A stretch of 64,000 nt of DNA. It comes from Thalassotalea nanhaiensis. Its GTDB lineage: Bacteria > Pseudomonadota > Gammaproteobacteria > Enterobacterales > Alteromonadaceae. The position numbers and the translations under genes are program-made. The notes under the pieces are model-generated. The model was not told where the DNA came from. It searched no databases and saw nothing but the letters and a program-made list of their open reading frames with translations. Positions 1-64,000 of the stretch are shown in pieces. The stretch covers positions 682,001 to 746,000 of the forward strand of contig NZ_CP134146.1 of the NCBI RefSeq assembly GCF_031583575.1. The letters are read 5' to 3'. The stretch's first letter is position 1; every line of letters begins with the position of its first letter.

Positions 1-548
1 AATTGTTCTAACGGGTTAGTTACCGGTCGAAACGAGTTCTTTTTGTTGGTATGAAAGCCTTTGTTTTTAGCAAACACTTTTGGGTGTCTGTCGGCATCTA
101 AATAATCTGTCCATTCAAGGTTACTGTACTCTGGGCCGTGATGAATTTTACCTGAGCCATAAGTTAAGTAGCCATTGTCTTTTAAAAACCTTGGCAAGGT
201 TACGTATTTTTCATGTAACTGTTTATGAATATCGTGTTCATAAAATGGATACAAGCCCGAGTTATAAGGCTCTACTCCATAAAGCAGAGCATTACGACTT
301 GGCGAACAACCTGGGCTAACCGTTTGCGCATTCATAAAGGCAACGCCTTGATTAGCTAATTTATCCATATTAGGTGTCATTGCTTGAGGATGACCACCCA
401 TATAACCTACCCAGTCATTCATGTCATCAACGGCGATAAATACAATGTTAGGCTGCTTTGCACTATTTGTTTTTTCAGCAGCTGTACTTGGAGCCATAAA
501 ACCAATAAGGGTTATAAAAAGCGCTGCAATTTGAGTAATTTTATTCAC
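1..548 (-). CDS. Type I sulfatase, N-terminal part (cut by window edge)
   Basis: About 182 N-terminal residues of a secreted sulfatase; the rest lies beyond the left edge. I read a GTG start at 548-546, because the ATG one base upstream runs straight into TGA. A hydrophobic signal peptide (about residues 1-24) is followed by a metal-binding Asp pair (VDDMND, about 40-45) and the formylglycine motif C-S-P-S-R with Cys81 as the residue to be oxidised. It probably cleaves sulfate esters from an algal glycan in the periplasm. It is last of four leftward sulfatase genes, 46 bases behind the next one. The stretch with GGHPQ and SRNALL resembles the sulfatases at 39801-41480 and 41489-43132 more than its own operon partners. 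Substrate unknown. Confidence 0.88.
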   Translation of the reverse strand, partial: MNKITQIAALFITLIGFMAPSTAAEKTNSAKQPNIVFIAVDDMNDWVGYMGGHPQAMTPNMDKLANQGVAFMNAQTVSPGCSPSRNALLYGVEPYNSGLYPFYEHDIHKQLHEKYVTLPRFLKDNGYLTYGSGKIHHGPEYSNLEWTDYLDADRHPKVFAKNKGFHTNKKNSFRPVTNPLEQ

Positions 549-594
549 ATTATTCTCTTAGTATTTTTATGATACTTTTAGTTATTCCGTAAAT

Positions 595-2001
595 TTATTT
601 GGGTTGTGTAATTCGATATTGAGCATCGTAACTTTTAAGCTGCTCTTTTTTATATCTAGCGCCTTCCATATAAAGATGCTGTGGTGTTGATATATCCCAA
701 GTACCGAGCGTTTTTAACATTTTAACTACTCGTTCAGGGTGTTTTGCTGCAACATCGTTTAACTCGGCAACATCTTCTTTAACGTTATATAGTAGCGGTA
801 GGCGATCTGGTAAGCGGATAAGTTTCCAGTCACCATCGCGAATACTGGCACTTACGGTAAAGCGCCATTTCATTTGTTGATTAGGATTACCTGTGTTTTC
901 GCCAGTTAAATACGGGTAGACATTAACGCCGTCTATTTTATCTTTAGGTAATATTTCTCCACCAGCTAACGCAACAAATGTGGGGGTTAAATCCAGGGTA
1001 GTTATAGGGTGTTCATAACGAGAATTTGCTTTCAGACCGTTTGGCCAAGACATAATAAACGGTACGTGAATACCACCTTCTAGCAATATACCTTTTGAAC
1101 CTCGAAATGGTGCATTTACTGTTCTAGACTTTTTGCCAGTACCTGGACCACCGTTATCGCTTAGAAATACAATAACGGTGTTGTCGTAAACGTTGTTGGC
1201 TTTCAACTCGGCAACAATTTTACCAACGTTTTCATCTAAGCGATGTATCATCGCGGCGTAGATACGGCGGTTTTCATTTTTAATGTGTTTATAAAGATCG
1301 ATATCTTTTTGCGGTGCTTGTAGTGGCGCATGTGGGGCATTGAAAGATGCATATAAGAAAAACGGTTTGTTTTTATTACGCTTAATAAACGCAGCACTTT
1401 CATTACCAGTATCATCGGTAATATAGGTAATAGGATCGGGCGTTTTAAAATTACTTTCTAATGGCGATAGATAACCTTCACCATTTGGCTCTGAACGAAA
1501 GTAATCATGACCACCAACAGGGTAGGTCCAAACTTCATCAAAGCCTCGCTTAGGTGCTTTAAAATGAGCTTCGTCACCTAAATGCCATTTGCCAATCATG
1601 CCATTAACATAACCTTGTTTTGCTAATCTGTCGGCAATGGTTTTTTCTGTGATAGGTAAGCCAAAATACTCGCGATTATATTGTGGTCCGGGTTTTACAT
1701 TGTTGTTATCAAAACCAAAATTTACCTGATTACGACCTGTCATTAGGCCGGCACGAGATGGCCCACAAACAGGTGCTGAAACATAACCTTGCTCAAAAAT
1801 AACGCCGCTTTTAGCCAACGCATCAATGTGCGGGGTTTTAATTTCAGTGCTGCCCGTATAGCCAACATCACCATAGCCTAAATCATCAGCGAGTATAATG
1901 ATGAAGTTTGGTTTTTCATCTGCTGCAATGGCAGGTGACATTCCAATAACGACTGCAAAGAGGCTTAACGCAGCCCCTTTAATAAACTTATTTGAGATCA
2001 T
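595..2001 (-). CDS. Secreted type I sulfatase (C-G-P-S-R)
   Basis: A 468-residue sulfatase with a Sec signal peptide (about 1-27). Sulfatase landmarks are visible in order: ILADDLGYGD (Asp pair near 39-40), formylglycine motif with Cys79, GKWHLG, NAPHAPL and LSDNGG, the usual metal and sulfate-binding elements of family S1. Length is ordinary for the family. It follows the gene at 2011-3573 with a 9-base gap, so it is co-transcribed in the leftward four-sulfatase operon. By its C-G-P-S-R motif and SDNGG signature it belongs with the sulfatases at 3570-5033 and 21148-22593, though it is clearly more distant from them than they are from each other. Desulfation of galactan oligosaccharides in the periplasm is inferred from context; regiospecificity cannot be read. 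Confidence 0.93.
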   Translation of the reverse strand: MISNKFIKGAALSLFAVVIGMSPAIAADEKPNFIIILADDLGYGDVGYTGSTEIKTPHIDALAKSGVIFEQGYVSAPVCGPSRAGLMTGRNQVNFGFDNNNVKPGPQYNREYFGLPITEKTIADRLAKQGYVNGMIGKWHLGDEAHFKAPKRGFDEVWTYPVGGHDYFRSEPNGEGYLSPLESNFKTPDPITYITDDTGNESAAFIKRNKNKPFFLYASFNAPHAPLQAPQKDIDLYKHIKNENRRIYAAMIHRLDENVGKIVAELKANNVYDNTVIVFLSDNGGPGTGKKSRTVNAPFRGSKGILLEGGIHVPFIMSWPNGLKANSRYEHPITTLDLTPTFVALAGGEILPKDKIDGVNVYPYLTGENTGNPNQQMKWRFTVSASIRDGDWKLIRLPDRLPLLYNVKEDVAELNDVAAKHPERVVKMLKTLGTWDISTPQHLYMEGARYKKEQLKSYDAQYRITQPK

Positions 2002-2010
2002 AACTAACCT

Positions 2011-3573
2011 TTAATATTTGCCGTTTACGATTTCTTCTGTACGTGCATTCAATTGCTTCACCAGATCAGGGTTATCTTTTGCAATGTTATTGCTTTCACT
2101 TGGATCTGTGTTTAGATCATACAACTGATGATGAAATTCGTAGCCGCCGCGGATCAATTTTGTTTTGATAAAGCTTGGTTTCTTTTTGCTCTTTGGAATG
2201 AACTTATAGTTGTTATGGCGAAGGGCAACATTACCTAATGACTCTTCTAATAAATCAGTACGACCAGTTGCTGTTTTACCTAACCAAGTATCAAGTTGAT
2301 CTAGACTATCTACCGCTTCATTCTCGCTAACATCTACGCCGACTAATTTTGCTAAAGATTTGTAGACATCCATTTGTGAAACAAGCGCGTTATTTACTTG
2401 TGGCTTAATAGTACCTGGCCAATAAGCAATAGTTGGTACACGAGTACCACCTTCTAAGCGGCTGTATTTACCACCACTGTATGGGCCTGCAGGTTTATGA
2501 TCACCTAATAAGTCAACGGCGCTGTCCATATAACCGTCAAATAACACTGGGCCATTGTCACTGGTAAAGATAATTAAAGTATTTTCGGCAAGACCTAGTT
2601 TTTCAATTTCTTTAATCACTCGGCCTGTCATCCAATCCATTTGCGCAATCGCTTGTCCACGAACGCCCATTGTGCTTTTATCTTTAAATCTGTCGTTAGG
2701 CAATCTTGGTACATGAATGTCATGATAAGATTTAAATAAGAAAAATGGTTTTTCTTTATTGGCGTTGATAAATTCAATGGCTTTATCGGTAAATACGGTA
2801 GCAAAGTCTTCATCAACCCAATGTGCTGAAGTACCACCAGACATATGACCAATACGGCTTACACCATTTACAATGGTTTCATTGTGCTGTTTGTCTGCAA
2901 CATATCTTAATAGCTCTGGGTTTTCATAGCCGGTAGGCATATCACCAATTTTACCTTTGTAGCTCACCGAAATAGGATCATTTTTATCTAAATTAACAAT
3001 GTTATGGTTTTCAACATAAACCGTTGGTACACGATCACCAGTTGCCGGTAATAAAAAGCTGTAATCAAAACCAATTTCTAATGGTCCTGGTTTTATATCT
3101 GCATTCCAGTCTACGTTGCCATTACCTAAACCTAAGTGCCATTTACCTACAACACCAGTGGCGTAACCGGCTTTTTTCAGCATTGATGCTAATGTCGGTT
3201 TACCTGGCTGAATTAATGCAGGTGCGTCACCTTTTAATATTTTCGCTTTATTTCTAAAGCCGTGTTCGCCGGTTAACAAAGAATAACGAGAAGGAGTACA
3301 GGTTGCTGCAGAAGAGTGGCCATCGGTAAAACGAATGCCATTGTTGGCAATGCGATCAATTTCTGGAGTTTCAACGCCAACAGCGCCATAGCTGCCTAAG
3401 TCGCCGTAACCTAAATCATCGATATAAAAAATAACTACATTAGGTTGAGTTCTTTCAGCCGTTTTAGGCGCTATTTCTTGTTCAGTAGCTGTTTGTTCAA
3501 CAGCCGCTTGACCACAGCCAATTAGCATTGCTGATGCGATAATGCTGGTTATAAATTTGCTAGATTTTATCAT
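2011..3573 (-). CDS. Lipoprotein type I sulfatase (C-T-P-S-R)
   Basis: A 520-residue sulfatase. The N-terminus ends in a lipobox (L-I-G-C, Cys20), so it is probably a membrane-anchored lipoprotein, unlike its operon partners. It carries the Asp pair in YIDDLGYGD (about 52-53), the formylglycine motif C-T-P-S-R with Cys92, GKWHLG and TSDNGP. It is a general arylsulfatase-like S1 member. The start overlaps the stop of the upstream gene (3570-5033) by four bases, which implies translational coupling; the next gene follows after 9 bases. Anchoring suggests that it meets substrate at a membrane surface, whereas the unanchored enzymes work free in the periplasm; this is inference. Confidence 0.92.
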   Translation of the reverse strand: MIKSSKFITSIIASAMLIGCGQAAVEQTATEQEIAPKTAERTQPNVVIFYIDDLGYGDLGSYGAVGVETPEIDRIANNGIRFTDGHSSAATCTPSRYSLLTGEHGFRNKAKILKGDAPALIQPGKPTLASMLKKAGYATGVVGKWHLGLGNGNVDWNADIKPGPLEIGFDYSFLLPATGDRVPTVYVENHNIVNLDKNDPISVSYKGKIGDMPTGYENPELLRYVADKQHNETIVNGVSRIGHMSGGTSAHWVDEDFATVFTDKAIEFINANKEKPFFLFKSYHDIHVPRLPNDRFKDKSTMGVRGQAIAQMDWMTGRVIKEIEKLGLAENTLIIFTSDNGPVLFDGYMDSAVDLLGDHKPAGPYSGGKYSRLEGGTRVPTIAYWPGTIKPQVNNALVSQMDVYKSLAKLVGVDVSENEAVDSLDQLDTWLGKTATGRTDLLEESLGNVALRHNNYKFIPKSKKKPSFIKTKLIRGGYEFHHQLYDLNTDPSESNNIAKDNPDLVKQLNARTEEIVNGKY

Positions 3574-5033
3574 TTGTTTTTTGCCTTATTGTTCTTTCTA
3601 TTCTTTTTATTTTTGCCATTTTGTGGAGCCTTTAACCAGCTGTTAAGATCTGGGAATGCGGCGTCTTTTAAATCTTTTTGCCATACTTGGTAGTCTTCAT
3701 CTAATGAGTCATAACCGCTTTGTTCTTTAGGCAATAAATTATCCTGTTCAACGTGGTCTTTTTCCATATCGAATAAGTGTGATTCACTTGGGGTATTCAC
3801 AATTTTATCGTTTCCACGACGCATCGCATACGAATTAGACTTTACATGACGCCAAAACAGAACATCATGTGGTTCACCTTGATTTTGGCCTGTTAAAAAT
3901 GGAATTAAGTCGACTCCATCAAGTGGTTTATTTTTACTGGTATCAATATTTGCTTGTGCGGCAATGGTGGCCATAATATCTAACGAACTTACCGGCTTGT
4001 CATAGTCAACGCCAGCAGGAATAGTGTTTGGCCAGCGCACAGCAAATGGCACTCTTATACCACCTTCAAATAATAAGTTTTTGTGACCGCGCAACTCGCC
4101 GTTATCAGAGCCATTGGTTTTGGCGCCGCCATTATCTGAGAGAAATACAACCAGAGTATTTTCATCAATACCTTGCTCTTTTAACGTGGCAAGTACTCTG
4201 CCAACACCGTCATCTACAGCGGTTACCATTGCAGCATAGGTACGACGCTTTGTATTTTTAATGTGTTTATTACGATCGATATATTCTTGTGTAGCTTGCA
4301 CTGGTGCATGTGGTGCGTTGTATGCAAGGTATAAAAAGAATGGGTTATCTTTTTCACGTTTAATAAAATCAACCGCTTCATTTGATAGCTCGTCGGTAAG
4401 GTATTCGTCGATATCTTCACGAGTTTCATTTCTTAGTAAGCGGGTTTTATACCAGTCAAATTTATATTTAACGTCATCTAAGTCGTTTAGGGTTAGTTCT
4501 TCAGGGAAGTAGCGATGACCACCAGATAAAAACCCATAAAAGAAATCAAAGCCGCGTTTATTAGGACGTAAATCTGGATGAGTGCCCATATGCCACTTGC
4601 CAATTATGGCGCTTTTGTATCCCGCAGGCTCTAGCACTTCAGCAATGTTTTTTTCACTGGTAGGTATGCCATTTTGCGGCACACTTGGGTCCATGGTTGG
4701 GTTAAAGTTAAAACCGAATCTATCTTGGTACCGGCCAGTTAGTAAACCCGCACGAGATGGCCCACAAACAGAAAAAGTAACGTAACCATTGGTGAAGCGC
4801 GTACCTTCGTTGGCAATTTGATCAATATGAGGCGTTCTGATATCGGTGCTGCCATTAAAGCCTACATCGGCATAACCTTGATCGTCAGTTAAAATGACAA
4901 TTAAGTTTGGTTTTTGGACGCTTTGCTTTGTTGGTGCAGCACTAGTTGACTCACTTTCATGACTGTTTGCTGTAAAAGCAGTAAAGATGGTGGAAATGAA
5001 AAGAGCAATAGTTTTACTTTTTGCGACATTCAT
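3570..5033 (-). CDS. Secreted type I sulfatase (C-G-P-S-R), operon leader
   Basis: A 487-residue sulfatase with a signal peptide (about 1-24), DDQGYADVGFNGS, formylglycine motif with Cys90, GKWHMG, a conserved SGGHRYFPE stretch and LSDNGG. It ends in a very Lys/Asn-rich basic tail. It is strikingly similar along its length to the sulfatase at 21148-22593, including GRYQ-RFGF, NAPH and the loop around GGHRYFPE, so the two are recent paralogues. It is first in the leftward four-sulfatase operon and divergent from the clan GH-A gene at 5177. The 143-base divergent region carries the AT-rich dyad at 5054-5071. Substrate not determinable; desulfation of galactan fragments is the contextual guess. 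Confidence 0.93.
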   Translation of the reverse strand: MNVAKSKTIALFISTIFTAFTANSHESESTSAAPTKQSVQKPNLIVILTDDQGYADVGFNGSTDIRTPHIDQIANEGTRFTNGYVTFSVCGPSRAGLLTGRYQDRFGFNFNPTMDPSVPQNGIPTSEKNIAEVLEPAGYKSAIIGKWHMGTHPDLRPNKRGFDFFYGFLSGGHRYFPEELTLNDLDDVKYKFDWYKTRLLRNETREDIDEYLTDELSNEAVDFIKREKDNPFFLYLAYNAPHAPVQATQEYIDRNKHIKNTKRRTYAAMVTAVDDGVGRVLATLKEQGIDENTLVVFLSDNGGAKTNGSDNGELRGHKNLLFEGGIRVPFAVRWPNTIPAGVDYDKPVSSLDIMATIAAQANIDTSKNKPLDGVDLIPFLTGQNQGEPHDVLFWRHVKSNSYAMRRGNDKIVNTPSESHLFDMEKDHVEQDNLLPKEQSGYDSLDEDYQVWQKDLKDAAFPDLNSWLKAPQNGKNKKNRKNNKAKNK

Positions 5034-5053
5034 GATTTTATAGTAATCTTGTT

Positions 5054-5071
5054 TTATATTATAAATAATAC
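5054..5071 (-). promoter_or_regulatory. AT-rich dyad in divergent promoter region
   Basis: On the minus strand this reads GTATTATTTATAATATAA. The identical 18 bases occur on the plus strand at 46482-46499, in the other large divergent promoter region of the locus. The core is a dyad, TATTAT and ATAATA around two bases. It sits about 20 bases before the sulfatase start at 5033. It may be an operator or a shared promoter element; AT-rich sequence makes chance similarity possible. Confidence 0.35.
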
Positions 5072-5176
5072 ATTACCACTTTATATTATTAAGCTCAATA
5101 GAATTGATAGTGAGTAGAGTTAGATTTTTGTAAAGAGATTGTAAATGCTGCTTATTGAAAAATACCTGAGAAAACT

Positions 5177-6727
5177 ATGCTAAAAAAATCAAATACAGTT
5201 TTAATAGTACTCCTTAGTACACTTTTAGTTCTATCCGGTTGTGGTGGTAGTAGTTCAAAAAGTAGTGAAAAAGAGCCACAAACAAACCTACCTGCTCAAC
5301 CAGATACCGATACTTCTGACCCCACTGATACGGATAACTCAGATCAGAGCGATAATTCAGATACAGGCGACACTGATACTACACCTCCTGTTGGCGTCGA
5401 AATTACTATTGATGGCATGCAAATAAAGCATACCATTCATCCTATGATCCAAGGCCAAGGCCTAATTTACTCCCATGAAGCCGATCATATTTATGCTGAT
5501 GGCTCAATGGCACAACTTTATAAAGATGTTGGTGCAGGCTTTTTGCGTTACCCCGGCGGCACAGTGACGACCATGTATCACTGGAATGATTTAAACGGAC
5601 AAGGGTGGACGGATAGTTGGAACCCAAATTACAACCGAGATAACGATGCATTGCCTGAAAATTACATGGACTTAGATGAATACATGGCTCTTTGTCGGGC
5701 ATCTAATTGTGAGCCTATGCTAGGTATAAACATGAGTTCAGGCCGAAATTATGATCGAGACGAAGATGGTTTAAATGAAGCCATTGCCTTGCTGAAATAT
5801 TGCAAAGAGAAAAATTTTGAATTGAATTACCTTTACTTAGATAACGAGAATCATCATAAAAAATGGTCAGCAGAAGAATACGCTAACTTAATTAACTACT
5901 ACGTTCCAGCGTTAAGAGAGCATGCCCCCAATGCCAAGTTAATTGCTAATTGGACCAGAAGCTTTAGAAGTAATAGAGGCTCATTTAAAACCTTATTAGA
6001 TATTGCTGGTAACAATTTTGATTATATTGATGTGCACTATTATTGGAAATGGGGTGTTGCCAGTTGGGAGCTTTGGAAGGAAACCACGCCGATGGTTAAT
6101 AAAACCGAATGGTACGACGGTAGCAGCTATATTGAAGAAATTGCTTACTTCAAGAGTATGATGAGTGAACTCGGCAAACCCCATATCAAGTTGGCATCAA
6201 TGGAATGGAATATAGGTCCAGGCCCGCACAGTGAAGATCCTCAGCATACACCATTTAAAACAGCCTTAATGCAATCCGAAATGCAAATGCAATTTATGTT
6301 GTCGGGACTAGAAATTGGTGCAATGTGGTCAACCCAGTGGCCTGACGGAGGTGATGGTCAATTTAGGTTTTTAGTGGATTCGGGTGATAATTATCGTCCA
6401 ACGCCATCTGCAAAAGTGTTTGAATTATACAAGCATGCGTTAAATGGTGAGTTAGTGCAAAGTGAAACTGCCCATGAGCAAATAATGGTTACAACAGTAA
6501 TTCAAGATGATGAAGCCTTTGTCTATTTGCTTAATAAAAGTGACAGTAGTGAAGATATCTATATAAATTTGAATGGTTATAATATTCTATCAGCCGACCA
6601 AGCCGTAAGCTTTCAGCACCCTGGCGTTTTTGAATACAATGACGTATCCCAAAATAATGAATATATTCAAGCCAATTTATCAGCTGATACCTTAACCATG
6701 ATTAAATTGGTTATTGAACAACAATGA
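5177..6727 (+). CDS. Lipoprotein clan GH-A glycoside hydrolase of unclear family
   Basis: A 516-residue lipoprotein: lipobox LSGC near residue 22, then an Asp/Ser/Thr-rich linker (about 30-75), then a catalytic domain. The domain shows clan GH-A hallmarks: FLRYPGGT, a DNEN motif with likely acid/base Glu224, DVHYYWKWG, and SMEWN with likely nucleophile Glu343. A beta-sandwich-like C-terminal part follows. The fold resembles GH51/GH39/GH79-type retaining enzymes, but I cannot place the family. It is a close paralogue of the first 480 residues of the protein at 18747-20987, lacking that protein's binding modules. Its stop overlaps the esterase start at 6724 by four bases, so the two are coupled. 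A surface- or periplasm-anchored galactan hydrolase is inferred. Confidence 0.82.
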   Translation: MLKKSNTVLIVLLSTLLVLSGCGGSSSKSSEKEPQTNLPAQPDTDTSDPTDTDNSDQSDNSDTGDTDTTPPVGVEITIDGMQIKHTIHPMIQGQGLIYSHEADHIYADGSMAQLYKDVGAGFLRYPGGTVTTMYHWNDLNGQGWTDSWNPNYNRDNDALPENYMDLDEYMALCRASNCEPMLGINMSSGRNYDRDEDGLNEAIALLKYCKEKNFELNYLYLDNENHHKKWSAEEYANLINYYVPALREHAPNAKLIANWTRSFRSNRGSFKTLLDIAGNNFDYIDVHYYWKWGVASWELWKETTPMVNKTEWYDGSSYIEEIAYFKSMMSELGKPHIKLASMEWNIGPGPHSEDPQHTPFKTALMQSEMQMQFMLSGLEIGAMWSTQWPDGGDGQFRFLVDSGDNYRPTPSAKVFELYKHALNGELVQSETAHEQIMVTTVIQDDEAFVYLLNKSDSSEDIYINLNGYNILSADQAVSFQHPGVFEYNDVSQNNEYIQANLSADTLTMIKLVIEQQ

Positions 6728-7653
6728 AACGGCTAATACTGGTTTGCTTATATCCGTTGTTAGTTTGCTGCAACGTTTTAGCGCAGCAACCAAGCCCGCT
6801 TTGGCAAGAAGAAAATATACCAAATTATCAAAATAATTCGGCCAAAGAAGTGGTTGTAGAACGCGATATTATCTCCATTCAAAATGTACAATCAGCAACG
6901 ATTGAAGTGTATTTACCATCGAATAAAAACGCCAATTCAATGGCAGTGTTAATTCTCCCCGGTGGTGGTTATAACAGTGTGTCTTACGACTGGGAAGGCA
7001 CAGATTACGCTAAGTGGTTTAATAGTCAAGGTATTGCCGCCTTTGTGCTGAAATATCGCATGCCACAAGCTGAGTCAGTACTTACTTCACACAAGGCGCC
7101 AATTCAAGATGCACAACGAGCAATACGTTATATTAGACACAATGCGTTAAAGTTTAATGTGGATAAAAACAAAGTAGGGGTAATAGGGTCATCTGCTGGA
7201 GGGCATTTAGCTTCAACCTTAGCAACTCATTTTACTAGCAGTTATTATCAAGCTAAAGATGCAATAGATAATGAAAATGTTCGACCTGATTTTTTGATGC
7301 TGATTTACCCAATTGTTAGTATGAAAAATGGGGTTACTCATCAGGGCTCTAGAAATAAGCTTTTAGGTAAACAACCCTCCTTTGAGTTAATTCAACGGTT
7401 CTCAAATGAAACAAGAGTAACCGAAAATACACCACCAACATTTATCATTCACTCTGGCAATGATAAAGCTGTTCCTGTTGAAAACTCGATTAGAATGTAT
7501 CAAGCACTGGTTAAACATCAAGTGGAAGCAACCTTGCATGTTTTCCCTGACGGTGGTCATGGCTATGGATTAGGGCTTAGTAAAAGCGAAGCGCCTAATT
7601 GGACAGGCTTGGCATCGAAATGGTTACAATCTTTATCTGCCAACAACTTTTGA
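6724..7653 (+). CDS. Secreted alpha/beta-hydrolase, acetyl-esterase-like
   Basis: A 309-residue secreted protein (signal peptide about 1-20) of the alpha/beta-hydrolase fold, of the BD-FAE/acetylxylan-esterase-like type. Visible elements: oxyanion region LPGGGYN, nucleophile elbow G-S-S-A-G with Ser157, SGNDKAVP with likely Asp247, and GGHGYG with likely His279. The complete triad argues for an active enzyme. It overlaps the upstream glycoside hydrolase gene by four bases, so they are made together. Removal of acetyl or other ester groups that block the hydrolase is the natural inference. A peptidase or other carboxylesterase role cannot be excluded. It ends 21 bases before the convergent gene at 7675, with no clear terminator between. 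Confidence 0.85.
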   Translation: MKRLILVCLYPLLVCCNVLAQQPSPLWQEENIPNYQNNSAKEVVVERDIISIQNVQSATIEVYLPSNKNANSMAVLILPGGGYNSVSYDWEGTDYAKWFNSQGIAAFVLKYRMPQAESVLTSHKAPIQDAQRAIRYIRHNALKFNVDKNKVGVIGSSAGGHLASTLATHFTSSYYQAKDAIDNENVRPDFLMLIYPIVSMKNGVTHQGSRNKLLGKQPSFELIQRFSNETRVTENTPPTFIIHSGNDKAVPVENSIRMYQALVKHQVEATLHVFPDGGHGYGLGLSKSEAPNWTGLASKWLQSLSANNF

Positions 7654-7674
7654 TGATAAATAACGATTAGAATA

Positions 7675-9093
7675 TTATTTCTTAAGTTTTGCATCCATTA
7701 GTTTTCGCAATTCCTCAACCGATTGACTGCTGGCAGAATTAATTAGGTTCTGCCGCTCTAATACATCATTTTCAGTGTGATAAAGCTCTTCTGATATCAT
7801 CCGCTGGCTTTTTGTTTCTATCCATCGTGTATAGCGATAAACGTCTGTTCTAACTGTATATCCCATATGAGTAATTGGTTTGTTACCAGGCCAGGGGCGA
7901 CTAACTTGAGAGAACGCTGCTTTTTTATGCGCTGAAAACGGGTCTGAAAATAATTTGTTAAAGCTACTGCCGTCAAGATTTTTAGGGGATGGTAAATTAC
8001 AAATATCGGCAAGAGTTGGGTATATATCTATGTACTCTGTTATCGCATTTGTTTTAAATGGTTTTTGCCCAGGGATGCGAAAGATTAAAGGCACGCGAGT
8101 ATCAAGCTCTCGCACTGTCACTTTTGTCCAGTGATTGTTTTCTCCAAGGTGATAGCCATGATCTGACCAAAATACTATTACAGTGTTTTCATAAAGGCCA
8201 TTATCTTTCAATGCTTTAATTAATCGCCCGATGTTATCATCTACATAGCTCGTTGCCGCATAGTAGCCGTGACGAAGTCTTTGGGCGGTTTCTTCAGCAA
8301 AGTTCCCTTTATTGGGTAAGTCTGAAAAGCCTCTGATTTCTTTAAATTTGAACCAGTTAAGGTTATCTGCAGAGTCGGGTTTGGTTACTGGACCTAGTGA
8401 TTCTATATCTTCTCGTTGATAAAGATCCCAGAATTTCTTGGGGGCGTTGTAAGGGGAGTGTGGTTTCATAAAACCAACACCCAAAAAGAATGGTTTATTA
8501 GTATTTTTTAACCTTGTAATTGTTTGAACTGCATCGGAAGTAATTTTGTCATCAACATACTTATCGCCTGAATATGTTGCAGACTCTGCTGCAATACCTT
8601 TAGCTTTCCCTGATTTGAAACTGCTTTTTAACACATAATCATTAAAGTGCGGTTCTTGAGCTAAACGGGCGGGTACAGACCATGATTTTTCATCAGTTAT
8701 ATTAGCGTAGTTGTGATAAATTTTACCAATAGACTCAGTGTGATAACCATTGTTTTTGAAATGTTGTGGTAGGGTGACAATATCAGGTACGGTTGAACGA
8801 AAGTGGGTATTCAACTTGTACACTTTGATTGAGTCTGGTCGCATCCCGGTTAACATAGAAGCCCGAGATGCATTACAGCTGGTAAACTGAACATGAGCCT
8901 TGGTAAATACAACGCCTTGTGTTGCCAATGCGTCGATATTAGGGGTTATAGCGATATTGTCCCCATAAGCGCCCAAATTCATTCTTAAATCATCAGCACC
9001 AATAAATAAAACATTAAGCTTTTCTGTGGCTTGTTTATCGGTTGCTAATGAAGTGAATGAAATTATAAGCAAAGCTAATATTATGCGTTTCAT
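7675..9093 (-). CDS. Type I sulfatase, iduronate-2-sulfatase-like (C-N-A-S-R)
   Basis: I choose the ATG at 9093 rather than an upstream ATG at 9138: it gives a clean signal peptide (MKRIILALLIISF) and a 10-base gap to the preceding gene, while the longer reading puts 15 charged residues in front and overlaps that gene by 35 bases. The 472-residue protein has GADDLRMNLGAYG, formylglycine motif C-N-A-S-R with Cys73, GKIYH, and WSDHGYHLGE near the C-terminal metal site. These are marks of the iduronate-2-sulfatase-like branch (S1_7-type). Closest in the window is 27902-29350. It is second in a leftward pair behind the Sel1-repeat gene; substrate uncertain. Confidence 0.9.
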   Translation of the reverse strand: MKRIILALLIISFTSLATDKQATEKLNVLFIGADDLRMNLGAYGDNIAITPNIDALATQGVVFTKAHVQFTSCNASRASMLTGMRPDSIKVYKLNTHFRSTVPDIVTLPQHFKNNGYHTESIGKIYHNYANITDEKSWSVPARLAQEPHFNDYVLKSSFKSGKAKGIAAESATYSGDKYVDDKITSDAVQTITRLKNTNKPFFLGVGFMKPHSPYNAPKKFWDLYQREDIESLGPVTKPDSADNLNWFKFKEIRGFSDLPNKGNFAEETAQRLRHGYYAATSYVDDNIGRLIKALKDNGLYENTVIVFWSDHGYHLGENNHWTKVTVRELDTRVPLIFRIPGQKPFKTNAITEYIDIYPTLADICNLPSPKNLDGSSFNKLFSDPFSAHKKAAFSQVSRPWPGNKPITHMGYTVRTDVYRYTRWIETKSQRMISEELYHTENDVLERQNLINSASSQSVEELRKLMDAKLKK

Positions 9094-9103
9094 TATCAGT
9101 TTT

Positions 9104-10627
9104 CTAAAATTCGCCCTCAACAATTGTGACGCTACCACTTGACGTCCAACTGTCTAATTCTTTCTGCCATGCGCTAGTATCCCAGTTAAATTCATTGCCT
9201 AACTTTATCGCTGACTCTAGGTATTCAACCGTTTTAGCAAGTTGTCTTGGTTCCATTTTTAAATGAGCCATAGCTTGCAAGTAATGGTATTCTGGGTTAT
9301 CGGCTTGCGGCTCTGCAATATCTGCCAATATTTCAATAGCACCGTCGACATCAATAAGTTGCTCATCTTTAGCGACTAATTTTATTTCTGCAGTTTTTAA
9401 CTTAGCCGGAAGATGATCTTTTTCAGATGCTTGTTCAAACCAGAATAATGCATTGTTCTCATCGTTAACTACCCAAGGACTATCTTGTAATATTCGCGCT
9501 AGGCGATATTGTGCGTGGCTATGCTCTTGCTTGGCAGCCTCAAAAATCCAATGTACAGCTTGTTTAAAGTCTGTTTGTTCACGATAGAGCTTCAGTCCGT
9601 ATTCATATTTAGCCATAACATAGCCATGTTCGGCCGCGGCTTTAAGTAATTGGTCAACATAACCTTTTTCTTGCTTCAACCATGGAAAATTCAATAATGC
9701 CATAGCTTGATTGTACTTATCTTTAGGCGAATCACTATCGTCTAGCTTACTGGTTAACTTTCGCATTTTAGTGTAGAAATAGTTATAGTCGCGTTGCATT
9801 CTCCATTTGTTATAACTGGCGATGCCAAGGTATGTACGGTTAACAAAGTATACATTTTTATCGTTCAGCGTTGGCTTTGGTAACGTATTAAATGATAAAT
9901 CAAAAAGGACTGATTTTACGTCTCCGCTAGCTTTTACCTCGGTGATGTTTCTAATAGAGCCATCAGGACCTACATCATAATCGGCAATTAGAAAATAAGG
10001 CTCTTCTTCAGGGAATGCATCTGACTCTGATTCAAAACTTTCTGCACTACTGCCCATGTCATCAGCTCCCCCAGATAAACCTCCACCAGAATAGCCATCA
10101 TTCATTGATAATGAATTACTAAAACCCATATCTGTAACGATATTTGCATCACTCAAATCAGGCATATCATCGAAAAGTAGTTTATTGCTTAAGTTTTCTT
10201 CTATTATAATTGGCGCATAGTTTCGGTAAACAAGTTGTCTAGCCAATGCTTCTTGAGACGATTTGATCAGTTGTGTCACTTCAGCCTTTTCAGCAGGTTG
10301 TACATTAGCAATTAAGTTATTAACGATTTCTACAGAATTATCATAATTAAAATCAGCAGCCATCGAAAACCAAACAAGCGCTTTGATATTATCAGCAGCT
10401 GTACCTAAGCCTTTATAATGCATTACACCGAGTTGATAATAAGCTTTTGGGCTTACGGTTTCTGCGGCAACTAAATATTCATTTAAAGCTAAGTTGTATT
10501 TCTGCTCTAAAAAATATCTATCAGCTTTTTTGATAGTTGCAACATTGTCAGTGGCATTACTAGCACAAGTGATAAAAATAAATGAAGTTATCAGTGCTTT
10601 GATAACTGTATTGTTCAAAAATCGCAT
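9104..10627 (-). CDS. Secreted Sel1-repeat protein with a TonB-C-like middle segment
   Basis: A 507-residue exported protein (signal peptide about 1-25). Sel1-type helical repeats are visible around 60-95 (YYQLGVMHYKGLG) and again around 330-420 (AKYEYGLKLYREQ, AQYRLARILQD). Between them lie a Gly/Ser/Asp-rich linker (about 165-205) and a segment (about 210-265, YDVGPDGSIRNITEV) that resembles the C-terminal domain of TonB-like proteins in its G-x-I-x-x-I-x-V pattern; that resemblance is suggestive only. It precedes a sulfatase with a 10-base gap. Sel1 repeats are protein-interaction modules, so an adaptor role for the degradation machinery is possible. I do not recognise a named family for the whole protein. 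Confidence 0.78.
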   Translation of the reverse strand: MRFLNNTVIKALITSFIFITCASNATDNVATIKKADRYFLEQKYNLALNEYLVAAETVSPKAYYQLGVMHYKGLGTAADNIKALVWFSMAADFNYDNSVEIVNNLIANVQPAEKAEVTQLIKSSQEALARQLVYRNYAPIIIEENLSNKLLFDDMPDLSDANIVTDMGFSNSLSMNDGYSGGGLSGGADDMGSSAESFESESDAFPEEEPYFLIADYDVGPDGSIRNITEVKASGDVKSVLFDLSFNTLPKPTLNDKNVYFVNRTYLGIASYNKWRMQRDYNYFYTKMRKLTSKLDDSDSPKDKYNQAMALLNFPWLKQEKGYVDQLLKAAAEHGYVMAKYEYGLKLYREQTDFKQAVHWIFEAAKQEHSHAQYRLARILQDSPWVVNDENNALFWFEQASEKDHLPAKLKTAEIKLVAKDEQLIDVDGAIEILADIAEPQADNPEYHYLQAMAHLKMEPRQLAKTVEYLESAIKLGNEFNWDTSAWQKELDSWTSSGSVTIVEGEF

Positions 10628-10710
10628 TTCGTAAAGTCCTTTAATAACTTAATTGATTTAATAATGAATTTAACTGAATACACATTTATTGCTCTGCATA
10701 GCAATTTTCC

Positions 10711-10809
10711 AATCCTTTAACATCCATGTTGGATTGCCATTCCTTCATCCCTGAAGTGAGCAAACCCTTTAACATCCATGTAGGGTTACCATTACTTCAT
10801 CCCTGAAGT
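10711..10809 (-). repeat. Two tandem hairpin repeats, about 47 bases each
   Basis: Units at 10711-10757 and 10763-10809 have the same layout: a stem AATCC/GGATT (first) or AACCC/GGGTT (second) around a TTTAACATCCATGT loop, followed by a small hairpin CTTCA-TCCC-TGAAG. The two stems differ by paired changes that keep base pairing. Related sequences occur at 56206-56238 and 57141-57425. They lie between two leftward genes, just downstream of a terminator. Confidence 0.7.
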
Positions 10810-10810
10810 A

Positions 10811-10841
10811 AAAAAGGCTTCTCAGTACATGAGAAGCCTTT
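10811..10841 (-). terminator. Rho-independent terminator of the giant surface protein gene
   Basis: Perfect 12-base stem AAAGGCTTCTCA/TGAGAAGCCTTT with a 5-base loop, followed on the minus strand by a T-run. It lies 19 bases past the stop of the gene ending at 10860. Confidence 0.85.
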
Positions 10842-10859
10842 GTCAGTTAGAAGCGAAAC

Positions 10860-13800
10860 TTATTTAACGTTAAATAAGCGTCTAGCCAGAGTCATAGTCG
10901 AAAAGAACAACATAGCTAGGAATCCAAATGAACCATTATCAGGGCTCTTTTGTTCAGTTTTAGCAACCATAGCACTTAATTGAATCGTTTCAGATGTCCA
11001 CTCTGATTTGTTACCATCGGCATCTAATATATACGAACCATCATAGTCTCGAACATAGTTAGATACGGTAACCTCAATAACCAGTTCGTTATCGATATTA
11101 ATTTCAGGTATGGTAAAAGTTGTACTTGCCGGACTACCTAATACCTCATTGAAAGTAATTGGTACCGAAGCTGAACCTGTTTCATTAGCACCAGGTCTAA
11201 CTCTCCAAGCATAAGATAGTTCGCCTGCTTCGCTATCAAAAGAGGTTGATGCGTCTAGCATAACTTCTTCGCCTGCGGTTAACTCCATGCCCGCTAATGA
11301 CATCCCGCCTGCGTCACTCAAGTAGCTGAGAGTCGCATTAGGGGTAATAACAGCTGGTGCGTTCGTTATGGTTACTGAATATGTTTGAGAAACAGATTCT
11401 AGACCATCATCAATAGTCAACATAACTTCAAAGTCTGCTTGCTCTGTAAGCATTTCTGGCGCCATGATGTTAACGCTGCCACCATTGACAGAAGGCTCTA
11501 ATACAATGCCCTCAACACCTTTACCTTGAAGTTCAGTTTCAGGCACTAAACTCCACGTGTAAGTTGCATTGTCAGCATTTGGTATACTCGTTCCAGCGTC
11601 TATTGTAATCAGTTCTGATTCAACCGCTGCAATTGCAGTTCGTGGTGCTTTAATAAGAACAGTTCTCTTACTATTTTTTGGATGACCATCGTTAACATCT
11701 AGAATACCGTCATTATCATCATCGTCATCAAGGATAGCATCTGAGTTCGCAATACAAGCTTCTTCACATGTCTTCACATAGCTATCAGGTAGACCATCTC
11801 CGTCAGTATCAGCGGCGACAGAAGGATCTTCTGGGAAGCCATCAGCAATATCAATAACGCCATCTGCATCGGTATCTAAACCTGAAGGAAGCTCTTGGAA
11901 AGACAAGTTATCCATCCAAAGTCTAGCATCATCAGAATTATTTAAGTTAACTGAAGCATCACCAACTGTGTGCACAACAACTCTAAATGGATGACTTATA
12001 TCGATGTCTTCTGGTGCGACGAATTCTTCTGTAAGCGTAACCCATTTGTAAGCTGATTCTGCAGTTGCATCTAACTCAACGGTTGTTACTTCCGCAACGT
12101 CATCTACAACAGGTGCATCTACCTTCACGTATCGATAAGAAAGCTGTACTGTACCTAATGCAGCAGCATCGGCAGAGAACACATAAGTAGCACCAGGTAC
12201 AATACCTTCTACTTCACGGTATAAACCTTCTAAATGATTAGTACGTTTGTGGTTCATAAAGGCAACTACACCTGTTCGGCCTTCTGGTGCTCTAACGTCA
12301 AAACCATTTTCTGGTTGGGTTCGGGTTTCATTAATATATCGTGACCAACCTTTGGCTGTTTGCCCTATCGCTTGGATCTTATTACCTTCATCATCTACGC
12401 GTGCAGTAAAGATGGCGTTTGGCTCAGCAAAGCCATAGTTACCAATACCCCAGCCTTCAGTTATAAATCCAGTTACGGTTTCCATACCACCATCGAAGAA
12501 ATACTCTAATGGGTATTCAACGACTGGGAACGTTTTCTTAACAGTAGCAGGTATCTCGAAAGTATTTGAACTCGCTACAATGTTGTCGCCATTATCATCA
12601 AGAATATAGGTACCATCGTAATCACGCAGATAGTTAGTTACCGTAAGCTCGATAGTAATTGGAGTATCAGCCTTCACTAATGGAACATAGAATGTTGGAT
12701 CAGCGGCAGACATATCACTAAATTCAAGCGGAACACCACCTGTTACTTTCCATTTAAAAGAAAGCATTCCGTCTTCACTATCAAATGAAGCCGAAGCATC
12801 CAGTTGAATTTTTTCACCGTATGCTAATACAACGCCTTCACTGTCTAACATGCCAGTCATGGTTGCAGTAGGTGTAATAGCCGCTGGAGCATTAGTAACG
12901 CTTACATTGTAAGTATCACTAACTGTCTGTGCCGCACCGGCAACAGTTAAAGAAATAACAATTTCTTCTTGTTGAGCAATGTTAGTAGGTGCGGTAAAGG
13001 TAACCATAGAGCCATCTGGAGTTAATGAAACATTAGCTCCTGAATCTTGTGCCCAGGTGTATGTCGCCAATTCACTGTTTGGAACAGAAGGGCTTGCATC
13101 AATTGTTACTTCTTCACCTTCAACAACAGAAGAAGATTCTGTTGCAAACGCTATCATTACGCTTTGGCTAGCATCTGTCGGGTAACCATCGTTTACATCA
13201 AGAATACCATCACCATCATCATCGTCATCAATCACTAAATCGCTAGCTTCTTGACATGCAGCATCACAATCTTCGTTATAGTCATCAGGCATACCATCGC
13301 CATCAGTATCTACACTAGCTGCTGGGTCTTCTGGGAATGCATCAGAGCTGTCTGGCGTACCATCTTCATCTGTATCTGCTAAAGATGGAGGACCCATTAA
13401 TGAGTAGTTATCTGTCCATAATAATGAACGTGGCGTTACACTAATATCGCCAGTAGCGGGGTATGCAACACTTGGTGCAGTGTGAATAAAGACAATAAAG
13501 TCTTTCGTAATATCTACGTCAGCAGGTACTGCAAAACTATCGGTTACATTAACCCATGCGCCATCGGAAACGACTTCGTTGGTTAACTGAACAACAGTTC
13601 TGGTTTCTTCACCTGTTTTAACATAAGAGTAAGCCCAACGAACACTACCTTTGTTGGCTGCATCACCTGATAGTTCATAGGTTTTACCAATTTGGATTTC
13701 TTCAACAATGCGGCCAATACCGGCTGCATCATTATTTCGATTGTGGTTACAAAATGCCACGGCTTCACTGTCATTTCCTGCAGGAATTGCCTCTGAACCT

Positions 13801-14654
13801 GCAGCAGGTTTGGCCGTTTGTGTTCTATCTTTGTTGATGAAACGACACCAACCTGATTTGAATCCCGCGACTTCTACACTATAAGCTGCAGTTGTACCAT
13901 CTGATAGAAGCGGACCATTACCCCAAGCGCTGTTACCTGAGCCAAAGCCAGTTACACTTTCTAAATCACCACCAGAGAAATATTCTACAGGGTCTGGTAA
14001 GAACATTACTTCGTAATCATCTACCCACATTAAAGAGCGAGGGGTTTCTAAAATTACTGTTTCAGGATGAGCGTCACTAGGCTGTGTGTGTATATAAACA
14101 CGAAATTGTTTGGTTAAATCAGCATCAGCTGGCACAGTGAATTTATCTGTAATTGTTACCCACGCAAGATCTGACACAACAATATTGTCCAAGTCTGTGT
14201 TAGTAACAACATCTTCACCTTGTTTGGTATATTCAATCGCCCATTGTAATGAACCGCGCGTTGCACCTTTTGCCGAAACACTATAAGTTTTACCTGATTC
14301 TAGGCCTTCAACAGCACGATAAATACCACCACTGTCATCAGCTCGCTTGTGGTTACAATAGGCAACGTTAGTGTTATTTCCAGCAGGTGAATGCTCTGTC
14401 ACACCTGCTTTTTCAGAAGTTATTGTGTCATTAATAATACGACACCAACCCGGTCCAATTTGACCCCATGCTTGGGTAGTACCGTCAGATAACATTGGCC
14501 CGACATTAAAAGCTAGATTGCCACCAGCGTTAAAACCTGTGAGGCCTTCTAATGTACCTTCTGAAGTTAAATTTTCAGCAAGTGAAGGAGCACTTGCAAA
14601 GATTAACGTTGCAGCAACTGCTGTAGCAACTTTAGTTTTTAATAATTTGCTCAT
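10860..14654 (-). CDS. Giant multidomain surface protein: carbohydrate-binding-like, TSP3 and PKD-like repeats
   Basis: I choose the ATG at 14654, which opens a clear signal peptide (about 1-26) after GAGAA; an in-frame ATG at 14732 would add 26 charged residues. The 1264-residue protein has three CenC/CBM-like domains (about 30-215, 225-420, 695-890; each with GW(C/S)R-INxT, an F/Y-C/M-N-H-(K/N)-R motif and a GKTY turn). It also has two Asp-rich thrombospondin type 3-like calcium blocks (about 430-500 and 910-975), several PKD/REJ-like beta domains, and a C-terminal helix ending ARRLFNVK that resembles GlyGly-CTERM sorting tails. No catalytic domain is seen. A LacI-type operator lies 96 bases upstream, matching those of the TonB receptor and GH2. 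A cell-surface glycan-capture role is inferred. Confidence 0.85.
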   Translation of the reverse strand: MSKLLKTKVATAVAATLIFASAPSLAENLTSEGTLEGLTGFNAGGNLAFNVGPMLSDGTTQAWGQIGPGWCRIINDTITSEKAGVTEHSPAGNNTNVAYCNHKRADDSGGIYRAVEGLESGKTYSVSAKGATRGSLQWAIEYTKQGEDVVTNTDLDNIVVSDLAWVTITDKFTVPADADLTKQFRVYIHTQPSDAHPETVILETPRSLMWVDDYEVMFLPDPVEYFSGGDLESVTGFGSGNSAWGNGPLLSDGTTAAYSVEVAGFKSGWCRFINKDRTQTAKPAAGSEAIPAGNDSEAVAFCNHNRNNDAAGIGRIVEEIQIGKTYELSGDAANKGSVRWAYSYVKTGEETRTVVQLTNEVVSDGAWVNVTDSFAVPADVDITKDFIVFIHTAPSVAYPATGDISVTPRSLLWTDNYSLMGPPSLADTDEDGTPDSSDAFPEDPAASVDTDGDGMPDDYNEDCDAACQEASDLVIDDDDDGDGILDVNDGYPTDASQSVMIAFATESSSVVEGEEVTIDASPSVPNSELATYTWAQDSGANVSLTPDGSMVTFTAPTNIAQQEEIVISLTVAGAAQTVSDTYNVSVTNAPAAITPTATMTGMLDSEGVVLAYGEKIQLDASASFDSEDGMLSFKWKVTGGVPLEFSDMSAADPTFYVPLVKADTPITIELTVTNYLRDYDGTYILDDNGDNIVASSNTFEIPATVKKTFPVVEYPLEYFFDGGMETVTGFITEGWGIGNYGFAEPNAIFTARVDDEGNKIQAIGQTAKGWSRYINETRTQPENGFDVRAPEGRTGVVAFMNHKRTNHLEGLYREVEGIVPGATYVFSADAAALGTVQLSYRYVKVDAPVVDDVAEVTTVELDATAESAYKWVTLTEEFVAPEDIDISHPFRVVVHTVGDASVNLNNSDDARLWMDNLSFQELPSGLDTDADGVIDIADGFPEDPSVAADTDGDGLPDSYVKTCEEACIANSDAILDDDDDNDGILDVNDGHPKNSKRTVLIKAPRTAIAAVESELITIDAGTSIPNADNATYTWSLVPETELQGKGVEGIVLEPSVNGGSVNIMAPEMLTEQADFEVMLTIDDGLESVSQTYSVTITNAPAVITPNATLSYLSDAGGMSLAGMELTAGEEVMLDASTSFDSEAGELSYAWRVRPGANETGSASVPITFNEVLGSPASTTFTIPEINIDNELVIEVTVSNYVRDYDGSYILDADGNKSEWTSETIQLSAMVAKTEQKSPDNGSFGFLAMLFFSTMTLARRLFNVK

Positions 14655-15044
14655 AGTTTTCTCGTATTCTTCTTTGTTGTGTTCCAACAAATGCTTTTTG
14701 TTGTATAAACTTTGTTGTTGAAAACGGATCATTATCTAATTTTTATTATTAGGGATAACGTTATACCTAATTTACACTCTGTAAAGAATTTGTAAACCTT
14801 TTTATCGTATAAATCATAAAATAAAGCGATTTAATTTAACCTTAGCATTATTTAATGTCAACAATATGTAGTTTAAGGTTTTGATAAATAAGCGTTTATA
14901 TGTAAGATTTTAAGTGTTTTAAATGGAGTGGATTTTTTAGCTGTTTACTATTATTACTCTTTTAGCGTTTAAAATAGACAAAACCTTGCATTAAATAAGG
15001 TGGTTAACATCTTGTTTACATTACTTTCTGTTGAGTATTTATAA
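14655..15044. other. Intergenic region, 390 bases
   Basis: Leader and promoter region of the leftward surface protein gene plus the tail of the GH2 transcript. It holds the operator at 14750-14769, an AT-rich TTTATCGTATAA-type element near 14800-14812 and many short A/T runs. I see no gene in it. Confidence 0.7.
14750..14769 (-). promoter_or_regulatory. LacI-type operator upstream of surface protein gene
   Basis: TAGGGATAACGTTATACCTA, a CG-centred palindrome matching its own complement at 18 of 20 positions. The minus strand contains TAACGTTATCC, fitting TAACGTTNTCC shared with the sites at 18431, 36104 and 39401. Proposed target of the LacI protein encoded at 35018-36028. Confidence 0.75.
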
Positions 15045-15081
15045 AAAACGCCCTTATTTATATGATAAATAAGGGCGTTTT
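15045..15081 (-). terminator. Rho-independent terminator of the GH2 gene
   Basis: Long stem AAAACGCCCTTATTTA paired with AAATAAGGGCGTTTT around a short loop, followed by A/T-rich sequence. It lies 9 bases past the GH2 stop at 15090. Confidence 0.85.
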
Positions 15082-15089
15082 AATAGATT

Positions 15090-18000
15090 TTAAAAAGTAG
15101 AGGTTTGAATAATAAAGCTAAAGCTCAATGGTTTATCAGCTCTTACATGATATTTCTGCATGGTTTTAGCCCCCCAACTGTGATCGCCACCAACGCCATG
15201 AATGGCTAAATCCAAGTTCACGTTGATATATGGGCGAACGGGTAAGTCATAGTAATGCTTGCGCCTGATGCGCGCGGCTTCTGAAAATTTATCATTTACA
15301 TCAGTAATAGAGTACAAGTCGGTTTCATTGTGTGACCATGCTCTAAAGTTAAACGGTTGCATGCCTGTTACTTGTAAAGATACTTGCTCGTTAGCAAAAC
15401 CAGCACTGCGAACATCGCTGCGGTTGCTGCTATCGGTAGCCGAAACATAAGGCACCTGGAACTCAGTCAACGATTTTTGGTAGTTGCCAATACGGGCTGC
15501 GGTTTTTCTATCTGGGTAGTTTTCAAATGGTCCTCTACCATACCAACTTATATCACTTAGCGATGGCTCTAAGGCAACACGCATACCAAATTTAGGCATG
15601 TACTTTTCAGTTATTCGAGCAACATCTGGTATATAGTCTGCCTGTACTTGAATATCGCCTTGATCATTAATTAAATAGACCAGTTTGTAATCGGCATTAT
15701 TAACGATTAATTTAGCGTTAACTGTTATCTCAACGAGATTTGAATCGAGTGTTTTCGTGTTAATTGAAGTGATTTTTCGATACGCAGCGGCATTCATCCA
15801 GTTAGCCATTCGTTCAATAAACTTATTACGGCCTTGGTTGTTATTTACCGGTTTCCAAAAGTAGGGCGCAAGTGGTTCAACTAGTAACTCTTGCTTGCCA
15901 ATTTGGTAACTACTGATCTCTCCGGTAATGGCATCAATACTAATTTGTTTATTATTTGTATTAACCAAAATGTGATCAGCCGTTTTTGTTACATCAATGG
16001 TTGCGTTATTGCTTTTAGCTATAACAGCGTATTGATAAGGACTGATAACAAACTGCTCAAAGGCAACTTCAAAACCTTTTTCAGCCCAAACTTCGTTTTG
16101 TTTTGTATGCGCAGATACTTCAAGCAATAGCTCACCATATTGTTTATCACTGTCGGCGTTAAAAGGGATACTAAATTCAGTCTGCCCTTTGGCTGCAGCA
16201 CTAACGTTAAAGTTACCTTTAGCGATAACTTTATCTTGATCTTTCACTTGCCATTTAAAGTCGTATTTGGCCAAATCAGTGAAATCAAAGCGGTTGCTAA
16301 TATTAATGGTTAACGGTTTTTCGGTTTGCTTGAACCAAATATTTTGCTGAACTTTTTTCGCTTCATAGTAACTTGGAAACGGCTTTCTATCTGCAGACAC
16401 AATGCCATTAAGTAAAAATTCGGCGTCGGTAGGTTTGTCACCAAAGTCACCACCGTAAGCCCAAACTTCACGTTCATCGTTTAAGCTTAGCTGTTTAGGA
16501 TCGCTGCCATAACTTACCATTGCAGTATTTTTAACTCGCGCAAGACCTTGATCTACCCAGTCCCATATTGCACCACCTACATAATTATCGTTGGCGTAAA
16601 TTGTATCCCAATGCTCTTGAAAATTACCTAATGAATTACCCATAGCGTGGGCATATTCACGTTGAATAAATGGCTTGTTAACCTTTTTAGATTTCTTTAG
16701 ATATTCATGCACATCAGTGGTTGTGCGATAACTGCGTTCAACAAAATCAGATGCCTCTGCATCGGTATCTGATAAAAGAGGACGAGAACTATCGATAGCT
16801 AATATTGCTTCTCGCATGGCCATAAAATTACGCCCAGCACCACCTTCATTGCCTAATGACCAAATGGCTATTGCCGTATAGTTTTTGTTGGTATGTACCA
16901 TAGAGGTTGCTCTATCAATATGGGCGATAGTCCAGTTAGGGTTATCACCAAGTATTTTGTTACGCGTTTTATAGCCATGACTTTCTTGGTTAGCATCATC
17001 AAGTACATAAAGACCATATTCATTGGCAAGTGCGTACCAACGATGATCATTAGGGTAGTGACTGGTACGTACTAAATTAAAGTTACCTTGTTTCATTAAT
17101 TTAATATCCAACTCCATGGTTTTTAAATCAACATAACGACCCATTCTAGGATGATGTTCATGGCGGTTTACGCCTTTGATTTTTACAGACTTACCATTTA
17201 CCCAAAATTGGTTGTTTTCAACCTTGGTTTCTTTAAAACCAAACGACCAAGGAATGTACTCAAGTGCATTACCCTCATTATCAACAACCGCTAACATCAT
17301 AGAATAAAGCGTAGGGGATTCAGCGCTCCATAGACTCACATCGCTAAGATCTAACGATATATTCCCTGATTGTTCACCTTGTTTTTGTTCTATTTTAGCT
17401 GATTGTTCGCTAAGTAATTCTCCATCTGGAGAATATAAAGTCATTTGCAATTGATGATCTTGAAATGACTTTGAATCATCAGAATTTGCTAGATCAAAAT
17501 CAATATTTAAAGTCGCGTCTTGATAATTGTTTTTAAGATCGGTGCGAATAAGAAAATCTTCTAAATAAACTTGTGGACGAGCAATTAAATTAACGTCTCT
17601 AAATATACCGCTAAAGCGCCACATATCTTGACCTTCAAGGTAACTGCCATCTGACCATCGATATACTTCAACAGCCAAGTCATTCTCACCGTCAACTAGA
17701 TATTCACTAATATCAAATTCAGCAGGAGTCATACTGCCTTGGCTATAACCGACCTTTTCACCGTTAACCCATAAATAGAATGCTGACTTAACACCTTGAA
17801 ATTCAATGAAGACCTGTTGGTTTGCTAAGCTTTTATCAACAGTGAATTTACGCTTGTAACTGCCTACCGGATTACGATTAACAAAGTTAGTGTAATGCTT
17901 TGGTGGTTCGGTCATTACTCTAGGCTGGTCTTTGGCAAATGGGTAAGGATGATTGGTATAAATTGGTGTGCCATAGCCTTGAGTTTGCCAATTACCGGGT

Positions 18001-18317
18001 ACATCAATTTCTGCCCAGGCGCTTACATCATGATCAGTTTTATAAAAGTCAGTAGGGCGCTTATCAGGGTGTCCTACCCAGTTAAATTTCCATTTACCAT
18101 TTAGAGATTGAATGCGAGTTGAGCTTTTATTAGTTTCAGCATTTTCTTTATCAGCAAAAGGGCGAATGAATGCATGTCCAGCCACTTTATTGATACCTAT
18201 TATTTGTGGGTTCTCCCAGTCAGGCACCGCTGATGATTCTGCAGCGACTAAATAAAAGTTAGCCAAGCAGAAAGTTGCAAAGGCTAAGGATATTTGCAAA
18301 AAACTTATTTTTTTCAT
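15090..18317 (-). CDS. Exported GH2 beta-galactosidase (LacZ-like)
   Basis: The start at 18317 gives a signal peptide (MKKISFLQISLAFA) with a GAGAT ribosome site; an upstream ATG at 18368 adds 17 residues and is less likely. At 1075 residues it matches full-length LacZ: sugar-binding jelly roll (about 60-225), Ig-like domain, TIM barrel with NRHEHHP, acid/base Glu491 in SLGNEGG, nucleophile Glu554 in REYAHAMGNS, and a C-terminal beta-galactosidase small-chain domain (about 780-1070). Unlike E. coli LacZ it is exported. It should release galactose from the non-reducing end of desulfated galactan fragments, feeding galETK. A LacI-type operator lies 114 bases upstream. Transcribed alone, with its own terminator. 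Confidence 0.95.
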   Translation of the reverse strand: MKKISFLQISLAFATFCLANFYLVAAESSAVPDWENPQIIGINKVAGHAFIRPFADKENAETNKSSTRIQSLNGKWKFNWVGHPDKRPTDFYKTDHDVSAWAEIDVPGNWQTQGYGTPIYTNHPYPFAKDQPRVMTEPPKHYTNFVNRNPVGSYKRKFTVDKSLANQQVFIEFQGVKSAFYLWVNGEKVGYSQGSMTPAEFDISEYLVDGENDLAVEVYRWSDGSYLEGQDMWRFSGIFRDVNLIARPQVYLEDFLIRTDLKNNYQDATLNIDFDLANSDDSKSFQDHQLQMTLYSPDGELLSEQSAKIEQKQGEQSGNISLDLSDVSLWSAESPTLYSMMLAVVDNEGNALEYIPWSFGFKETKVENNQFWVNGKSVKIKGVNRHEHHPRMGRYVDLKTMELDIKLMKQGNFNLVRTSHYPNDHRWYALANEYGLYVLDDANQESHGYKTRNKILGDNPNWTIAHIDRATSMVHTNKNYTAIAIWSLGNEGGAGRNFMAMREAILAIDSSRPLLSDTDAEASDFVERSYRTTTDVHEYLKKSKKVNKPFIQREYAHAMGNSLGNFQEHWDTIYANDNYVGGAIWDWVDQGLARVKNTAMVSYGSDPKQLSLNDEREVWAYGGDFGDKPTDAEFLLNGIVSADRKPFPSYYEAKKVQQNIWFKQTEKPLTINISNRFDFTDLAKYDFKWQVKDQDKVIAKGNFNVSAAAKGQTEFSIPFNADSDKQYGELLLEVSAHTKQNEVWAEKGFEVAFEQFVISPYQYAVIAKSNNATIDVTKTADHILVNTNNKQISIDAITGEISSYQIGKQELLVEPLAPYFWKPVNNNQGRNKFIERMANWMNAAAYRKITSINTKTLDSNLVEITVNAKLIVNNADYKLVYLINDQGDIQVQADYIPDVARITEKYMPKFGMRVALEPSLSDISWYGRGPFENYPDRKTAARIGNYQKSLTEFQVPYVSATDSSNRSDVRSAGFANEQVSLQVTGMQPFNFRAWSHNETDLYSITDVNDKFSEAARIRRKHYYDLPVRPYINVNLDLAIHGVGGDHSWGAKTMQKYHVRADKPLSFSFIIQTSTF

Positions 18318-18430
18318 AGGTATATCTCGTTGGTCTATTTTAATGCGTTTGCTGACGATGTATTTCACTCGTGGAAAATCAAAGAGTTTTTGTTTTAATT
18401 ATTTGAAACTCAAGCATCACTAATTATTCA

Positions 18431-18450
18431 AAAGGATAACGTTTTCCTAC
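18431..18450. promoter_or_regulatory. LacI-type operator between GH2 and clan GH-A gene
   Basis: AAAGGATAACGTTTTCCTAC; contains TAACGTTTTCC on the plus strand and an AGGA/TCCT dyad around the CG centre. It may control GH2 (start 114 bases away) and possibly the divergent gene at 18747. Confidence 0.7.
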
Positions 18451-18460
18451 GTGCTTGTAA

Positions 18461-18480
18461 ATTAATATGATAAATACTAT
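18461..18480 (-). promoter_or_regulatory. AT-rich TTTATCATATTAA element
   Basis: Minus strand reads ATAGTATTTATCATATTAAT, resembling elements at 5054, 33361, 46482 and about 46602. It lies ten bases beyond the LacI-type operator. It could be part of the GH2 promoter or another regulator's site. Confidence 0.3.
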
Positions 18481-18746
18481 ATTAAATCGCGAGAGATTTG
18501 AAAAGTTGGCAGTTTTTAAAAATATAGCTGTCGTTATTTCGTTTTACATTACTGAATCATTAGGTCACACAGCCAGTCGCATTACCTGTGGAAGCTGTTA
18601 GTTCTTTTATTGTGATATGTACTTATTGTTTAATTTAAAATCAACTTAGCTTCGTCTTCTCATACATACTCACCGATAAACTGGGTTTTTATAAAATTAA
18701 AGCTTAATTAAGGTGACTCAAATAATAAAAATAATGAGGAATTGTA

Positions 18747-20987
18747 ATGAGTAAAAGTTTACCTGTTATTGCAGCTTTGCTGTGCGCCTGTAGCGCAAGT
18801 GTAAATGCCGCAGTACAAATTGATATTGATGGAAACAAGGTTAGTCACACTGTAAGTCCAATGATCCAAGGGCAAGGGCTTGTTTATTCAGAAGAAGCCG
18901 ATGTGATTTACGCAGATGGCACCATGACACAACTATACAAAGATATAGACGCTAGCTTTTTACGTTGGCCAGGTGGCACTGTTGCGACTATGTATCATTG
19001 GAATGATTTGACCGGTGTTGGATGGATAGATAAATGGGATCCCTCATATAATTCTGCTAACGACGCAGACCCTTCTGAATATATGGATTTGGATGAATAC
19101 ATCGCGCTAACCAATGCTGCGGGTACTGAGCCTATGCTAGGCATCAATATGAGCTCAGGGATAGAATGGGATCGGGAAGCCGAAGCGTTACAAGAAGCTA
19201 AAGATATGATTTCTTACTGTATATCGAAAGGCTTTGATGTGAAATATTTTTATCTCGATAACGAAACGTATCACCATGGTAATGGTTACAATAAAGACCC
19301 CGATGGTGATGGTGAAGCGTGGACACCACAAAGCTACGCAGAACAAATAAACATATACGCTGCTGCAATAAAATCCTTAGTACCAGATGCTAAATTGATC
19401 GCCAACTGGACCGATAAAGTCAGAACCAACACTAGTGCATATACAACCTTGATTAATGTTGCTGGTGATAATATTGATTACATTGATGTGCATTGGTATT
19501 GGAAGTGGGGTATTTCTACCTGGGATGCATGGAAGGCTAAGACACCTATGGAAAACGAAACCGAATGGTACGACGGTGGTACGTTTATTGAGGAAATTGA
19601 TTTTTTCAATTCACTTACTGCTTCACTCGGTAAACCACATATTAAGCTTGCGTCGTTAGAGTGGAATATTGCTCCTGGTGATCATAATACTAATCCAGAA
19701 CATACAGCATTTAAAACGGCTTTAATGGCGTCAGAAATGCAAATGCAATTTATTCAAGGCGGCTTAGAATTAGCCTCAATGTGGACCACACAATGGGCAG
19801 GAAGTTCTACTGCTGAATTTCAGTTTTTGGTGAACTCTGACGATAACTACAACCCTGCGCCAATGGCGAAAGTGTTTGAGCTATATAAACATACCATGAA
19901 TGGTCAGGTGGTTAGCAGCACATCTGCAGATAGTAACATTATGACCACCTCAGTAATCAAAGGTGATAAAGCCTATGTCTATTTATTGAGTAAACGAGAT
20001 AGCAACGAAAATGCCATTTTTGTGCTTGAGGACTACAACATTTTGTCGGTTGAAAGTGCCAAGCGCTTTAGTGACCCAGGTGATATTTCTAATATCGGTT
20101 TGTGGAATGATGCTGCAACGGGCAACTATATGGCAACAATTAAGCCAAATACATTAACTATGATTGAATTTAACGTTGAGGCATTACCACCAACCAGTTT
20201 AATCACAAATGGTGATTTTGAGCTAGGGCTAAATGATTGGAGTTTGTGGAACAATCCGCAAGTGATCAGCAACGATGTTTATCAAGGTAATTCTGCAATA
20301 AAAATGCTCGATAAAGGCTCCATAAACCAAGTTGTGAGTGTTCAACCTAATACCACATATTCTTTGACGGCTTATTTGAAAACCAGTGATAGCAGTAAAC
20401 AGGTTGTTTTAGGAGTACAAGATATTGAAGGGATTGAGGTTTACGATACTTCATATACACGGCATCAATTAGTGTTCACAACTGGTGCAAGTCAAACTAC
20501 TGCGCAAATTTATGTATGGCAACCTCCTAGTGACGGTGCTTCAGCATTTGTTGACGATATTCAATTAAAAGAATTTGTCGCTGAGGTGGTAAACGGTGAT
20601 TTTGAAAGTGGGCTGAACGATTGGAACACTTGGAATCCTGTTACTACAACATCTACAGATGTGCACAGTGGGAGTTTGGCATTACAGTTAGATGGCAACG
20701 CTTCAGCAAACCAGTTTATCGCAGTTAAGCCGGATACTTCCTATACCGTGACTGCTTATGCAAAAGTTGAAGATCCTGGTAACAGCAAAGTTGTGTTAGG
20801 GGTAAAAGATGGAGCTGATAACAGCACAATAGATAAAGTTGATGTTTATGACAGTGAATATACCCAACATCAAATAACCTTCACTACAGGTGCGAACATG
20901 GATTTGATCAAACTGTATTATTGGCGTCCACAGGCTGGTCAACAAGCGTCTCACCTTGATGATGTCAAAATTGAAGAAAATTATTAA
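18747..20987 (+). CDS. Secreted clan GH-A glycoside hydrolase with two C-terminal binding modules
   Basis: A 746-residue secreted enzyme (signal peptide about 1-21). The catalytic part (about 22-480) is paralogous to the lipoprotein at 5177-6727: FLRWPGGT, DNET with likely acid/base Glu173, DVHWYWKWG, and SLEWN with likely nucleophile Glu305. After it come two tandem carbohydrate-binding-like beta-sandwich modules (about 485-612 and 615-745). Each opens with NGDFE-GLNDW and ends with VDDIQL or LDDVKI, the CenC/CBM4-9/22 style. The family is uncertain; GH51/GH39/GH79-like clan A is the nearest fold. The paired modules suggest it works on long or insoluble substrate, and the lipoprotein paralogue on soluble fragments. 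A terminator follows at 21051. Confidence 0.83.
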   Translation: MSKSLPVIAALLCACSASVNAAVQIDIDGNKVSHTVSPMIQGQGLVYSEEADVIYADGTMTQLYKDIDASFLRWPGGTVATMYHWNDLTGVGWIDKWDPSYNSANDADPSEYMDLDEYIALTNAAGTEPMLGINMSSGIEWDREAEALQEAKDMISYCISKGFDVKYFYLDNETYHHGNGYNKDPDGDGEAWTPQSYAEQINIYAAAIKSLVPDAKLIANWTDKVRTNTSAYTTLINVAGDNIDYIDVHWYWKWGISTWDAWKAKTPMENETEWYDGGTFIEEIDFFNSLTASLGKPHIKLASLEWNIAPGDHNTNPEHTAFKTALMASEMQMQFIQGGLELASMWTTQWAGSSTAEFQFLVNSDDNYNPAPMAKVFELYKHTMNGQVVSSTSADSNIMTTSVIKGDKAYVYLLSKRDSNENAIFVLEDYNILSVESAKRFSDPGDISNIGLWNDAATGNYMATIKPNTLTMIEFNVEALPPTSLITNGDFELGLNDWSLWNNPQVISNDVYQGNSAIKMLDKGSINQVVSVQPNTTYSLTAYLKTSDSSKQVVLGVQDIEGIEVYDTSYTRHQLVFTTGASQTTAQIYVWQPPSDGASAFVDDIQLKEFVAEVVNGDFESGLNDWNTWNPVTTTSTDVHSGSLALQLDGNASANQFIAVKPDTSYTVTAYAKVEDPGNSKVVLGVKDGADNSTIDKVDVYDSEYTQHQITFTTGANMDLIKLYYWRPQAGQQASHLDDVKIEENY

Positions 20988-21050
20988 CCCATTAGTCTCA
21001 ATCGTTAAGTGATCGTGGAAAATTGCTTCGATTAACTGGTTACTCATATA

Positions 21051-21085
21051 AGACTTCTATTTTTGAAAGAATAGAAGTCTTTTTT
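21051..21085 (+). terminator. Rho-independent terminator after clan GH-A gene
   Basis: Stem AGACTTCTATT/AATAGAAGTCT with an 8-base loop and a T-run. It separates 18747-20987 from the sulfatase operon that starts at 21148. Confidence 0.85.
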
Positions 21086-21147
21086 AAGATTGAGTATGGC
21101 TATTAAAGAACTTAGAACCAACAAACTAACTAACAGTAGATGTAATA

Positions 21148-22593
21148 ATGAACATAATGAAACGAATTTTGCTAGCAAGTTTACTATTGGTAAACGGACA
21201 AGTATTGGCACAAGAAAAGCCTAACTTTATTGTAATTTTAACTGATGATCAGGGCTATGCTGATGTTGGCTTTAATGGCAGTAAAGATATTATAACGCCG
21301 CATATCGATCGTATTGCCAATGAAGGTACAAAATTCAATAACGGTTATGTTACTTATGCCGTATGTGGTCCCAGTCGTGCTGGTTTATTAACAGGAAGAT
21401 ATCAAGGTCGTTTTGGTTTTGACCGTAACCCGCATATGGATCCAACTGATATTAATTCTGGCATGCCACTAGATGAAAAAATGATTTCTGAGGTATTAAA
21501 ACCTGTGGGTTATACGTCTAGCATTATCGGTAAATGGCATATGGGTTCACACCCTAAACTGCATCCTAATAATCGTGGCTTTGATCATTTCTATGGTTTT
21601 CTTGCTGGCGGCCATCGCTATTTTCCTGAAGATTTAATTTACAAAGATATAAGTGAAGGCTTAAATCAAGAGAATCCTAAAAAAGTTTGGACGTCTTGGT
21701 ATTACACCAAATTATTAGAAAACCAAACGCGCATAGAGACCGATGAATATTTAACGGATGAGCTATCAACTGCTGCTGTTGAATTTATTAAACGAGAAAA
21801 AGACAACCCATTTTTCTTATACCTTTCTTACAATGCACCTCATACTCCACTGCAAGCGAGTCAGGAATACCTAGATCGCAATAAACATATTCCAAAAGGT
21901 AAACGCAGAACCTATGCTGCGATGATCACTGCGGTTGATGATGGCGTAGGTCGTGTTCTGGCGACATTAGATGAGCTTGGTATTGATGATAATACCTTAG
22001 TATTTTTTCTTTCAGATAATGGCGGCCCAGAATCTAAAAATGCCTCAGATAACGGTGAATTAAGAGGCCATAAAGGTGACTATTTTGAAGGTGGAATACA
22101 TGTTCCATTTGCCATGCGCTGGCCAGGTAAAGTACCGGCAGGCATTGAATACTCCAATCCTATAAGTTCTCTCGATATTATGGCCACTTTTGCCGATTTA
22201 ACTAACGCACCAATTGCCAAAGACAAACCACTAGATGGTGTTAACTTACTGCCATTTGTTACCGGTGAAAACAAAGGGCAACCTCACGATGTATTGTTTT
22301 GGCGTAATTTCGACAAGGGCATAGTTGCTGCTCGTCGTGGTGATAATAAAACCATTTTGTTTAAGAGAAACCAGCAAAAACATTTATATGATTTAGACAA
22401 AGACTTATCTGAATCCACTAATCTTTATAAAGCTAAAACAGAAACCTTTAATAAACAGCAAGGTGAAATGGCTGCTTGGGAAAGTGAGTTAGCCGATGAA
22501 CCAGCTTTTAAAGGTTTGCTAATGGCTAAAAAAGAGCAAGCCAAAAGAGTGAAAGAGTATCAGAAACAAAATAAAAAGCAGAATCAAAAATGA
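21148..22593 (+). CDS. Secreted type I sulfatase (C-G-P-S-R), operon leader
   Basis: A 481-residue sulfatase with a signal peptide (about 1-21; Met4 is an alternative start). It shows LTDDQGYADVGFNGS, formylglycine motif with Cys73, GKWHMG, GGHRYFPE, NAPHTPL, LSDNGG, and a Lys/Gln-rich basic C-terminus. It is a close paralogue of 3570-5033; each copy sits beside a paralogous clan GH-A gene, suggesting that a sulfatase/GH pair was duplicated together. It leads a rightward operon: its stop overlaps the GH116 start by four bases. It probably removes sulfate so that the GH116 and GH-A enzymes can act. Confidence 0.93.
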   Translation: MNIMKRILLASLLLVNGQVLAQEKPNFIVILTDDQGYADVGFNGSKDIITPHIDRIANEGTKFNNGYVTYAVCGPSRAGLLTGRYQGRFGFDRNPHMDPTDINSGMPLDEKMISEVLKPVGYTSSIIGKWHMGSHPKLHPNNRGFDHFYGFLAGGHRYFPEDLIYKDISEGLNQENPKKVWTSWYYTKLLENQTRIETDEYLTDELSTAAVEFIKREKDNPFFLYLSYNAPHTPLQASQEYLDRNKHIPKGKRRTYAAMITAVDDGVGRVLATLDELGIDDNTLVFFLSDNGGPESKNASDNGELRGHKGDYFEGGIHVPFAMRWPGKVPAGIEYSNPISSLDIMATFADLTNAPIAKDKPLDGVNLLPFVTGENKGQPHDVLFWRNFDKGIVAARRGDNKTILFKRNQQKHLYDLDKDLSESTNLYKAKTETFNKQQGEMAAWESELADEPAFKGLLMAKKEQAKRVKEYQKQNKKQNQK

Positions 22594-25325
22594 CCAATAA
22601 AAACAATTCTAGCCAAACCAAATCTTCATGTTGTGCAGCGAATGAAACCTGTGCACCCAAGGTGAATAGACGGCAACTATTAAAAGGTATTGGCGCTGGT
22701 ATGGCGACTATGACAGGGGCATTTACTATGCCTGCTATGGCGGGGCCTTTTTCAAAGGAGCCTACAGGGCCAACTACTGATGGACCTATTCCCATAGATA
22801 AAAAGCTTAGTGCTGACTGGGTTGAATCACTCTATGCTCGAGGAAAAGCCACCACCTACAAAGGTTGGCAACAACTGCAATATATAGGTATGCCTATAAG
22901 TGGTATTGGTACAGGTACTGTTTATATTGGTGGTGATGGCAAGTTATGGGTATGGGATATATTTAACGAACAGCACGAAGGTGTTGTGCCGCAAGTTTAT
23001 GAACATCCGACGCTTAGAAATGAGCACGGTGATAACAAAATTAAAGAACGTAATGGTGCCAATTATATTAGCCCACCTGCGCAAACAAGCCCATGGCATT
23101 TTGAGCAGGGCTTTGCTGTTGCCATTGAACAAGGTAAAAACAAAGTTCGTCGTACGTTAGATCATAATGGCTTTAGTGATATTAGCTTTAAGGGACAAGC
23201 GCCAATTGCTGACATTAATTACTATGATGCTTCAACAAAAATAAATGTTGAGCTTGAGGCAATGACTCCTTATATTCCACTTGATACCGATCGTTCAAGT
23301 TATCCTGCAACTATCATGCGTTATGTATTCACTAATAAGAGTACCAATGCAATGCGCTTGTCGGTAGAAGGCTGGTCAGAAAATCCCGTTCTTCAAAACA
23401 AAGCAGAGCAACAAAATGCCCATTTATTAACATCAAAGTATGTAGATCAAGGCGGTGTTGGCTTTATTTCCACCGCAGTAGGTAATGACTCGACAGCACA
23501 ACAGGCGATCAACACTCTGCCAGACTTTGGTTCGTTTTCTATGATGTGCCTTGATAGTAAGAGCTCTGTGGCTATTGACTCAGAATTAGCCAAGTTAACA
23601 GCAAATTTAGAACTTAAGCCTGGTGAAACAAAAGAAGTAACCTTTATTGTTTCTTGGTTTTTTCCAAATCAAACCGCACTTTATAAAAAAGAACATAAAA
23701 ATATTAAGCGTTGGTACGCTAGCAAATATGATGATGCAAAAGCAGTAGCCTTAGATGTGGCGAATTCTATTACTGAGTTAACCAGTCTAACCAAGCTTTG
23801 GCGTGATACATGGTACGACAGTACCTTGCCTCACTGGTTACTAGAGCGGGCAATTATTCCAACCAATGCTCTACAAACTAATACTGCTTATCGATTTGAT
23901 AACAATCGTTTTTGGGCGTGGGAAGGTGTGGGATGTTGTGCCGGTACCTGTACCCACGTTTGGCATTATGCACAAGCGGTTGGTCGTTTGTTTCCTAATT
24001 TAGAAAGAGATTTACGCGAACGAACCGATTACGGAATTGGCTTTAAAGACAATGGCGCGATTCTTTTTCGGGGTGAATATAACAATAAAGACGCCACTGA
24101 TGGTCAAGCTGGCGTTATATTAAGAACCTACCGCGAACATCAAATGAGCCCCGATTCTGAGTTTTTAAAACGTGTTTGGCCGAACGCTAAAAAAGCGCTG
24201 CAATATCTCATTTTAGTAGATGCTCAAGGCGGTATGCCTGACGGTATTCCAGAAGGTGAACAACACAACACCTTAGATGCAGAATGGTATGGGAAAATAC
24301 CGGTATTAAGCTCACTGTATATTGCTGCGTTGCGCGCTGGTGAAGAGATGGCAAAGGTCATGGATGATAAAGAGTTTGCCAAACTCTGTTCAGGTATTTA
24401 TCAGCAAGGGCAAAAAAATATTTTGAAATTGTTTAACCCTAAACATGGCTTTTTTACCCAAGAAATTGACCCGAACCATGCTGATGCGATTGGTATAGGT
24501 GAAGGTTGTTATATTGACCAAGTGATGGGGCAATGGTGGGCTAACCAGCTAAACCTTGGCCGCCTTTATGACGGAAAAACCATTCGTTCTGCGCTCTCAA
24601 GTCTTTGGGATTATAACTTTTGCCCAGATATGGGGCCTTTTAGAGATTCAATTGAAACACCAAGTGCAAAAGGTCGTACTTATGCACTTGCAGGTGAAGC
24701 TGGCTTAGTTATGTGTACTTGGCCCAAAGGCGGCCGCCAAGGCGACTGGGAAAAATATTGGCAATATGGTTATTTTCAAGAATGTATGACGGGCTTTGAA
24801 TATCAAGTTGCCGGCCATATGGTTTGGGAAAGTGATCACGATCCTGAGTTTTTAACCAAAGGTCTGGCGATTACTCGTGCGATTCATGACAGATACCATG
24901 GCAGTAAACGTAATCCGTTTAATGAGATTGAATGTTCTGATCACTACGCCCGCGCGATGGCCTCTTATGGCGTATATTTAGCCGCAGCCGGTTTTGAAAG
25001 TGATAGCCCGAAAGGGCATTTAGGCTTTAAACCAAGAATGACAGACAAGGGCAACTTTAAATCAGCCTTTACCAGCGCAGAAGGTTGGGGAGCTTTTGAA
25101 CAAAAAGGTCAGAGCATTACGCTTAAATTACATTACGGTAAGTTAACCCTTAATACGCTTTCGCTAAGGTCAGGAACAAGAGGATTAGTTGCTAATAATA
25201 TCCCTCCAACGGTGAGCTCATCGCATGGTAAAGCGTCAATATCACGTGAGGGAAAAGACATCACTTTAAGCTTTAATCAGCCACTAGTACTTAGCGCTAA
25301 CGAAACATTAACAATAGAGTTGTAA
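22590..25325 (+). CDS. Tat-exported GH116/DUF608 glycoside hydrolase
   Basis: A 911-residue enzyme with a twin-arginine signal (NRRQLLKG, Arg27-Arg28), preceded by a Cys-rich 25-residue leader. The N-terminal beta domain carries SGIGTGTVYIGGDG; the (alpha/alpha)6 domain carries WEGVGCCAGTCTHVWHYAQ with likely nucleophile Glu445 and EGEQHNTLDAEWYG with likely acid/base Asp563. These match the GH116/DUF608 family, known for beta-glucosidase, beta-xylosidase and glucosylceramidase activity; in a galactan locus the sugar cleaved may differ. Tat export implies folding in the cytoplasm, perhaps with cofactor or bound metal. It is translationally coupled to the sulfatase upstream (ATGA overlap) and followed after 10 bases by the phosphoesterase gene. 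Confidence 0.88.
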   Translation: MTNKNNSSQTKSSCCAANETCAPKVNRRQLLKGIGAGMATMTGAFTMPAMAGPFSKEPTGPTTDGPIPIDKKLSADWVESLYARGKATTYKGWQQLQYIGMPISGIGTGTVYIGGDGKLWVWDIFNEQHEGVVPQVYEHPTLRNEHGDNKIKERNGANYISPPAQTSPWHFEQGFAVAIEQGKNKVRRTLDHNGFSDISFKGQAPIADINYYDASTKINVELEAMTPYIPLDTDRSSYPATIMRYVFTNKSTNAMRLSVEGWSENPVLQNKAEQQNAHLLTSKYVDQGGVGFISTAVGNDSTAQQAINTLPDFGSFSMMCLDSKSSVAIDSELAKLTANLELKPGETKEVTFIVSWFFPNQTALYKKEHKNIKRWYASKYDDAKAVALDVANSITELTSLTKLWRDTWYDSTLPHWLLERAIIPTNALQTNTAYRFDNNRFWAWEGVGCCAGTCTHVWHYAQAVGRLFPNLERDLRERTDYGIGFKDNGAILFRGEYNNKDATDGQAGVILRTYREHQMSPDSEFLKRVWPNAKKALQYLILVDAQGGMPDGIPEGEQHNTLDAEWYGKIPVLSSLYIAALRAGEEMAKVMDDKEFAKLCSGIYQQGQKNILKLFNPKHGFFTQEIDPNHADAIGIGEGCYIDQVMGQWWANQLNLGRLYDGKTIRSALSSLWDYNFCPDMGPFRDSIETPSAKGRTYALAGEAGLVMCTWPKGGRQGDWEKYWQYGYFQECMTGFEYQVAGHMVWESDHDPEFLTKGLAITRAIHDRYHGSKRNPFNEIECSDHYARAMASYGVYLAAAGFESDSPKGHLGFKPRMTDKGNFKSAFTSAEGWGAFEQKGQSITLKLHYGKLTLNTLSLRSGTRGLVANNIPPTVSSSHGKASISREGKDITLSFNQPLVLSANETLTIEL

Positions 25326-25335
25326 AATTTAAACT

Positions 25336-27201
25336 ATGAAGATATCGACATTTAACAAAACAGTCATTGCACTATCTCTGGTGGGATCGTCATTAGTCGC
25401 GGGTGTTAATGCACAGGAAACGAATAGTGAAAATAACCAAGGCGCCTCGTGGCGTTTCCTCAGCCTTGCCGACTGGCATTGGGCTGAAAAACATATTATG
25501 GGTGAACGCTTCAAAGATTACCCAGCATCAGTTGATCAAAACATTGATACATTAAAGTTGATGAAGCGTGACTTTGGCGGCGATCTTATTATTTTGCCAG
25601 GCGACAGTAACGGTGGTCATTGGGATACGCCTAAATTTATAAAGAAATTTAATGCTAAATTAACGCCAAAGCAGTCTATTTTACAAGCTGGAAAGCTTTG
25701 TTATGAAGGCATGATAGATACCTTTGAACGCGGTGGTTATCCAAACTTACTGATGGCAGTAGGCGATCATGAAGTCGGAGATAACCCTTGGCCTGTTGGA
25801 TCGGATGTATCTAAATACCAAGCTGAATTTAGAGAAAGTTTTGCTAATGCATTTAACTACACAAAAGATGGTAGTGAGTTTAAGTTCAATGAAAAAATTG
25901 GTAGTGCAAACTCAAGACCTTTAGGAACAAAATATCAAGATACATCTTATGCTCATCAGCATAAAAATGCATTATTTGTCACCATGGATGTGTTTCATCA
26001 ACAAGATTATCAAACATCGCTTGGTGAGCAAGGTACAGTAACTGGTACCGTTGTTGGACCACATTTACAATGGCTAGAGTCGGTATTGTCTGAGGCGCGT
26101 AAAGACTCTTCGATAAAGCATATATTTGTGCAGTCGCATTTACCCGTAATTTACCCTGTTCGCAAAGTAAGTAGCAGTGGCATGCTTATCGATAATGGTA
26201 TCGATAATCCGTTTTGGCAATTAATGCGAAAGTACAACGTTGATATTTATTTTGCTGGCGAAGTGCATGCCAATACGGTAACAAAAGATCCTGAATCAGA
26301 CTTACTACAAGTGGTAACACGTGGAAATTTCTTTACCAACTTCCAAACCATAGATGTTAGCGATGATAAAATTGATATGACCTTGTATCGTCATTATGGC
26401 GAGGATACCTCGGATGGAAATTACCGAGAAGCAGGAACATTAAGCGTTGATAAATCTGAATCCAAAACAGTTATTAAGGCAACCGGTGAGTTGGCATTGC
26501 TTGAAACAAAATCAAAACTTCTGAATTTTGATTTTGAGCAAGATTTTGCTGAAATCGATCGCCCAATAAATGGACTTAGCGAAAAGAAAAGCAGTTATGT
26601 TATCGATGGCAAACGTGTAAATAGAACAATTGCCAATAATGGCAGTTTTGGTAGCCAGTATGACGCACTACATCACAAGGTTGCTATTGTAGCAAGCAAG
26701 AATGGTAATGCAGGGCAGTTTTCACAAGATTCACGTATGGCGGTTTTTGCCATGGGGCCACTGCAAGGAAAACATGCTGTCGCATATGAGTTGTCTTTTA
26801 AAACAGACTCTAAAGCGAACCAAATACTCATTAATACCGCAACTATTTGGGGCAATAGAGCTAGAGACTTTCTAAATTTATACCTAGATAACGGTGTGGC
26901 AACGGTTGCTATATCAGATAAAAAAATGCTTAAAGCTGACTCGAATAAACTCAACGATGGCAAGTGGCATCGCATTAAGGTGAGCATGCCACATGACAAC
27001 GCTAAACTGTCGCAATTAATTATTGAAATAGATGGCAAAATTGTGAGTGCAAACCAAACCGGCGGTGATGCACCAATCAAGCTAAATCAAAGTATGCGTT
27101 TTACTGTTGGTGGCAAAGGTTATAGCAGTAATGCTTTGAAAACAGTGCCAGTTAAAAACTTCATTGGTTTAATTGATGATGTATCACTGTGGACGCTATA
27201 A
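25336..27201 (+). CDS. Secreted calcineurin-like metallophosphoesterase fused to a LamG-like domain
   Basis: A 621-residue exported protein (signal peptide about 1-26). The metallophosphoesterase motifs appear in order: LADWHW (Asp46, His48), LPGDSNGG (Asp90), GDHE (143-146), QSHLP (His268) and GEVH (His311). The last is normally G-H-x-H; here the first His is Glu309. The C-terminal part (about 450-620) looks like a LamG/concanavalin-type beta-sandwich, ending LIDDVSLW. The family hydrolyses phosphate esters; phosphate is not expected on algal galactan, so either another ester is cleaved or phosphate is scavenged. It is third in the sulfatase/GH116 operon, with a 26-base gap to the RbsD-like gene. 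Confidence 0.82.
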   Translation: MKISTFNKTVIALSLVGSSLVAGVNAQETNSENNQGASWRFLSLADWHWAEKHIMGERFKDYPASVDQNIDTLKLMKRDFGGDLIILPGDSNGGHWDTPKFIKKFNAKLTPKQSILQAGKLCYEGMIDTFERGGYPNLLMAVGDHEVGDNPWPVGSDVSKYQAEFRESFANAFNYTKDGSEFKFNEKIGSANSRPLGTKYQDTSYAHQHKNALFVTMDVFHQQDYQTSLGEQGTVTGTVVGPHLQWLESVLSEARKDSSIKHIFVQSHLPVIYPVRKVSSSGMLIDNGIDNPFWQLMRKYNVDIYFAGEVHANTVTKDPESDLLQVVTRGNFFTNFQTIDVSDDKIDMTLYRHYGEDTSDGNYREAGTLSVDKSESKTVIKATGELALLETKSKLLNFDFEQDFAEIDRPINGLSEKKSSYVIDGKRVNRTIANNGSFGSQYDALHHKVAIVASKNGNAGQFSQDSRMAVFAMGPLQGKHAVAYELSFKTDSKANQILINTATIWGNRARDFLNLYLDNGVATVAISDKKMLKADSNKLNDGKWHRIKVSMPHDNAKLSQLIIEIDGKIVSANQTGGDAPIKLNQSMRFTVGGKGYSSNALKTVPVKNFIGLIDDVSLWTL

Positions 27202-27227
27202 AGAATAAAAATAAAAGGTAAACCAAG

Positions 27228-27791
27228 ATGAAAAAATTTACTTTATTACTTAGTGGTGCACTGCTTATTGCCTCTGCTCTGGCGCCGAACTTAGTGTCAG
27301 TAGCAAACGCTGCAGAAGAGCAACAAGATTGGCGTAGCGAGCTTGCTAACAATCTGCCTGTGCTTGGTCATCGCAATTTTATTGTTATTGCCGATTCAGC
27401 CTACCCGCAACAAAGCAATCCGGGTATCACCACAATTTATACTGGCGAGAGCCAAATTGCCGTGGTTAAAGAAGTTCTTAAAGCTGTCGAAAGTGCCGCA
27501 CATGTAAATGGTACTATCTATGTCGACAAAGAGCTAAGTTATGTTGCTGAGCATAATGCCAAAGGTATAAGCGAATACAGAGAAACACTTGATAAAGTCT
27601 TAGCTGGTAAAGATATTCAACGCTTACCGCATATGGATATTATTAAGAAGTTAGATGCCAGTAGTGATCTATTTAACGTATTGATTTTAAAAACAGACTT
27701 AACCCTACCTTATACCTCGGTGTTTATCGAGTTAGGTGCTGGTTATTGGAATGAAAAAGCAGAAACTGAACTAAGAGAAAGTATGAAGTAG
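27228..27791 (+). CDS. Exported RbsD/FucU-like sugar mutarotase-type protein
   Basis: A 187-residue protein whose body resembles the RbsD/FucU pyranase/mutarotase family: LGHRNFIVIADSAYP (His48, Asp56; the GH-x-x-IVIAD signature) near the start and PYTSVFIELGAGYW near the C-terminus. RbsD and FucU act in the cytoplasm on ribose or fucose anomers, whereas this one has a convincing signal peptide (about 1-29, ending ANAAE). It closes the operon of sulfatase, GH116 and phosphoesterase. Anomer interconversion of a released sugar in the periplasm, before transport, is one reading; sugar binding without catalysis is another. A bidirectional terminator follows. Confidence 0.68.
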   Translation: MKKFTLLLSGALLIASALAPNLVSVANAAEEQQDWRSELANNLPVLGHRNFIVIADSAYPQQSNPGITTIYTGESQIAVVKEVLKAVESAAHVNGTIYVDKELSYVAEHNAKGISEYRETLDKVLAGKDIQRLPHMDIIKKLDASSDLFNVLILKTDLTLPYTSVFIELGAGYWNEKAETELRESMK

Positions 27792-27843
27792 GGGAGCTTA
27801 CTTTACGCTCTATTAGCTGACGTTATGAGGGTTAAATAACGTT

Positions 27844-27879
27844 AAAAAGCCAAAATCGAATAGTGATATTGGCTTTTTT
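27844..27879. terminator. Bidirectional terminator between convergent operons
   Basis: AAAAAGCCAA paired with TTGGCTTTTT, with A-run and T-run on either side, between the stop at 27791 and the convergent stop at 27902. Confidence 0.8.
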
Positions 27880-27901
27880 GGCTGTAGAGTCGTAATGCAA
27901 A

Positions 27902-29350
27902 TTAGGGCTTATTCCAAACCACTTTACTCATCTTTCCTAAAAAGTCTTTAATCAAACTGGCATATTTGGCGTCACTTGCTAAGTTATTCCACTCATGTGG
28001 GTCTTGTTCAAGGTCATACAAATGCAGTTCGCCGTCTTTCATTTGGGTAAAACGATACTTATCAGTTATCACGCCATGACTACCTTTAGCGCTAGTATGG
28101 GCAATATTTTGCCAATCAACTTCTTCATTGTGAAGTAAAGGCACAAGGGACTTACCGTGAAGTTTAATGTTTTTATCTATCTTGCTGCCAGTTAGCTCCA
28201 TAAGTGTCGGATAAATATCAATATTTTGAACAATATTTTCTACAACTTGGCCACCTCTGGTGCTCGGGGTTTTAATCATTAGAGGGCTGCGCAATGAAAT
28301 AAGAAATGGTGTGTTTTTACGCCATAGACCGTGGTCGGTAAGGTGGTAGCCATGATCGCCCCAAACTACGATGACAGTGTTTTCATATAAGCCTTCTTCT
28401 TTTAGCGCTTGGATTACTTTACCCATTTGAGCATCGGCATAGGTGGTGCTGGCCATATAGCCTCTGATAAGCTTTTGAGCAGTTTTATCATCTACACCTT
28501 CGTTCCAGCCATGGTCTCTAGTTTTACTTTTGTATTTCTCCATATCAAAAGCTGCTTTTGCGCCTTTAGGAAAGGGGGCAAGTTTGCCTGCATCTTCTGG
28601 GTACATATCAAAATATTTTTTCGGTGCTACCCAAGGCATATGAGGACGAGCAAAACCACTGGCGATCATAAACGGTTTGTTTTTATCGCGTTTATTTTTA
28701 ATAAAATCGATAACATCCTTCGCTACCTTGCCATCGTTTAATATCTCATCAGGGCCATCAACTGCAGCATACATAAGTGAGCCTGGGCCTGCGCCTTTGT
28801 CTTTATAAATTTGGATTTGGTCTTCACGACCGCCCATTTCAACAATTTTCTTTAATATTTCCGGACCACCATCTTGAATTTTTCCCCAAAATTTACCACC
28901 AATATCCCAAGATGACTTATCGTTACCTGGTATTTTTCCGTGATAAAGCTTGCCGCGCGTTGCCGTCCAATAGCCATTGTCTTTTAACACACCCGGCCAT
29001 GTATCTTGTTTTGCAATAAGCTTTGGGTGTTTATTGTCTTTCCAATTGTCGCTTTGTAAATCAAAACGCACGCCGGTCAACATTGAAGCACGTGATGGGT
29101 TACATAATGGATAGCTGACGTAAGCTTTGTTAAATAATACGGAATCTTTAGCGAATGCGTCCAGGTTTGGCGTAATAGGCTCAGGCTCACCATAAGCACC
29201 AATTAGCGGCCTTAAATCATCAAAGGCGATAAAGAGTATATTAGGTTTGTCATGACTCTTTTGTTGCTTGCTATCTTCGGCATTTGTGCTTAAACAGGTG
29301 AACAATATTGCCAAGGCAAGAATGGCTTTCGACTTAAAAAATATTTTCAT
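27902..29350 (-). CDS. Type I sulfatase, iduronate-2-sulfatase-like (C-N-P-S-R)
   Basis: A 482-residue secreted sulfatase (signal peptide about 1-24). It has AFDDLRPLIGAYG, formylglycine motif C-N-P-S-R with Cys83, GKLYHG, SGFARPHMPW and WGDHGYHLTDHG, all typical of the iduronate-2-sulfatase-like branch. It ends in the usual LYDLEQDPHEWNNLA block. It is third in the leftward operon sulfatase, GH50-like enzyme, sulfatase, with a 14-base gap to the GH50 gene. Related to 7675-9093. It probably removes a specific sulfate from products of the neighbouring GH50-like enzyme; position unknown. Confidence 0.92.
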   Translation of the reverse strand: MKIFFKSKAILALAILFTCLSTNAEDSKQQKSHDKPNILFIAFDDLRPLIGAYGEPEPITPNLDAFAKDSVLFNKAYVSYPLCNPSRASMLTGVRFDLQSDNWKDNKHPKLIAKQDTWPGVLKDNGYWTATRGKLYHGKIPGNDKSSWDIGGKFWGKIQDGGPEILKKIVEMGGREDQIQIYKDKGAGPGSLMYAAVDGPDEILNDGKVAKDVIDFIKNKRDKNKPFMIASGFARPHMPWVAPKKYFDMYPEDAGKLAPFPKGAKAAFDMEKYKSKTRDHGWNEGVDDKTAQKLIRGYMASTTYADAQMGKVIQALKEEGLYENTVIVVWGDHGYHLTDHGLWRKNTPFLISLRSPLMIKTPSTRGGQVVENIVQNIDIYPTLMELTGSKIDKNIKLHGKSLVPLLHNEEVDWQNIAHTSAKGSHGVITDKYRFTQMKDGELHLYDLEQDPHEWNNLASDAKYASLIKDFLGKMSKVVWNKP

Positions 29351-29364
29351 GAGTATGCCTTTTG

Positions 29365-31425
29365 TTATTCGTTTTTATTTTCATTGTTGGCTCTAGTTTC
29401 GTATAGGCTATAGCCAATCTTCCTAATAGCTTCTATGGTCTCAGGGTAGGGGGTGTCAGTTATATCTACTAAAGAAACTTGATAGTTTTCACCATCGCCT
29501 CTACCGGTTAGGGCCTGTGAGCGATATTGAAACCAATGCGTGCCAACAAATAATGGATTATTTAACGCACCTAACACGTATTCGTAATAGTGTTGTGCCC
29601 GCTCTTCTTGGCTTGATACTTCTTGTAACCCCGTACTAAACATACCTCTATCCATAGCGCCAAAATGAAACTCAGTTGCCATAAGAGGTTTGGTTAATCC
29701 TTTGGCCTTACTGGTGAAGTCACGAATAGTTCTGCGGTATAAGTTATATGAAATTACGTCGGTATGTTTTTCTGCGGCTCGCAATACCATAGCGTTTACA
29801 TCGCCATGCAATCGGCTACCTAGGTACAAATGATTAGGGAATACGCTTTTTACCGCTTGGCGACAGATTTTAAAGTACTGGTCAGCCATTTGCTGATAAA
29901 ACCATGTGGCATCTTCTTTAAACTGGTTAAATGTCAGTTTATTACGACTCGTTAAAATATCATTAAATGATGAAAATTTTGTTTGCCAAGTGTCATTTAG
30001 CTCGCCAATAGTTTTGTATTTTTTTTGCAGTGCATCGACAAAATAGATTTTAGCTGGCTGGTCTGCAGGTGCATTGCTAATTATAGTTGCGTAGCTAATT
30101 GGTCCCATCCAGTGCAATTCATTATTAACGAAAAAACCAAGGTTCCATGGTGAGTCGCCATGCTCATGGCGCTGTTTATTTTTTAACTCTTCAGTAATAT
30201 TGCGGCCAAAGTCTTTATCCCAAGGGTCGGGCATTTTTTCTTCTAACATGCGACTTTTGTAATGCACGGCAATGGTAAAAGGCGTTTGCTGTAAGGCGAA
30301 CCCGCTTGGATCAGACCAATTTGCAAAGGTATTTAGGCCCCAACTTTTTAACCGCTGATGATTGCGTTTGTTGGTTGTCTCTTGCCAGTTTTTTCCGAAT
30401 TTTCGGTATAAGTTCGCTTTGGTAAAATCAAAGCGTGTCCCTCGACCTTTACTATAAAAGTCTTGGTATTTACTATGTTTGCTTGGTAAGTCTTGGAAGT
30501 AATGTTCACGTCCTGCAATTAAAGTATTTGCGCCATGATAGCCTACCCCTGTAACCCCATGAGACCAAAATAAGTAACCGTCAGGGTCAACAAACCACCA
30601 TTTACCATCAATTTGTTTTGTATAGAAATAGCCGGTAGCTTTTTGCTTTGGACCATTGAGCCAACCGCCCCATTTTGAGCGATTACCAGGCCCAGGATGT
30701 GCTTTTAAATCGTCAAGTTCTTGTTGTTCTCTTTCAATAAAATCGAGTTCATTGTTTAACTTTCCAGGGTACTTGCCATGTAAATATTGCCCGTACTTAT
30801 CAATAAATGGAAAGGGGATTTCTTTTTTGTTATCAAAGATTTGATCGTAACGAAATGGCTCTATGTGCTGAACAATATAAGAGCCCTGTGCCGATATATA
30901 GTCGCGTACATTAATTGCCGAGAATGAAAGCTTATTAATATTACTAATATCTATGCCATCCCATTTGATCATTTGGGTATTAGGGCCGCCATTCATCTTT
31001 TGATATTGTGGATAACGCTGAGCAAAATCTTTGGCTGTGATATAAAAATAGACCAATAATGTTTTGCTTTGTTGTGGTTCTAAATAAAGAGAATTATCAA
31101 TTTCTTGCCACTTTTCTGAATTTGGTGCATCGAGTGTGATTAACGGCATAATGCGTGCATTGGAGATATTTTTAATCGATACTTTTAGGCCATGATAGGC
31201 AGAAAAATCCCAGGTTTTACCATTACTAGGGCGAAGTATGACAGCAGCGCCTTTGCTGCTGTTCAACGTTATTGTGAGTTGTTCGTTTTCGCTAAATTTA
31301 GCATTTGCCTTATAGTTATGCAGCTTTGCTGATTGCCAGTCAAACTCATTAGCAAGCGCTTTGGTAGAGGTAAGTAATACCAAAGCGACGATAATTGTTA
31401 GGTAAACATTACTTAATTTATTCAT
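29365..31425 (-). CDS. GH50-like beta-galactanase (agarase-type)
   Basis: A 686-residue exported enzyme (signal peptide about 1-25) with an N-terminal CBM-like beta-sandwich (about 28-195), a linker, and a (beta/alpha)8 catalytic domain opening with GKWWFVDPDGYLFWSHGV. Likely acid/base is Glu436 (FFVNNELHW), likely nucleophile Glu585 (LMATEFHFG). The architecture and these motifs match GH50 beta-agarases, which release disaccharides from agar-type galactans; the related GH42-like families, including GH167 on carrageenan, are alternatives. Flanked by sulfatase genes 17 bases upstream and 14 downstream. No GH16 or GH86 agarase and no GH117 enzyme was seen in the window, so true agar as substrate is doubtful. 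Confidence 0.75.
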   Translation of the reverse strand: MNKLSNVYLTIIVALVLLTSTKALANEFDWQSAKLHNYKANAKFSENEQLTITLNSSKGAAVILRPSNGKTWDFSAYHGLKVSIKNISNARIMPLITLDAPNSEKWQEIDNSLYLEPQQSKTLLVYFYITAKDFAQRYPQYQKMNGGPNTQMIKWDGIDISNINKLSFSAINVRDYISAQGSYIVQHIEPFRYDQIFDNKKEIPFPFIDKYGQYLHGKYPGKLNNELDFIEREQQELDDLKAHPGPGNRSKWGGWLNGPKQKATGYFYTKQIDGKWWFVDPDGYLFWSHGVTGVGYHGANTLIAGREHYFQDLPSKHSKYQDFYSKGRGTRFDFTKANLYRKFGKNWQETTNKRNHQRLKSWGLNTFANWSDPSGFALQQTPFTIAVHYKSRMLEEKMPDPWDKDFGRNITEELKNKQRHEHGDSPWNLGFFVNNELHWMGPISYATIISNAPADQPAKIYFVDALQKKYKTIGELNDTWQTKFSSFNDILTSRNKLTFNQFKEDATWFYQQMADQYFKICRQAVKSVFPNHLYLGSRLHGDVNAMVLRAAEKHTDVISYNLYRRTIRDFTSKAKGLTKPLMATEFHFGAMDRGMFSTGLQEVSSQEERAQHYYEYVLGALNNPLFVGTHWFQYRSQALTGRGDGENYQVSLVDITDTPYPETIEAIRKIGYSLYETRANNENKNE

Positions 31426-31442
31426 TGCTAAACCTATGGCAG

Positions 31443-33320
31443 TTATTTTTGTGAGATATACTGCCAGCGTTCAAATAACCAACTATCAATTTTAAAGGTA
31501 TCACTACCGCGTACTGGTGCTTTTACCGTTAAGGATTTTGGTATCGGGAATACTTTACCGGTATGTTCATGAATAAATGCGGCGATATTCAGTATCTCTA
31601 CCTGAATCAAGCGGTTTTCTTCGTTTGCGATCAACTTTGTTAGCGGCTCAACTGGTTCAATCGCCTGTTGGAGCGTTAAATATTCAATCGCACGAGCTTT
31701 CACTAATGAGCTTTTTGACGAAGCGAGCACTTCCTTAACCTTGCTGATAAGATGCTTGCTGTCTTTAGCAAACCAGCTCAAGTTAATAAGCGCCCAAATT
31801 TGTTGCTCACTGGTACCTTTTTTAAGATAAGAAATAAGCTTGTCTTCAACGCTTTTAAATGGCTCTAACTGCATATCTGCTAAAGTAATCAGTTCATTTA
31901 TACGTGCTTTTTGTTGTTGTCCGTATGCAAAGGCATTGCCTTCACTTTCTTTTAGCCAAACAGACTCTGGTAAGAATCCAAGATCAGGTAACGTTTTAAC
32001 CGTTTGTTGTAACTGGCTACGAAGCGATAATAGCGTTTCTTGAAACTGTTTTTTACCGGCTAGATTAACCGTCTCATAAGGATCGGCGTCCATATCAAAA
32101 AGAAGCTCTGTACCTGGGGCTTCAAAAAATGCCCCCTGAATCGCACTTAACTTGCCTTGTTGATGCATGTCTTTCCACTGTTTAAACGCAAGCTGACGAT
32201 AACGGTAATAGGCATGTAAACTATCGCTATAATATGGCTGGTAGTGACGAATATACTTATATTTACCCACACGTATACTGCGCACTAGATCAGATTTTTC
32301 ATCAAAACGGTCGGCATGGCCAAAGGTTACATTGCGCTTATTAAGTTCATCAATAGATAAGGCTGGTGCTAAGAATGTTTGCCCATCCATTTGCTTATCA
32401 GCACTGATTCCGGCAAGCGCTAACATGGTTGGGGCAAAGTCAATGAAACTAACAAATCCATCTACTCGAACATTATCTTTACGTAAGCCTTCGCCAACTA
32501 AATGCTTAAAGTTTTCTGGCACTCTAACTACCAAAGGTACTGATAGACCACGGTCGAACAGGTAGCCTTTGCTTCCAGGTAATACACCACCGTGATCGCC
32601 AAAATAAAAGATAAAGGTATTTTCAAGTTCGCCATCTTGTTTTAATTTTTCGATAACGCTGCCTATTTGATTATCGGCAACGACATGATTATCCAACGTT
32701 TTCGCCATGGTATAACGAAACGTTTTTGTATCAGGGTAAATCGGTGCTAAAGTAACTTTTTCTGGATCATGCTTGGTCTTGCGATTATCAATTGCGCCTT
32801 GTTTAAAATGAAGTTTACCTTCGTGGGTAATAGCAAAGGTTTGCATATGAAAAAACGGTTGGCCGGGTTTACGGTTACGCCAGCTGGCCTTTTTTGATGA
32901 CTCATCCCAAATATTAGCATCAGCTATAAAGTTATAATCTGTTTTAGCGTTATTAGTTGTGTAATAGCCTGCTTTTTGCAAGCTTTTGTTGAACGTTGTA
33001 AAGCCTTGTGGCAAAGCGACTTCTTCAAAACCGCGGTGTTGATAGGTACCTAATTTTGGCCCGTAAATACCCGTTGCCAAAGTCGTTCTTGCCGTAGAAC
33101 ATACAGGTGCATTAGAAAACGCATTGTTAAATGTTAATCCATGCTCTGCTAGTTTCTCAACGTTTGGCATTACTGCACCACCTTCATCATACAGCTTGAG
33201 ATAGTGCTTAGAATTATCTTCACTTACTAACCAAAGGATATTAGGTTTTTCGGCTGAACTAGCATGTGTAAGTGCAGATGTCATAGTCAAAATAGTGACT
33301 ATCAAAATTTGAAATTTCAT
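31443..33320 (-). CDS. Type I sulfatase with C-S-T-A-R motif and helical C-terminal extension
   Basis: A 625-residue protein, longer than its relatives. After a signal peptide (about 1-20) it has WLVSEDNSKHY (in place of the usual Asp-Asp block), the motif C-S-T-A-R with Cys74, and FGDHGG. The formylglycine consensus is C-x-P/A-S-R; Thr at +2 and Ala at +3 are unusual, but Cys and Arg are kept. Residues after about 480 form a helical, HEAT-like extension (LINLSWFAK, ARAIEYLTL, RLIQVEILNIAAF) of unknown role. It heads a leftward operon with GH50-like and a second sulfatase. It resembles heparan/sulfamidase-type bacterial sulfatases in its start, but activity is unproven. Confidence 0.88.
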   Translation of the reverse strand: MKFQILIVTILTMTSALTHASSAEKPNILWLVSEDNSKHYLKLYDEGGAVMPNVEKLAEHGLTFNNAFSNAPVCSTARTTLATGIYGPKLGTYQHRGFEEVALPQGFTTFNKSLQKAGYYTTNNAKTDYNFIADANIWDESSKKASWRNRKPGQPFFHMQTFAITHEGKLHFKQGAIDNRKTKHDPEKVTLAPIYPDTKTFRYTMAKTLDNHVVADNQIGSVIEKLKQDGELENTFIFYFGDHGGVLPGSKGYLFDRGLSVPLVVRVPENFKHLVGEGLRKDNVRVDGFVSFIDFAPTMLALAGISADKQMDGQTFLAPALSIDELNKRNVTFGHADRFDEKSDLVRSIRVGKYKYIRHYQPYYSDSLHAYYRYRQLAFKQWKDMHQQGKLSAIQGAFFEAPGTELLFDMDADPYETVNLAGKKQFQETLLSLRSQLQQTVKTLPDLGFLPESVWLKESEGNAFAYGQQQKARINELITLADMQLEPFKSVEDKLISYLKKGTSEQQIWALINLSWFAKDSKHLISKVKEVLASSKSSLVKARAIEYLTLQQAIEPVEPLTKLIANEENRLIQVEILNIAAFIHEHTGKVFPIPKSLTVKAPVRGSDTFKIDSWLFERWQYISQK

Positions 33321-33360
33321 TTACTTACCCTGTTTTCTTGCTTATGAGAAATACTATTAT

Positions 33361-33380
33361 GTATGAATTATATGATAAAT
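33361..33380 (-). promoter_or_regulatory. AT-rich TTTATCATATAA element
   Basis: Minus strand ATTTATCATATAATTCATAC, about 40 bases before the sulfatase start at 33320. It matches the TTTATMATATAA pattern of other promoter regions in the locus. Function inferred only from recurrence. Confidence 0.3.
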
Positions 33381-33435
33381 GGTTGGGCGATGAAATGCTA
33401 GTTTTGTAAATAAACAGTAAATGTGAAAATAAGCA

Positions 33436-33633
33436 TAACCTGAACTTGGGATAACAACTTGCTTTCTACCTGCTGTTATTCCTTATTACTACGTTAAATT
33501 TATTTGCAATAGACCAGCTATTGACGCACAAATTTGCCTTGTATTAAGAAACAACATCAAGCTAGAACCATAAAAATATCGAATTTTATAAATTACAGCA
33601 CGCTAACTAACTTCTTATCCCGAGTTCAGGTTA
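33436..33633. mobile_element. MITE-like element with 19-base terminal inverted repeats
   Basis: TAACCTGAACTTGGGATAA (33436-33454) faces TTATCCCGAGTTCAGGTTA (33615-33633); as inverted repeats they differ at one of 19 positions and similarity continues inward with mismatches for about ten more bases. The element is 198 bases long, has no open frame, and contains a further inverted pair GGGATAACA/TGTTATTCC near its left end. The right end supplies the TAA stop of the symporter gene. It fills most of the 310-base gap between two leftward genes. Confidence 0.6.
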
Positions 33634-35001
33634 CGTATCTTTATGGGATTTTTGGTACTTGTTTAACAAAAATACGGCGAGCATGCTTGGAATGATAGTG
33701 CCAAGGCTTAATATTAATTTCATTGATAGCAAGGCATTGCTTGATTGAGCATTAGCTAAACTGGCATCAAAACCAATTATATTTAAACTCATGCCACTGG
33801 CTAATAATGCAAATATAATACTTAACGCTACTACCCATTGGTATACGGAAGCAAAACCACCTTGGCGGCTTATCTTGTGAGTTTGGTGATCTTGATCGCT
33901 AGCTTGTGCAACCAATGCAGGGATAATAATGGTCATCGAAGTCCAAATCGCAGAACATAATATTGGATCAAGCAATATCAACCATTGTACGCCAGGTGTG
34001 TATATAAACCATTTTGCCCCCCCACCAATGGCAGTCATAATAAAAATTATTTTAAGTGTGGCTAACTTGCCAATGCGTCTGGAAAACCAAGATACAATAG
34101 GGATATAAATGGCTGCTATTATTGCATAGCCCATAGAAAGTACGGCTTTCCATACCGCCCCGTCGCTGATATTGCCATCGAACATATAATAAACGAGTAC
34201 GTAATAGTCCATTTTTGCAGCATAAGCGCCAATCCCCAATTGAATGAAGATAATGACAAATACCAGTCGCATTAAATGCGATTGCATAATAGATTTTACA
34301 TTTTCCACAACAGTAAAGTTATTATGTGGATGGTTAATGGGTTCAACGCTATTTTCTTTCACATACAGAGCAGGCAACATACCAATGATGCCAATAACAA
34401 AAATAGCGGTAAACCAACCAACAGCTTTAATGCCAACAAAGGTGCTGGAGAATATAGTTAAGGTAGCAAGTGGATACAACCATTGATTGCTCATTGAGGC
34501 CAGCTTGATGAAATACGAGTTGGTTTCCATCACTTTTATACGTTGGTGAGCGTCTTTGGTTATCTCATAAGATAATGAAGTTAATGGAACGCTATAAAAG
34601 GAAGCTGCTGCATAAAATAATAATGAAATAACAAAAAAGTACAGTAGTTGGTTATCTGTAGACCAATGTTCAGGAACCATCCACATTAAACCGAAAAGCG
34701 AAGCACTTAGCCATGCTGATACAAATATAAAAGGGCGTCTACGGCCAAATTTACTGGTGCAGTTATCAGATAATTTACCAACCCATGGTGCTAAAAATGC
34801 AGAAAAAATTATCGGTATGGTTAAGGTAATACTAAACAAGAAAGGGTCTACGCCAAGCGTCATTTGATAAAAAGGTATGGCTAAAATTTCACAAGCTTTC
34901 TCTAAAAAAAGCAAACAGAAAAAGCCGCTGCCTAACGCAAGTTTTTGAGAAAGCTTGAGTTCACTGTTTTCTGTATTATTAACGCGATTGAGGCGAGTCA
35001 T
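33631..35001 (-). CDS. GPH-family sugar:cation symporter
   Basis: A 456-residue inner-membrane protein with about twelve hydrophobic segments. It has the glycoside-pentoside-hexuronide (MelB-like) marks LAPWVGKLSDN and GRRRPFIF in the first loop, and the typical N-terminal EKACEILAIPFYQ helix. It would import mono- or oligosaccharides released in the periplasm, using a Na+ or H+ gradient. It follows the LacI regulator after 16 bases, so regulator and transporter are co-transcribed and should share the operator at 36104. The last codon and stop fall in the terminal repeat of the MITE-like element. Galactose or a small galactan fragment is the expected cargo. Confidence 0.88.
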   Translation of the reverse strand: MTRLNRVNNTENSELKLSQKLALGSGFFCLLFLEKACEILAIPFYQMTLGVDPFLFSITLTIPIIFSAFLAPWVGKLSDNCTSKFGRRRPFIFVSAWLSASLFGLMWMVPEHWSTDNQLLYFFVISLLFYAAASFYSVPLTSLSYEITKDAHQRIKVMETNSYFIKLASMSNQWLYPLATLTIFSSTFVGIKAVGWFTAIFVIGIIGMLPALYVKENSVEPINHPHNNFTVVENVKSIMQSHLMRLVFVIIFIQLGIGAYAAKMDYYVLVYYMFDGNISDGAVWKAVLSMGYAIIAAIYIPIVSWFSRRIGKLATLKIIFIMTAIGGGAKWFIYTPGVQWLILLDPILCSAIWTSMTIIIPALVAQASDQDHQTHKISRQGGFASVYQWVVALSIIFALLASGMSLNIIGFDASLANAQSSNALLSMKLILSLGTIIPSMLAVFLLNKYQKSHKDT

Positions 35002-35017
35002 TGCAACTTGCTAGTAG

Positions 35018-36028
35018 TTATTTGGCACAAAAGTTTGCCACTGAATCTCTCTCAATGAGGTGTGGCATAAATAAATGTGTTCGCCCATTTGGTTCTGGAT
35101 TTGTAGACAGTTCAATGGCTAAATTAGTAGCAAACTGGGCCATTTCTCTTACTGGGTAGTGCATAGTAGTAAGCTGTGGAATACAAGCAACAGAAATCAA
35201 CATATCATCAAAACCAATTACCGAAATATCTTCAGGAACGCGTATGCCGCGAGCATTTAGTTCATGAACAGCACCAATCGCCATATTATCGTTATAAACC
35301 AATAGGGCAGTGAATTTTTTATCTTTTTTGAATAAGGCACTAACAGCTTCCTTACCGCCTTCCATATCGGCAGTAGCACCATATTCAATCATTGAGTTAT
35401 CTAATTGGATATTGGCGTTATTTAAAGCTGTGTGAATCCCTTCAAGGCGAAGAAGTGAATCAGGGTTTGAATCTTTACGAGTAATGACTGCAAAATTGGT
35501 ATGGCCTTTCTCTAAAAGGAAGGAGCCGGCTTTTTGTGCACCTAAGTTATTGTCTAACCAGATACATCGATGTGGTATTTCGGCAATAAAGCGATTAATG
35601 AAAACCAAACCTGATATTTTTTCCGCCAAGGTAACTAAAGTTTCATCACTACAATGTTGAGAATGAAAAACTATGGCATTGCAGTGATGTTGCACCAATG
35701 AATCTATTGCATCAAGCTCTGCTTGCTCACTGCCTTGTGCGTTACTAATTAATACTCGGTAGTTTTTTTCTATTGCCGCTTCTTCAGCGCCACAAGCTAA
35801 AGTACCAAAAAATGGCATAGATACTTTTGGAATAACTACACCGAGTGAGTTAGATTTTTTATTTACCAATGCTTGTGCATTAATATTTGGTCGATAACCT
35901 AACTCATCAATAACTTTTTGAACTTTAGCGCGGCACGCATCGCCAACTTTTCCCTGTTTTCGAACAACCCGAGATACGGTAGAAATGGATACTTCTGCTA
36001 CTCTTGCAACGTCTTTTATTGTGACCAT
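35018..36028 (-). CDS. LacI/GalR-family transcriptional regulator
   Basis: A 336-residue regulator: N-terminal helix-turn-helix (VTIKDVARVAEVSISTVSRVV, residues 2-22), hinge helix around NINAQALVNKKSN, and a periplasmic-binding-protein-like ligand domain (about 60-330) with the usual VIGFDD segment. It is GalR/GalS-like and probably a repressor relieved by a galactose-type inducer. Ribosome site AAGGA precedes the ATG. A CG-centred dyad 76 bases upstream (36104-36123) suggests autoregulation, and similar dyads mark the surface protein, GH2 and TonB receptor genes. First in a two-gene unit with the GPH symporter. Confidence 0.93.
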   Translation of the reverse strand: MVTIKDVARVAEVSISTVSRVVRKQGKVGDACRAKVQKVIDELGYRPNINAQALVNKKSNSLGVVIPKVSMPFFGTLACGAEEAAIEKNYRVLISNAQGSEQAELDAIDSLVQHHCNAIVFHSQHCSDETLVTLAEKISGLVFINRFIAEIPHRCIWLDNNLGAQKAGSFLLEKGHTNFAVITRKDSNPDSLLRLEGIHTALNNANIQLDNSMIEYGATADMEGGKEAVSALFKKDKKFTALLVYNDNMAIGAVHELNARGIRVPEDISVIGFDDMLISVACIPQLTTMHYPVREMAQFATNLAIELSTNPEPNGRTHLFMPHLIERDSVANFCAK

Positions 36029-36103
36029 TTATCTATTCCTTCAGACTGTTAAAAGCGCCATTAGTGGTATTCTAAATAACCCTTCCCCTAGCAGGGAAAA
36101 TAC

Positions 36104-36123
36104 TAGGACAACGTTACCAATAA
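36104..36123 (-). promoter_or_regulatory. LacI-type operator upstream of lacI-symporter unit
   Basis: CTAGGACAACGTTACCAATA; the minus strand holds GGTAACGTTGTCC, fitting TAACGTTNTCC. It is very close to the receptor site at 39401 (GGTAACGTTTTCC). It implies autoregulation of the LacI protein. Confidence 0.72.
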
Positions 36124-36238
36124 TTTTCCTATATAGCCAGAAAATTAATAGAAATTGATATTAATAACAGTCGGTTGTATTTATTTTGGTAGTGCAGAAT
36201 CGGCACCTAACGCTTTAATGATTTACAAAATTAGAGCA

Positions 36239-36270
36239 AAAAAAAGCTAACTTAAAAAAGTTAGCTTTTT
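36239..36270. terminator. Bidirectional rho-independent terminator
   Basis: AAAAAGCTAACTT paired with AAGTTAGCTTTTT around a 4-base loop, with A and T tracts on both sides. It would end the receptor transcript about 70 bases past its stop. Confidence 0.8.
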
Positions 36271-36302
36271 GACTTATTAAGAGCTAAGTCTTCAAGTTAA
36301 AT

Positions 36303-36329
36303 CCACTCGATAGGGAGAATATCGAGTGG
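36303..36329 (-). other. Strong hairpin after the receptor gene
   Basis: Perfect 10-base stem CCACTCGATA/TATCGAGTGG with a 7-base loop, 11 bases past the receptor stop and without a real T-run. It may protect the 3' end of the message. Confidence 0.5.
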
Positions 36330-36339
36330 AATAATCATC

Positions 36340-39273
36340 TTAGAAGTTTGCTCTAACACCTGCATACCAGCTGATACCACGGTGAGTTTGTTCCAGGATG
36401 AAATTTGGGTGTGCTGTGCCAACTTTATCACTATAAAGGTTGCCAGAAGTTGTTTCTTCGTCTAACAAGTTTGCGGCTTGTGCAAAGACTTGAAAACTTT
36501 GGCTGACTTTGTATCTCAAGCTCAAGCTTAAGTTTTTGCTTGGCCATTGAACCGAAGCTTTGTCACCTTCTGGACGTGCTTGGTACTCTTGCTGATTAAG
36601 GTTTAATCTAGCATTGAATTTTCCGCCGTAATCATAAGTAAGCGCAACGTTATAAGTACTGTCTATCCAGCCAAGCGGTTGGTAGTACAACTCAGTAGGT
36701 CTATCTAATGGTCCATCACCAGGCTCTCTTGGGTTGTAATCTTGTTCCGCATCATAGTAGAAATCCATGTAGTTACCAGACAGAGCGAAGCCTTTTAAGT
36801 ACTTGGTAATTCCACCTAGGTTTTGTCTAAATGAGAATTCTACACCAGATACCGTACCGCCTTCAGCTTTAACTTGAGATGTTACTGGTAAAGCCAATGG
36901 ATTGCCATCTTGATCAAACATGCCCTCTGCAGGAATATAATTTGCACCTGTCTCATAAATACCATCAAGATCTTTATAGAAGCCTGCTAATGCATAGTAA
37001 TCCCATCTAGTCGGGTAATACTCGAACGAAATATCCGCTTGTTTAGACTCGATAGGGTCTAAATAAGGGTTACCTGCCCGACCTAAAGATCTACTGTTTG
37101 TTGGTTGATTCTCGTCAAAGCCATTGTCATTTAATGCAACACTTGAATTAATATCACCTAAGCTTGGGCGTATAATCGCTTTACCTGCGCCAATACGAAT
37201 TACCACATCGTCAATTAATCTTAAGTTAACGTTCAATGTTGGTAATATGTCTTCATATTCGTTTTTCTCTGTTGCCCATTCTAACTCACCAATAATAAGT
37301 TCAAACTCATTCATGGTTTCATCTGTTGGTGTTAAATAGAATGGACTTTGCCAGCTCGAAGATTCGAGTTCAGTTTTATAATAACGAAGACCAAACGTAC
37401 CATCATACCATTGGCCTGCGAAGCTTGTTTGAACGTAGAATGCAGTGGTGTTTTCTTCCAGTTCATAGCTTTCTATTTTATCGGCATCATCCATTACTCT
37501 TGCTGGTAAATATTCAGCTTTATCACTTAATATTTGCCCAGGGTTGAAAGCAAAAATTTCATCATAGCCTTTAATCTTAGTTAACTTTTGAAAAGGCTTT
37601 GTGGTAATAGTACGGTTTAGTGCGTGAAAATCAACATCACTGATTTGATCCCAGTTTTCGGTATTTTGATCATATTTTTCACTATCAGCGATATGGTCTT
37701 TGGTATTTTCTGAGTACCTTGCGCCCACTTTAAATTGGTGGAAAATGCCAAATTCTGTATCCCAAGTTATGTCAAACTTAACTGCAGAAACTTCACTTTC
37801 CATAAAGTTATGACCATTACTAAGGCCTTCAAAGTTCCATAGGTCTGGGTTATTCATTACATTGGTTAATTGGCTTTGATCTAATTCATACGTATCTGGG
37901 TTAAATGCATTGCCATCACTAGGCTCACTACCTAAATACTCAAAACCATATTCGTCATTATAGTGATCAAACGCAAGATAATGATTCATGTTAGCAGCAT
38001 ATTTACCATTACCTGCACGCCAACTGTAAAAACGATCTGCGGTTGAGCGAGACACATCAAAATTAAGATGTAAATCGTCAGTTAATTGATATTTAGTATT
38101 AATACCAAATACTTCCGTTTCGTCGTTGTTTAATACGTTCGCATCCCATTTACCCAAAGAATTCACACTTGCGATGCCACTCATAACGTAATGTGTATCA
38201 GGGTCAATATCTGCCATTGTAGGGTCAACATGGGATACACCACTTGCTAATCCCCAATGGCTCATGATTGCCATATCCATGGTGTAGTCATAAGTAGAAG
38301 TTAGGTAATCAACACTAACCATTAAATCATCAGTGGGAGCCCATTGAGCGGCAGCAAATATAGATTCTTGTCTAATGTCAAATTTCTTAGAACTAAGTGT
38401 TGATGCTGGGTTAGCGATTTCATCATTAACCCCATCATCATTCCAATCGGTTAACCAGCCCATATTGGTAACTAGCTCGCCATTTTTAATGCCTTCGATG
38501 TAACGAATATCATCTCTAAATGAACCACCAATAGAAACAGCAATATCGTCGGTAATATGGTGACTTACTAAAGCTTGAAGATTTCTACCGTATTTATCGT
38601 TGTCAGTTAACTCTTTAAAAAGGTGTGCATCCTCTTCTTTGGCAGAAGTTAAATCATCGTAAAGCGTATTACTATTAACCGTCGCAGAGATAGTTCGGAT
38701 GTTTTTGTCCACCTCTAATGGTTTAAAGGTTTCCATATTTATGTGGCCCGCGATACCACCCTCTAATGAGTCAGCTCTTGCGGTTTTATAGACTTGTGCT
38801 CTACGAATACTTGCCGACGGGAATAAACTTAAGTTTACAGAGCGAGAGCCAAATGAACTCACAATTTCACGGTCATTTAATGTGGTTAGCGTATAAGCAC
38901 CACCCATACCACGAACAGATATTGTATTACTACGACCTCTATCTTGGTTACCTGTTACACCAGTTAATCTTTCTAGTGATTCAGCAATACTTTGATCAGG
39001 TAAAGCACCAACTTCTTCTGCTGATAAGTTATCTGAGATGGTATTGGCGAACTTTTTCATGTTAATGGCTGCAACTTCACTCGAGCGCATACCACCAACG
39101 GTAATTACTTCGATTTCATCTTCTTTAAGTGCAGCTTCTTTTTCGGCAGCTTTTTCTTTTGCTGTTTTTTCTGCTGTTACTTCAACTGCTTCAGCTTCTT
39201 CAGCAAAAGCATATGAAGGAGCTTGTACTGCAATTGCTGCAAGTAATGCTAAACATAATTTGGACTTTTTCAT
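36340..39273 (-). CDS. TonB-dependent receptor, TIGR01782-type, for galactan oligosaccharides
   Basis: A 977-residue outer-membrane receptor. Signal peptide (about 1-25), an Ala/Glu/Lys-rich stretch (about 26-52), a TonB box EIEVITV (about 53-59), then a plug domain (SAEEVGALPDQSIAESLERLTGV, SVRGMG) and a beta-barrel ending in an aromatic residue (GVRANF). The plug signatures are those of the proteobacterial TIGR01782 receptors used for glycan uptake. It should import oligosaccharides into the periplasm, where the sulfatases and glycosidases act. It is monocistronic, with a LacI-type operator 128 bases upstream and hairpins downstream. It is the only outer-membrane importer in the window, and no SusD-type partner is present. 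Confidence 0.93.
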   Translation of the reverse strand: MKKSKLCLALLAAIAVQAPSYAFAEEAEAVEVTAEKTAKEKAAEKEAALKEDEIEVITVGGMRSSEVAAINMKKFANTISDNLSAEEVGALPDQSIAESLERLTGVTGNQDRGRSNTISVRGMGGAYTLTTLNDREIVSSFGSRSVNLSLFPSASIRRAQVYKTARADSLEGGIAGHINMETFKPLEVDKNIRTISATVNSNTLYDDLTSAKEEDAHLFKELTDNDKYGRNLQALVSHHITDDIAVSIGGSFRDDIRYIEGIKNGELVTNMGWLTDWNDDGVNDEIANPASTLSSKKFDIRQESIFAAAQWAPTDDLMVSVDYLTSTYDYTMDMAIMSHWGLASGVSHVDPTMADIDPDTHYVMSGIASVNSLGKWDANVLNNDETEVFGINTKYQLTDDLHLNFDVSRSTADRFYSWRAGNGKYAANMNHYLAFDHYNDEYGFEYLGSEPSDGNAFNPDTYELDQSQLTNVMNNPDLWNFEGLSNGHNFMESEVSAVKFDITWDTEFGIFHQFKVGARYSENTKDHIADSEKYDQNTENWDQISDVDFHALNRTITTKPFQKLTKIKGYDEIFAFNPGQILSDKAEYLPARVMDDADKIESYELEENTTAFYVQTSFAGQWYDGTFGLRYYKTELESSSWQSPFYLTPTDETMNEFELIIGELEWATEKNEYEDILPTLNVNLRLIDDVVIRIGAGKAIIRPSLGDINSSVALNDNGFDENQPTNSRSLGRAGNPYLDPIESKQADISFEYYPTRWDYYALAGFYKDLDGIYETGANYIPAEGMFDQDGNPLALPVTSQVKAEGGTVSGVEFSFRQNLGGITKYLKGFALSGNYMDFYYDAEQDYNPREPGDGPLDRPTELYYQPLGWIDSTYNVALTYDYGGKFNARLNLNQQEYQARPEGDKASVQWPSKNLSLSLRYKVSQSFQVFAQAANLLDEETTSGNLYSDKVGTAHPNFILEQTHRGISWYAGVRANF

Positions 39274-39400
39274 TTTTTTCCCGCCTTGAATGCATCAAGT
39301 TATCGTTTGTTTTGTTATCTTTTTCTTCGCAAACTTTTTTTTCAAACTTTGTTATCTCAATAATTACAATAAGTAATTCAAAACAGAGAAAAACAATAGG

Positions 39401-39420
39401 TAGGGAAAACGTTACCATAG
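39401..39420 (-). promoter_or_regulatory. LacI-type operator upstream of TonB receptor gene
   Basis: TAGGGAAAACGTTACCATAG; the minus strand holds GGTAACGTTTTCC. Shares TAACGTTNTCC with the three other sites of the locus; 128 bases before the receptor start. Confidence 0.75.
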
Positions 39421-39800
39421 GCTTTTCGCTGTGGCAACATTTATGTTACTTATCTTATAAATAAATTAATTTTTTATTAACCTCTCTGCAACGTTGTTTT
39501 TTTGTGTTTTTTCGTATCTCCTTGAAAAGATTGTGTTTTTTGTATTTGTTGTATTTTTTTGTATTTTTGGTTTATTTATTAATTAATATAAAATATGAGG
39601 AATAGGCGGCTATTTAACGTTTTTTCATACAAAAACATGCCAGAGGTTTAACAAGGTGTTAACGCCGTGTGCAGGTAAAAGCATTATTGATTATTTAAAC
39701 TTATAGCGCAAAAAATTTTCTGAAAAACCAAAAAGTCTAAGAAATTACACCTGAATATATAGGGATTGGTTCGTGTTAGTTCTATTTATTTGAGTACTGG
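39421..39800. other. AT-rich intergenic stretch, 380 bases
   Basis: Between the receptor promoter and the end of the sulfatase operon. It is T-rich on the plus strand with many TTTTT and TATTT runs, and contains one weaker TAACGTTTTTTC match near 39617. No gene, and no convincing terminator for the sulfatase operon, was seen. Confidence 0.55.
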
Positions 39801-41480
39801 TTATTCATGGTTAATGATATTGGTCATTTGGTTTTCCAGAATTTTTTTCTGTTGGCTATATTTTTTATCCTGCGCCAAATTATGCCATTCAAATGGGTCG
39901 TTTCTATGATCGTATAATTCTTCCTGGCCATCTTTATAACGAATATAGCGCCAATCTTTAGTGCGGTATGAATACGTTTGCTGCCAAATGTATTCATCTG
40001 GTAAGTCTTTAATTACTTTCACGTGCCACAATGCTTGTCGATTGGTACCAACCGCTAAGCCTTCAATAGGCGTATCTATGCCAACGCCCATTACTGTTAA
40101 TGCACCTTTTGGACCTTGCCATTGCTTACTTGTGTCGGTTTTTAATAATGGCGCAATAGAGAAACCGCCTAAAGGAGCTGAACCTTTAGACATACTTGTT
40201 GAGCCTTTCAAGTTAGCAAGGTCAATAAAACTAGGGTACAGATCAACTAGTGAAATAGGTTGTTGTTGCTTTAATCCAGCGACACTTTTGCCTGGTACCT
40301 TCCAAAGCATAGGAACTTTAGCGCTTTCTTCCCATGGGGAGTTTTTATAAAGGTAATCTTTTTCACCAAATTGCCAGCCATGATCGCTAGTGAAAACAAC
40401 TATGGTGTTATCTTTCAAGCTTGAATTATTTAATGCATCAATCACGATACCGAGTTGTTCGTCCATAAAGGCAATACAAGCGAGGTAGGCTTGGATAACT
40501 TTCTTTAATCCTTCTTCGTCATCTTCATAAGATTCTTGCAACGCCTTAAAATAAGACAAACCCATTTGTGTCATCGGGTAGTTGTCTTTAAAAAATGAAT
40601 CATTAAGATCATTTTCTTTAATGGTAGGTAGCTTAATGCTTTCTAATGGAAACATATCGAAGAACCGCTTTGGAGCATAAAGCGGAGTGTGCGGGCGAAC
40701 AAAACCAATCCCCATAAAGAATGGTTGTTTACTATTAGCCTTGGCAAGCTCTTTTAATTTATTACTCGCCCAAATGGCGTGTTGTTCATCTGGGAGTCGG
40801 TCGCGATTGTTTTCATCAACATAATTGAAAGGCATATGAGGGTAACCCCAGCCCGCTGCGTGTTTAACTTTATCAGTTTTACTTAAATTGAACTTTGGTA
40901 CATCGGTTAATGGAGCGAATGAGCCGTCAACTATGTTAATGCTCCTAAACGGCTCTGGAACAGACGGGTGGCCAACAATTTTTTTGCCATTAAAGGCATG
41001 CGGTCCATAATTTATGCGCTCTGGTACGCCCCATTCATGCCAAAGTTTGATTTGATTTTTATGCAGTAATTTGCCCGTGCCAAGCATTTGGTAACCATTT
41101 TCTTTAAACAACTGAAGAAAGGTTTTGTTGTGCTTTAATACATGTTGTTTAGTTAATGGCGTCCAACCAAAATCTTTAGATTTGTGCGGATAAACACCGG
41201 TAAACAAGCTGTTTCGAGATGACTGGCACACAGGAGCATTTGTTTGCGCATTTGTAAATTGCACCGACTGAGCGGCAAGGGCATCAATGTTAGGCGTTTT
41301 ACTTTGTGGATGACCACCAAATGTTCCTAAATAATCGTTCAGATCGTCAACAATGATAAAGAGCACGTTAGGCTTTTCAACTTTACTGCTAATACCATGC
41401 TCTGCTGCCAAAGCTTGTGAGCTAGTTGCCAGAAAAAAACTAATCAATAAAGCGCTTTTAAAAAAGTGTCTTATGCTCAT
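39801..41480 (-). CDS. Type I sulfatase with C-Q-S-S-R motif
   Basis: A 559-residue secreted sulfatase (signal peptide about 1-26) with IVDDLNDYLGTFGGHPQ, the motif C-Q-S-S-R at Cys85, TGKLLH, VRPHTPLYAP and TSDHGWQFGEK. Ser at +2 replaces the usual Pro or Ala; Cys, Ser and Arg are kept. It is last of the leftward beta-helix/three-sulfatase operon, 8 bases behind its paralogue at 41489-43132, with which it shares almost every motif. A tandem duplication followed by change of specificity is likely. It probably acts on the same galactan as its neighbours but at a different sulfate. Confidence 0.92.
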   Translation of the reverse strand: MSIRHFFKSALLISFFLATSSQALAAEHGISSKVEKPNVLFIIVDDLNDYLGTFGGHPQSKTPNIDALAAQSVQFTNAQTNAPVCQSSRNSLFTGVYPHKSKDFGWTPLTKQHVLKHNKTFLQLFKENGYQMLGTGKLLHKNQIKLWHEWGVPERINYGPHAFNGKKIVGHPSVPEPFRSINIVDGSFAPLTDVPKFNLSKTDKVKHAAGWGYPHMPFNYVDENNRDRLPDEQHAIWASNKLKELAKANSKQPFFMGIGFVRPHTPLYAPKRFFDMFPLESIKLPTIKENDLNDSFFKDNYPMTQMGLSYFKALQESYEDDEEGLKKVIQAYLACIAFMDEQLGIVIDALNNSSLKDNTIVVFTSDHGWQFGEKDYLYKNSPWEESAKVPMLWKVPGKSVAGLKQQQPISLVDLYPSFIDLANLKGSTSMSKGSAPLGGFSIAPLLKTDTSKQWQGPKGALTVMGVGIDTPIEGLAVGTNRQALWHVKVIKDLPDEYIWQQTYSYRTKDWRYIRYKDGQEELYDHRNDPFEWHNLAQDKKYSQQKKILENQMTNIINHE

Positions 41481-41488
41481 TTTACTTC

Positions 41489-43132
41489 CTACAGTTGTTG
41501 GCCAATGATGGCACTAACTTCACTCTTTAGGGTTTTGATAATGTCTTTATATTGCTTGTTTGATGCTAAATTTTCCCACTCATGCGGATCGCTAGAATGG
41601 TCATATAGTTCTTCTTTACCGTTTGAATAATGAATATAACGAAATTCTTTGGTGCGGTACGAGTAGTTTTGTTTAGCGACACTTTTTTCTTTGCCACTGT
41701 TGGCATAATTACCGACAACAGTTAATGCGCCATTTGGACCTTGCCAACTGTCGGTTGTTGGAGCTTCAATAAATGGACGTAAACTAAAGCCACCTAATTT
41801 TCCACCTTTTTTATTATGTCGGTGATCGCCCTTTAACTGACCATAATCAACCAATGTTGGAAATATATCGATTAATGAAACAGGTTGTTCAACAGACGCA
41901 TTGTTAATATTACTATTAGTAGCGGAACGAATAACTGGTCTTATAATCAGGGGAATACGTGCACTTTCTTCCCAAGGCGAATTTTTAAAAATGTAATTTT
42001 TTTCACCCATTTGCCAGCCATGGTCACTGGTGAACACTACCATGGTATTTTCATTTAATTCTGGGTTTGCTTCTAACGCAGTTATCACTTTACCCACTTG
42101 TTCATCCATAAATGTAATGCAGGCTAAGTAAGCCTGTAGAAAGTGCTTAATGGCAATTTCTCTATCACCACCGTAAGACGCTAATAATTTTTGATAATAC
42201 TTTAACCCTTTGCCATTATCTGGAAAGTTTTCATTGAAATATGTGTCGTCAGTATCGTTTTTCATCCAAGGCGTTAACTCTATTGACTCAAGTGGGTACA
42301 TGTCAAAGAAGCGGTCTGGTGCATAAAGTGGAGTATGAGGCCTAACAAAACCAACGCCCATAAAGAATGGTTGCTGTTTGTCTTTTTTGGCTAGTTCAGA
42401 AAATTTAGTTTCAGCCCACTGTGCATGAGCTTCATCGGGTAATAAATCACGATCGCTTTCACTGGCGTAACGAAATGGGACTTTTGTCCAGCCGTTTACC
42501 CAACCAGGTTTACCTTTTATACCAGGAGATATTCCACCTTCGGATAATCGCCCAAATGAACCATCAATAGCACCAATTTCTCTAAAAGGAGAGGGCACAT
42601 TTTTGGTTGCTGTTAATTTTTCACCATCGAACATTGTTGGTCCATAATTATGCTTAACATTGTTGCCCCATTCTTGCCATTCTGGGGTCTTATTACCGTG
42701 CATTAATTTGCCAGTACCTAGAGTGTAATAACCATTTTCATTAAACATCTCCATTATCGTTTTGTTGTGCTTCAATACCGGATGTTTATATTTAGCTGTC
42801 CAAGCAAAATCTTTAGACTCATGTGGGTAAACACCAGTAAACAGACTATTTCGTGAAGGCTGACAAACAGGCGTATTGGTTTGCATATTCGTAAACCGTA
42901 TGCCACTTGCTGCCAGTTTATTAATATTCGGTGTTTTTACTTGTGGATGACCACCAAACACACCTTGATAGTCATTTAAATCGTCTACAACAATTAAAAG
43001 GATATTAGGTTGCGCGTTGACTTGCTCTTTTGCTGTAATACCAGTTGAAAATGCACTTAGCATTACACAACCAAGGAAACTTACTTTTTTTACAAGTTTA
43101 GAGATTGATGTTGTTTTAATTATGTAACTCAT
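41489..43132 (-). CDS. Type I sulfatase (C-Q-P-S-R)
   Basis: A 547-residue secreted sulfatase. It shows VVDDLNDYQGVFGGHPQ, formylglycine motif with Cys90, GTGKLMHG, VRPHTPLYAPDRFFDMYPLE and TSDHGWQMGEKN. The N-terminus is long for a signal (about 34 residues), with two charged patches before the hydrophobic core; Met25 inside it is not a better start. It is the tandem paralogue of 39801-41480 and more distantly of 43147-44730. Third in its operon, 14 bases behind the previous gene. Periplasmic desulfation inferred. Confidence 0.92.
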   Translation of the reverse strand: MSYIIKTTSISKLVKKVSFLGCVMLSAFSTGITAKEQVNAQPNILLIVVDDLNDYQGVFGGHPQVKTPNINKLAASGIRFTNMQTNTPVCQPSRNSLFTGVYPHESKDFAWTAKYKHPVLKHNKTIMEMFNENGYYTLGTGKLMHGNKTPEWQEWGNNVKHNYGPTMFDGEKLTATKNVPSPFREIGAIDGSFGRLSEGGISPGIKGKPGWVNGWTKVPFRYASESDRDLLPDEAHAQWAETKFSELAKKDKQQPFFMGVGFVRPHTPLYAPDRFFDMYPLESIELTPWMKNDTDDTYFNENFPDNGKGLKYYQKLLASYGGDREIAIKHFLQAYLACITFMDEQVGKVITALEANPELNENTMVVFTSDHGWQMGEKNYIFKNSPWEESARIPLIIRPVIRSATNSNINNASVEQPVSLIDIFPTLVDYGQLKGDHRHNKKGGKLGGFSLRPFIEAPTTDSWQGPNGALTVVGNYANSGKEKSVAKQNYSYRTKEFRYIHYSNGKEELYDHSSDPHEWENLASNKQYKDIIKTLKSEVSAIIGQQL

Positions 43133-43146
43133 GATTAACCTTGGTT

Positions 43147-44730
43147 TTATTTTGCATCTGCGGTTGCAGTCAAAAGCTTGGCTTTTAATGTGTGTTTAAT
43201 GTTGTTGTATTCAACATTATCAGCCAGATTTGTTATTTCATTTTGGTCTATCTGGTTATGATAAAGTTCTTCTTTGCCGTTTCCATAAAGTATGTAACGC
43301 CAATCTTTAGTTCTAATCGCAAAGTTTTTCAGGCCTTTATCTCCCCACAGTTTTACGACCGTTAAGGCAAAGCGCTCATGTTTATCATTTCCGTCAATAA
43401 GCGCTTTAATTGACTTTCCACTTATGGGTAAGCCTTTATCATTTTTTCGGTTATCACCGCTTGCTTGGGCATAGTCCATAAAGGTTGGATATAGATCGAT
43501 TAAACTAACAGGCTGATCTATGGTCTGTTTTTTCTTGGTTCGAGGGTCAAAAACAATTAATGGAATTTTAGTAGAGCGTTCCCATAAGTTATTTTTAAAT
43601 AGGTTATTTTTCTCACCTAAGTTGTAGCCGTGGTCGCTGGTTAATACCACTACGGTGTTATCCTTATAGATACTGTTTTGCAATGCATCTAACACTTTAC
43701 CTACTTGTTCATCCATAAAGCTAATGCTGGCTAAATAGGCTTGATAATAGGTTTTAAGTGCCAGCTCTTTATTTGGGTAAGATTCCATTAATTTTGTAAA
43801 ATGCTTACGACCTAAAGATGTTTTAGGTACGTATAAGCTTTCAAAATGGGTATCGGCATCATCATTTTCGACAAACTCGGGTAGATTGATTGTATCTAAA
43901 GGATACATATCAAAAAATCGATCAGGTACCACAAGAGGGGTGTGCGGTCGAATAAAGCCAACACTTAAAAAGAATGGTTTTCGCAGCTTATTACGCTCAA
44001 ATTCTTTAAGTTTATTTGCTGTCCAATCAGCGTACATCTCGTCTGGCAATGGATCTCGGTCTTGTTCATTTTCATAGTTGAACGGCTTTTTAAAACCGCC
44101 ATAATACCAACCATTATGACCTGCTTTATTTCCCTTAGCTTCAACGTTTGGAACTTTTGAAAGCGGGATGAAGGTAGAATCTAAAGGGCCAATATCTTTA
44201 TTGTAAGGTGAAGGTACATCAGGGTGCTGTGTTACTTTTTTGCCATCAAAAGCAAGCGGGGTGTAGTCTGGTCTAATGCCAAAGTCATCCCAGGCTTTTG
44301 GCCATTGATGATGAGTTAGCTTACCCGTACCAGCACTGTGATAACCATGATGACTTAACTGTTCCATAATCGTTCTGGAATTAGCTAACACTTTATTATG
44401 GCGCCAATTACCAAAGGCATATTGGCCAGATGCATGTGGCTGAATGCCCGAGAACAAACTTGCTCGAGATGGACTGCAAATTGGTGCGTTAGAATGAGCA
44501 TTGGTAAACAAGGTTGCATGCTCGGCAAGTTTATCAATATTTGGTGTTTTTACCCCGATAGAGTTATTCATTACGCCAACAAAGTCATTTAGATCGTCAG
44601 CCATAATGAATAAAATGTTAACTGGTTTCTCTAGGTTTTCTTTAGCATTTTGAACGTCTTCACTTGCTAGAGATGAACAGGTCATTAGCAACGTAACGCT
44701 GGCAAGTGCGACCTTCGTTATTATTGTCAT
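43147..44730 (-). CDS. Type I sulfatase (C-S-P-S-R)
   Basis: A 527-residue secreted sulfatase (signal peptide about 1-22). Landmarks: MADDLNDFVGVM, formylglycine motif C-S-P-S-R with Cys85, GTGKLTHH, IRPHTPLVVPDRFFDMYPLD, TSDHGYNLGEKN. It is the most divergent of three tandem sulfatases that share the DLNDx start, the RPHTPL block and the FMDEQVGKVxxAL segment. Second in the operon, 20 bases behind the beta-helix gene. Together the three suggest stepwise removal of different sulfates from the product of the beta-helix protein. Confidence 0.92.
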   Translation of the reverse strand: MTIITKVALASVTLLMTCSSLASEDVQNAKENLEKPVNILFIMADDLNDFVGVMNNSIGVKTPNIDKLAEHATLFTNAHSNAPICSPSRASLFSGIQPHASGQYAFGNWRHNKVLANSRTIMEQLSHHGYHSAGTGKLTHHQWPKAWDDFGIRPDYTPLAFDGKKVTQHPDVPSPYNKDIGPLDSTFIPLSKVPNVEAKGNKAGHNGWYYGGFKKPFNYENEQDRDPLPDEMYADWTANKLKEFERNKLRKPFFLSVGFIRPHTPLVVPDRFFDMYPLDTINLPEFVENDDADTHFESLYVPKTSLGRKHFTKLMESYPNKELALKTYYQAYLASISFMDEQVGKVLDALQNSIYKDNTVVVLTSDHGYNLGEKNNLFKNNLWERSTKIPLIVFDPRTKKKQTIDQPVSLIDLYPTFMDYAQASGDNRKNDKGLPISGKSIKALIDGNDKHERFALTVVKLWGDKGLKNFAIRTKDWRYILYGNGKEELYHNQIDQNEITNLADNVEYNNIKHTLKAKLLTATADAK

Positions 44731-44750
44731 AAATTTTCTTATTATTTATT

Positions 44751-46409
44751 TTATTCGCTAATTTCTATCGCGCCCATATCAGGTTTGCCTTTGATAGGAG
44801 TTCCTAAAATGTCATGGCTTACTTTTAAAGCTCTGAACAAACCTTTTTTGTCACCTTCAATAAATGGAATTTCGATGCCTTTGTTGGCGACAAGTGCTTT
44901 ATTTAAAGGGATGTAGTCGGTTAATTTTGTGCCGCCAGGATTGCTAAATTTAACATCGCCAATAACCGGAGCGCTGTCTTGAATAAGAATAGATTTAGGC
45001 CAAGTGGTATCTTTTAGGAAAATGTTATTGGTAAAGTTTACGTTTTTAATGTGGTTGATGCCTTTAGCTTCTGGGCGATATTGATCCCCTTTTACGGCTT
45101 TACTGTCACCAAGCACATGGAAAATATTATTGGCTATTAATGCCCCTTTAGACATACGAGTAACTGCCATTTTACTTAAAATATCTTCTTTAACATAAAT
45201 GGTATTATTATAAATGTAGCTATTGAAAGGCCCATTATGTGGGTTGTTTTTACCAACAAAACCACTGAACCAAAATGTTTTACCCTCTTGGAAAGCGTTG
45301 TTTATTCCTTTGGTGCGGTAGCCATCATTAATACTGACGTTGTAGCGATAGGCATTGTTGTAATTGTTGCCTAAGATCTCGATAAAGCCGCCGGCATTGT
45401 TGGCGCTAATGTTGTATTGGAAAATGATGTTGTCACAATTAAAGTCTATGTGAAAACCGGCAGAGTCTGCTGGGCCATTCGCATTTAAAAATTTATTGTA
45501 CTCAATAAGGGCGTACGATGTACCCCAGGTCCACATTCCGCTGCCACGGCCCCAGTTTCGCGTGTCTTTTGTGCTACCTGAGTTTTTAACTATGTTGCCA
45601 TATACATGAACACTTTCACCGCCGCTCATTTGCATACCAGGGCCACCAACATCAAATACCTTGTTATTGCTCAGCGTGATGTTTTTGATACTTCCTTTAG
45701 GCCCATTTAACTTAATACCAGTATGAGCAACACGGGTTACTGTTGAGTTGTTTATGACAAGACCATCAAATTTACCGCCGTTACGGGCAAATGCGCGAAT
45801 TCCCCAACCATAACTTTCGGTGCCATTGGCACTGCCGGTTTCTTTTTTAGAGCGGGTAACTCCAGGGTCGTTAAAGTAAACATCTTTTACTAATAAATTA
45901 TCAAGCTTAATGCCTTGAAAATTCCCTTTTTTACTTGCCTCAAGCAATACACCAATACGCATAGTTGGTAGTTTGTTTTTGTTATTCTTTTGATATTTTT
46001 TTTCAATCCACTTATGCACGCCACCGGCATTCGCCGACACTTCAATATTACTTACATGAACATGTTGAGAATTAATGATACTGATACCGTTTAAAAAACC
46101 TTTAGAGTTGATGGCGACTCGGGCATCTTTGTTTTTGTCATCAGCAGCATAGGTAGTAACAATAATTGGTTGCTCACTGGTACCTCTTAAATTTTTAAGC
46201 TCAAGTTTGTTCCAAAACGTAGTCCCGGCAGCCAGCAATAATTTGTCTCCCGCTTTTAGATTCTTTGGAAATGACTTTCGAGGTAACTCCGCTGAGGTAC
46301 CTTTATTACTGTCTTTACCTATTCCCGGGTGCACGTAGTAGTCAGTTGCCTGTACCGATAAGCTAAGCAAAAAGCTTGATAGTATTAATAAGCGTGAAAA
46401 AGCGTTCAT
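44751..46409 (-). CDS. Secreted right-handed beta-helix protein, putative polysaccharide lyase or hydrolase
   Basis: A 552-residue secreted protein (signal peptide about 1-21) starting YYVHPGIGKDSNKGTSAE, the typical opening of parallel beta-helix enzymes. It has many Asn-ended turns (ITLSNNKVF, IIFQYNISANN, YRYNVSIND, YIYNNTIYV) marking about ten coils between residues 90 and 450. The fold is shared by PL6, GH28, GH82, GH120 and GH141 enzymes and by non-enzymes. I see no diagnostic catalytic set, so the activity is open. It leads the operon with three sulfatases, which makes a glycan-cleaving role likely. Its promoter region is divergent from galE. If this locus has an endo-acting galactanase that is not GH50, this protein is one candidate. 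Confidence 0.78.
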   Translation of the reverse strand: MNAFSRLLILSSFLLSLSVQATDYYVHPGIGKDSNKGTSAELPRKSFPKNLKAGDKLLLAAGTTFWNKLELKNLRGTSEQPIIVTTYAADDKNKDARVAINSKGFLNGISIINSQHVHVSNIEVSANAGGVHKWIEKKYQKNNKNKLPTMRIGVLLEASKKGNFQGIKLDNLLVKDVYFNDPGVTRSKKETGSANGTESYGWGIRAFARNGGKFDGLVINNSTVTRVAHTGIKLNGPKGSIKNITLSNNKVFDVGGPGMQMSGGESVHVYGNIVKNSGSTKDTRNWGRGSGMWTWGTSYALIEYNKFLNANGPADSAGFHIDFNCDNIIFQYNISANNAGGFIEILGNNYNNAYRYNVSINDGYRTKGINNAFQEGKTFWFSGFVGKNNPHNGPFNSYIYNNTIYVKEDILSKMAVTRMSKGALIANNIFHVLGDSKAVKGDQYRPEAKGINHIKNVNFTNNIFLKDTTWPKSILIQDSAPVIGDVKFSNPGGTKLTDYIPLNKALVANKGIEIPFIEGDKKGLFRALKVSHDILGTPIKGKPDMGAIEISE

Positions 46410-46481
46410 TATTATAGACCTTAGGAATAAAGTTATTTGCTTGTCCTTTATACCTCTTCTAGTAGTATTAAATCAAGTATA

Positions 46482-46499
46482 GTATTATTTATAATATAA
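46482..46499 (+). promoter_or_regulatory. AT-rich dyad in divergent beta-helix/galE region
   Basis: GTATTATTTATAATATAA, identical on the opposite strand to 5054-5071. A second similar element, TATTTATCATACAAATAG, lies at about 46602-46619 nearer galE. The 244-base region otherwise shows only AT-rich promoter-like sequence. Confidence 0.35.
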
Positions 46500-46653
46500 T
46501 TATTAGTTGTATAAAATGATTAATGAACATAAGTAGAAATCGTTTCAGTTACATTTGTTTTTCAAAATATATCTTATAATGGTTGTAAAATGATTTAATC
46601 CTATTTATCATACAAATAGTGTTTATATAAAATTATAATAAAAGAGTAACTCA

Positions 46654-47661
46654 ATGAAAGTGTTAGTTGCAGGCGGGTTGGGCTATATAGGTAGTCACAC
46701 ATGTTTAGCGTTACAAAAAGCAGGTGTAACACCTATTATCTATGACAATCTGTCAAACGCTAGCATTAATGTGTTGGAGCAACTCAAACATATAAGTGGT
46801 AAAGATTTCACTTTTGTTGAAGGTGATATACGCAACCAAGCTCTGTTAGAACAGGTCATGCAAGAGCACAATGTTACTGCCGTATTACACTTTGCAGCAT
46901 TGAAAGCTGTTGGCGAATCGTGCGAACAGCCTAGACGCTATTATGACAATAATGTTGCTGGTAGTGTCGTTCTGTTAGATGCAATGGCAAATGTTGGCGT
47001 AAAACAAATTATTTTTAGTTCTTCCGCCACGGTATATGGTGATCCACAATATTTACCTTTAGATGAAAATCATCCAATTTCAGCGACTAACCCATATGGC
47101 TGGACTAAGGTAATGGTTGAGCAAATCTTACAAGATAATTGTCAGGCCGATGCGGGTAATTTGGCTATTTCTCTTCGTTATTTTAATCCGGTAGGAGCTC
47201 ACCCAAGTGGTTTATTAGGAGAAAGCCCTAATGGTATTCCTAATAACTTGATGCCTTATATTGCTCAAACTGCGGTAGGGAAACGCGAATTTGTCAGTGT
47301 TTACGGCGATGATTATGATACTCCCGATGGCACTGGAGTTCGTGATTATATTCATATCATGGATTTGGCTGAAGGCCATGTTGCGGCGTTTTTAAACCAT
47401 AAAAATGATACCAGTTTTATTGCTTATAATTTAGGTACAGGGCAAGGGTATTCGGTATTGGACGTTATTAAAGCATTCTCAAAAGCGGCGAAAAATGAAG
47501 TACCTTATAAGTTTGCACCAAGACGCAGTGGTGATGTCGCTTGTAATTATGCCGATGCAAGTTTGGCAAAACAAAAATTAAATTGGCAAGCAACTTTAGG
47601 CTTGCCTGAAATGACCGAAGATACATGGCGCTGGCAGTCAAAGTATCCTCAAGGTCTTTAA
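46654..47661 (+). CDS. galE: UDP-glucose 4-epimerase
   Basis: A 335-residue cytoplasmic epimerase that interconverts UDP-galactose and UDP-glucose in the Leloir pathway. Short-chain dehydrogenase features are plain: GGLGYIGSH at the N-terminus (NAD binding), SSSATVYG with Ser124, and the Y-x-x-x-K pair Tyr148/Lys152. Length is standard for GalE. It is first of galE-galT-galK, with a 16-base gap to galT and a GAG ribosome site. Presence inside the locus indicates that free galactose is a main product of the degraded glycan. UDP-glucuronate or N-acetyl epimerases are alternatives but poorer fits given the neighbours. Confidence 0.95.
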   Translation: MKVLVAGGLGYIGSHTCLALQKAGVTPIIYDNLSNASINVLEQLKHISGKDFTFVEGDIRNQALLEQVMQEHNVTAVLHFAALKAVGESCEQPRRYYDNNVAGSVVLLDAMANVGVKQIIFSSSATVYGDPQYLPLDENHPISATNPYGWTKVMVEQILQDNCQADAGNLAISLRYFNPVGAHPSGLLGESPNGIPNNLMPYIAQTAVGKREFVSVYGDDYDTPDGTGVRDYIHIMDLAEGHVAAFLNHKNDTSFIAYNLGTGQGYSVLDVIKAFSKAAKNEVPYKFAPRRSGDVACNYADASLAKQKLNWQATLGLPEMTEDTWRWQSKYPQGL

Positions 47662-47677
47662 AAAGTAGGAATAATTA

Positions 47678-48715
47678 ATGAGTTCTCTTGAATTTACCCA
47701 TCGTCGTAAAAACCCATTAACGGGGGACTGGGTTCTAGTCTCACCACACAGAAATAATCGCCCTTGGTCAGGTGCTACAGAATCCGGTTCTAGTGAGCAG
47801 TTACCTAGCTATGATGACAACTGTCCTTTATGTCCGGGCAATGAGCGAGCAAGTGATACGTCTAATCCTGATTATAAAGATACCTTTGTATTTAAAAATG
47901 ATTTTGGTGCATTAGTAAGTGATAACGAAAATGTTGTTGAGCAAGATACTCCTGAATTTATCAAAGCAGATGTTGCAAGAGGTGAGTGTCGAGTTATTTG
48001 CTTCTCACCTGATCATTCAAAAACTTTGCCTGAATTGTCTAAGACAGAAATTCAAAAAGTAATCGATACTTGGCAATCAAACTATACTGAATTGTCAAAG
48101 CAATATAGTTGTGTTCATGTATTTGAAAATAAAGGGGCAATTATGGGCTGCTCACAGCCGCATCCGCATGGACAAGTTTGGGCTCATGATCATATGTCTA
48201 CTGAAATAGCAGTTGAAAATGATAATTTAGCCGCGTATCAGCATAAAACTAATAAAAATTTATTGGCTGAGTACATAGAGTTTGAGCAAGACAACAAAGA
48301 ACGTGTGATTTTTAGCAATGAACATTGGTTAGTTGTTGTTCCATATTGGGCTGCATGGCCATTTGAAACTCTACTGATAGCTAAGGACGATGTTCGTCAT
48401 ATGGGGCAGTTAACAGTGCAACAAAAAGCATCATTAAGTGAAGCCTTGCAAATACTTACAACCAAATATGACAATGTATTCAATTGCAGCTTTCCTTATT
48501 CAATGGGCTGGCACAGTGCTCCTGGTAACTTAGGTGACGATTCTCATTGGCGTTTACATGCACATTTTTATCCGCCTCTATTGCGCTCTGCGACTGTGAA
48601 AAAACATATGGTAGGTTATGAAATGTTGGCTGAAAGCCAGCGTGACTTAACCGCAGAAACGGCAGCCAATATTTTGAAATCGGCAAGCTCTACTCACTAT
48701 AAAAAGGGACTTTAA
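47678..48715 (+). CDS. galT: Galactose-1-phosphate uridylyltransferase
   Basis: A 345-residue Leloir enzyme that exchanges UMP between UDP-glucose and galactose-1-phosphate. The HIT-type active site SQPHPHGQVWA holds the nucleophilic His164, and CPLCPGN near 49-55 matches the zinc site. FENKGAIMGCS and the C-terminal GWHSAPG block are also typical. Second in the operon; it ends one base before the galK start. It acts on galactose-1-phosphate from GalK. Confidence 0.96.
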   Translation: MSSLEFTHRRKNPLTGDWVLVSPHRNNRPWSGATESGSSEQLPSYDDNCPLCPGNERASDTSNPDYKDTFVFKNDFGALVSDNENVVEQDTPEFIKADVARGECRVICFSPDHSKTLPELSKTEIQKVIDTWQSNYTELSKQYSCVHVFENKGAIMGCSQPHPHGQVWAHDHMSTEIAVENDNLAAYQHKTNKNLLAEYIEFEQDNKERVIFSNEHWLVVVPYWAAWPFETLLIAKDDVRHMGQLTVQQKASLSEALQILTTKYDNVFNCSFPYSMGWHSAPGNLGDDSHWRLHAHFYPPLLRSATVKKHMVGYEMLAESQRDLTAETAANILKSASSTHYKKGL

Positions 48716-48716
48716 T

Positions 48717-49877
48717 ATGGTTGATTCACTATCGACAGAATTTGAGAAAATTTATCAGCATCCTGCTACCTCACTTTCATCAGCGCCAGGTAGAGTGAAT
48801 ATTATTGGCGAGCATACTGACTACAGTGAAGGCCTGGTACTTCCTTGTTCATTAGAGTTTTGTACCAAAGTTTTATATCGAGAACGAGAAGACAATTTAG
48901 TGGTTGTGCATTCTACCAATTATCCTGGAGAATCAGATCGCTTTGACATTAGTGAAGCTATTGAGCATGGAAACTCACAATGGGGCAACTACATCCGAGC
49001 TATGGCATTTGTAATAAAGCGCCAAGGTCACTCGCTTTGTGGTGTTGATGTATTAATTAGCTCCGATGTGCCCCAAGGTAGCGGCTTGTCGTCGTCAGCG
49101 GCACTTGAAGTAGCAATTGGTGGGATGTTTAGTGAGTCAGCAGACTTAAACCTAAACTCTGTAACAATAGCACTGTTGGGGCAAGAGGCCGAAAATGATT
49201 TCATGGATTGTCAGTGTGGCATTATGGATCAAATGATCTCTGCCAAAGGCGAACCAGGCTCTGCTTTAATGATTGATTGTCGTGATTTATCAACTCAATC
49301 GATTAAGATCCCAGACGATCTTAGCTTGGTAATTGTTAATTCGAATTACCCTAGAAAGTTAGTCGACAGTGAATACAACCAACGTCGAATTGATTGTGAG
49401 CAAGCCGCGAAAAAAATGAACGTGCCAATGCTTAGAGATGCAACACTGGAGTTGTTGGCAAGCCATAGAACAGCATTAACAGCAATAGAATACAAACGAG
49501 CGCATCATGTGATCACCGAGAATCAACGAGTGCTTGATGCTATGTCAGCATTAGCCAACAGTGATATGCCGACTTTAAAGCAATTAATGTCAGCATCGCA
49601 CGCATCGTTGCGCGACGATTTTGAAGTTACGGTGCCTGCCACTGATGGCTTGGTTGAAATTTGTCAGACAGCCCTAGGCGAAAATGGCGCTGTCCGCATG
49701 ACTGGTGGCGGTTTTGGTGGTGCGATTGTATGTTTGTGCAGAGAAGACGATGTCGCTTTAGTAAAGCAAGCTGTTGATGATCAGTATTTTAATAAGTACC
49801 AATTACACGCTGATGTTTACGTGTGTAGCGCTGGCAGTGGCTTAAAAGTTGAAGATATAATTGCAGAACCTTCATAA
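48717..49877 (+). CDS. galK: Galactokinase
   Basis: A 386-residue GHMP kinase that phosphorylates galactose with ATP. The galactokinase signature GRVNIIGEHTDYSEG (about 25-39), the ATP-binding PQGSGLSSSAALE motif and the C-terminal MTGGGFGGA motif are all intact. The start follows galT almost without gap. It ends the Leloir operon, followed by a strong terminator. It supplies galactose-1-phosphate from sugar released by the GH2 enzyme and imported by the GPH symporter. Confidence 0.96.
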   Translation: MVDSLSTEFEKIYQHPATSLSSAPGRVNIIGEHTDYSEGLVLPCSLEFCTKVLYREREDNLVVVHSTNYPGESDRFDISEAIEHGNSQWGNYIRAMAFVIKRQGHSLCGVDVLISSDVPQGSGLSSSAALEVAIGGMFSESADLNLNSVTIALLGQEAENDFMDCQCGIMDQMISAKGEPGSALMIDCRDLSTQSIKIPDDLSLVIVNSNYPRKLVDSEYNQRRIDCEQAAKKMNVPMLRDATLELLASHRTALTAIEYKRAHHVITENQRVLDAMSALANSDMPTLKQLMSASHASLRDDFEVTVPATDGLVEICQTALGENGAVRMTGGGFGGAIVCLCREDDVALVKQAVDDQYFNKYQLHADVYVCSAGSGLKVEDIIAEPS

Positions 49878-49901
49878 TATTTGGGCTCACAGCCTATAAA
49901 T

Positions 49902-49938
49902 AAAGCCGAATGCTAATTTATTAGCATTCGGCTTTTTT
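49902..49938. terminator. Rho-independent terminator after galK
   Basis: AAAGCCGAATGCTAA paired with TTAGCATTCGGCTTT, 4-base loop, then a T-run on the plus strand. It may also serve the convergent DUF1800 gene. Confidence 0.9.
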
Positions 49939-49987
49939 ATTACCTAATTTTTACTCGTTACTTTTGTCATTAGCATTTAGCTGGCGT

Positions 49988-52627
49988 TTATTTTTGCAGC
50001 ACAAATTCCGGACTGGTATTGGCACCGTAAAAGGCTAATTTAAACCGATTATTACTTGCAGCTTGGACCAAGTTTTCAATAAATAATTTTCGAGTGCCTT
50101 GGTTGTCGTTGGCTTTCATTAGTCCTGCATTTAAATAAAAGTCGAGGTAGTCAACAACCGCTGTTGCTTTATCTGTATCAGTTCCAGAAGTATTCTGCCA
50201 AATCTCAAAAAAATCTTCCTGCTGCAACCATACTTTTAGATGCCAGTTTTGGTAAATTATGCTGTATTTGGCTGCATTGTTACGGTATAGGCTACTGTTC
50301 ATTAAGCCATTATAAATGTTCATTGTGGAAAACATTTGCGCTTCAGTTAGCAGTTGTAATTCCGGCGCCATTAAAGAGTTACTGGCTAGAGCGCCGCTTG
50401 GCGTATAACTTGGTAAATAGAAGTTAAACACTGAGTTTGCACCTAGTGCTCGTTGACCAATTGCTAAGTCACCCATTCTAATTAATGTTGCTCCAGACTG
50501 ATATTTATCGGCTAATTCAAGGTTTAATCCTGGTATTGGTGTATCAAAAGTAGTATCGACACTGTCATCTAGTGCTATTCTGGATTTGACCTTAAAAAGT
50601 CGTAAATTTGCAGTAAGTTGTATTATTGGTTCTTTAATTTTGCCAAAGCTGTTTGAGCTGTGTACTTGTGGGTTACGGGCTTCCTCATCTAACAAGATCG
50701 CTTTTATTGTTGCAGTTAAATCACCTTTTTCAGCAAACTTGTTGGCCACTCTTTCAATATAAGCCGAGCTTGGATTTGAAGTAACAAATCGTTGAATGAG
50801 CTGCTTTGAAATAAAAGGAGCGGTAGAGCTATGAGCAACCAGGCTGTCTACCACAAATGCAACTTCTGACATTGCCGCATCATCAGTTTTATCATTATTT
50901 GCAGCGACCGTTACAGTGCCATTGTTATCTGTGAATAGTGTTTTACTGCCAAAGTCATGCTCAGAAGTGAAAAATTTCATTGGCTCGCGCCAGCGGTATT
51001 GATATTCGTTGGCCCAATCACCTAAAAAGAAATTGTTATTCGCAACCTTGTTTTCACCATCATTTTTAAATCTAAATGATAAACCGGTGAATACTCGAGC
51101 CATTTCTTTTATGGTTTCGTTACTATAAGTTGGTTTAGGCAAGTTATCGTCACCCAAGGCGATAGTGCCATTTTTGTTTAAGTGCACTAACCCAAAACTG
51201 AACAATTGCATAACTTCTCGGGCGTAGTTTTCATCGGGGTAATAACCAGCGCCAACATCTTCTTTCTGATTATACAAATGGCTTAACCACACTCCCATTA
51301 TTGGACTTAACGTTGCATCAAACAACGCCTTGTTATAATAATCGAAAGCATTGCTCGCAAGGTTATCCCAATAGATTGCAGCCCCTTTATGAGCATTGCG
51401 GATAGCTGCTGCTTCATCACTAACCACTAAAATTTGGCTAAGTGCAAATGCCATACGTTGACGCAATTGGTCTTTACCATGAACGGCTAAATTGTAAAAT
51501 GCGTCGCGACGAATGTTTACGCCTGCTTCTTCTGGAAAATGCTGAGCAACTGCCTCAGTAAAGTCGTATAAACTGCTTGCAGGCATGGATATTTGTTGCT
51601 CTATCCATTGATTATAAACTTGCATACGGTTTGTGCCGTCGGCATTGATTTGATCTCTAAGAGGCTGATAGTCTTCAGGAGTAGCGCCAAAAGTTGCCTG
51701 GTTTAAAAAGCGAATAATGTCCCTGTCAACATCGGCCTCGGTAAGGTCAACTTGCTCAGGCGGCTTTATATTTGCGTCATACAATAGCGTTGCTGAAATT
51801 TCACCTGCAGGGTAATTGGCAGAATGAATATTGACAAAAAACTCGCCATTAAACAGAGTATCAAGCATTTCTTGCTCGGTCTTAAATATGCCTCCTGGTG
51901 CTAAATCCCAAATCATATTTATAACATTGCCAGGACCTTCCAGATCTTTAATCATCGTACCTGAAGGTGCCAAATGAATGTGTTGATCCGTTTGTTCAGA
52001 TCCTAGGTTGGTAAAACTATAGCTTAATTGGCCTAGCTCATTATCGCCTTGTAATATAAAACTTAAAACACCTGTGGCCGACGTTATTGCATCGCCCTGT
52101 GGCGTGAATACGCCATAAAATACTTTGGCATTATCGCGCGTATTATCAGCATCGATAATTGTTAATGAAACTGTAGGTTCTTGGCTTAGTTGATAGGTGC
52201 TTTGCGTGGTTAAATTTACATTTAACTGCTCTGGAACTTCGAATAGATTGTCAGATATTGGTTTTACTTCAATAATGCGAGAGCTTTCATTTGCAGGAAT
52301 AATGAAACTGTCGCCAACAATGTTGCCATCGGCATACAACAACTGATAATCACTTGCATCCGCTGAGCCTTTGGTTATATCGGTATGGCCAGTGACATCA
52401 AAGCTAACAGCCAGTTGTTCAGTACCAGAACTACGCTCTATTTTGAATTTAGCAACTTGACTGTTCTGTTCTACAGCTGTTGGCTCAATAGAAATAATTG
52501 AGATGGTAGGTAAACTTGTTTTCACAGTTGGCTTTGTTGAGCTACTACCACCGCCACCACAAGCACAAAGAAGCCCAAAGGAGGAAATAGTCATTAACAG
52601 TGCAATGCGTCTAGTAACGTTAGTCAT
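49988..52627 (-). CDS. DUF1800 lipoprotein with Calx-beta-like and CHRD domains
   Basis: An 879-residue lipoprotein (lipobox LLCAC near 19-23, then a Gly/Ser run). A Calx-beta-like domain (about 40-160) is followed by a CHRD domain (about 168-290, with HIHLAPSG and VNIHSANYPAGEI). A DUF1800 domain (about 300-879) shows FLNQATFG, RDAFYNLAVHGKDQLRQRMAFALSQILV and ENYAREVMQLFSFG. DUF1800 proteins are usually paired with a DUF1501 partner, as here; the start overlaps the partner's stop by one base. The biochemical role of the pair is unknown. It is the distal gene of the two and convergent with galK. It is not obviously part of the galactan locus. Confidence 0.85.
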   Translation of the reverse strand: MTNVTRRIALLMTISSFGLLCACGGGGSSSTKPTVKTSLPTISIISIEPTAVEQNSQVAKFKIERSSGTEQLAVSFDVTGHTDITKGSADASDYQLLYADGNIVGDSFIIPANESSRIIEVKPISDNLFEVPEQLNVNLTTQSTYQLSQEPTVSLTIIDADNTRDNAKVFYGVFTPQGDAITSATGVLSFILQGDNELGQLSYSFTNLGSEQTDQHIHLAPSGTMIKDLEGPGNVINMIWDLAPGGIFKTEQEMLDTLFNGEFFVNIHSANYPAGEISATLLYDANIKPPEQVDLTEADVDRDIIRFLNQATFGATPEDYQPLRDQINADGTNRMQVYNQWIEQQISMPASSLYDFTEAVAQHFPEEAGVNIRRDAFYNLAVHGKDQLRQRMAFALSQILVVSDEAAAIRNAHKGAAIYWDNLASNAFDYYNKALFDATLSPIMGVWLSHLYNQKEDVGAGYYPDENYAREVMQLFSFGLVHLNKNGTIALGDDNLPKPTYSNETIKEMARVFTGLSFRFKNDGENKVANNNFFLGDWANEYQYRWREPMKFFTSEHDFGSKTLFTDNNGTVTVAANNDKTDDAAMSEVAFVVDSLVAHSSTAPFISKQLIQRFVTSNPSSAYIERVANKFAEKGDLTATIKAILLDEEARNPQVHSSNSFGKIKEPIIQLTANLRLFKVKSRIALDDSVDTTFDTPIPGLNLELADKYQSGATLIRMGDLAIGQRALGANSVFNFYLPSYTPSGALASNSLMAPELQLLTEAQMFSTMNIYNGLMNSSLYRNNAAKYSIIYQNWHLKVWLQQEDFFEIWQNTSGTDTDKATAVVDYLDFYLNAGLMKANDNQGTRKLFIENLVQAASNNRFKLAFYGANTSPEFVLQK

Positions 52628-54090
52628 TAGCTTACCTCCTGTTTAAAAAAATCTAGGTTAGAACTTGCGGTAAAAGTATCTGGGAAGTTGTTTATACTTG
52701 GAATTAACAAAGGGAGTTCTTCTTGGTTTACCCCAAACCAATTGGCAATTTTGGCAACGCATTGGCTTGTCGATGTTGTTGGGATCCAGCGTCCACGACC
52801 GGAACTTGCATCTAGCCCCTCTTTAAGCTTTAAATCGGGGTGCGTGCCGAACATTTGTCCGCCATTTATCATGCCTCCCATCAACAAAGCATGACCGCCC
52901 CATGCGTGGTCTGTACCAAATTCAGCATCGTTACCGTTTGGTGTTAATGTACGGCCAAACTCAGAGCCAACAAAGCTTAAGGTTTTATCAAAATCACCTT
53001 GCGCAACTAATACATCTTTAAAACCTTTTAATGCCGCATTAAGATCTGTCATTAATGTTTGATGATTGGTTAACAGTTTTTTATGAGTATCAAAACCGTT
53101 CATTTCTACAAAATAGATAGGGCGGTTGTTGCCAGTAGAGTTTCGACCAGCAATCATTTTTGCAATGGTTTTAAGCTGACGACCTATTTTGCTGGTGTTT
53201 GCTCCTGCCGCAGTAAATATAGCGTCATAGTCGACGCCTGTTTGCTCAGCTTCTGTAAAGGCGCTTGTTACTATTGCTTCAGACTTTTTAGCCGAATTAA
53301 AAACGTCACGGTATTTTTGTAGCATTAAATGCGACGATGCATCGATACTATCGATAGATGACTCTAATAGAGTTTTACGCTCGTTAGTGACGCCATTAAG
53401 TTTTACTGCGCCGTCGTAACCCATAACATAGGCTGATACATCTGGTTGCGAAGCTACTTGAAAAGAGTTTAAGCCTGATACCGATATTAAAGGTGATACA
53501 TTACTGCTGCTATTAAAATCTTCAACCATTTCTGCTAAACGGCCACCCCATCCATATCTGAATGGAATATCTGGTTGGCTTTGAAATTGTAATTGTTGAT
53601 CGCTGTGCGAATATAATTGTGGTGGAAGTGTTACTTTATCATTCAGAAGTTGCCAACGGGTTGTAGGCTCATACAGATTGCCAATATTACACACTATCGA
53701 CATTTCTTCATTATTAAACATTTCTGCCATGTCTGCACAAGCAGGGTGTAAACCAAACTCATTGTATTGCTCACCACCATAAATTTTGACATCGGTTTTT
53801 GGTGTTATGGCATTTAATTGTTCAGCAGAAATTGCTGCGTTGCGACGTCCATCTTCGTAATTAGTACGTAAATTACCAACACCCTTAGGCGCAATCATAT
53901 TGAATGAGTCGTTACCGCCAGCTAAAAAAATAAACACTAAAGCTTTATAATCTTGCTCGGCAGCCAAGCTTTGCTGGGCATGTAACAAGCTGGAAAGTCC
54001 CAGGGCTTTTACAACACTAGCGCTAACACCAATTTTGCAGGAGTTCTTTAGAAACTCTCTTCTATGTAATTTTTTCTTAGAGTTTGCCAT
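52627..54090 (-). CDS. DUF1501 protein with twin-arginine signal
   Basis: A 487-residue exported protein. The N-terminus has a Tat signal (HRREFLKN, Arg10-Arg11). The body follows the DUF1501 pattern: VFIFLAGGNDSFNM, SHSDQQLQFQ, GFDTHKKLLTNHQTLMTDLNAAL, SEFGRTLTPNGNDAEFGTDHAWGGHALLMGG. DUF1501 is related to the alkaline-phosphatase/sulfatase superfamily by fold, but no substrate is established. It is transcribed first, directly overlapping the DUF1800 gene. The linkage suggests a secreted two-protein unit of unknown purpose. Confidence 0.88.
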   Translation of the reverse strand: MANSKKKLHRREFLKNSCKIGVSASVVKALGLSSLLHAQQSLAAEQDYKALVFIFLAGGNDSFNMIAPKGVGNLRTNYEDGRRNAAISAEQLNAITPKTDVKIYGGEQYNEFGLHPACADMAEMFNNEEMSIVCNIGNLYEPTTRWQLLNDKVTLPPQLYSHSDQQLQFQSQPDIPFRYGWGGRLAEMVEDFNSSSNVSPLISVSGLNSFQVASQPDVSAYVMGYDGAVKLNGVTNERKTLLESSIDSIDASSHLMLQKYRDVFNSAKKSEAIVTSAFTEAEQTGVDYDAIFTAAGANTSKIGRQLKTIAKMIAGRNSTGNNRPIYFVEMNGFDTHKKLLTNHQTLMTDLNAALKGFKDVLVAQGDFDKTLSFVGSEFGRTLTPNGNDAEFGTDHAWGGHALLMGGMINGGQMFGTHPDLKLKEGLDASSGRGRWIPTTSTSQCVAKIANWFGVNQEELPLLIPSINNFPDTFTASSNLDFFKQEVS

Positions 54091-54274
54091 TATTTAACCA
54101 TTTTATTTTTATAAAGTTTTCTGAACACTTTTTGACCAGATAACTAATCCTACCATTAGTCATATAAATATGAAAATATAATTGGCTTTTAAATTTTGCG
54201 GTTAAATATCGATAATATTTTTGATATCAGAATCAGTTAACAAAAAAGGTCAATACATGGCTCACTTTTTCGTC

Positions 54275-54280
54275 TATAAT
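54275..54280 (+). promoter_or_regulatory. Possible -10 element of typA
   Basis: TATAAT, 44 bases before the typA start. I see no good -35 at the right distance, so this is tentative. Confidence 0.35.
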
Positions 54281-54323
54281 ACGCGCCAAATTATATGCAC
54301 CCGCTAATTAAAGGCTAAAGATA

Positions 54324-56141
54324 GTGTTAGACAACTTACGTAACATCGCAATTATTGCGCACGTTGACCATGGTAAAACAACCTTGGTTGATAAATTACT
54401 CGACCAATCAGGTACGTTAGATGCTCGTACAGGTCATGACGAACGAGTAATGGATTCAAATGATATCGAGAAAGAACGTGGTATCACTATTCTTGCAAAA
54501 AACACAGCAATTAACTGGGGCGACTACCGTGTAAATATTGTAGATACTCCTGGTCACGCCGATTTTGGTGGTGAAGTTGAGCGTGTTATGTCTATGGTTG
54601 ACTCTGTTCTACTTATTGTTGATGCACAAGAAGGCCCTATGCCGCAAACTCGCTTTGTTACTAAGAAAGCATTTGCTCAAGGCTTAAAGCCAATTGTTGT
54701 AATCAACAAAATTGATAAGCCAGGCTCTCGTCCTGAGTGGGTTATGGATCAAGTTTTCGATTTATTCGATAACTTAGGTGCTACTGATGACCAACTAGAC
54801 TTCCAAGTTGTTTACGCTTCAGCGATTAACGGTTGGGCTTCTATGGATTCAGAAGAAGAAGGCACAGACATGACGCCTTTATTCCAAACAATTGTTGACC
54901 AAGTTCCAGCGCCAGATGCAGACACGGAAGGTTCTTTCCAAATGCAAATTTCTCAACTTGATTATAGCTCATACTTGGGTGTAATCGGTGTTGGTCGTAT
55001 TACTCGTGGTTCAGTTAAGCCTAACCAACAAGTTACGGTTGAAGGCTCAAACGGTAAAATTCATAACGGTAAAGTAGGTAAAGTTTTTGGTTACCTAGGC
55101 CTTGAGCGTCATGAAGTTGAAAAAGCAGAAGCTGGCGATATTATTGCAATTACCGGTTTAGGTGAATTAAAAATTTCTGACACTATTTGTTGTCCAAATG
55201 AAGTTGAAGCACTACCGCCATTGTCAGTAGATGAACCTACTATTAACATGACATTCCAGGTAAATACTTCTCCGTTCTCAGGCCAAGAAGGTAAGTTTGT
55301 AACGTCACGTAATATTAAAGATCGTTTAGATAAAGAACTTGTGCATAACGTAGCGTTACGTGTTGAGCAACTTGATGATCCTGATAAGTTTAAAGTTTCA
55401 GGTCGTGGTGAGCTTCACTTAGGTATCTTAATTGAAAACATGCGTCGTGAAGGTTTTGAGCTAGCTGTGTCTCGCCCTGAAGTTATCATGCGCGAAGTTG
55501 ATGGCCAAATGGAAGAACCATATGAAACCGTAACTATTGATGTTGAAGAACAACATCAAGGTACAATTATGGAAAGAATGGGTGTTCGTAAAGCTGAATT
55601 AACTGATATGGCACCAGATGGTAAGGGCCGTATTCGTATGGACTTTATCATGCCTTCTCGTGGGTTAATTGGTTTCCAAACTGAATTCATGACTATTACT
55701 TCAGGCTCAGGTTTAATTTACCATACGTTCCTACAGTACGGCCCTCATAAAGGTGGCGAAATCGGTCAACGCCTTAACGGTGTAATGATCGCTAATGCTA
55801 CTGGTAAAGCTCTTACTAACGCTATCTTTAACTTACAAGCACGTGGTCGTATGTTGATTGGTCACGGTGTAGATATTTACGAAGGTCAAGTTATCGGTAT
55901 TCATTCACGTGATAACGATTTAACTGTAAATGCTCTTAAAGGTAAGCAGTTAACGAACGTTCGTTCATCTGGTACTGATGAAGCGCAAACACTAACGCCG
56001 CCAATTATCATGTCTTTAGAGCAAGCGCTTGAATTCATCGATAACGATGAGTTAGTAGAAGTTACACCTGATAGCATTCGTATCCGTAAAAAGTCATTAA
56101 AAGAAAGTGACCGTAAACGCGAAGGCCGTGCTGCTAAGTAA
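54324..56141 (+). CDS. typA: Ribosome-associated GTPase TypA/BipA
   Basis: A 605-residue translational GTPase that acts in ribosome assembly and stress or cold adaptation. The G-domain motifs are AHVDHGKT (about 12-19), DTPGHADF and NKID, followed by EF-G-like domains and the BipA-specific C-terminus ([30 protein letters not shown]). The start is GTG at 54324, preceded by AAAGG. A housekeeping gene, it marks the return to core chromosome to the right of the catabolic locus. It has its own terminator. Confidence 0.98.
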
Positions 56142-56170
56142 TTATATTTAGTACACGTACAGATGCTTAA

Positions 56171-56200
56171 AAATGCCAGCTTATGCTGGCATTTCTTTTT
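56171..56200 (+). terminator. Rho-independent terminator of typA
   Basis: AAATGCCAGC paired with GCTGGCATTT around TTAT, then a T-rich tail. Confidence 0.88.
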
Positions 56201-56205
56201 TCTGG

Positions 56206-56238
56206 CATGGATGTTTTAAGGTTTGTTCACATCAGAAA
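56206..56238 (+). repeat. Degenerate single copy of the hairpin repeat
   Basis: CATGGATGTTTTAAGGTTTG followed by TTCACATCAG resembles the complement of the tandem units at 10711-10809 (CATGGATGTTAAAGGGTTTG, CTCACTTCAG). Confidence 0.5.
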
Positions 56239-56457
56239 TTGTTGCCCTTAATATTCAATATAGCTATACCCTTAATTTACATAGGGTTTAATTGCTGAAT
56301 ATTAATGCAATTAAACTGCGTTTTACCGTAAAAAGTTGCTTATTTACTACTTTAAGGGTATTTTTGACGGTGGTAAAAACAATAAGAATAAGACGCATTT
56401 CAACTTAATATGAATGGAAGCGAACTTATTCATTAACATCATTATTAAGGGTGAATT

Positions 56458-57090
56458 ATGGACATCATGGAAATTATTAATTTCTTGGCTCGCTGGGGCC
56501 ACTTACTATTCGGTATGACTTGGATAGGACTTTTATACTACTTTAACTTTATTCAAGGTGGCTACTTTAAGCAAGCTACTCCAGAAGCATTAGCTGATGC
56601 GAAAAAACATTTAGCACCTGCTGCTCTTTGGTGGTTCCGTTGGGGCGCAATGTTCACTTTACTAACTGGTTTAGTGTTACTAATGGGCGTTACCAAAATG
56701 AATGTATTAAATGATTACATCATTGTTGGTGCTGTTATGGGTACATTAATGTTTTTAAACGTTTGGTTAATTATCTGGCCAAACCAAAAAATTGCTTTAG
56801 GTATGGTTGAAGGTGACGGTCCTGCTGCTGGCGCTAAAGCTCTTTTAGCATCTCGTACTAATACATTATTCTCTGGCCCTATGGCATTCTTCATGATGGC
56901 TGGTCCACACTTTGGTGGTTACGGTTTAGGTTGGGGTTCTACAGCAATGTGGGTTGCTTTAGCGATTGTTGCTGTATTAGAAGTAAATGCAATTGTTGGT
57001 AAGCAAGGTACTATGACTACCGTTAAAGGTGTTATTACTTCAAGCTTAGTATTAACTGCTGTATTAGTTGCAGTATTAAAATTAGTTTAA
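56458..57090 (+). CDS. PuuD-like (urate oxidase N-terminal-type) membrane protein
   Basis: A 210-residue inner-membrane protein with about five hydrophobic helices. FLARWGHLLFGMTWIGLLYYFNFIQ and LWWFRWGAMFTLLTG match the N-terminal membrane domain of PuuD-type urate hydroxylases; conserved His in RWGHLLFG suggests haem contact. The cytochrome c part of full-length PuuD is missing, so it is probably not a complete urate hydroxylase. Met4 is an alternative start, but the AAGGGTGA site favours Met1. Single gene with its own terminator. Confidence 0.75.
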   Translation: MDIMEIINFLARWGHLLFGMTWIGLLYYFNFIQGGYFKQATPEALADAKKHLAPAALWWFRWGAMFTLLTGLVLLMGVTKMNVLNDYIIVGAVMGTLMFLNVWLIIWPNQKIALGMVEGDGPAAGAKALLASRTNTLFSGPMAFFMMAGPHFGGYGLGWGSTAMWVALAIVAVLEVNAIVGKQGTMTTVKGVITSSLVLTAVLVAVLKLV

Positions 57091-57112
57091 ATTTCAGCTA
57101 ATTAAATCTTTG

Positions 57113-57141
57113 AAAAGCCGAGTTATATACTCGGCTTTTTT
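57113..57141 (+). terminator. Rho-independent terminator after PuuD-like gene
   Basis: AAAGCCGAG paired with CTCGGCTTT, followed by a T-run. Confidence 0.88.
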
Positions 57142-57425
57142 TTACTTCAAGGATGATGGAATGCAAATCGCCAGGGATGGCACTAGATTTGTAACTGCAC
57201 ATGGAAGTGCTTATCCTCCTGTACCATGGATGGGGGAAAAGGAGGGTTTACTTCAAGGATGATGGAATGCAACGCCTTTCCATACATCCTGTATCCAAGG
57301 CATATAATACTTCCCTGTATAAATTACCTGGGACCACTCCATCACATCCTGTGATCGTGGCATACGCAACCTCCATGTTGAAAATGGAACTAGATTTGTA
57401 CTTCAAGGATGAAGAAGTTTAATCA
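57141..57425 (+). repeat. Cluster of ACTTCAAGGATGA-type hairpin repeats
   Basis: A 26-base segment beginning TTTACTTCAAGGATGATGG occurs exactly at 57141-57166 and 57247-57272. A third version with a self-complementary CTTCA-AGGA-TGAAG lies near 57404. CATGGATG, CATCC and TCCATG fragments fill the space between. It matches the CTTCATCCCTGAAG/CATCCATG composition of the repeats at 10711-10809. Confidence 0.65.
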
Positions 57426-57499
57426 CTTTGTAAATGCAATTAGGTTTGTAAAATATTTTGGTATACACTTCTTACTAACACTATCCAATTAATTATTCT

Positions 57500-58315
57500 A
57501 TGAAACCTCTTTTAAACGCCCTATGCCCAATGTTTTTTCTCGTCAGTTTACATTGCCAAGCAACTGATAAAACTGTGGATGTAGGAACACAAGCAGGGCA
57601 GAAACTTGCTGAAAGACAACAGCAAGAAAAGCTTGCAGCTCAGCAGTTGGCAGCTAAAGGGACCGGTCTAGATCCAACAGAAGTTATTGGCCGAATAGAA
57701 TTTAACTATACCTATTTGGAGCAAAAAACAGGCACTGAACGCCATAGTGGGATTTTAAAGTTAGATACTGACCTGGATAGTAAAACCATAGCAGGTATGG
57801 AGGTTCCGTTATCATCAGCAAAGTTACCTGAGGGTAGTGATCAAAATGGTATTGGTGATGTAGGTTTCAACATTCGCCGCTCAGTGTATGTAAGCCCGTC
57901 TTTTTCAGTTATGGCCGGTGGAGGTATTACTCTAGATACAGCTAGCGATGATGAGCTTGGTGAAGGAAGCCACAACGTAAGTGCAGGGGTATTTACTGCT
58001 TGGCGACATGGTACTTGGATGATTGCTAATATTGCTTCATTAAAGTTTTATGAAGATCATGCTAAAGATTTAAATTCATTTAGTTTGGTACCATTAATTG
58101 CCTATCAACCGATGGCAGAATATTTAAGTTATGTGTCTTTAGGTTTACCTTTTACTTATCGATATGAAGCCAAAGATGAAATTATGAATGCCTTTTTAAG
58201 CTTTGGTAAGGTTATGCCTAATAAAGACGTTTATTCAGTAGGGACTAAATTCAATATCAGTGGTCCAGACAACGATGACTTCGTATTAACCATTGGCTAC
58301 AAACGATTATTTTAA
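57500..58315 (+). CDS. Putative outer-membrane beta-barrel protein
   Basis: A 271-residue exported protein (signal peptide about 1-21). A Gln/Glu/Lys/Ala-rich helical segment (about 27-55) is followed by alternating beta-type strands that end in an aromatic residue (TIGYKRLF), as in outer-membrane barrels. NGIGDVGFNIRRSVY and VMAGGGITLDTASDDELG resemble the phenol-degradation MetA-type or transporter-like barrels. I do not recognise a specific family. No strong ribosome site is visible before the ATG. It stands alone, convergent with the small gene at 58349. Confidence 0.7.
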   Translation: MKPLLNALCPMFFLVSLHCQATDKTVDVGTQAGQKLAERQQQEKLAAQQLAAKGTGLDPTEVIGRIEFNYTYLEQKTGTERHSGILKLDTDLDSKTIAGMEVPLSSAKLPEGSDQNGIGDVGFNIRRSVYVSPSFSVMAGGGITLDTASDDELGEGSHNVSAGVFTAWRHGTWMIANIASLKFYEDHAKDLNSFSLVPLIAYQPMAEYLSYVSLGLPFTYRYEAKDEIMNAFLSFGKVMPNKDVYSVGTKFNISGPDNDDFVLTIGYKRLF

Positions 58316-58348
58316 ATTATGCAAATTAATGAGTAAGCGATTTGACGC

Positions 58349-58576
58349 TTACTCTAATAATCCTGATAAGCTTCTGTACCTTGCAGCATCAATAATTGAC
58401 CAAAGGTGAACAAAAGCTCCAGCAATCCACAAAATAAAACTGAAATATAAAACGCCACTCACCACAAAGAACAATAATGCTGCCATAATTCGGCCTTGCA
58501 CTAACTGCCCTAAACCAGGGATAAAAATACAACAAATTGCGGCCAATACATTGCCACCTGATCCCGGTCTTGCCAT
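58349..58576 (-). CDS. Small two-helix membrane protein, TM2-domain-like
   Basis: A 75-residue protein with a Gly-rich N-terminus and two hydrophobic helices (about 10-25 and 32-58). IPGLGQLVQGR resembles the TM2-type hairpin turn, and WSIIDAARY follows the second helix. A GGAG ribosome site lies before the ATG. Such proteins are inner-membrane and of unknown function. Single gene. Confidence 0.72.
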   Translation of the reverse strand: MARPGSGGNVLAAICCIFIPGLGQLVQGRIMAALLFFVVSGVLYFSFILWIAGAFVHLWSIIDAARYRSLSGLLE

Positions 58577-58659
58577 TTTTTACTCCACATTATTTATCTA
58601 GTTAAAACTTATATATCTAGTATAGTTAATATAACACTAAGAAAACCATAGAATAATTA

Positions 58660-59526
58660 ATGAAATTGTCACAAATTATTGCACGTTACCCAAAAGTGAT
58701 ACCGGTAATACGGTTTGCTCAACATTACGTTAAACGTTGTAAACATGATCAAATACAAGTATCTGCAGGCTATTTGTCGTATGTGACTTTAATGTCATTG
58801 GTACCGTTAATTTTAGTGATGTTTTCCATCGTCACTGCATTTCCGATATTTGGTGAAATTCATAATGATATAGAAAGCTTCATCTTTAGCAATTTTGTGC
58901 CTACCGCTTCAGAGCAAATACAAGACCAAATAGATGGTTTTGTGACTAATGCTTCACAAATGCCCGGTGTGGAAATATTTTTCCTCTTCATCCTTGCCAT
59001 GTTGCTTATATCGACTGTGGATAAGTCCTTAAATCGAATTTGGCGTATTCATACTCGTCGCAAACGTATCACTTCGTTCGCTGTTTACTGGATGATACTT
59101 ACCTTAGGTCCAGTTCTGATAGGTATCAGTATAATTGCTACGTCTTATATTATTTCTCTTGTTTCTAGTAGTGGAGTTGATGCGTCTAGTTTAAATAATT
59201 TATTACTTAGGGCTTTGCCATTTGTTGCATCATTGTCGGGTTTTTTAGTTTTGTATATGTTGGTACCGAATACGGCGGTTAGGTTTAAACATGCATTCAT
59301 TGGTGCCGTGTCAGCAACGGTGCTATTTGAACTGGCAAAAAAAGGTTTCGCTATATTTGTTACTAAGTTGCCTACATATGAAGCAATATATGGCGCTTTA
59401 GCGATTATTCCTATTTTGTTTATTTGGGTGTATTTATCGTGGCTAATTGTATTTATTGGCGCCGAAGTAACGGCTTGCCTACAAGAAATTAGTGCTACAA
59501 AGCATAAATCAGCTAAAATTAATTAG
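58660..59526 (+). CDS. YihY/BrkB-family inner-membrane protein
   Basis: A 288-residue protein with six hydrophobic helices. It shows the YihY (formerly RNase BN/BrkB) marks AGYLSYVTLMSLVPL near the start, DKSLNRIWR in the middle loop, and YGALAIIPILFIWVYLSWLIVFIGAEVTA near the end. The family was once thought to be a ribonuclease; its real role is unsettled. In Alteromonadales it commonly precedes the peptidase and dtd genes, as here, which supports a core location. It is followed 27 bases later by the peptidase. Confidence 0.93.
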   Translation: MKLSQIIARYPKVIPVIRFAQHYVKRCKHDQIQVSAGYLSYVTLMSLVPLILVMFSIVTAFPIFGEIHNDIESFIFSNFVPTASEQIQDQIDGFVTNASQMPGVEIFFLFILAMLLISTVDKSLNRIWRIHTRRKRITSFAVYWMILTLGPVLIGISIIATSYIISLVSSSGVDASSLNNLLLRALPFVASLSGFLVLYMLVPNTAVRFKHAFIGAVSATVLFELAKKGFAIFVTKLPTYEAIYGALAIIPILFIWVYLSWLIVFIGAEVTACLQEISATKHKSAKIN

Positions 59527-59553
59527 CGTTAAATTATTATCAGGAAAATCTCG

Positions 59554-60510
59554 TTGCATAGCTTATACCCCAAAATAAAGCCTAACCAAACACAATACCT
59601 TAGCATTGGTGAACATAAAATTTATGTTGAAGAAAGTGGTAACCCTGACGGGATCCCTGTGTTGTACTTACATGGTGGTCCTGGTGGTGGCAGTAGTAGC
59701 GATCATCGTCGTTATTTCAATCCTGAAAAGTATAGAATAATCATCTTTGATCAACGTGGATGTGGAAAATCTACTCCCCATGCAAGCACGAGTAACAACA
59801 CTACTTGGGATTTAATTGATGATATAGAAGAAATTCGTGAGTATTTTTCCATTACCAAGTGGTTGGTTGCCGGAGGCTCATGGGGAACAACATTGGGCTT
59901 GGCTTATGGTATTAAACATAGTGAGAGAGTCACAGGTTTTATCTTGCGCGGTATCTTTTTAGGTACCGATGAAGAAACAGCTTGGCTTTACGGTAAAGAC
60001 GGCGCTGGCGCAATCTACCCGGATCACTATCAAGACTTTATTGCACCAATCAAGCATCAGCACTTTAGCGAGCCAGTTAAAACATTCCATAAACTGCTAA
60101 CCTCCGATAATGAAATCGCTAGAATTGCAGCGGCAAAGGCATGGACATTATGGGAAACTCGAATATCAGCACTACAAATTGATAAGGCTGAGTTGACCGG
60201 GACCGATGAGACGCATGGTGCCATCGCAATGGCCTGTTTAGAAAATCATTACTTCATTAATCAGTGCTTTTTTGAGCCTGATTTTATTATTAAAAATATT
60301 GCCAAAATAACCCACATTCCAGCCTTTATTATTCACGGACGTTACGATATGGTTTGCCAACTTAAACAAGCTTATATCCTCGCCCAACACTGGCCAAATG
60401 CACAACTGCAAATTATTCCAAAATCTGGTCATAGCGGCTTTGAAGTAGCAATAATTGATGCCATTTGTCAGGCTTCTGATAAAATGGCCGCATTTATCGA
60501 ATCCAAATAA
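59554..60510 (+). CDS. pip: Prolyl iminopeptidase
   Basis: A 318-residue cytoplasmic alpha/beta-hydrolase that removes N-terminal proline from peptides. It has LHGGPGGGSS (oxyanion site), FDQRGCGKSTPH, the nucleophile elbow GGSWGTTL, and IIHGRYDMVC plus SGHSGFE for the Asp and His of the triad. The start is TTG at 59554, preceded by AGGA. Length is normal for the family. Probably co-transcribed with dtd, 16 bases downstream. Confidence 0.93.
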   Translation: MHSLYPKIKPNQTQYLSIGEHKIYVEESGNPDGIPVLYLHGGPGGGSSSDHRRYFNPEKYRIIIFDQRGCGKSTPHASTSNNTTWDLIDDIEEIREYFSITKWLVAGGSWGTTLGLAYGIKHSERVTGFILRGIFLGTDEETAWLYGKDGAGAIYPDHYQDFIAPIKHQHFSEPVKTFHKLLTSDNEIARIAAAKAWTLWETRISALQIDKAELTGTDETHGAIAMACLENHYFINQCFFEPDFIIKNIAKITHIPAFIIHGRYDMVCQLKQAYILAQHWPNAQLQIIPKSGHSGFEVAIIDAICQASDKMAAFIESK

Positions 60511-60526
60511 AATCTAAGAATAATTT

Positions 60527-60964
60527 ATGATCGCGTTAGTACAAAGAGTAAGCCATGCTCATGTTTCTATTGATGGCAAAATTAATGGTCAAATAGACAA
60601 AGGTTTAATGGTGCTGTTAGGTGTTGAAAAAGGCGATGACGCTGCCAAAGCAAAACGTCTCGCGCAAAAAGTTGCTACCTATCGAATGTTTGAAGATGAG
60701 CAAGGGAAAATGAATTTAGATGTTGGCCAAGTGGCTGGCGATTTATTAGTAATTTCACAATTTACCTTAGCCGCAGATACCAAGCGTGGTAAAAGACCAA
60801 GTTTTTCTGGGTCAGCAGAGCCTGGTTTGGGAAAAGAGTTGTATGAATACTTTTGCCAGCAATTAAGAGAGCTTGGCTTTAAAGTACCAACCGGAGTTTT
60901 TGGCGCCGATATGCAGGTGACATTAACAAACGATGGCCCCGTTACATTCACTCTAACCAGTTAA
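60527..60964 (+). CDS. dtd: D-aminoacyl-tRNA deacylase
   Basis: A 145-residue proofreading enzyme that frees tRNAs mischarged with D-amino acids or glycine. The start MIALVQRVSHAHV, the SQFTLAADTKRGKRPSF block with its catalytic Thr, and the Gly-Pro motif in NDGPVTF are diagnostic. Length matches the family. It sits in the pip-dtd-yiiD-like series, 18 bases before the next gene. Confidence 0.97.
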   Translation: MIALVQRVSHAHVSIDGKINGQIDKGLMVLLGVEKGDDAAKAKRLAQKVATYRMFEDEQGKMNLDVGQVAGDLLVISQFTLAADTKRGKRPSFSGSAEPGLGKELYEYFCQQLRELGFKVPTGVFGADMQVTLTNDGPVTFTLTS

Positions 60965-60982
60965 ATCATCAGTAGTATAAGC

Positions 60983-61915
60983 ATGTCAGAATATATATTT
61001 ACGGTTAAGCAACCGACCAGTGAAGATGATTATCAAGGGTATCATCAACTTAGATTTCAGCAATTAAGACAGCCTTGGGGTCAGCCAAAGGGCTCAGAAG
61101 TAGACGAACTTGAAAACCAATCTGTGCACCGCATGGTGGTTGATCAATGTGGTAATGTTGTTGCGGTAGGGCGCTTTCACAAAACCAGCTGTTTTGTTGC
61201 ACAAATTCGATTTATGGCGGTAAGCGATAAATATCAGGGCCAAGGGCTGGGTAAAATGATACTCAATGCCCTTGAACATGAAGCGGCAGTTCAGGGAGTT
61301 AAAACCATTGAACTTAATGCCAGAGAAGTGGCGTTAAATTTTTATAAAGCCTGTGATTACCAGTTGCATGATGAAGCACATACTTTATATAGTGAAGTAA
61401 AGCACTTTGCCATGAGCAAAACATTACAGCCAATTAATAATCAATTCACGCCTTGGTTAGCTGAACTTGAGGGGGTTTGGCATAGCACTATCCCTGTGTC
61501 TAAACACATGCTGATACATCCGGCTTCCCTAGTTAATAAACAATTTACCGTTTGCGCAAATCGAGAAGCAAACATTAACCTGCACAATACAATGTTTGCC
61601 GGGAGTATTTATACCTTGGCTACTTTGACGGGGTGGGGCTGGGTACACTTACTGGTAAAACAACAGCAACTACAGGGCGATATCGTGCTTGCCGATGCAG
61701 ACATCCGCTATAAGCAACCGTTACATGGTCAGCCTCTTGCAAAAGTACAGCAGGAATTTACATCTGGTAGTGTTGAAGTGTTAGGTAAAGGGCGCAGAGC
61801 ACGTATACAAGTAAAGGTTGATGTGTGTGATGGTGATACAGTCGTTGCTACATTTAATGGCAAATATGTTGTGTTACCGCCTGCTAAGCCAGTGCAACAG
61901 GGCAAGGAAAGTTAA
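60983..61915 (+). CDS. GNAT acetyltransferase fused to a YiiD-type thioesterase domain
   Basis: A 310-residue two-domain protein. The N-terminal GNAT domain (about 1-145) has RFMAVSDKYQGQGLGKMIL as its acetyl-CoA loop. The C-terminal domain (about 155-305) has the hot-dog thioesterase pattern of E. coli YiiD (NLHNTMFAGSIYTLATLTGWGWVHL). The pair is found fused in YiiD-like proteins; substrates are not established. Its end abuts the next gene, whose TTG start follows its TAA directly. Confidence 0.9.
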   Translation: MSEYIFTVKQPTSEDDYQGYHQLRFQQLRQPWGQPKGSEVDELENQSVHRMVVDQCGNVVAVGRFHKTSCFVAQIRFMAVSDKYQGQGLGKMILNALEHEAAVQGVKTIELNAREVALNFYKACDYQLHDEAHTLYSEVKHFAMSKTLQPINNQFTPWLAELEGVWHSTIPVSKHMLIHPASLVNKQFTVCANREANINLHNTMFAGSIYTLATLTGWGWVHLLVKQQQLQGDIVLADADIRYKQPLHGQPLAKVQQEFTSGSVEVLGKGRRARIQVKVDVCDGDTVVATFNGKYVVLPPAKPVQQGKES

Positions 61916-62782
61916 TTGACTGAGCAAACGAGTAACAATGATAGTGTTGGTATTATTGGCGCAGGCTGGCTTGGTCTGCCGTTAGCATTAAAATTGCAAG
62001 AAAAAGGTGTAAGGGTAATTGCTAGCGCGACAAGCCAAGACAGTGAAGATAAGCTCAAACAACAAGGGCTTAATACTTGTCGGTTAACGTTACCTGACAT
62101 AAACAGTGATTGTGCAGTACTTCAATGTCAGCACATTGTTATTTGCATCCCTCCGGGTATTCGCTATGGCAAGAGTGATTACGTAGCAAAAGTGTCGGCA
62201 ATAGTGCGTAAAGCGGAGCTAGCGAAAAGTTATGTAAAAAGCATCACCCTATTAAGCTCAACAGCCGTTTACAATGGTTTGGCTGGTGAAGTGTGTGAAC
62301 AGTCAGAGTTAAATTTTAGCAGTGCAAAAGTTGAAATAATGCACCAAGCTGAACAAACAGTATTAACCAGCCAATGTGCAAACAAAACGGTTTTAAGGTT
62401 GGGTGGTTTAATGGGTTATGATCGCCAACCGGGGCGATTTTTCAAAAACAACCGATCCATACCTAACCCTGAGTCGGTGATTAATTTTATTCACCGAGAC
62501 GATGTTATTGGTATTATTTGTCAGTTGTTTGAGTGCTTTAAACGTACAAAAACATTGAATAACCCAACCAATATATTTAATTGTGTCGCGCCATCACATC
62601 CTAAACGACGTGATTTTTACCAGAAAGCATTCACTAATTTAGGAATGCCTGCGCCATGCTTTAGTGAACAAGAAGAACAGAATGGTAAACTGGTTAACAG
62701 TATATATATTGGCAATTTACAATATCAATTTAAGTATCCTGATATACTGACTTGTCTAGAAAATAAAACTAACTTGGATTAA
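61916..62782 (+). CDS. NAD(P)-binding YeeZ-like epimerase-family protein
   Basis: A 288-residue Rossmann-fold protein starting at TTG (61916) with AAGGA in front. GIIGAGWLGLPLA gives the dinucleotide site; LLSSTAVYNG and the later INFIHRDDVIGII segment resemble extended short-chain dehydrogenases such as YeeZ. The usual Y-x-x-x-K pair is not evident, so catalysis as an epimerase is doubtful. It follows the YiiD-like gene without gap. Confidence 0.82.
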   Translation: MTEQTSNNDSVGIIGAGWLGLPLALKLQEKGVRVIASATSQDSEDKLKQQGLNTCRLTLPDINSDCAVLQCQHIVICIPPGIRYGKSDYVAKVSAIVRKAELAKSYVKSITLLSSTAVYNGLAGEVCEQSELNFSSAKVEIMHQAEQTVLTSQCANKTVLRLGGLMGYDRQPGRFFKNNRSIPNPESVINFIHRDDVIGIICQLFECFKRTKTLNNPTNIFNCVAPSHPKRRDFYQKAFTNLGMPAPCFSEQEEQNGKLVNSIYIGNLQYQFKYPDILTCLENKTNLD

Positions 62783-62786
62783 GTAT

Positions 62787-63014
62787 TTGTTAAAGCAAAG
62801 CCCATTAACTGCGAAAAAATTACTGCAGTTTTTTATTATTATTTTTATCCATATTACCTTATTAGATTTGTTCGTAATAACTATTAAGGGACCGGTTTTT
62901 TTATGGCAAGAAAACCTGAAAATTAGCACTGTTGCCGTACACTTAAGTATAGTGATGTGCAGTTGTATTTTGTTATGGGTATTAAATATCGTTAACAATA
63001 AAATTTCTAAATAA
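62787..63014 (+). CDS. Small hydrophobic membrane protein
   Basis: A 75-residue reading frame with a TTG start at 62787, four bases after the previous stop. It has two hydrophobic helices (about 13-34 and 44-66) and a basic end. A GGATTAAG sequence may serve as ribosome site. It sits in line between two genes in the same direction, 11 bases before the next ATG, which supports it as real. No family recognised. Confidence 0.55.
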   Translation: MLKQSPLTAKKLLQFFIIIFIHITLLDLFVITIKGPVFLWQENLKISTVAVHLSIVMCSCILLWVLNIVNNKISK

Positions 63015-63025
63015 CAGAAGATATT

Positions 63026-63508
63026 ATGAACTTTGAAAGTAAATTTACCCTAAGCAAGCGTCATTTTAGAGAATGTTTTGAACAATCAAGTTCATTACAG
63101 CCAAAAACAAATAAGCGCTACTTAAAAGCATTGGCCCTGTTTGTTCTTGGCTTGTTTTTTTACTGGAGCCAAATTGAAGGGCTAAGTGCTCATCTTGGTA
63201 TGTTCTTTTTTATTCTGGCGTTTGTTGATGCACTTAGTGTTAAGTTTGCTAAAGGCTGGTGGGTTACCAGACAAATGCTTAGTAAAGCTGCAGGTAATGA
63301 GGTTACGATAATGCTTAGCGACGACGGTATTAATATTGAGTCAGATTTTGCTAAACAACTATTAGCTTGGTCAGACATTAACACTTACCAAGAAACCGAA
63401 AAAGGCATCGTGTTAATGACTATAAAAGCTGGCAATAGCTATATTTCAAAACGTTGTTTTAATGACGATGCTTGGCAGTTTTTATTAGCAAAACTGGCCG
63501 GAAAGTAA
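63026..63508 (+). CDS. YcxB-like membrane-associated protein
   Basis: A 160-residue protein with two hydrophobic helices (about 34-65) and a C-terminal beta domain (about 90-155) showing the YcxB pattern: LSDDGINIESDFAKQLLAWSDI followed by SYISKRCF. Function unknown; YcxB-like proteins are small inner-membrane proteins. Last of the rightward series. Confidence 0.72.
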   Translation: MNFESKFTLSKRHFRECFEQSSSLQPKTNKRYLKALALFVLGLFFYWSQIEGLSAHLGMFFFILAFVDALSVKFAKGWWVTRQMLSKAAGNEVTIMLSDDGINIESDFAKQLLAWSDINTYQETEKGIVLMTIKAGNSYISKRCFNDDAWQFLLAKLAGK

Positions 63509-63528
63509 CTTTGATAAATTTATGTCGG

Positions 63529-63816
63529 TTACTGGCTTGTGGCGTCTTCTTGTTTTTCTTTTGCGAGATTTAAATCAACGCCATCCATCAATAACAATAA
63601 GTCAGCAAATGCTTCTCTTAACTTCGATGATAGTTTTTGCGGGTAAGGAGTGCGGTTCAAAGTCGCCTTTGAATTACCGATATAAATAGACTCAAATACC
63701 TTTTCTATCGATTTAATATCATTAAAATCTATAGGCTTAGGTGTTATTTTCAACGAGGCTACATATTCGTCATATAGCTCAGTGATTAGTTTTTGAGTGT
63801 CTTTTATTCTATCCAT
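63529..63816 (-). CDS. Hypothetical 95-residue protein
   Basis: A charged, soluble 95-residue protein, helical in character (ITELYDEYVASL, SSKLREAFADLLLLMDG). The start MDRIKDTQ is preceded by a weak AAGGTG ribosome site on the minus strand. Convergent with the YcxB-like gene, 20 bases away. No family recognised. Confidence 0.65.
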   Translation of the reverse strand: MDRIKDTQKLITELYDEYVASLKITPKPIDFNDIKSIEKVFESIYIGNSKATLNRTPYPQKLSSKLREAFADLLLLMDGVDLNLAKEKQEDATSQ

Positions 63817-63848
63817 GAAGCACCTTATTTTAACTGTATTAATAATAA

Positions 63849-63870
63849 AAGCACCTAAGGCTAGGTGCTT
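63849..63870 (-). terminator. Probable terminator for a leftward gene
   Basis: AAGCACCTA/TAGGTGCTT stem with a 4-base loop; on the minus strand a T-rich tail follows. It lies upstream of 63529-63816, so it probably serves a gene entering from the right edge. Confidence 0.6.
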
Positions 63871-63946
63871 AGAATCTCATGGCGAGACATAACTAATCAG
63901 TTATTAAAGCTATGCTAACAATTAAAATTGTACTCGCTTAATATAG

Positions 63947-64000
63947 TTATACCTTGTTTTTATTCACATTTGCAAGACCCATAGTGTTCATCCACTGTTG
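63947..64000 (-). CDS. Possible C-terminal end of a leftward gene cut by the window
   Basis: One minus-strand frame is open from the right edge to a TAA at 63949-63947, giving 17 residues (ending ANVNKNKV). The terminator at 63849-63870 fits this. Too short to identify. Confidence 0.25.
   Translation of the reverse strand, partial: QQWMNTMGLANVNKNKV

What the first reader, a model, noticed from the sequence alone, without database searches (positions are those of the whole stretch)
10860..14654. Giant non-catalytic surface protein co-regulated with the TonB receptor
Three carbohydrate-binding-like domains, two calcium-type repeat blocks, PKD-like domains and a GlyGly-CTERM-like tail, but no catalytic domain. 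Its operator matches that of the receptor. Proteobacterial loci lack SusD; this could be a functional counterpart that captures polysaccharide at the cell surface and hands it to the receptor. I know of no described example of this arrangement.
Basis: partly seen in the sequence, partly recalled or inferred. Interest (0 to 1): 0.72.

Follow-up and report, generated by a model that had tools for sequence, protein, structure and literature searches.

The report
Surface sugar-binding partner of TonB receptor
A marine bacterium carries a long non-enzyme protein with three sugar-binding-type domains, predicted to sit on the cell surface and to be switched on together with the outer-membrane receptor of a sulfated-polysaccharide locus, which makes it a testable candidate for a polysaccharide-catching protein in bacteria that lack the usual one (SusD).

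Summary
ORF 10860-14654(-), 1264 aa, has three mutually homologous CBM_4_9-type domains, two DxDxDG blocks, paired PKD domains and a GlyGly-CTERM-like tail; no catalytic domain was found. Domain 2 is predicted as a CBM22/CBM4-like beta-sandwich.

The shared operator is real: one 22-bp site precedes the target, the TIGR01782 receptor, the LacI gene and the GH2/GH-CBM pair. It recurs before target and receptor in all six target-bearing genomes with an orthologous LacI (this one included) and is missing in the two without it.

Of 395 family genomes, 8 have the domain and 9 the receptor orthologue; 8 are shared. All 15 domain-bearing proteins found (a lower bound) lie within 30 kb of a TIGR01782 receptor, four as its direct neighbour; in one relative a distant homologue's stop codon overlaps the receptor's ATG.

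I read it as an anchored surface glycan-binding protein, SusE/F/SGBP-like in role, co-induced with the receptor. A SusD-type lid or direct hand-over is not shown: one receptor orthologue lacks it, no calcium-repeat protein was seen near 7 other TIGR01782 receptors of this genome, and the modules sit on a string. CBM-only secreted proteins are known in Saccharophagus. New variant of a known kind.

The parts
10860..14654 (-). target ORF, 1264 aa, non-catalytic CBM/PKD protein
14577..14654 (-). Sec-type signal peptide (aa 1-26), no lipobox cysteine
   Evidence: read from the sequence; homologues start alike
13989..14573 (-). CBM-like domain 1 (aa 28-222)
   Evidence: CBM_4_9; phmmer/HMM repeats
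13386..13982 (-). CBM-like domain 2 (aa 225-423); modelled, CBM22/CBM4-like beta-sandwich
   Evidence: AlphaFold pLDDT 88.5; Foldseek 4xun E 3.2e-7
13155..13385 (-). first DxDxDG calcium-type block (aa 424-500)
12537..13154 (-). PKD pair 1 (aa 501-706)
   Evidence: second copy at domain E 4.8e-39
11880..12515 (-). CBM-like domain 3 (aa 714-925)
11655..11879 (-). second DxDxDG block (aa 926-1000)
10965..11654 (-). PKD pair 2 (aa 1001-1230), holds the best Sde0182_C match
10863..10964 (-). GlyGly-CTERM-like tail (aa 1231-1264), degenerate motif NGSFGF, hydrophobic stretch, RR
14749..14770 (.). LacI-type operator of the target, TTAGGGATAACGTTATACCTAA; beside a promoter-like match 14769-14796(-)
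18430..18451 (.). same operator between GH2 (15090-18368 -) and the CBM_4_9x2 gene (18747-20987 +)
36102..36123 (.). same operator upstream of the LacI gene
39400..39421 (.). same operator upstream of the receptor gene
35018..36028 (-). LacI-family regulator, proposed to bind the operator
   Evidence: Pfam LacI/Peripla_BP_3; its presence matches that of the operators
33631..35001 (-). MFS_2 sugar transporter beside the regulator
36340..39273 (-). TonB-dependent receptor, TIGR01782, 407.4 bits (cut-off 310)
9104..10627 (-). Sel1-repeat protein, next gene after the target homologue in several loci

Best explanation
A cell-surface glycan-binding protein of a sulfated-polysaccharide utilisation locus. 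Steps: (1) a LacI-family repressor (35018-36028) occupies one operator type before the target, the receptor, its own gene and GH2; released sugar lifts repression, so surface protein and receptor appear together (sites shown; binding inferred). (2) The protein is exported by Sec and the type II system, and its GlyGly-CTERM-like tail is cut and anchored by rhombosortase (machinery shown in the genome; processing inferred; the target's own motif is degenerate). (3) Three CBM22/CBM4-like domains on PKD and calcium-repeat spacers bind several points of one chain, holding polysaccharide at the surface for the sulfatases, glycosidases and the TIGR01782 receptor (fold predicted; binding inferred). 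Role like Bacteroidota SusE/F/SGBP proteins; not shown to be a SusD-type lid.
For: Domains and absence of catalysis. CBM-like fold: pLDDT 88.5; best PDB match CBM22 4xun, E 3.2e-7, TMt 0.69; CBM16, CBM4 and a porphyran-binding CBM (8xmz) are also listed. The same domain is inserted in a 681-aa protein of G377 whose two flanks match lacto-N-biosidase (E 3.1e-25), and a weaker copy sits in a beta-helix protein of G391: a module of sugar-active proteins. Operator before target homologue and receptor in 6 of 8 domain-bearing genomes, exactly those of the 8 with the LacI orthologue at E<=1e-60. Domain in 8 of 395 family genomes, receptor orthologue in 9 of 395, 8 shared. In the reduced G010 locus MFS, LacI, receptor and target stay side by side. 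Direct receptor neighbours in G008, G010 and twice in C. piezophila (97 bp apart; and a TAATG overlap with a receptor of another subgroup). Rhombosortase and GspD present.
Against: No binding, localisation or expression data. Receptor and target are 21.7 kb apart here, and 11 of 15 family proteins are not a receptor's direct neighbour. G054 has receptor, LacI and MFS orthologues without the domain. 0 of 7 other TIGR01782 loci of this genome show a DxDxDG protein nearby. The CBM domains are acidic (pI 4.4-4.6), not obviously suited to a sulfated polyanion. The target tail fails TIGR03501. The full-length model is weak (pLDDT 68, pTM 0.30). Chance of lying as near to any TIGR01782 receptor is 0.02-0.14 for each of 6 proteins tested in five complete genomes, and 0.12-0.20 for lying within 30 kb; the homologues share descent, so these do not multiply.
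Confidence: 0.64

Rival explanations
1. Adhesin: the protein fastens the cell to algal surfaces or particles rich in the polysaccharide and takes no part in uptake; the regulon merely switches it on where that polysaccharide is present.
For: Long PKD and calcium-repeat stalk typical of adhesive proteins; string-of-domains model with Ig-like and cadherin chains among the structural matches. The next genes on the same strand are GH2 and the Sel1 gene in 6 of 8 genomes, not the receptor.
Against: Operator shared with receptor in 6 genomes; kept next to MFS-LacI-receptor in the reduced G010 locus; overlapping gene pair with a receptor in C. piezophila; no domain match in the 386 family genomes without the receptor orthologue (taking both to have drawn the same 395).
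Confidence: 0.18
2. True functional SusD/BtuG-like partner: it docks on the receptor's outer face and delivers oligosaccharides into the barrel.
For: Receptor orthologue and domain occur together in 8 of the 9 genomes with either. In C. piezophila a second receptor paralogue has its own divergent 806-aa homologue 97 bp upstream, and a distant 934-aa homologue of the same build overlaps the ATG of a third, unlike receptor. BtuG shows that a surface protein unrelated to SusD can cap a TonB-dependent transporter (PMC10404256, passages).
Against: G054 receptor orthologue without the protein; string of domains with a C-terminal anchor; domain number varies (1 CBM domain in G026 and G253, 3 here), which a docked lid would hardly tolerate; no interface evidence.
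Confidence: 0.13
3. Scaffold that retains secreted enzymes (sulfatases, GH2) at the cell surface by protein contacts; the CBM-type folds no longer bind sugar.
For: Gene order GH2 - target - Sel1 in the window, G009, G026, G253, G391 and C. piezophila, followed by a sulfatase gene in five of these six; Sel1 repeats as protein-interaction repeats is recalled.
Against: 12 invariant columns in 16 domains and use of the domain inside beta-helix, glycosidase-like proteins point to a ligand of its own.
Confidence: 0.05

Closest known systems
Bacteroidota surface glycan-binding proteins (SusE/F, SGBP-B)
   Same: non-catalytic, several beta-sandwich domains, regulated with a TonB-dependent receptor (the Bacteroidota side is recalled); SGBP-B 7kwb is among the whole-chain structural matches (rank 42, E 1.5e-7, rmsd 17.9)
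   Different: no lipobox; GlyGly-CTERM-like tail; no SusC/SusD pair; no sequence kinship to any PDB chain found
SusD / BtuG caps of TonB-dependent transporters
   Same: proposed capture next to the receptor
   Different: no SusD_RagB match in the genome; all-beta string of domains instead of a compact cap; not strictly paired with the receptor
CBM-only secreted proteins of Saccharophagus degradans (Cbm2C = Sde0182, Cbm32A)
   Same: marine gammaproteobacterial non-catalytic CBM proteins of 933 and 1028 aa; target matches Pfam Sde0182_C (39.1 bits, cut-off 27)
   Different: CBM2/CBM32 instead of CBM_4_9-type domains; detected in culture supernatants; 'TonB' occurs nowhere in that paper's main text (PMC2386152, passages)
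CBM22 / CBM4 / CBM16 carbohydrate-binding modules
   Same: predicted fold
   Different: 8-20% identity in the structural alignments; best PDB sequence hit E 0.52, to an unrelated protein; ligand unknown
GlyGly-CTERM proteins anchored by rhombosortase (VesB)
   Same: tripartite tail, rhombosortase and GspD in the genome; 7 of 11 homologue tails pass TIGR03501
   Different: target's own tail has NG in place of GG and misses the model

Membership tests
Pfam CBM_4_9 (PF02018) | score over curated cut-off | tested here: met
   51.8 vs 25.9 bits, three stretches
Pfam CBM_4_9 (PF02018) | jelly-roll beta-sandwich fold | tested here: met
   AlphaFold model and Foldseek to CBM22/16/4
Pfam CBM_4_9 (PF02018) | binds carbohydrate | not testable with these tools
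   needs binding assay
SusD/RagB | SusD_RagB sequence profile | tested here: not met
   PF07980 has no match in the whole genome, while the control Bacteroides rings; no SusD family in the target at E<=10
SusD/RagB | lipoprotein signal peptide (lipobox cysteine) | tested here: not met
   no cysteine in the first 40 residues
SusD/RagB | encoded in tandem with its receptor | tested here: not met
   21.7 kb apart here; direct neighbours in 4 of 15 family proteins
Bacteroidota SGBP | non-catalytic multi-domain glycan binder co-regulated with the receptor | tested here: inconclusive
   architecture and shared operator shown; glycan binding untested
GlyGly-CTERM (TIGR03501) | tail over curated cut-off 15.5 bits | tested here: not met
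   target tail not reported at E<=1; 7 of 11 homologue tails over cut-off, 4 at 14.4-15.3 bits
GlyGly-CTERM (TIGR03501) | rhombosortase in the same genome | tested here: met
   TIGR03902, 176.8 bits, cut-off 84; all 14 control genomes ring below the cut-off, none over it
TIGR01782 receptor (36340-39273) | score over cut-off | tested here: met
   407.4 vs 310 bits

The most novel reading that the evidence does not exclude
Colwellia-related Gammaproteobacteria evolved, independently of SusD, receptor-dedicated surface capture proteins built from CBM22/CBM4-like domains, PKD and calcium repeats, anchored by the rhombosortase route. They are co-regulated with, and in one case translationally coupled to, TIGR01782 receptors and feed polysaccharide to them: a SusD/SGBP-equivalent module outside Bacteroidota.
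Probability: 0.3. Interest if true: 0.75.

Novelty: new variant of a known kind. Interest (0 to 1): 0.55.

Why it matters
Gammaproteobacterial polysaccharide loci have TonB-dependent receptors but no SusD. [quoted passage not shown] How the others concentrate large, charged algal polysaccharides at their surface is open. This family gives a concrete candidate with a defined regulon, a defined receptor subgroup, short versions (one CBM domain, 556-586 aa) fit for expression, an overlapping protein-receptor gene pair in a named species (C. piezophila), and natural controls (G054 with the receptor orthologue but not the protein; G008 and G009 with the protein but without the LacI and its operators).

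Tried and rejected
Hidden enzyme: rejected. NCBIfam hits to M36 metallopeptidases cover only the C-terminal part of those models in the best stretch listed and lie far under the cut-offs (91 vs 1500 and 83 vs 1700 bits). Whole-chain Foldseek matches to GH101 and insecticidal toxins have rmsd of about 9-36 over a weak model and reflect shared beta modules.

General feature of receptor loci in this genome: not seen. 0 of 7 other TIGR01782 loci have a DxDxDG protein within about 8 kb (one beta-helix protein there has a GlyGly-CTERM-like tail). This was a motif screen; of the larger ORFs there 10 were scanned with Pfam: 8 have enzyme, protease or beta-helix families and 2 have none. One of these two, a 945-aa protein with a lipobox-like start directly before a receptor (L129:5240-8077), also had no NCBIfam or PDB match, so a different kind of binding protein there is not excluded.

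Widespread family: rejected. 8 of 395 family genomes at E<=1e-8, 2 of 375 order genomes (own and G026) and 1 of 369 class genomes (own) at E<=1e-6. The protein scan of genome contigs gave 40 loci; only L033 (Colwellia piezophila) is a long match. The other 39 matched query residues within 412-1058, mostly around the acidic repeats, and were set aside.

Led nowhere: PDB sequence searches; viral structure library (phage tail and CenC-like beta-sandwiches, general fold only); promoter scan (chance-level counts).

Window organism: not named by any tool.

Counting notes: one search scored at most 8 candidates a genome and at most 2. Re-scoring G054, G253, G377 and G391 in full added two distant members, so 15 family proteins is a lower bound: 13 plus G377 C1:569981-572785 and G391 C74:340-4059. 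The C. piezophila gene at C10:176378-181418, split by a run of N, counts as one. Of the 15, two contain beta-helices (G377 681 aa, G391 1239 aa). Distances come; those of the two late members are 0 kb (overlap) and about 15 kb by subtraction. Homologue tails tested: 11 of 14 homologues (not tested: the two late members and the 681-aa beta-helix protein).

Full report
Observation. The ORF at 10860-14654 (-) encodes 1264 aa. Pfam reports CBM_4_9 (three stretches), K319L-like PKD (three stretches), PKD_4 and Sde0182_C (two each) over their cut-offs, and no catalytic family up to E 10. The order is: signal peptide, CBM1, CBM2, DxDxDG block, PKD pair, CBM3, DxDxDG block, PKD pair, hydrophobic-basic tail. 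The three CBM domains and the two PKD pairs are repeats of one another, so the protein looks like a duplicated CBM - calcium block - PKD-PKD unit. The unit exists alone in G026 (556 aa) and G253 (586 aa).

Fold. Domain 2 modelled with 16 domain sequences gives pLDDT 88.5. Foldseek against the PDB puts CBM22 first (4xun, E 3.2e-7, TM 0.57 by query and 0.69 by target). CBM16, CBM4, an alginate-binding CBM and a porphyran-binding CBM follow, mixed with cyclases, toxin-pore and other beta-sandwich proteins. A sequence profile finds no solved relative (best E 0.52). The whole chain (aa 27-1226) gives a weak model (pLDDT 68, pTM 0.30): a string of beta domains with low-confidence calcium blocks. Its best match is the CBM22-CBM22 tandem 4xup (E 2.8e-16), and SGBP-B of B. 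thetaiotaomicron is at rank 42. These whole-chain matches have large rmsd and are weak evidence.

Sugar-binding by association. In G377 (Colwellia piezophila) the domain (aa 188-382, 231.6 bits) is inserted in a 681-aa beta-helix protein. Its flanks match lacto-N-biosidase chains in the PDB (best stretches around aa 21-175 and 421-528 in different chains, best E 3.1e-25). The family name GH136 for such enzymes is recalled. In G391 a weaker copy (38.1 bits) lies in a 1239-aa beta-helix protein. This is the best sequence-based hint that the domain serves sugar-active proteins.

Locus. The window holds ten S1-type sulfatases by Pfam, a GH2, a GH116-type, a GH42-like and a beta-helix protein, a LacI regulator, an MFS_2 transporter, a TIGR01782 receptor and galE-galT-galK. 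This suggests a sulfated, galactose-containing polysaccharide; the exact substrate is not known.

Regulation. The same palindromic site lies before the target (14749-14770), between GH2 and the CBM_4_9x2 gene (18430), before LacI (36102) and before the receptor (39400). A matrix made from these four sites finds, as an independent test, sites within 150 bp upstream of both the target homologue and the receptor in G010, G026, G253, G391 and G377. They score 18.3-23.7 bits; 600 kb of random sequence gave 4 places over 14 bits. No place over 11 bits lies upstream of either gene in G008 or G009. A LacI orthologue is present in G010, G026, G253, G377, G391 (69-76% identity) and G054 (77%), and absent at E<=1e-60 in G008 and G009. 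Regulator and sites therefore agree in 8 of 8 domain-bearing genomes, this one included; G054 also has both a regulator and a receptor site. A strong hairpin at 15045-15081 separates GH2 from the target, so the target probably has its own promoter; the promoter-like match beside the operator is at chance level.

Distribution and pairing. The domain occurs in 8 of 395 family genomes, the receptor orthologue (E<=1e-190) in 9 of 395, with 8 shared. The exception G054 has a 44% receptor, LacI and MFS, but no domain even at E<=0.001. At least 15 family proteins were found in the 8 genomes; 15 of 15 lie within 30 kb of a TIGR01782 receptor over cut-off. Four are direct neighbours: G008 (566 bp), G010 (607 bp), and in C. 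piezophila the 806-aa protein (97 bp from a receptor paralogue) and a distant 934-aa homologue. The last carries CBM_4_9, calcium repeats, PKD and a tail reading SGGSFGLWSLLLVGVALFKKK (by eye); its stop codon overlaps the ATG of a receptor of another subgroup (TAATG). In G391 the receptor near the long homologue is not the orthologue, which lies on another contig. Chance of lying as near to any such receptor is 0.02-0.14, and within 30 kb 0.12-0.20, for the 6 proteins of the five complete genomes; the homologues are related by descent, so these are not independent trials. In the fetched G010 stretches 7 of the 30 window genes tabulated have a counterpart of 58% identity or more, 6 a weak one and 17 none; MFS, LacI, receptor and target are among the 7 and lie side by side.

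Surface anchoring. The genome has a rhombosortase over cut-off and two GspD over cut-off. 7 of 11 homologue tails pass TIGR03501; the target's does not. For V. cholerae VesB the abstract of PMC6219818 reports cleavage by rhombosortase that exposes the second glycine, and its modification before T2SS export to the cell surface. By analogy the target is anchored; the NG motif leaves this uncertain.

How it works. I infer that sugar lifts LacI repression, receptor and target are made together, and the anchored string of binding domains holds the polysaccharide for desulfation, cleavage and uptake. This is the job of SusE/F-type surface glycan-binding proteins. A SusD- or BtuG-like cap is possible; the overlapping C. 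piezophila pair favours a tight link with the receptor. The varying number of domains, the receptor without it in G054, and the lack of DxDxDG proteins near 7 other TIGR01782 receptors of this genome speak for an accessory role. The acidic CBM domains (pI 4.4-4.6) are a point against binding a polyanion by charge, though calcium could bridge (speculation).

Known and new. The genome has no PF07980 SusD. Passages read in PMC8319329, PMC5943477, PMC6952198 and PMC6262041 call SusC/SusD a Bacteroidetes feature or treat gammaproteobacterial receptors as analogous to it, and none of these passages names a surface-binding partner. PMC2386152 (passages) lists CBM-only secreted proteins of S. degradans, including Sde0182, whose C-terminal domain family the target matches. 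Ten paper searches (listings only, some capped) showed no described TIGR01782-paired, GlyGly-CTERM-tailed CBM protein; subscription papers are mostly not held. I therefore call it a new variant of a known kind.

Noticed in passing
L134:7981-10785 and following (G377 C1:569981-575649): C. piezophila: a 934-aa CBM_4_9/calcium-repeat/PKD protein with a GlyGly-like tail whose stop overlaps the ATG of a TIGR01782 receptor of another subgroup; 54% identical over 549 aa to the 1021-aa G010 protein.
   Followed up: partly
L129:5240-8077 (G000 C1:3347239-3350076): 945-aa protein with a lipobox-like start, 75 bp before a TIGR01782 receptor in this genome, with no Pfam, NCBIfam or PDB match; possible other kind of receptor partner.
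   Followed up: partly
window 9104-10627 (-): Sel1-repeat protein (507 aa), directly beside the target homologue in G009, G026, G253, G391 and C. piezophila C10:93 kb, and a few genes away in G008; role unknown.
   Followed up: partly
L120:12468-14510 (G377 C10:197468-199513): Lacto-N-biosidase-like beta-helix protein with a CBM domain of this family inserted in its middle.
   Followed up: partly
window 5177-6727 and 18747-20987: Two paralogous proteins (54% identity over 460 aa) with an N-terminal region that Pfam does not assign; the longer carries two CBM_4_9 domains and shares the operator with GH2.
   Followed up: partly
window 10628-10860: Two similar stretches of about 44 bases between the Sel1 gene and the target gene (seen by eye).
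   Followed up: no
window 49988-54090: DUF1800 (with CHRD) and DUF1501 pair at the edge of the locus, also in the related loci of G009, G026 and G377.
   Followed up: no
L128 (G000 C1:631000-650900): Another sulfatase/TIGR01782 locus about 31 kb left of the window, with a 697-aa beta-helix protein that has a GlyGly-CTERM-like tail.
   Followed up: no
L124:14546-17611 (G010 C1:2454546-2457611): Distant homologue (1021 aa) with CBM_4_9, bacterial TSP3 repeats, PKD and a GlyGly-CTERM tail of 22.6 bits in a different sulfatase-rich locus.
   Followed up: partly
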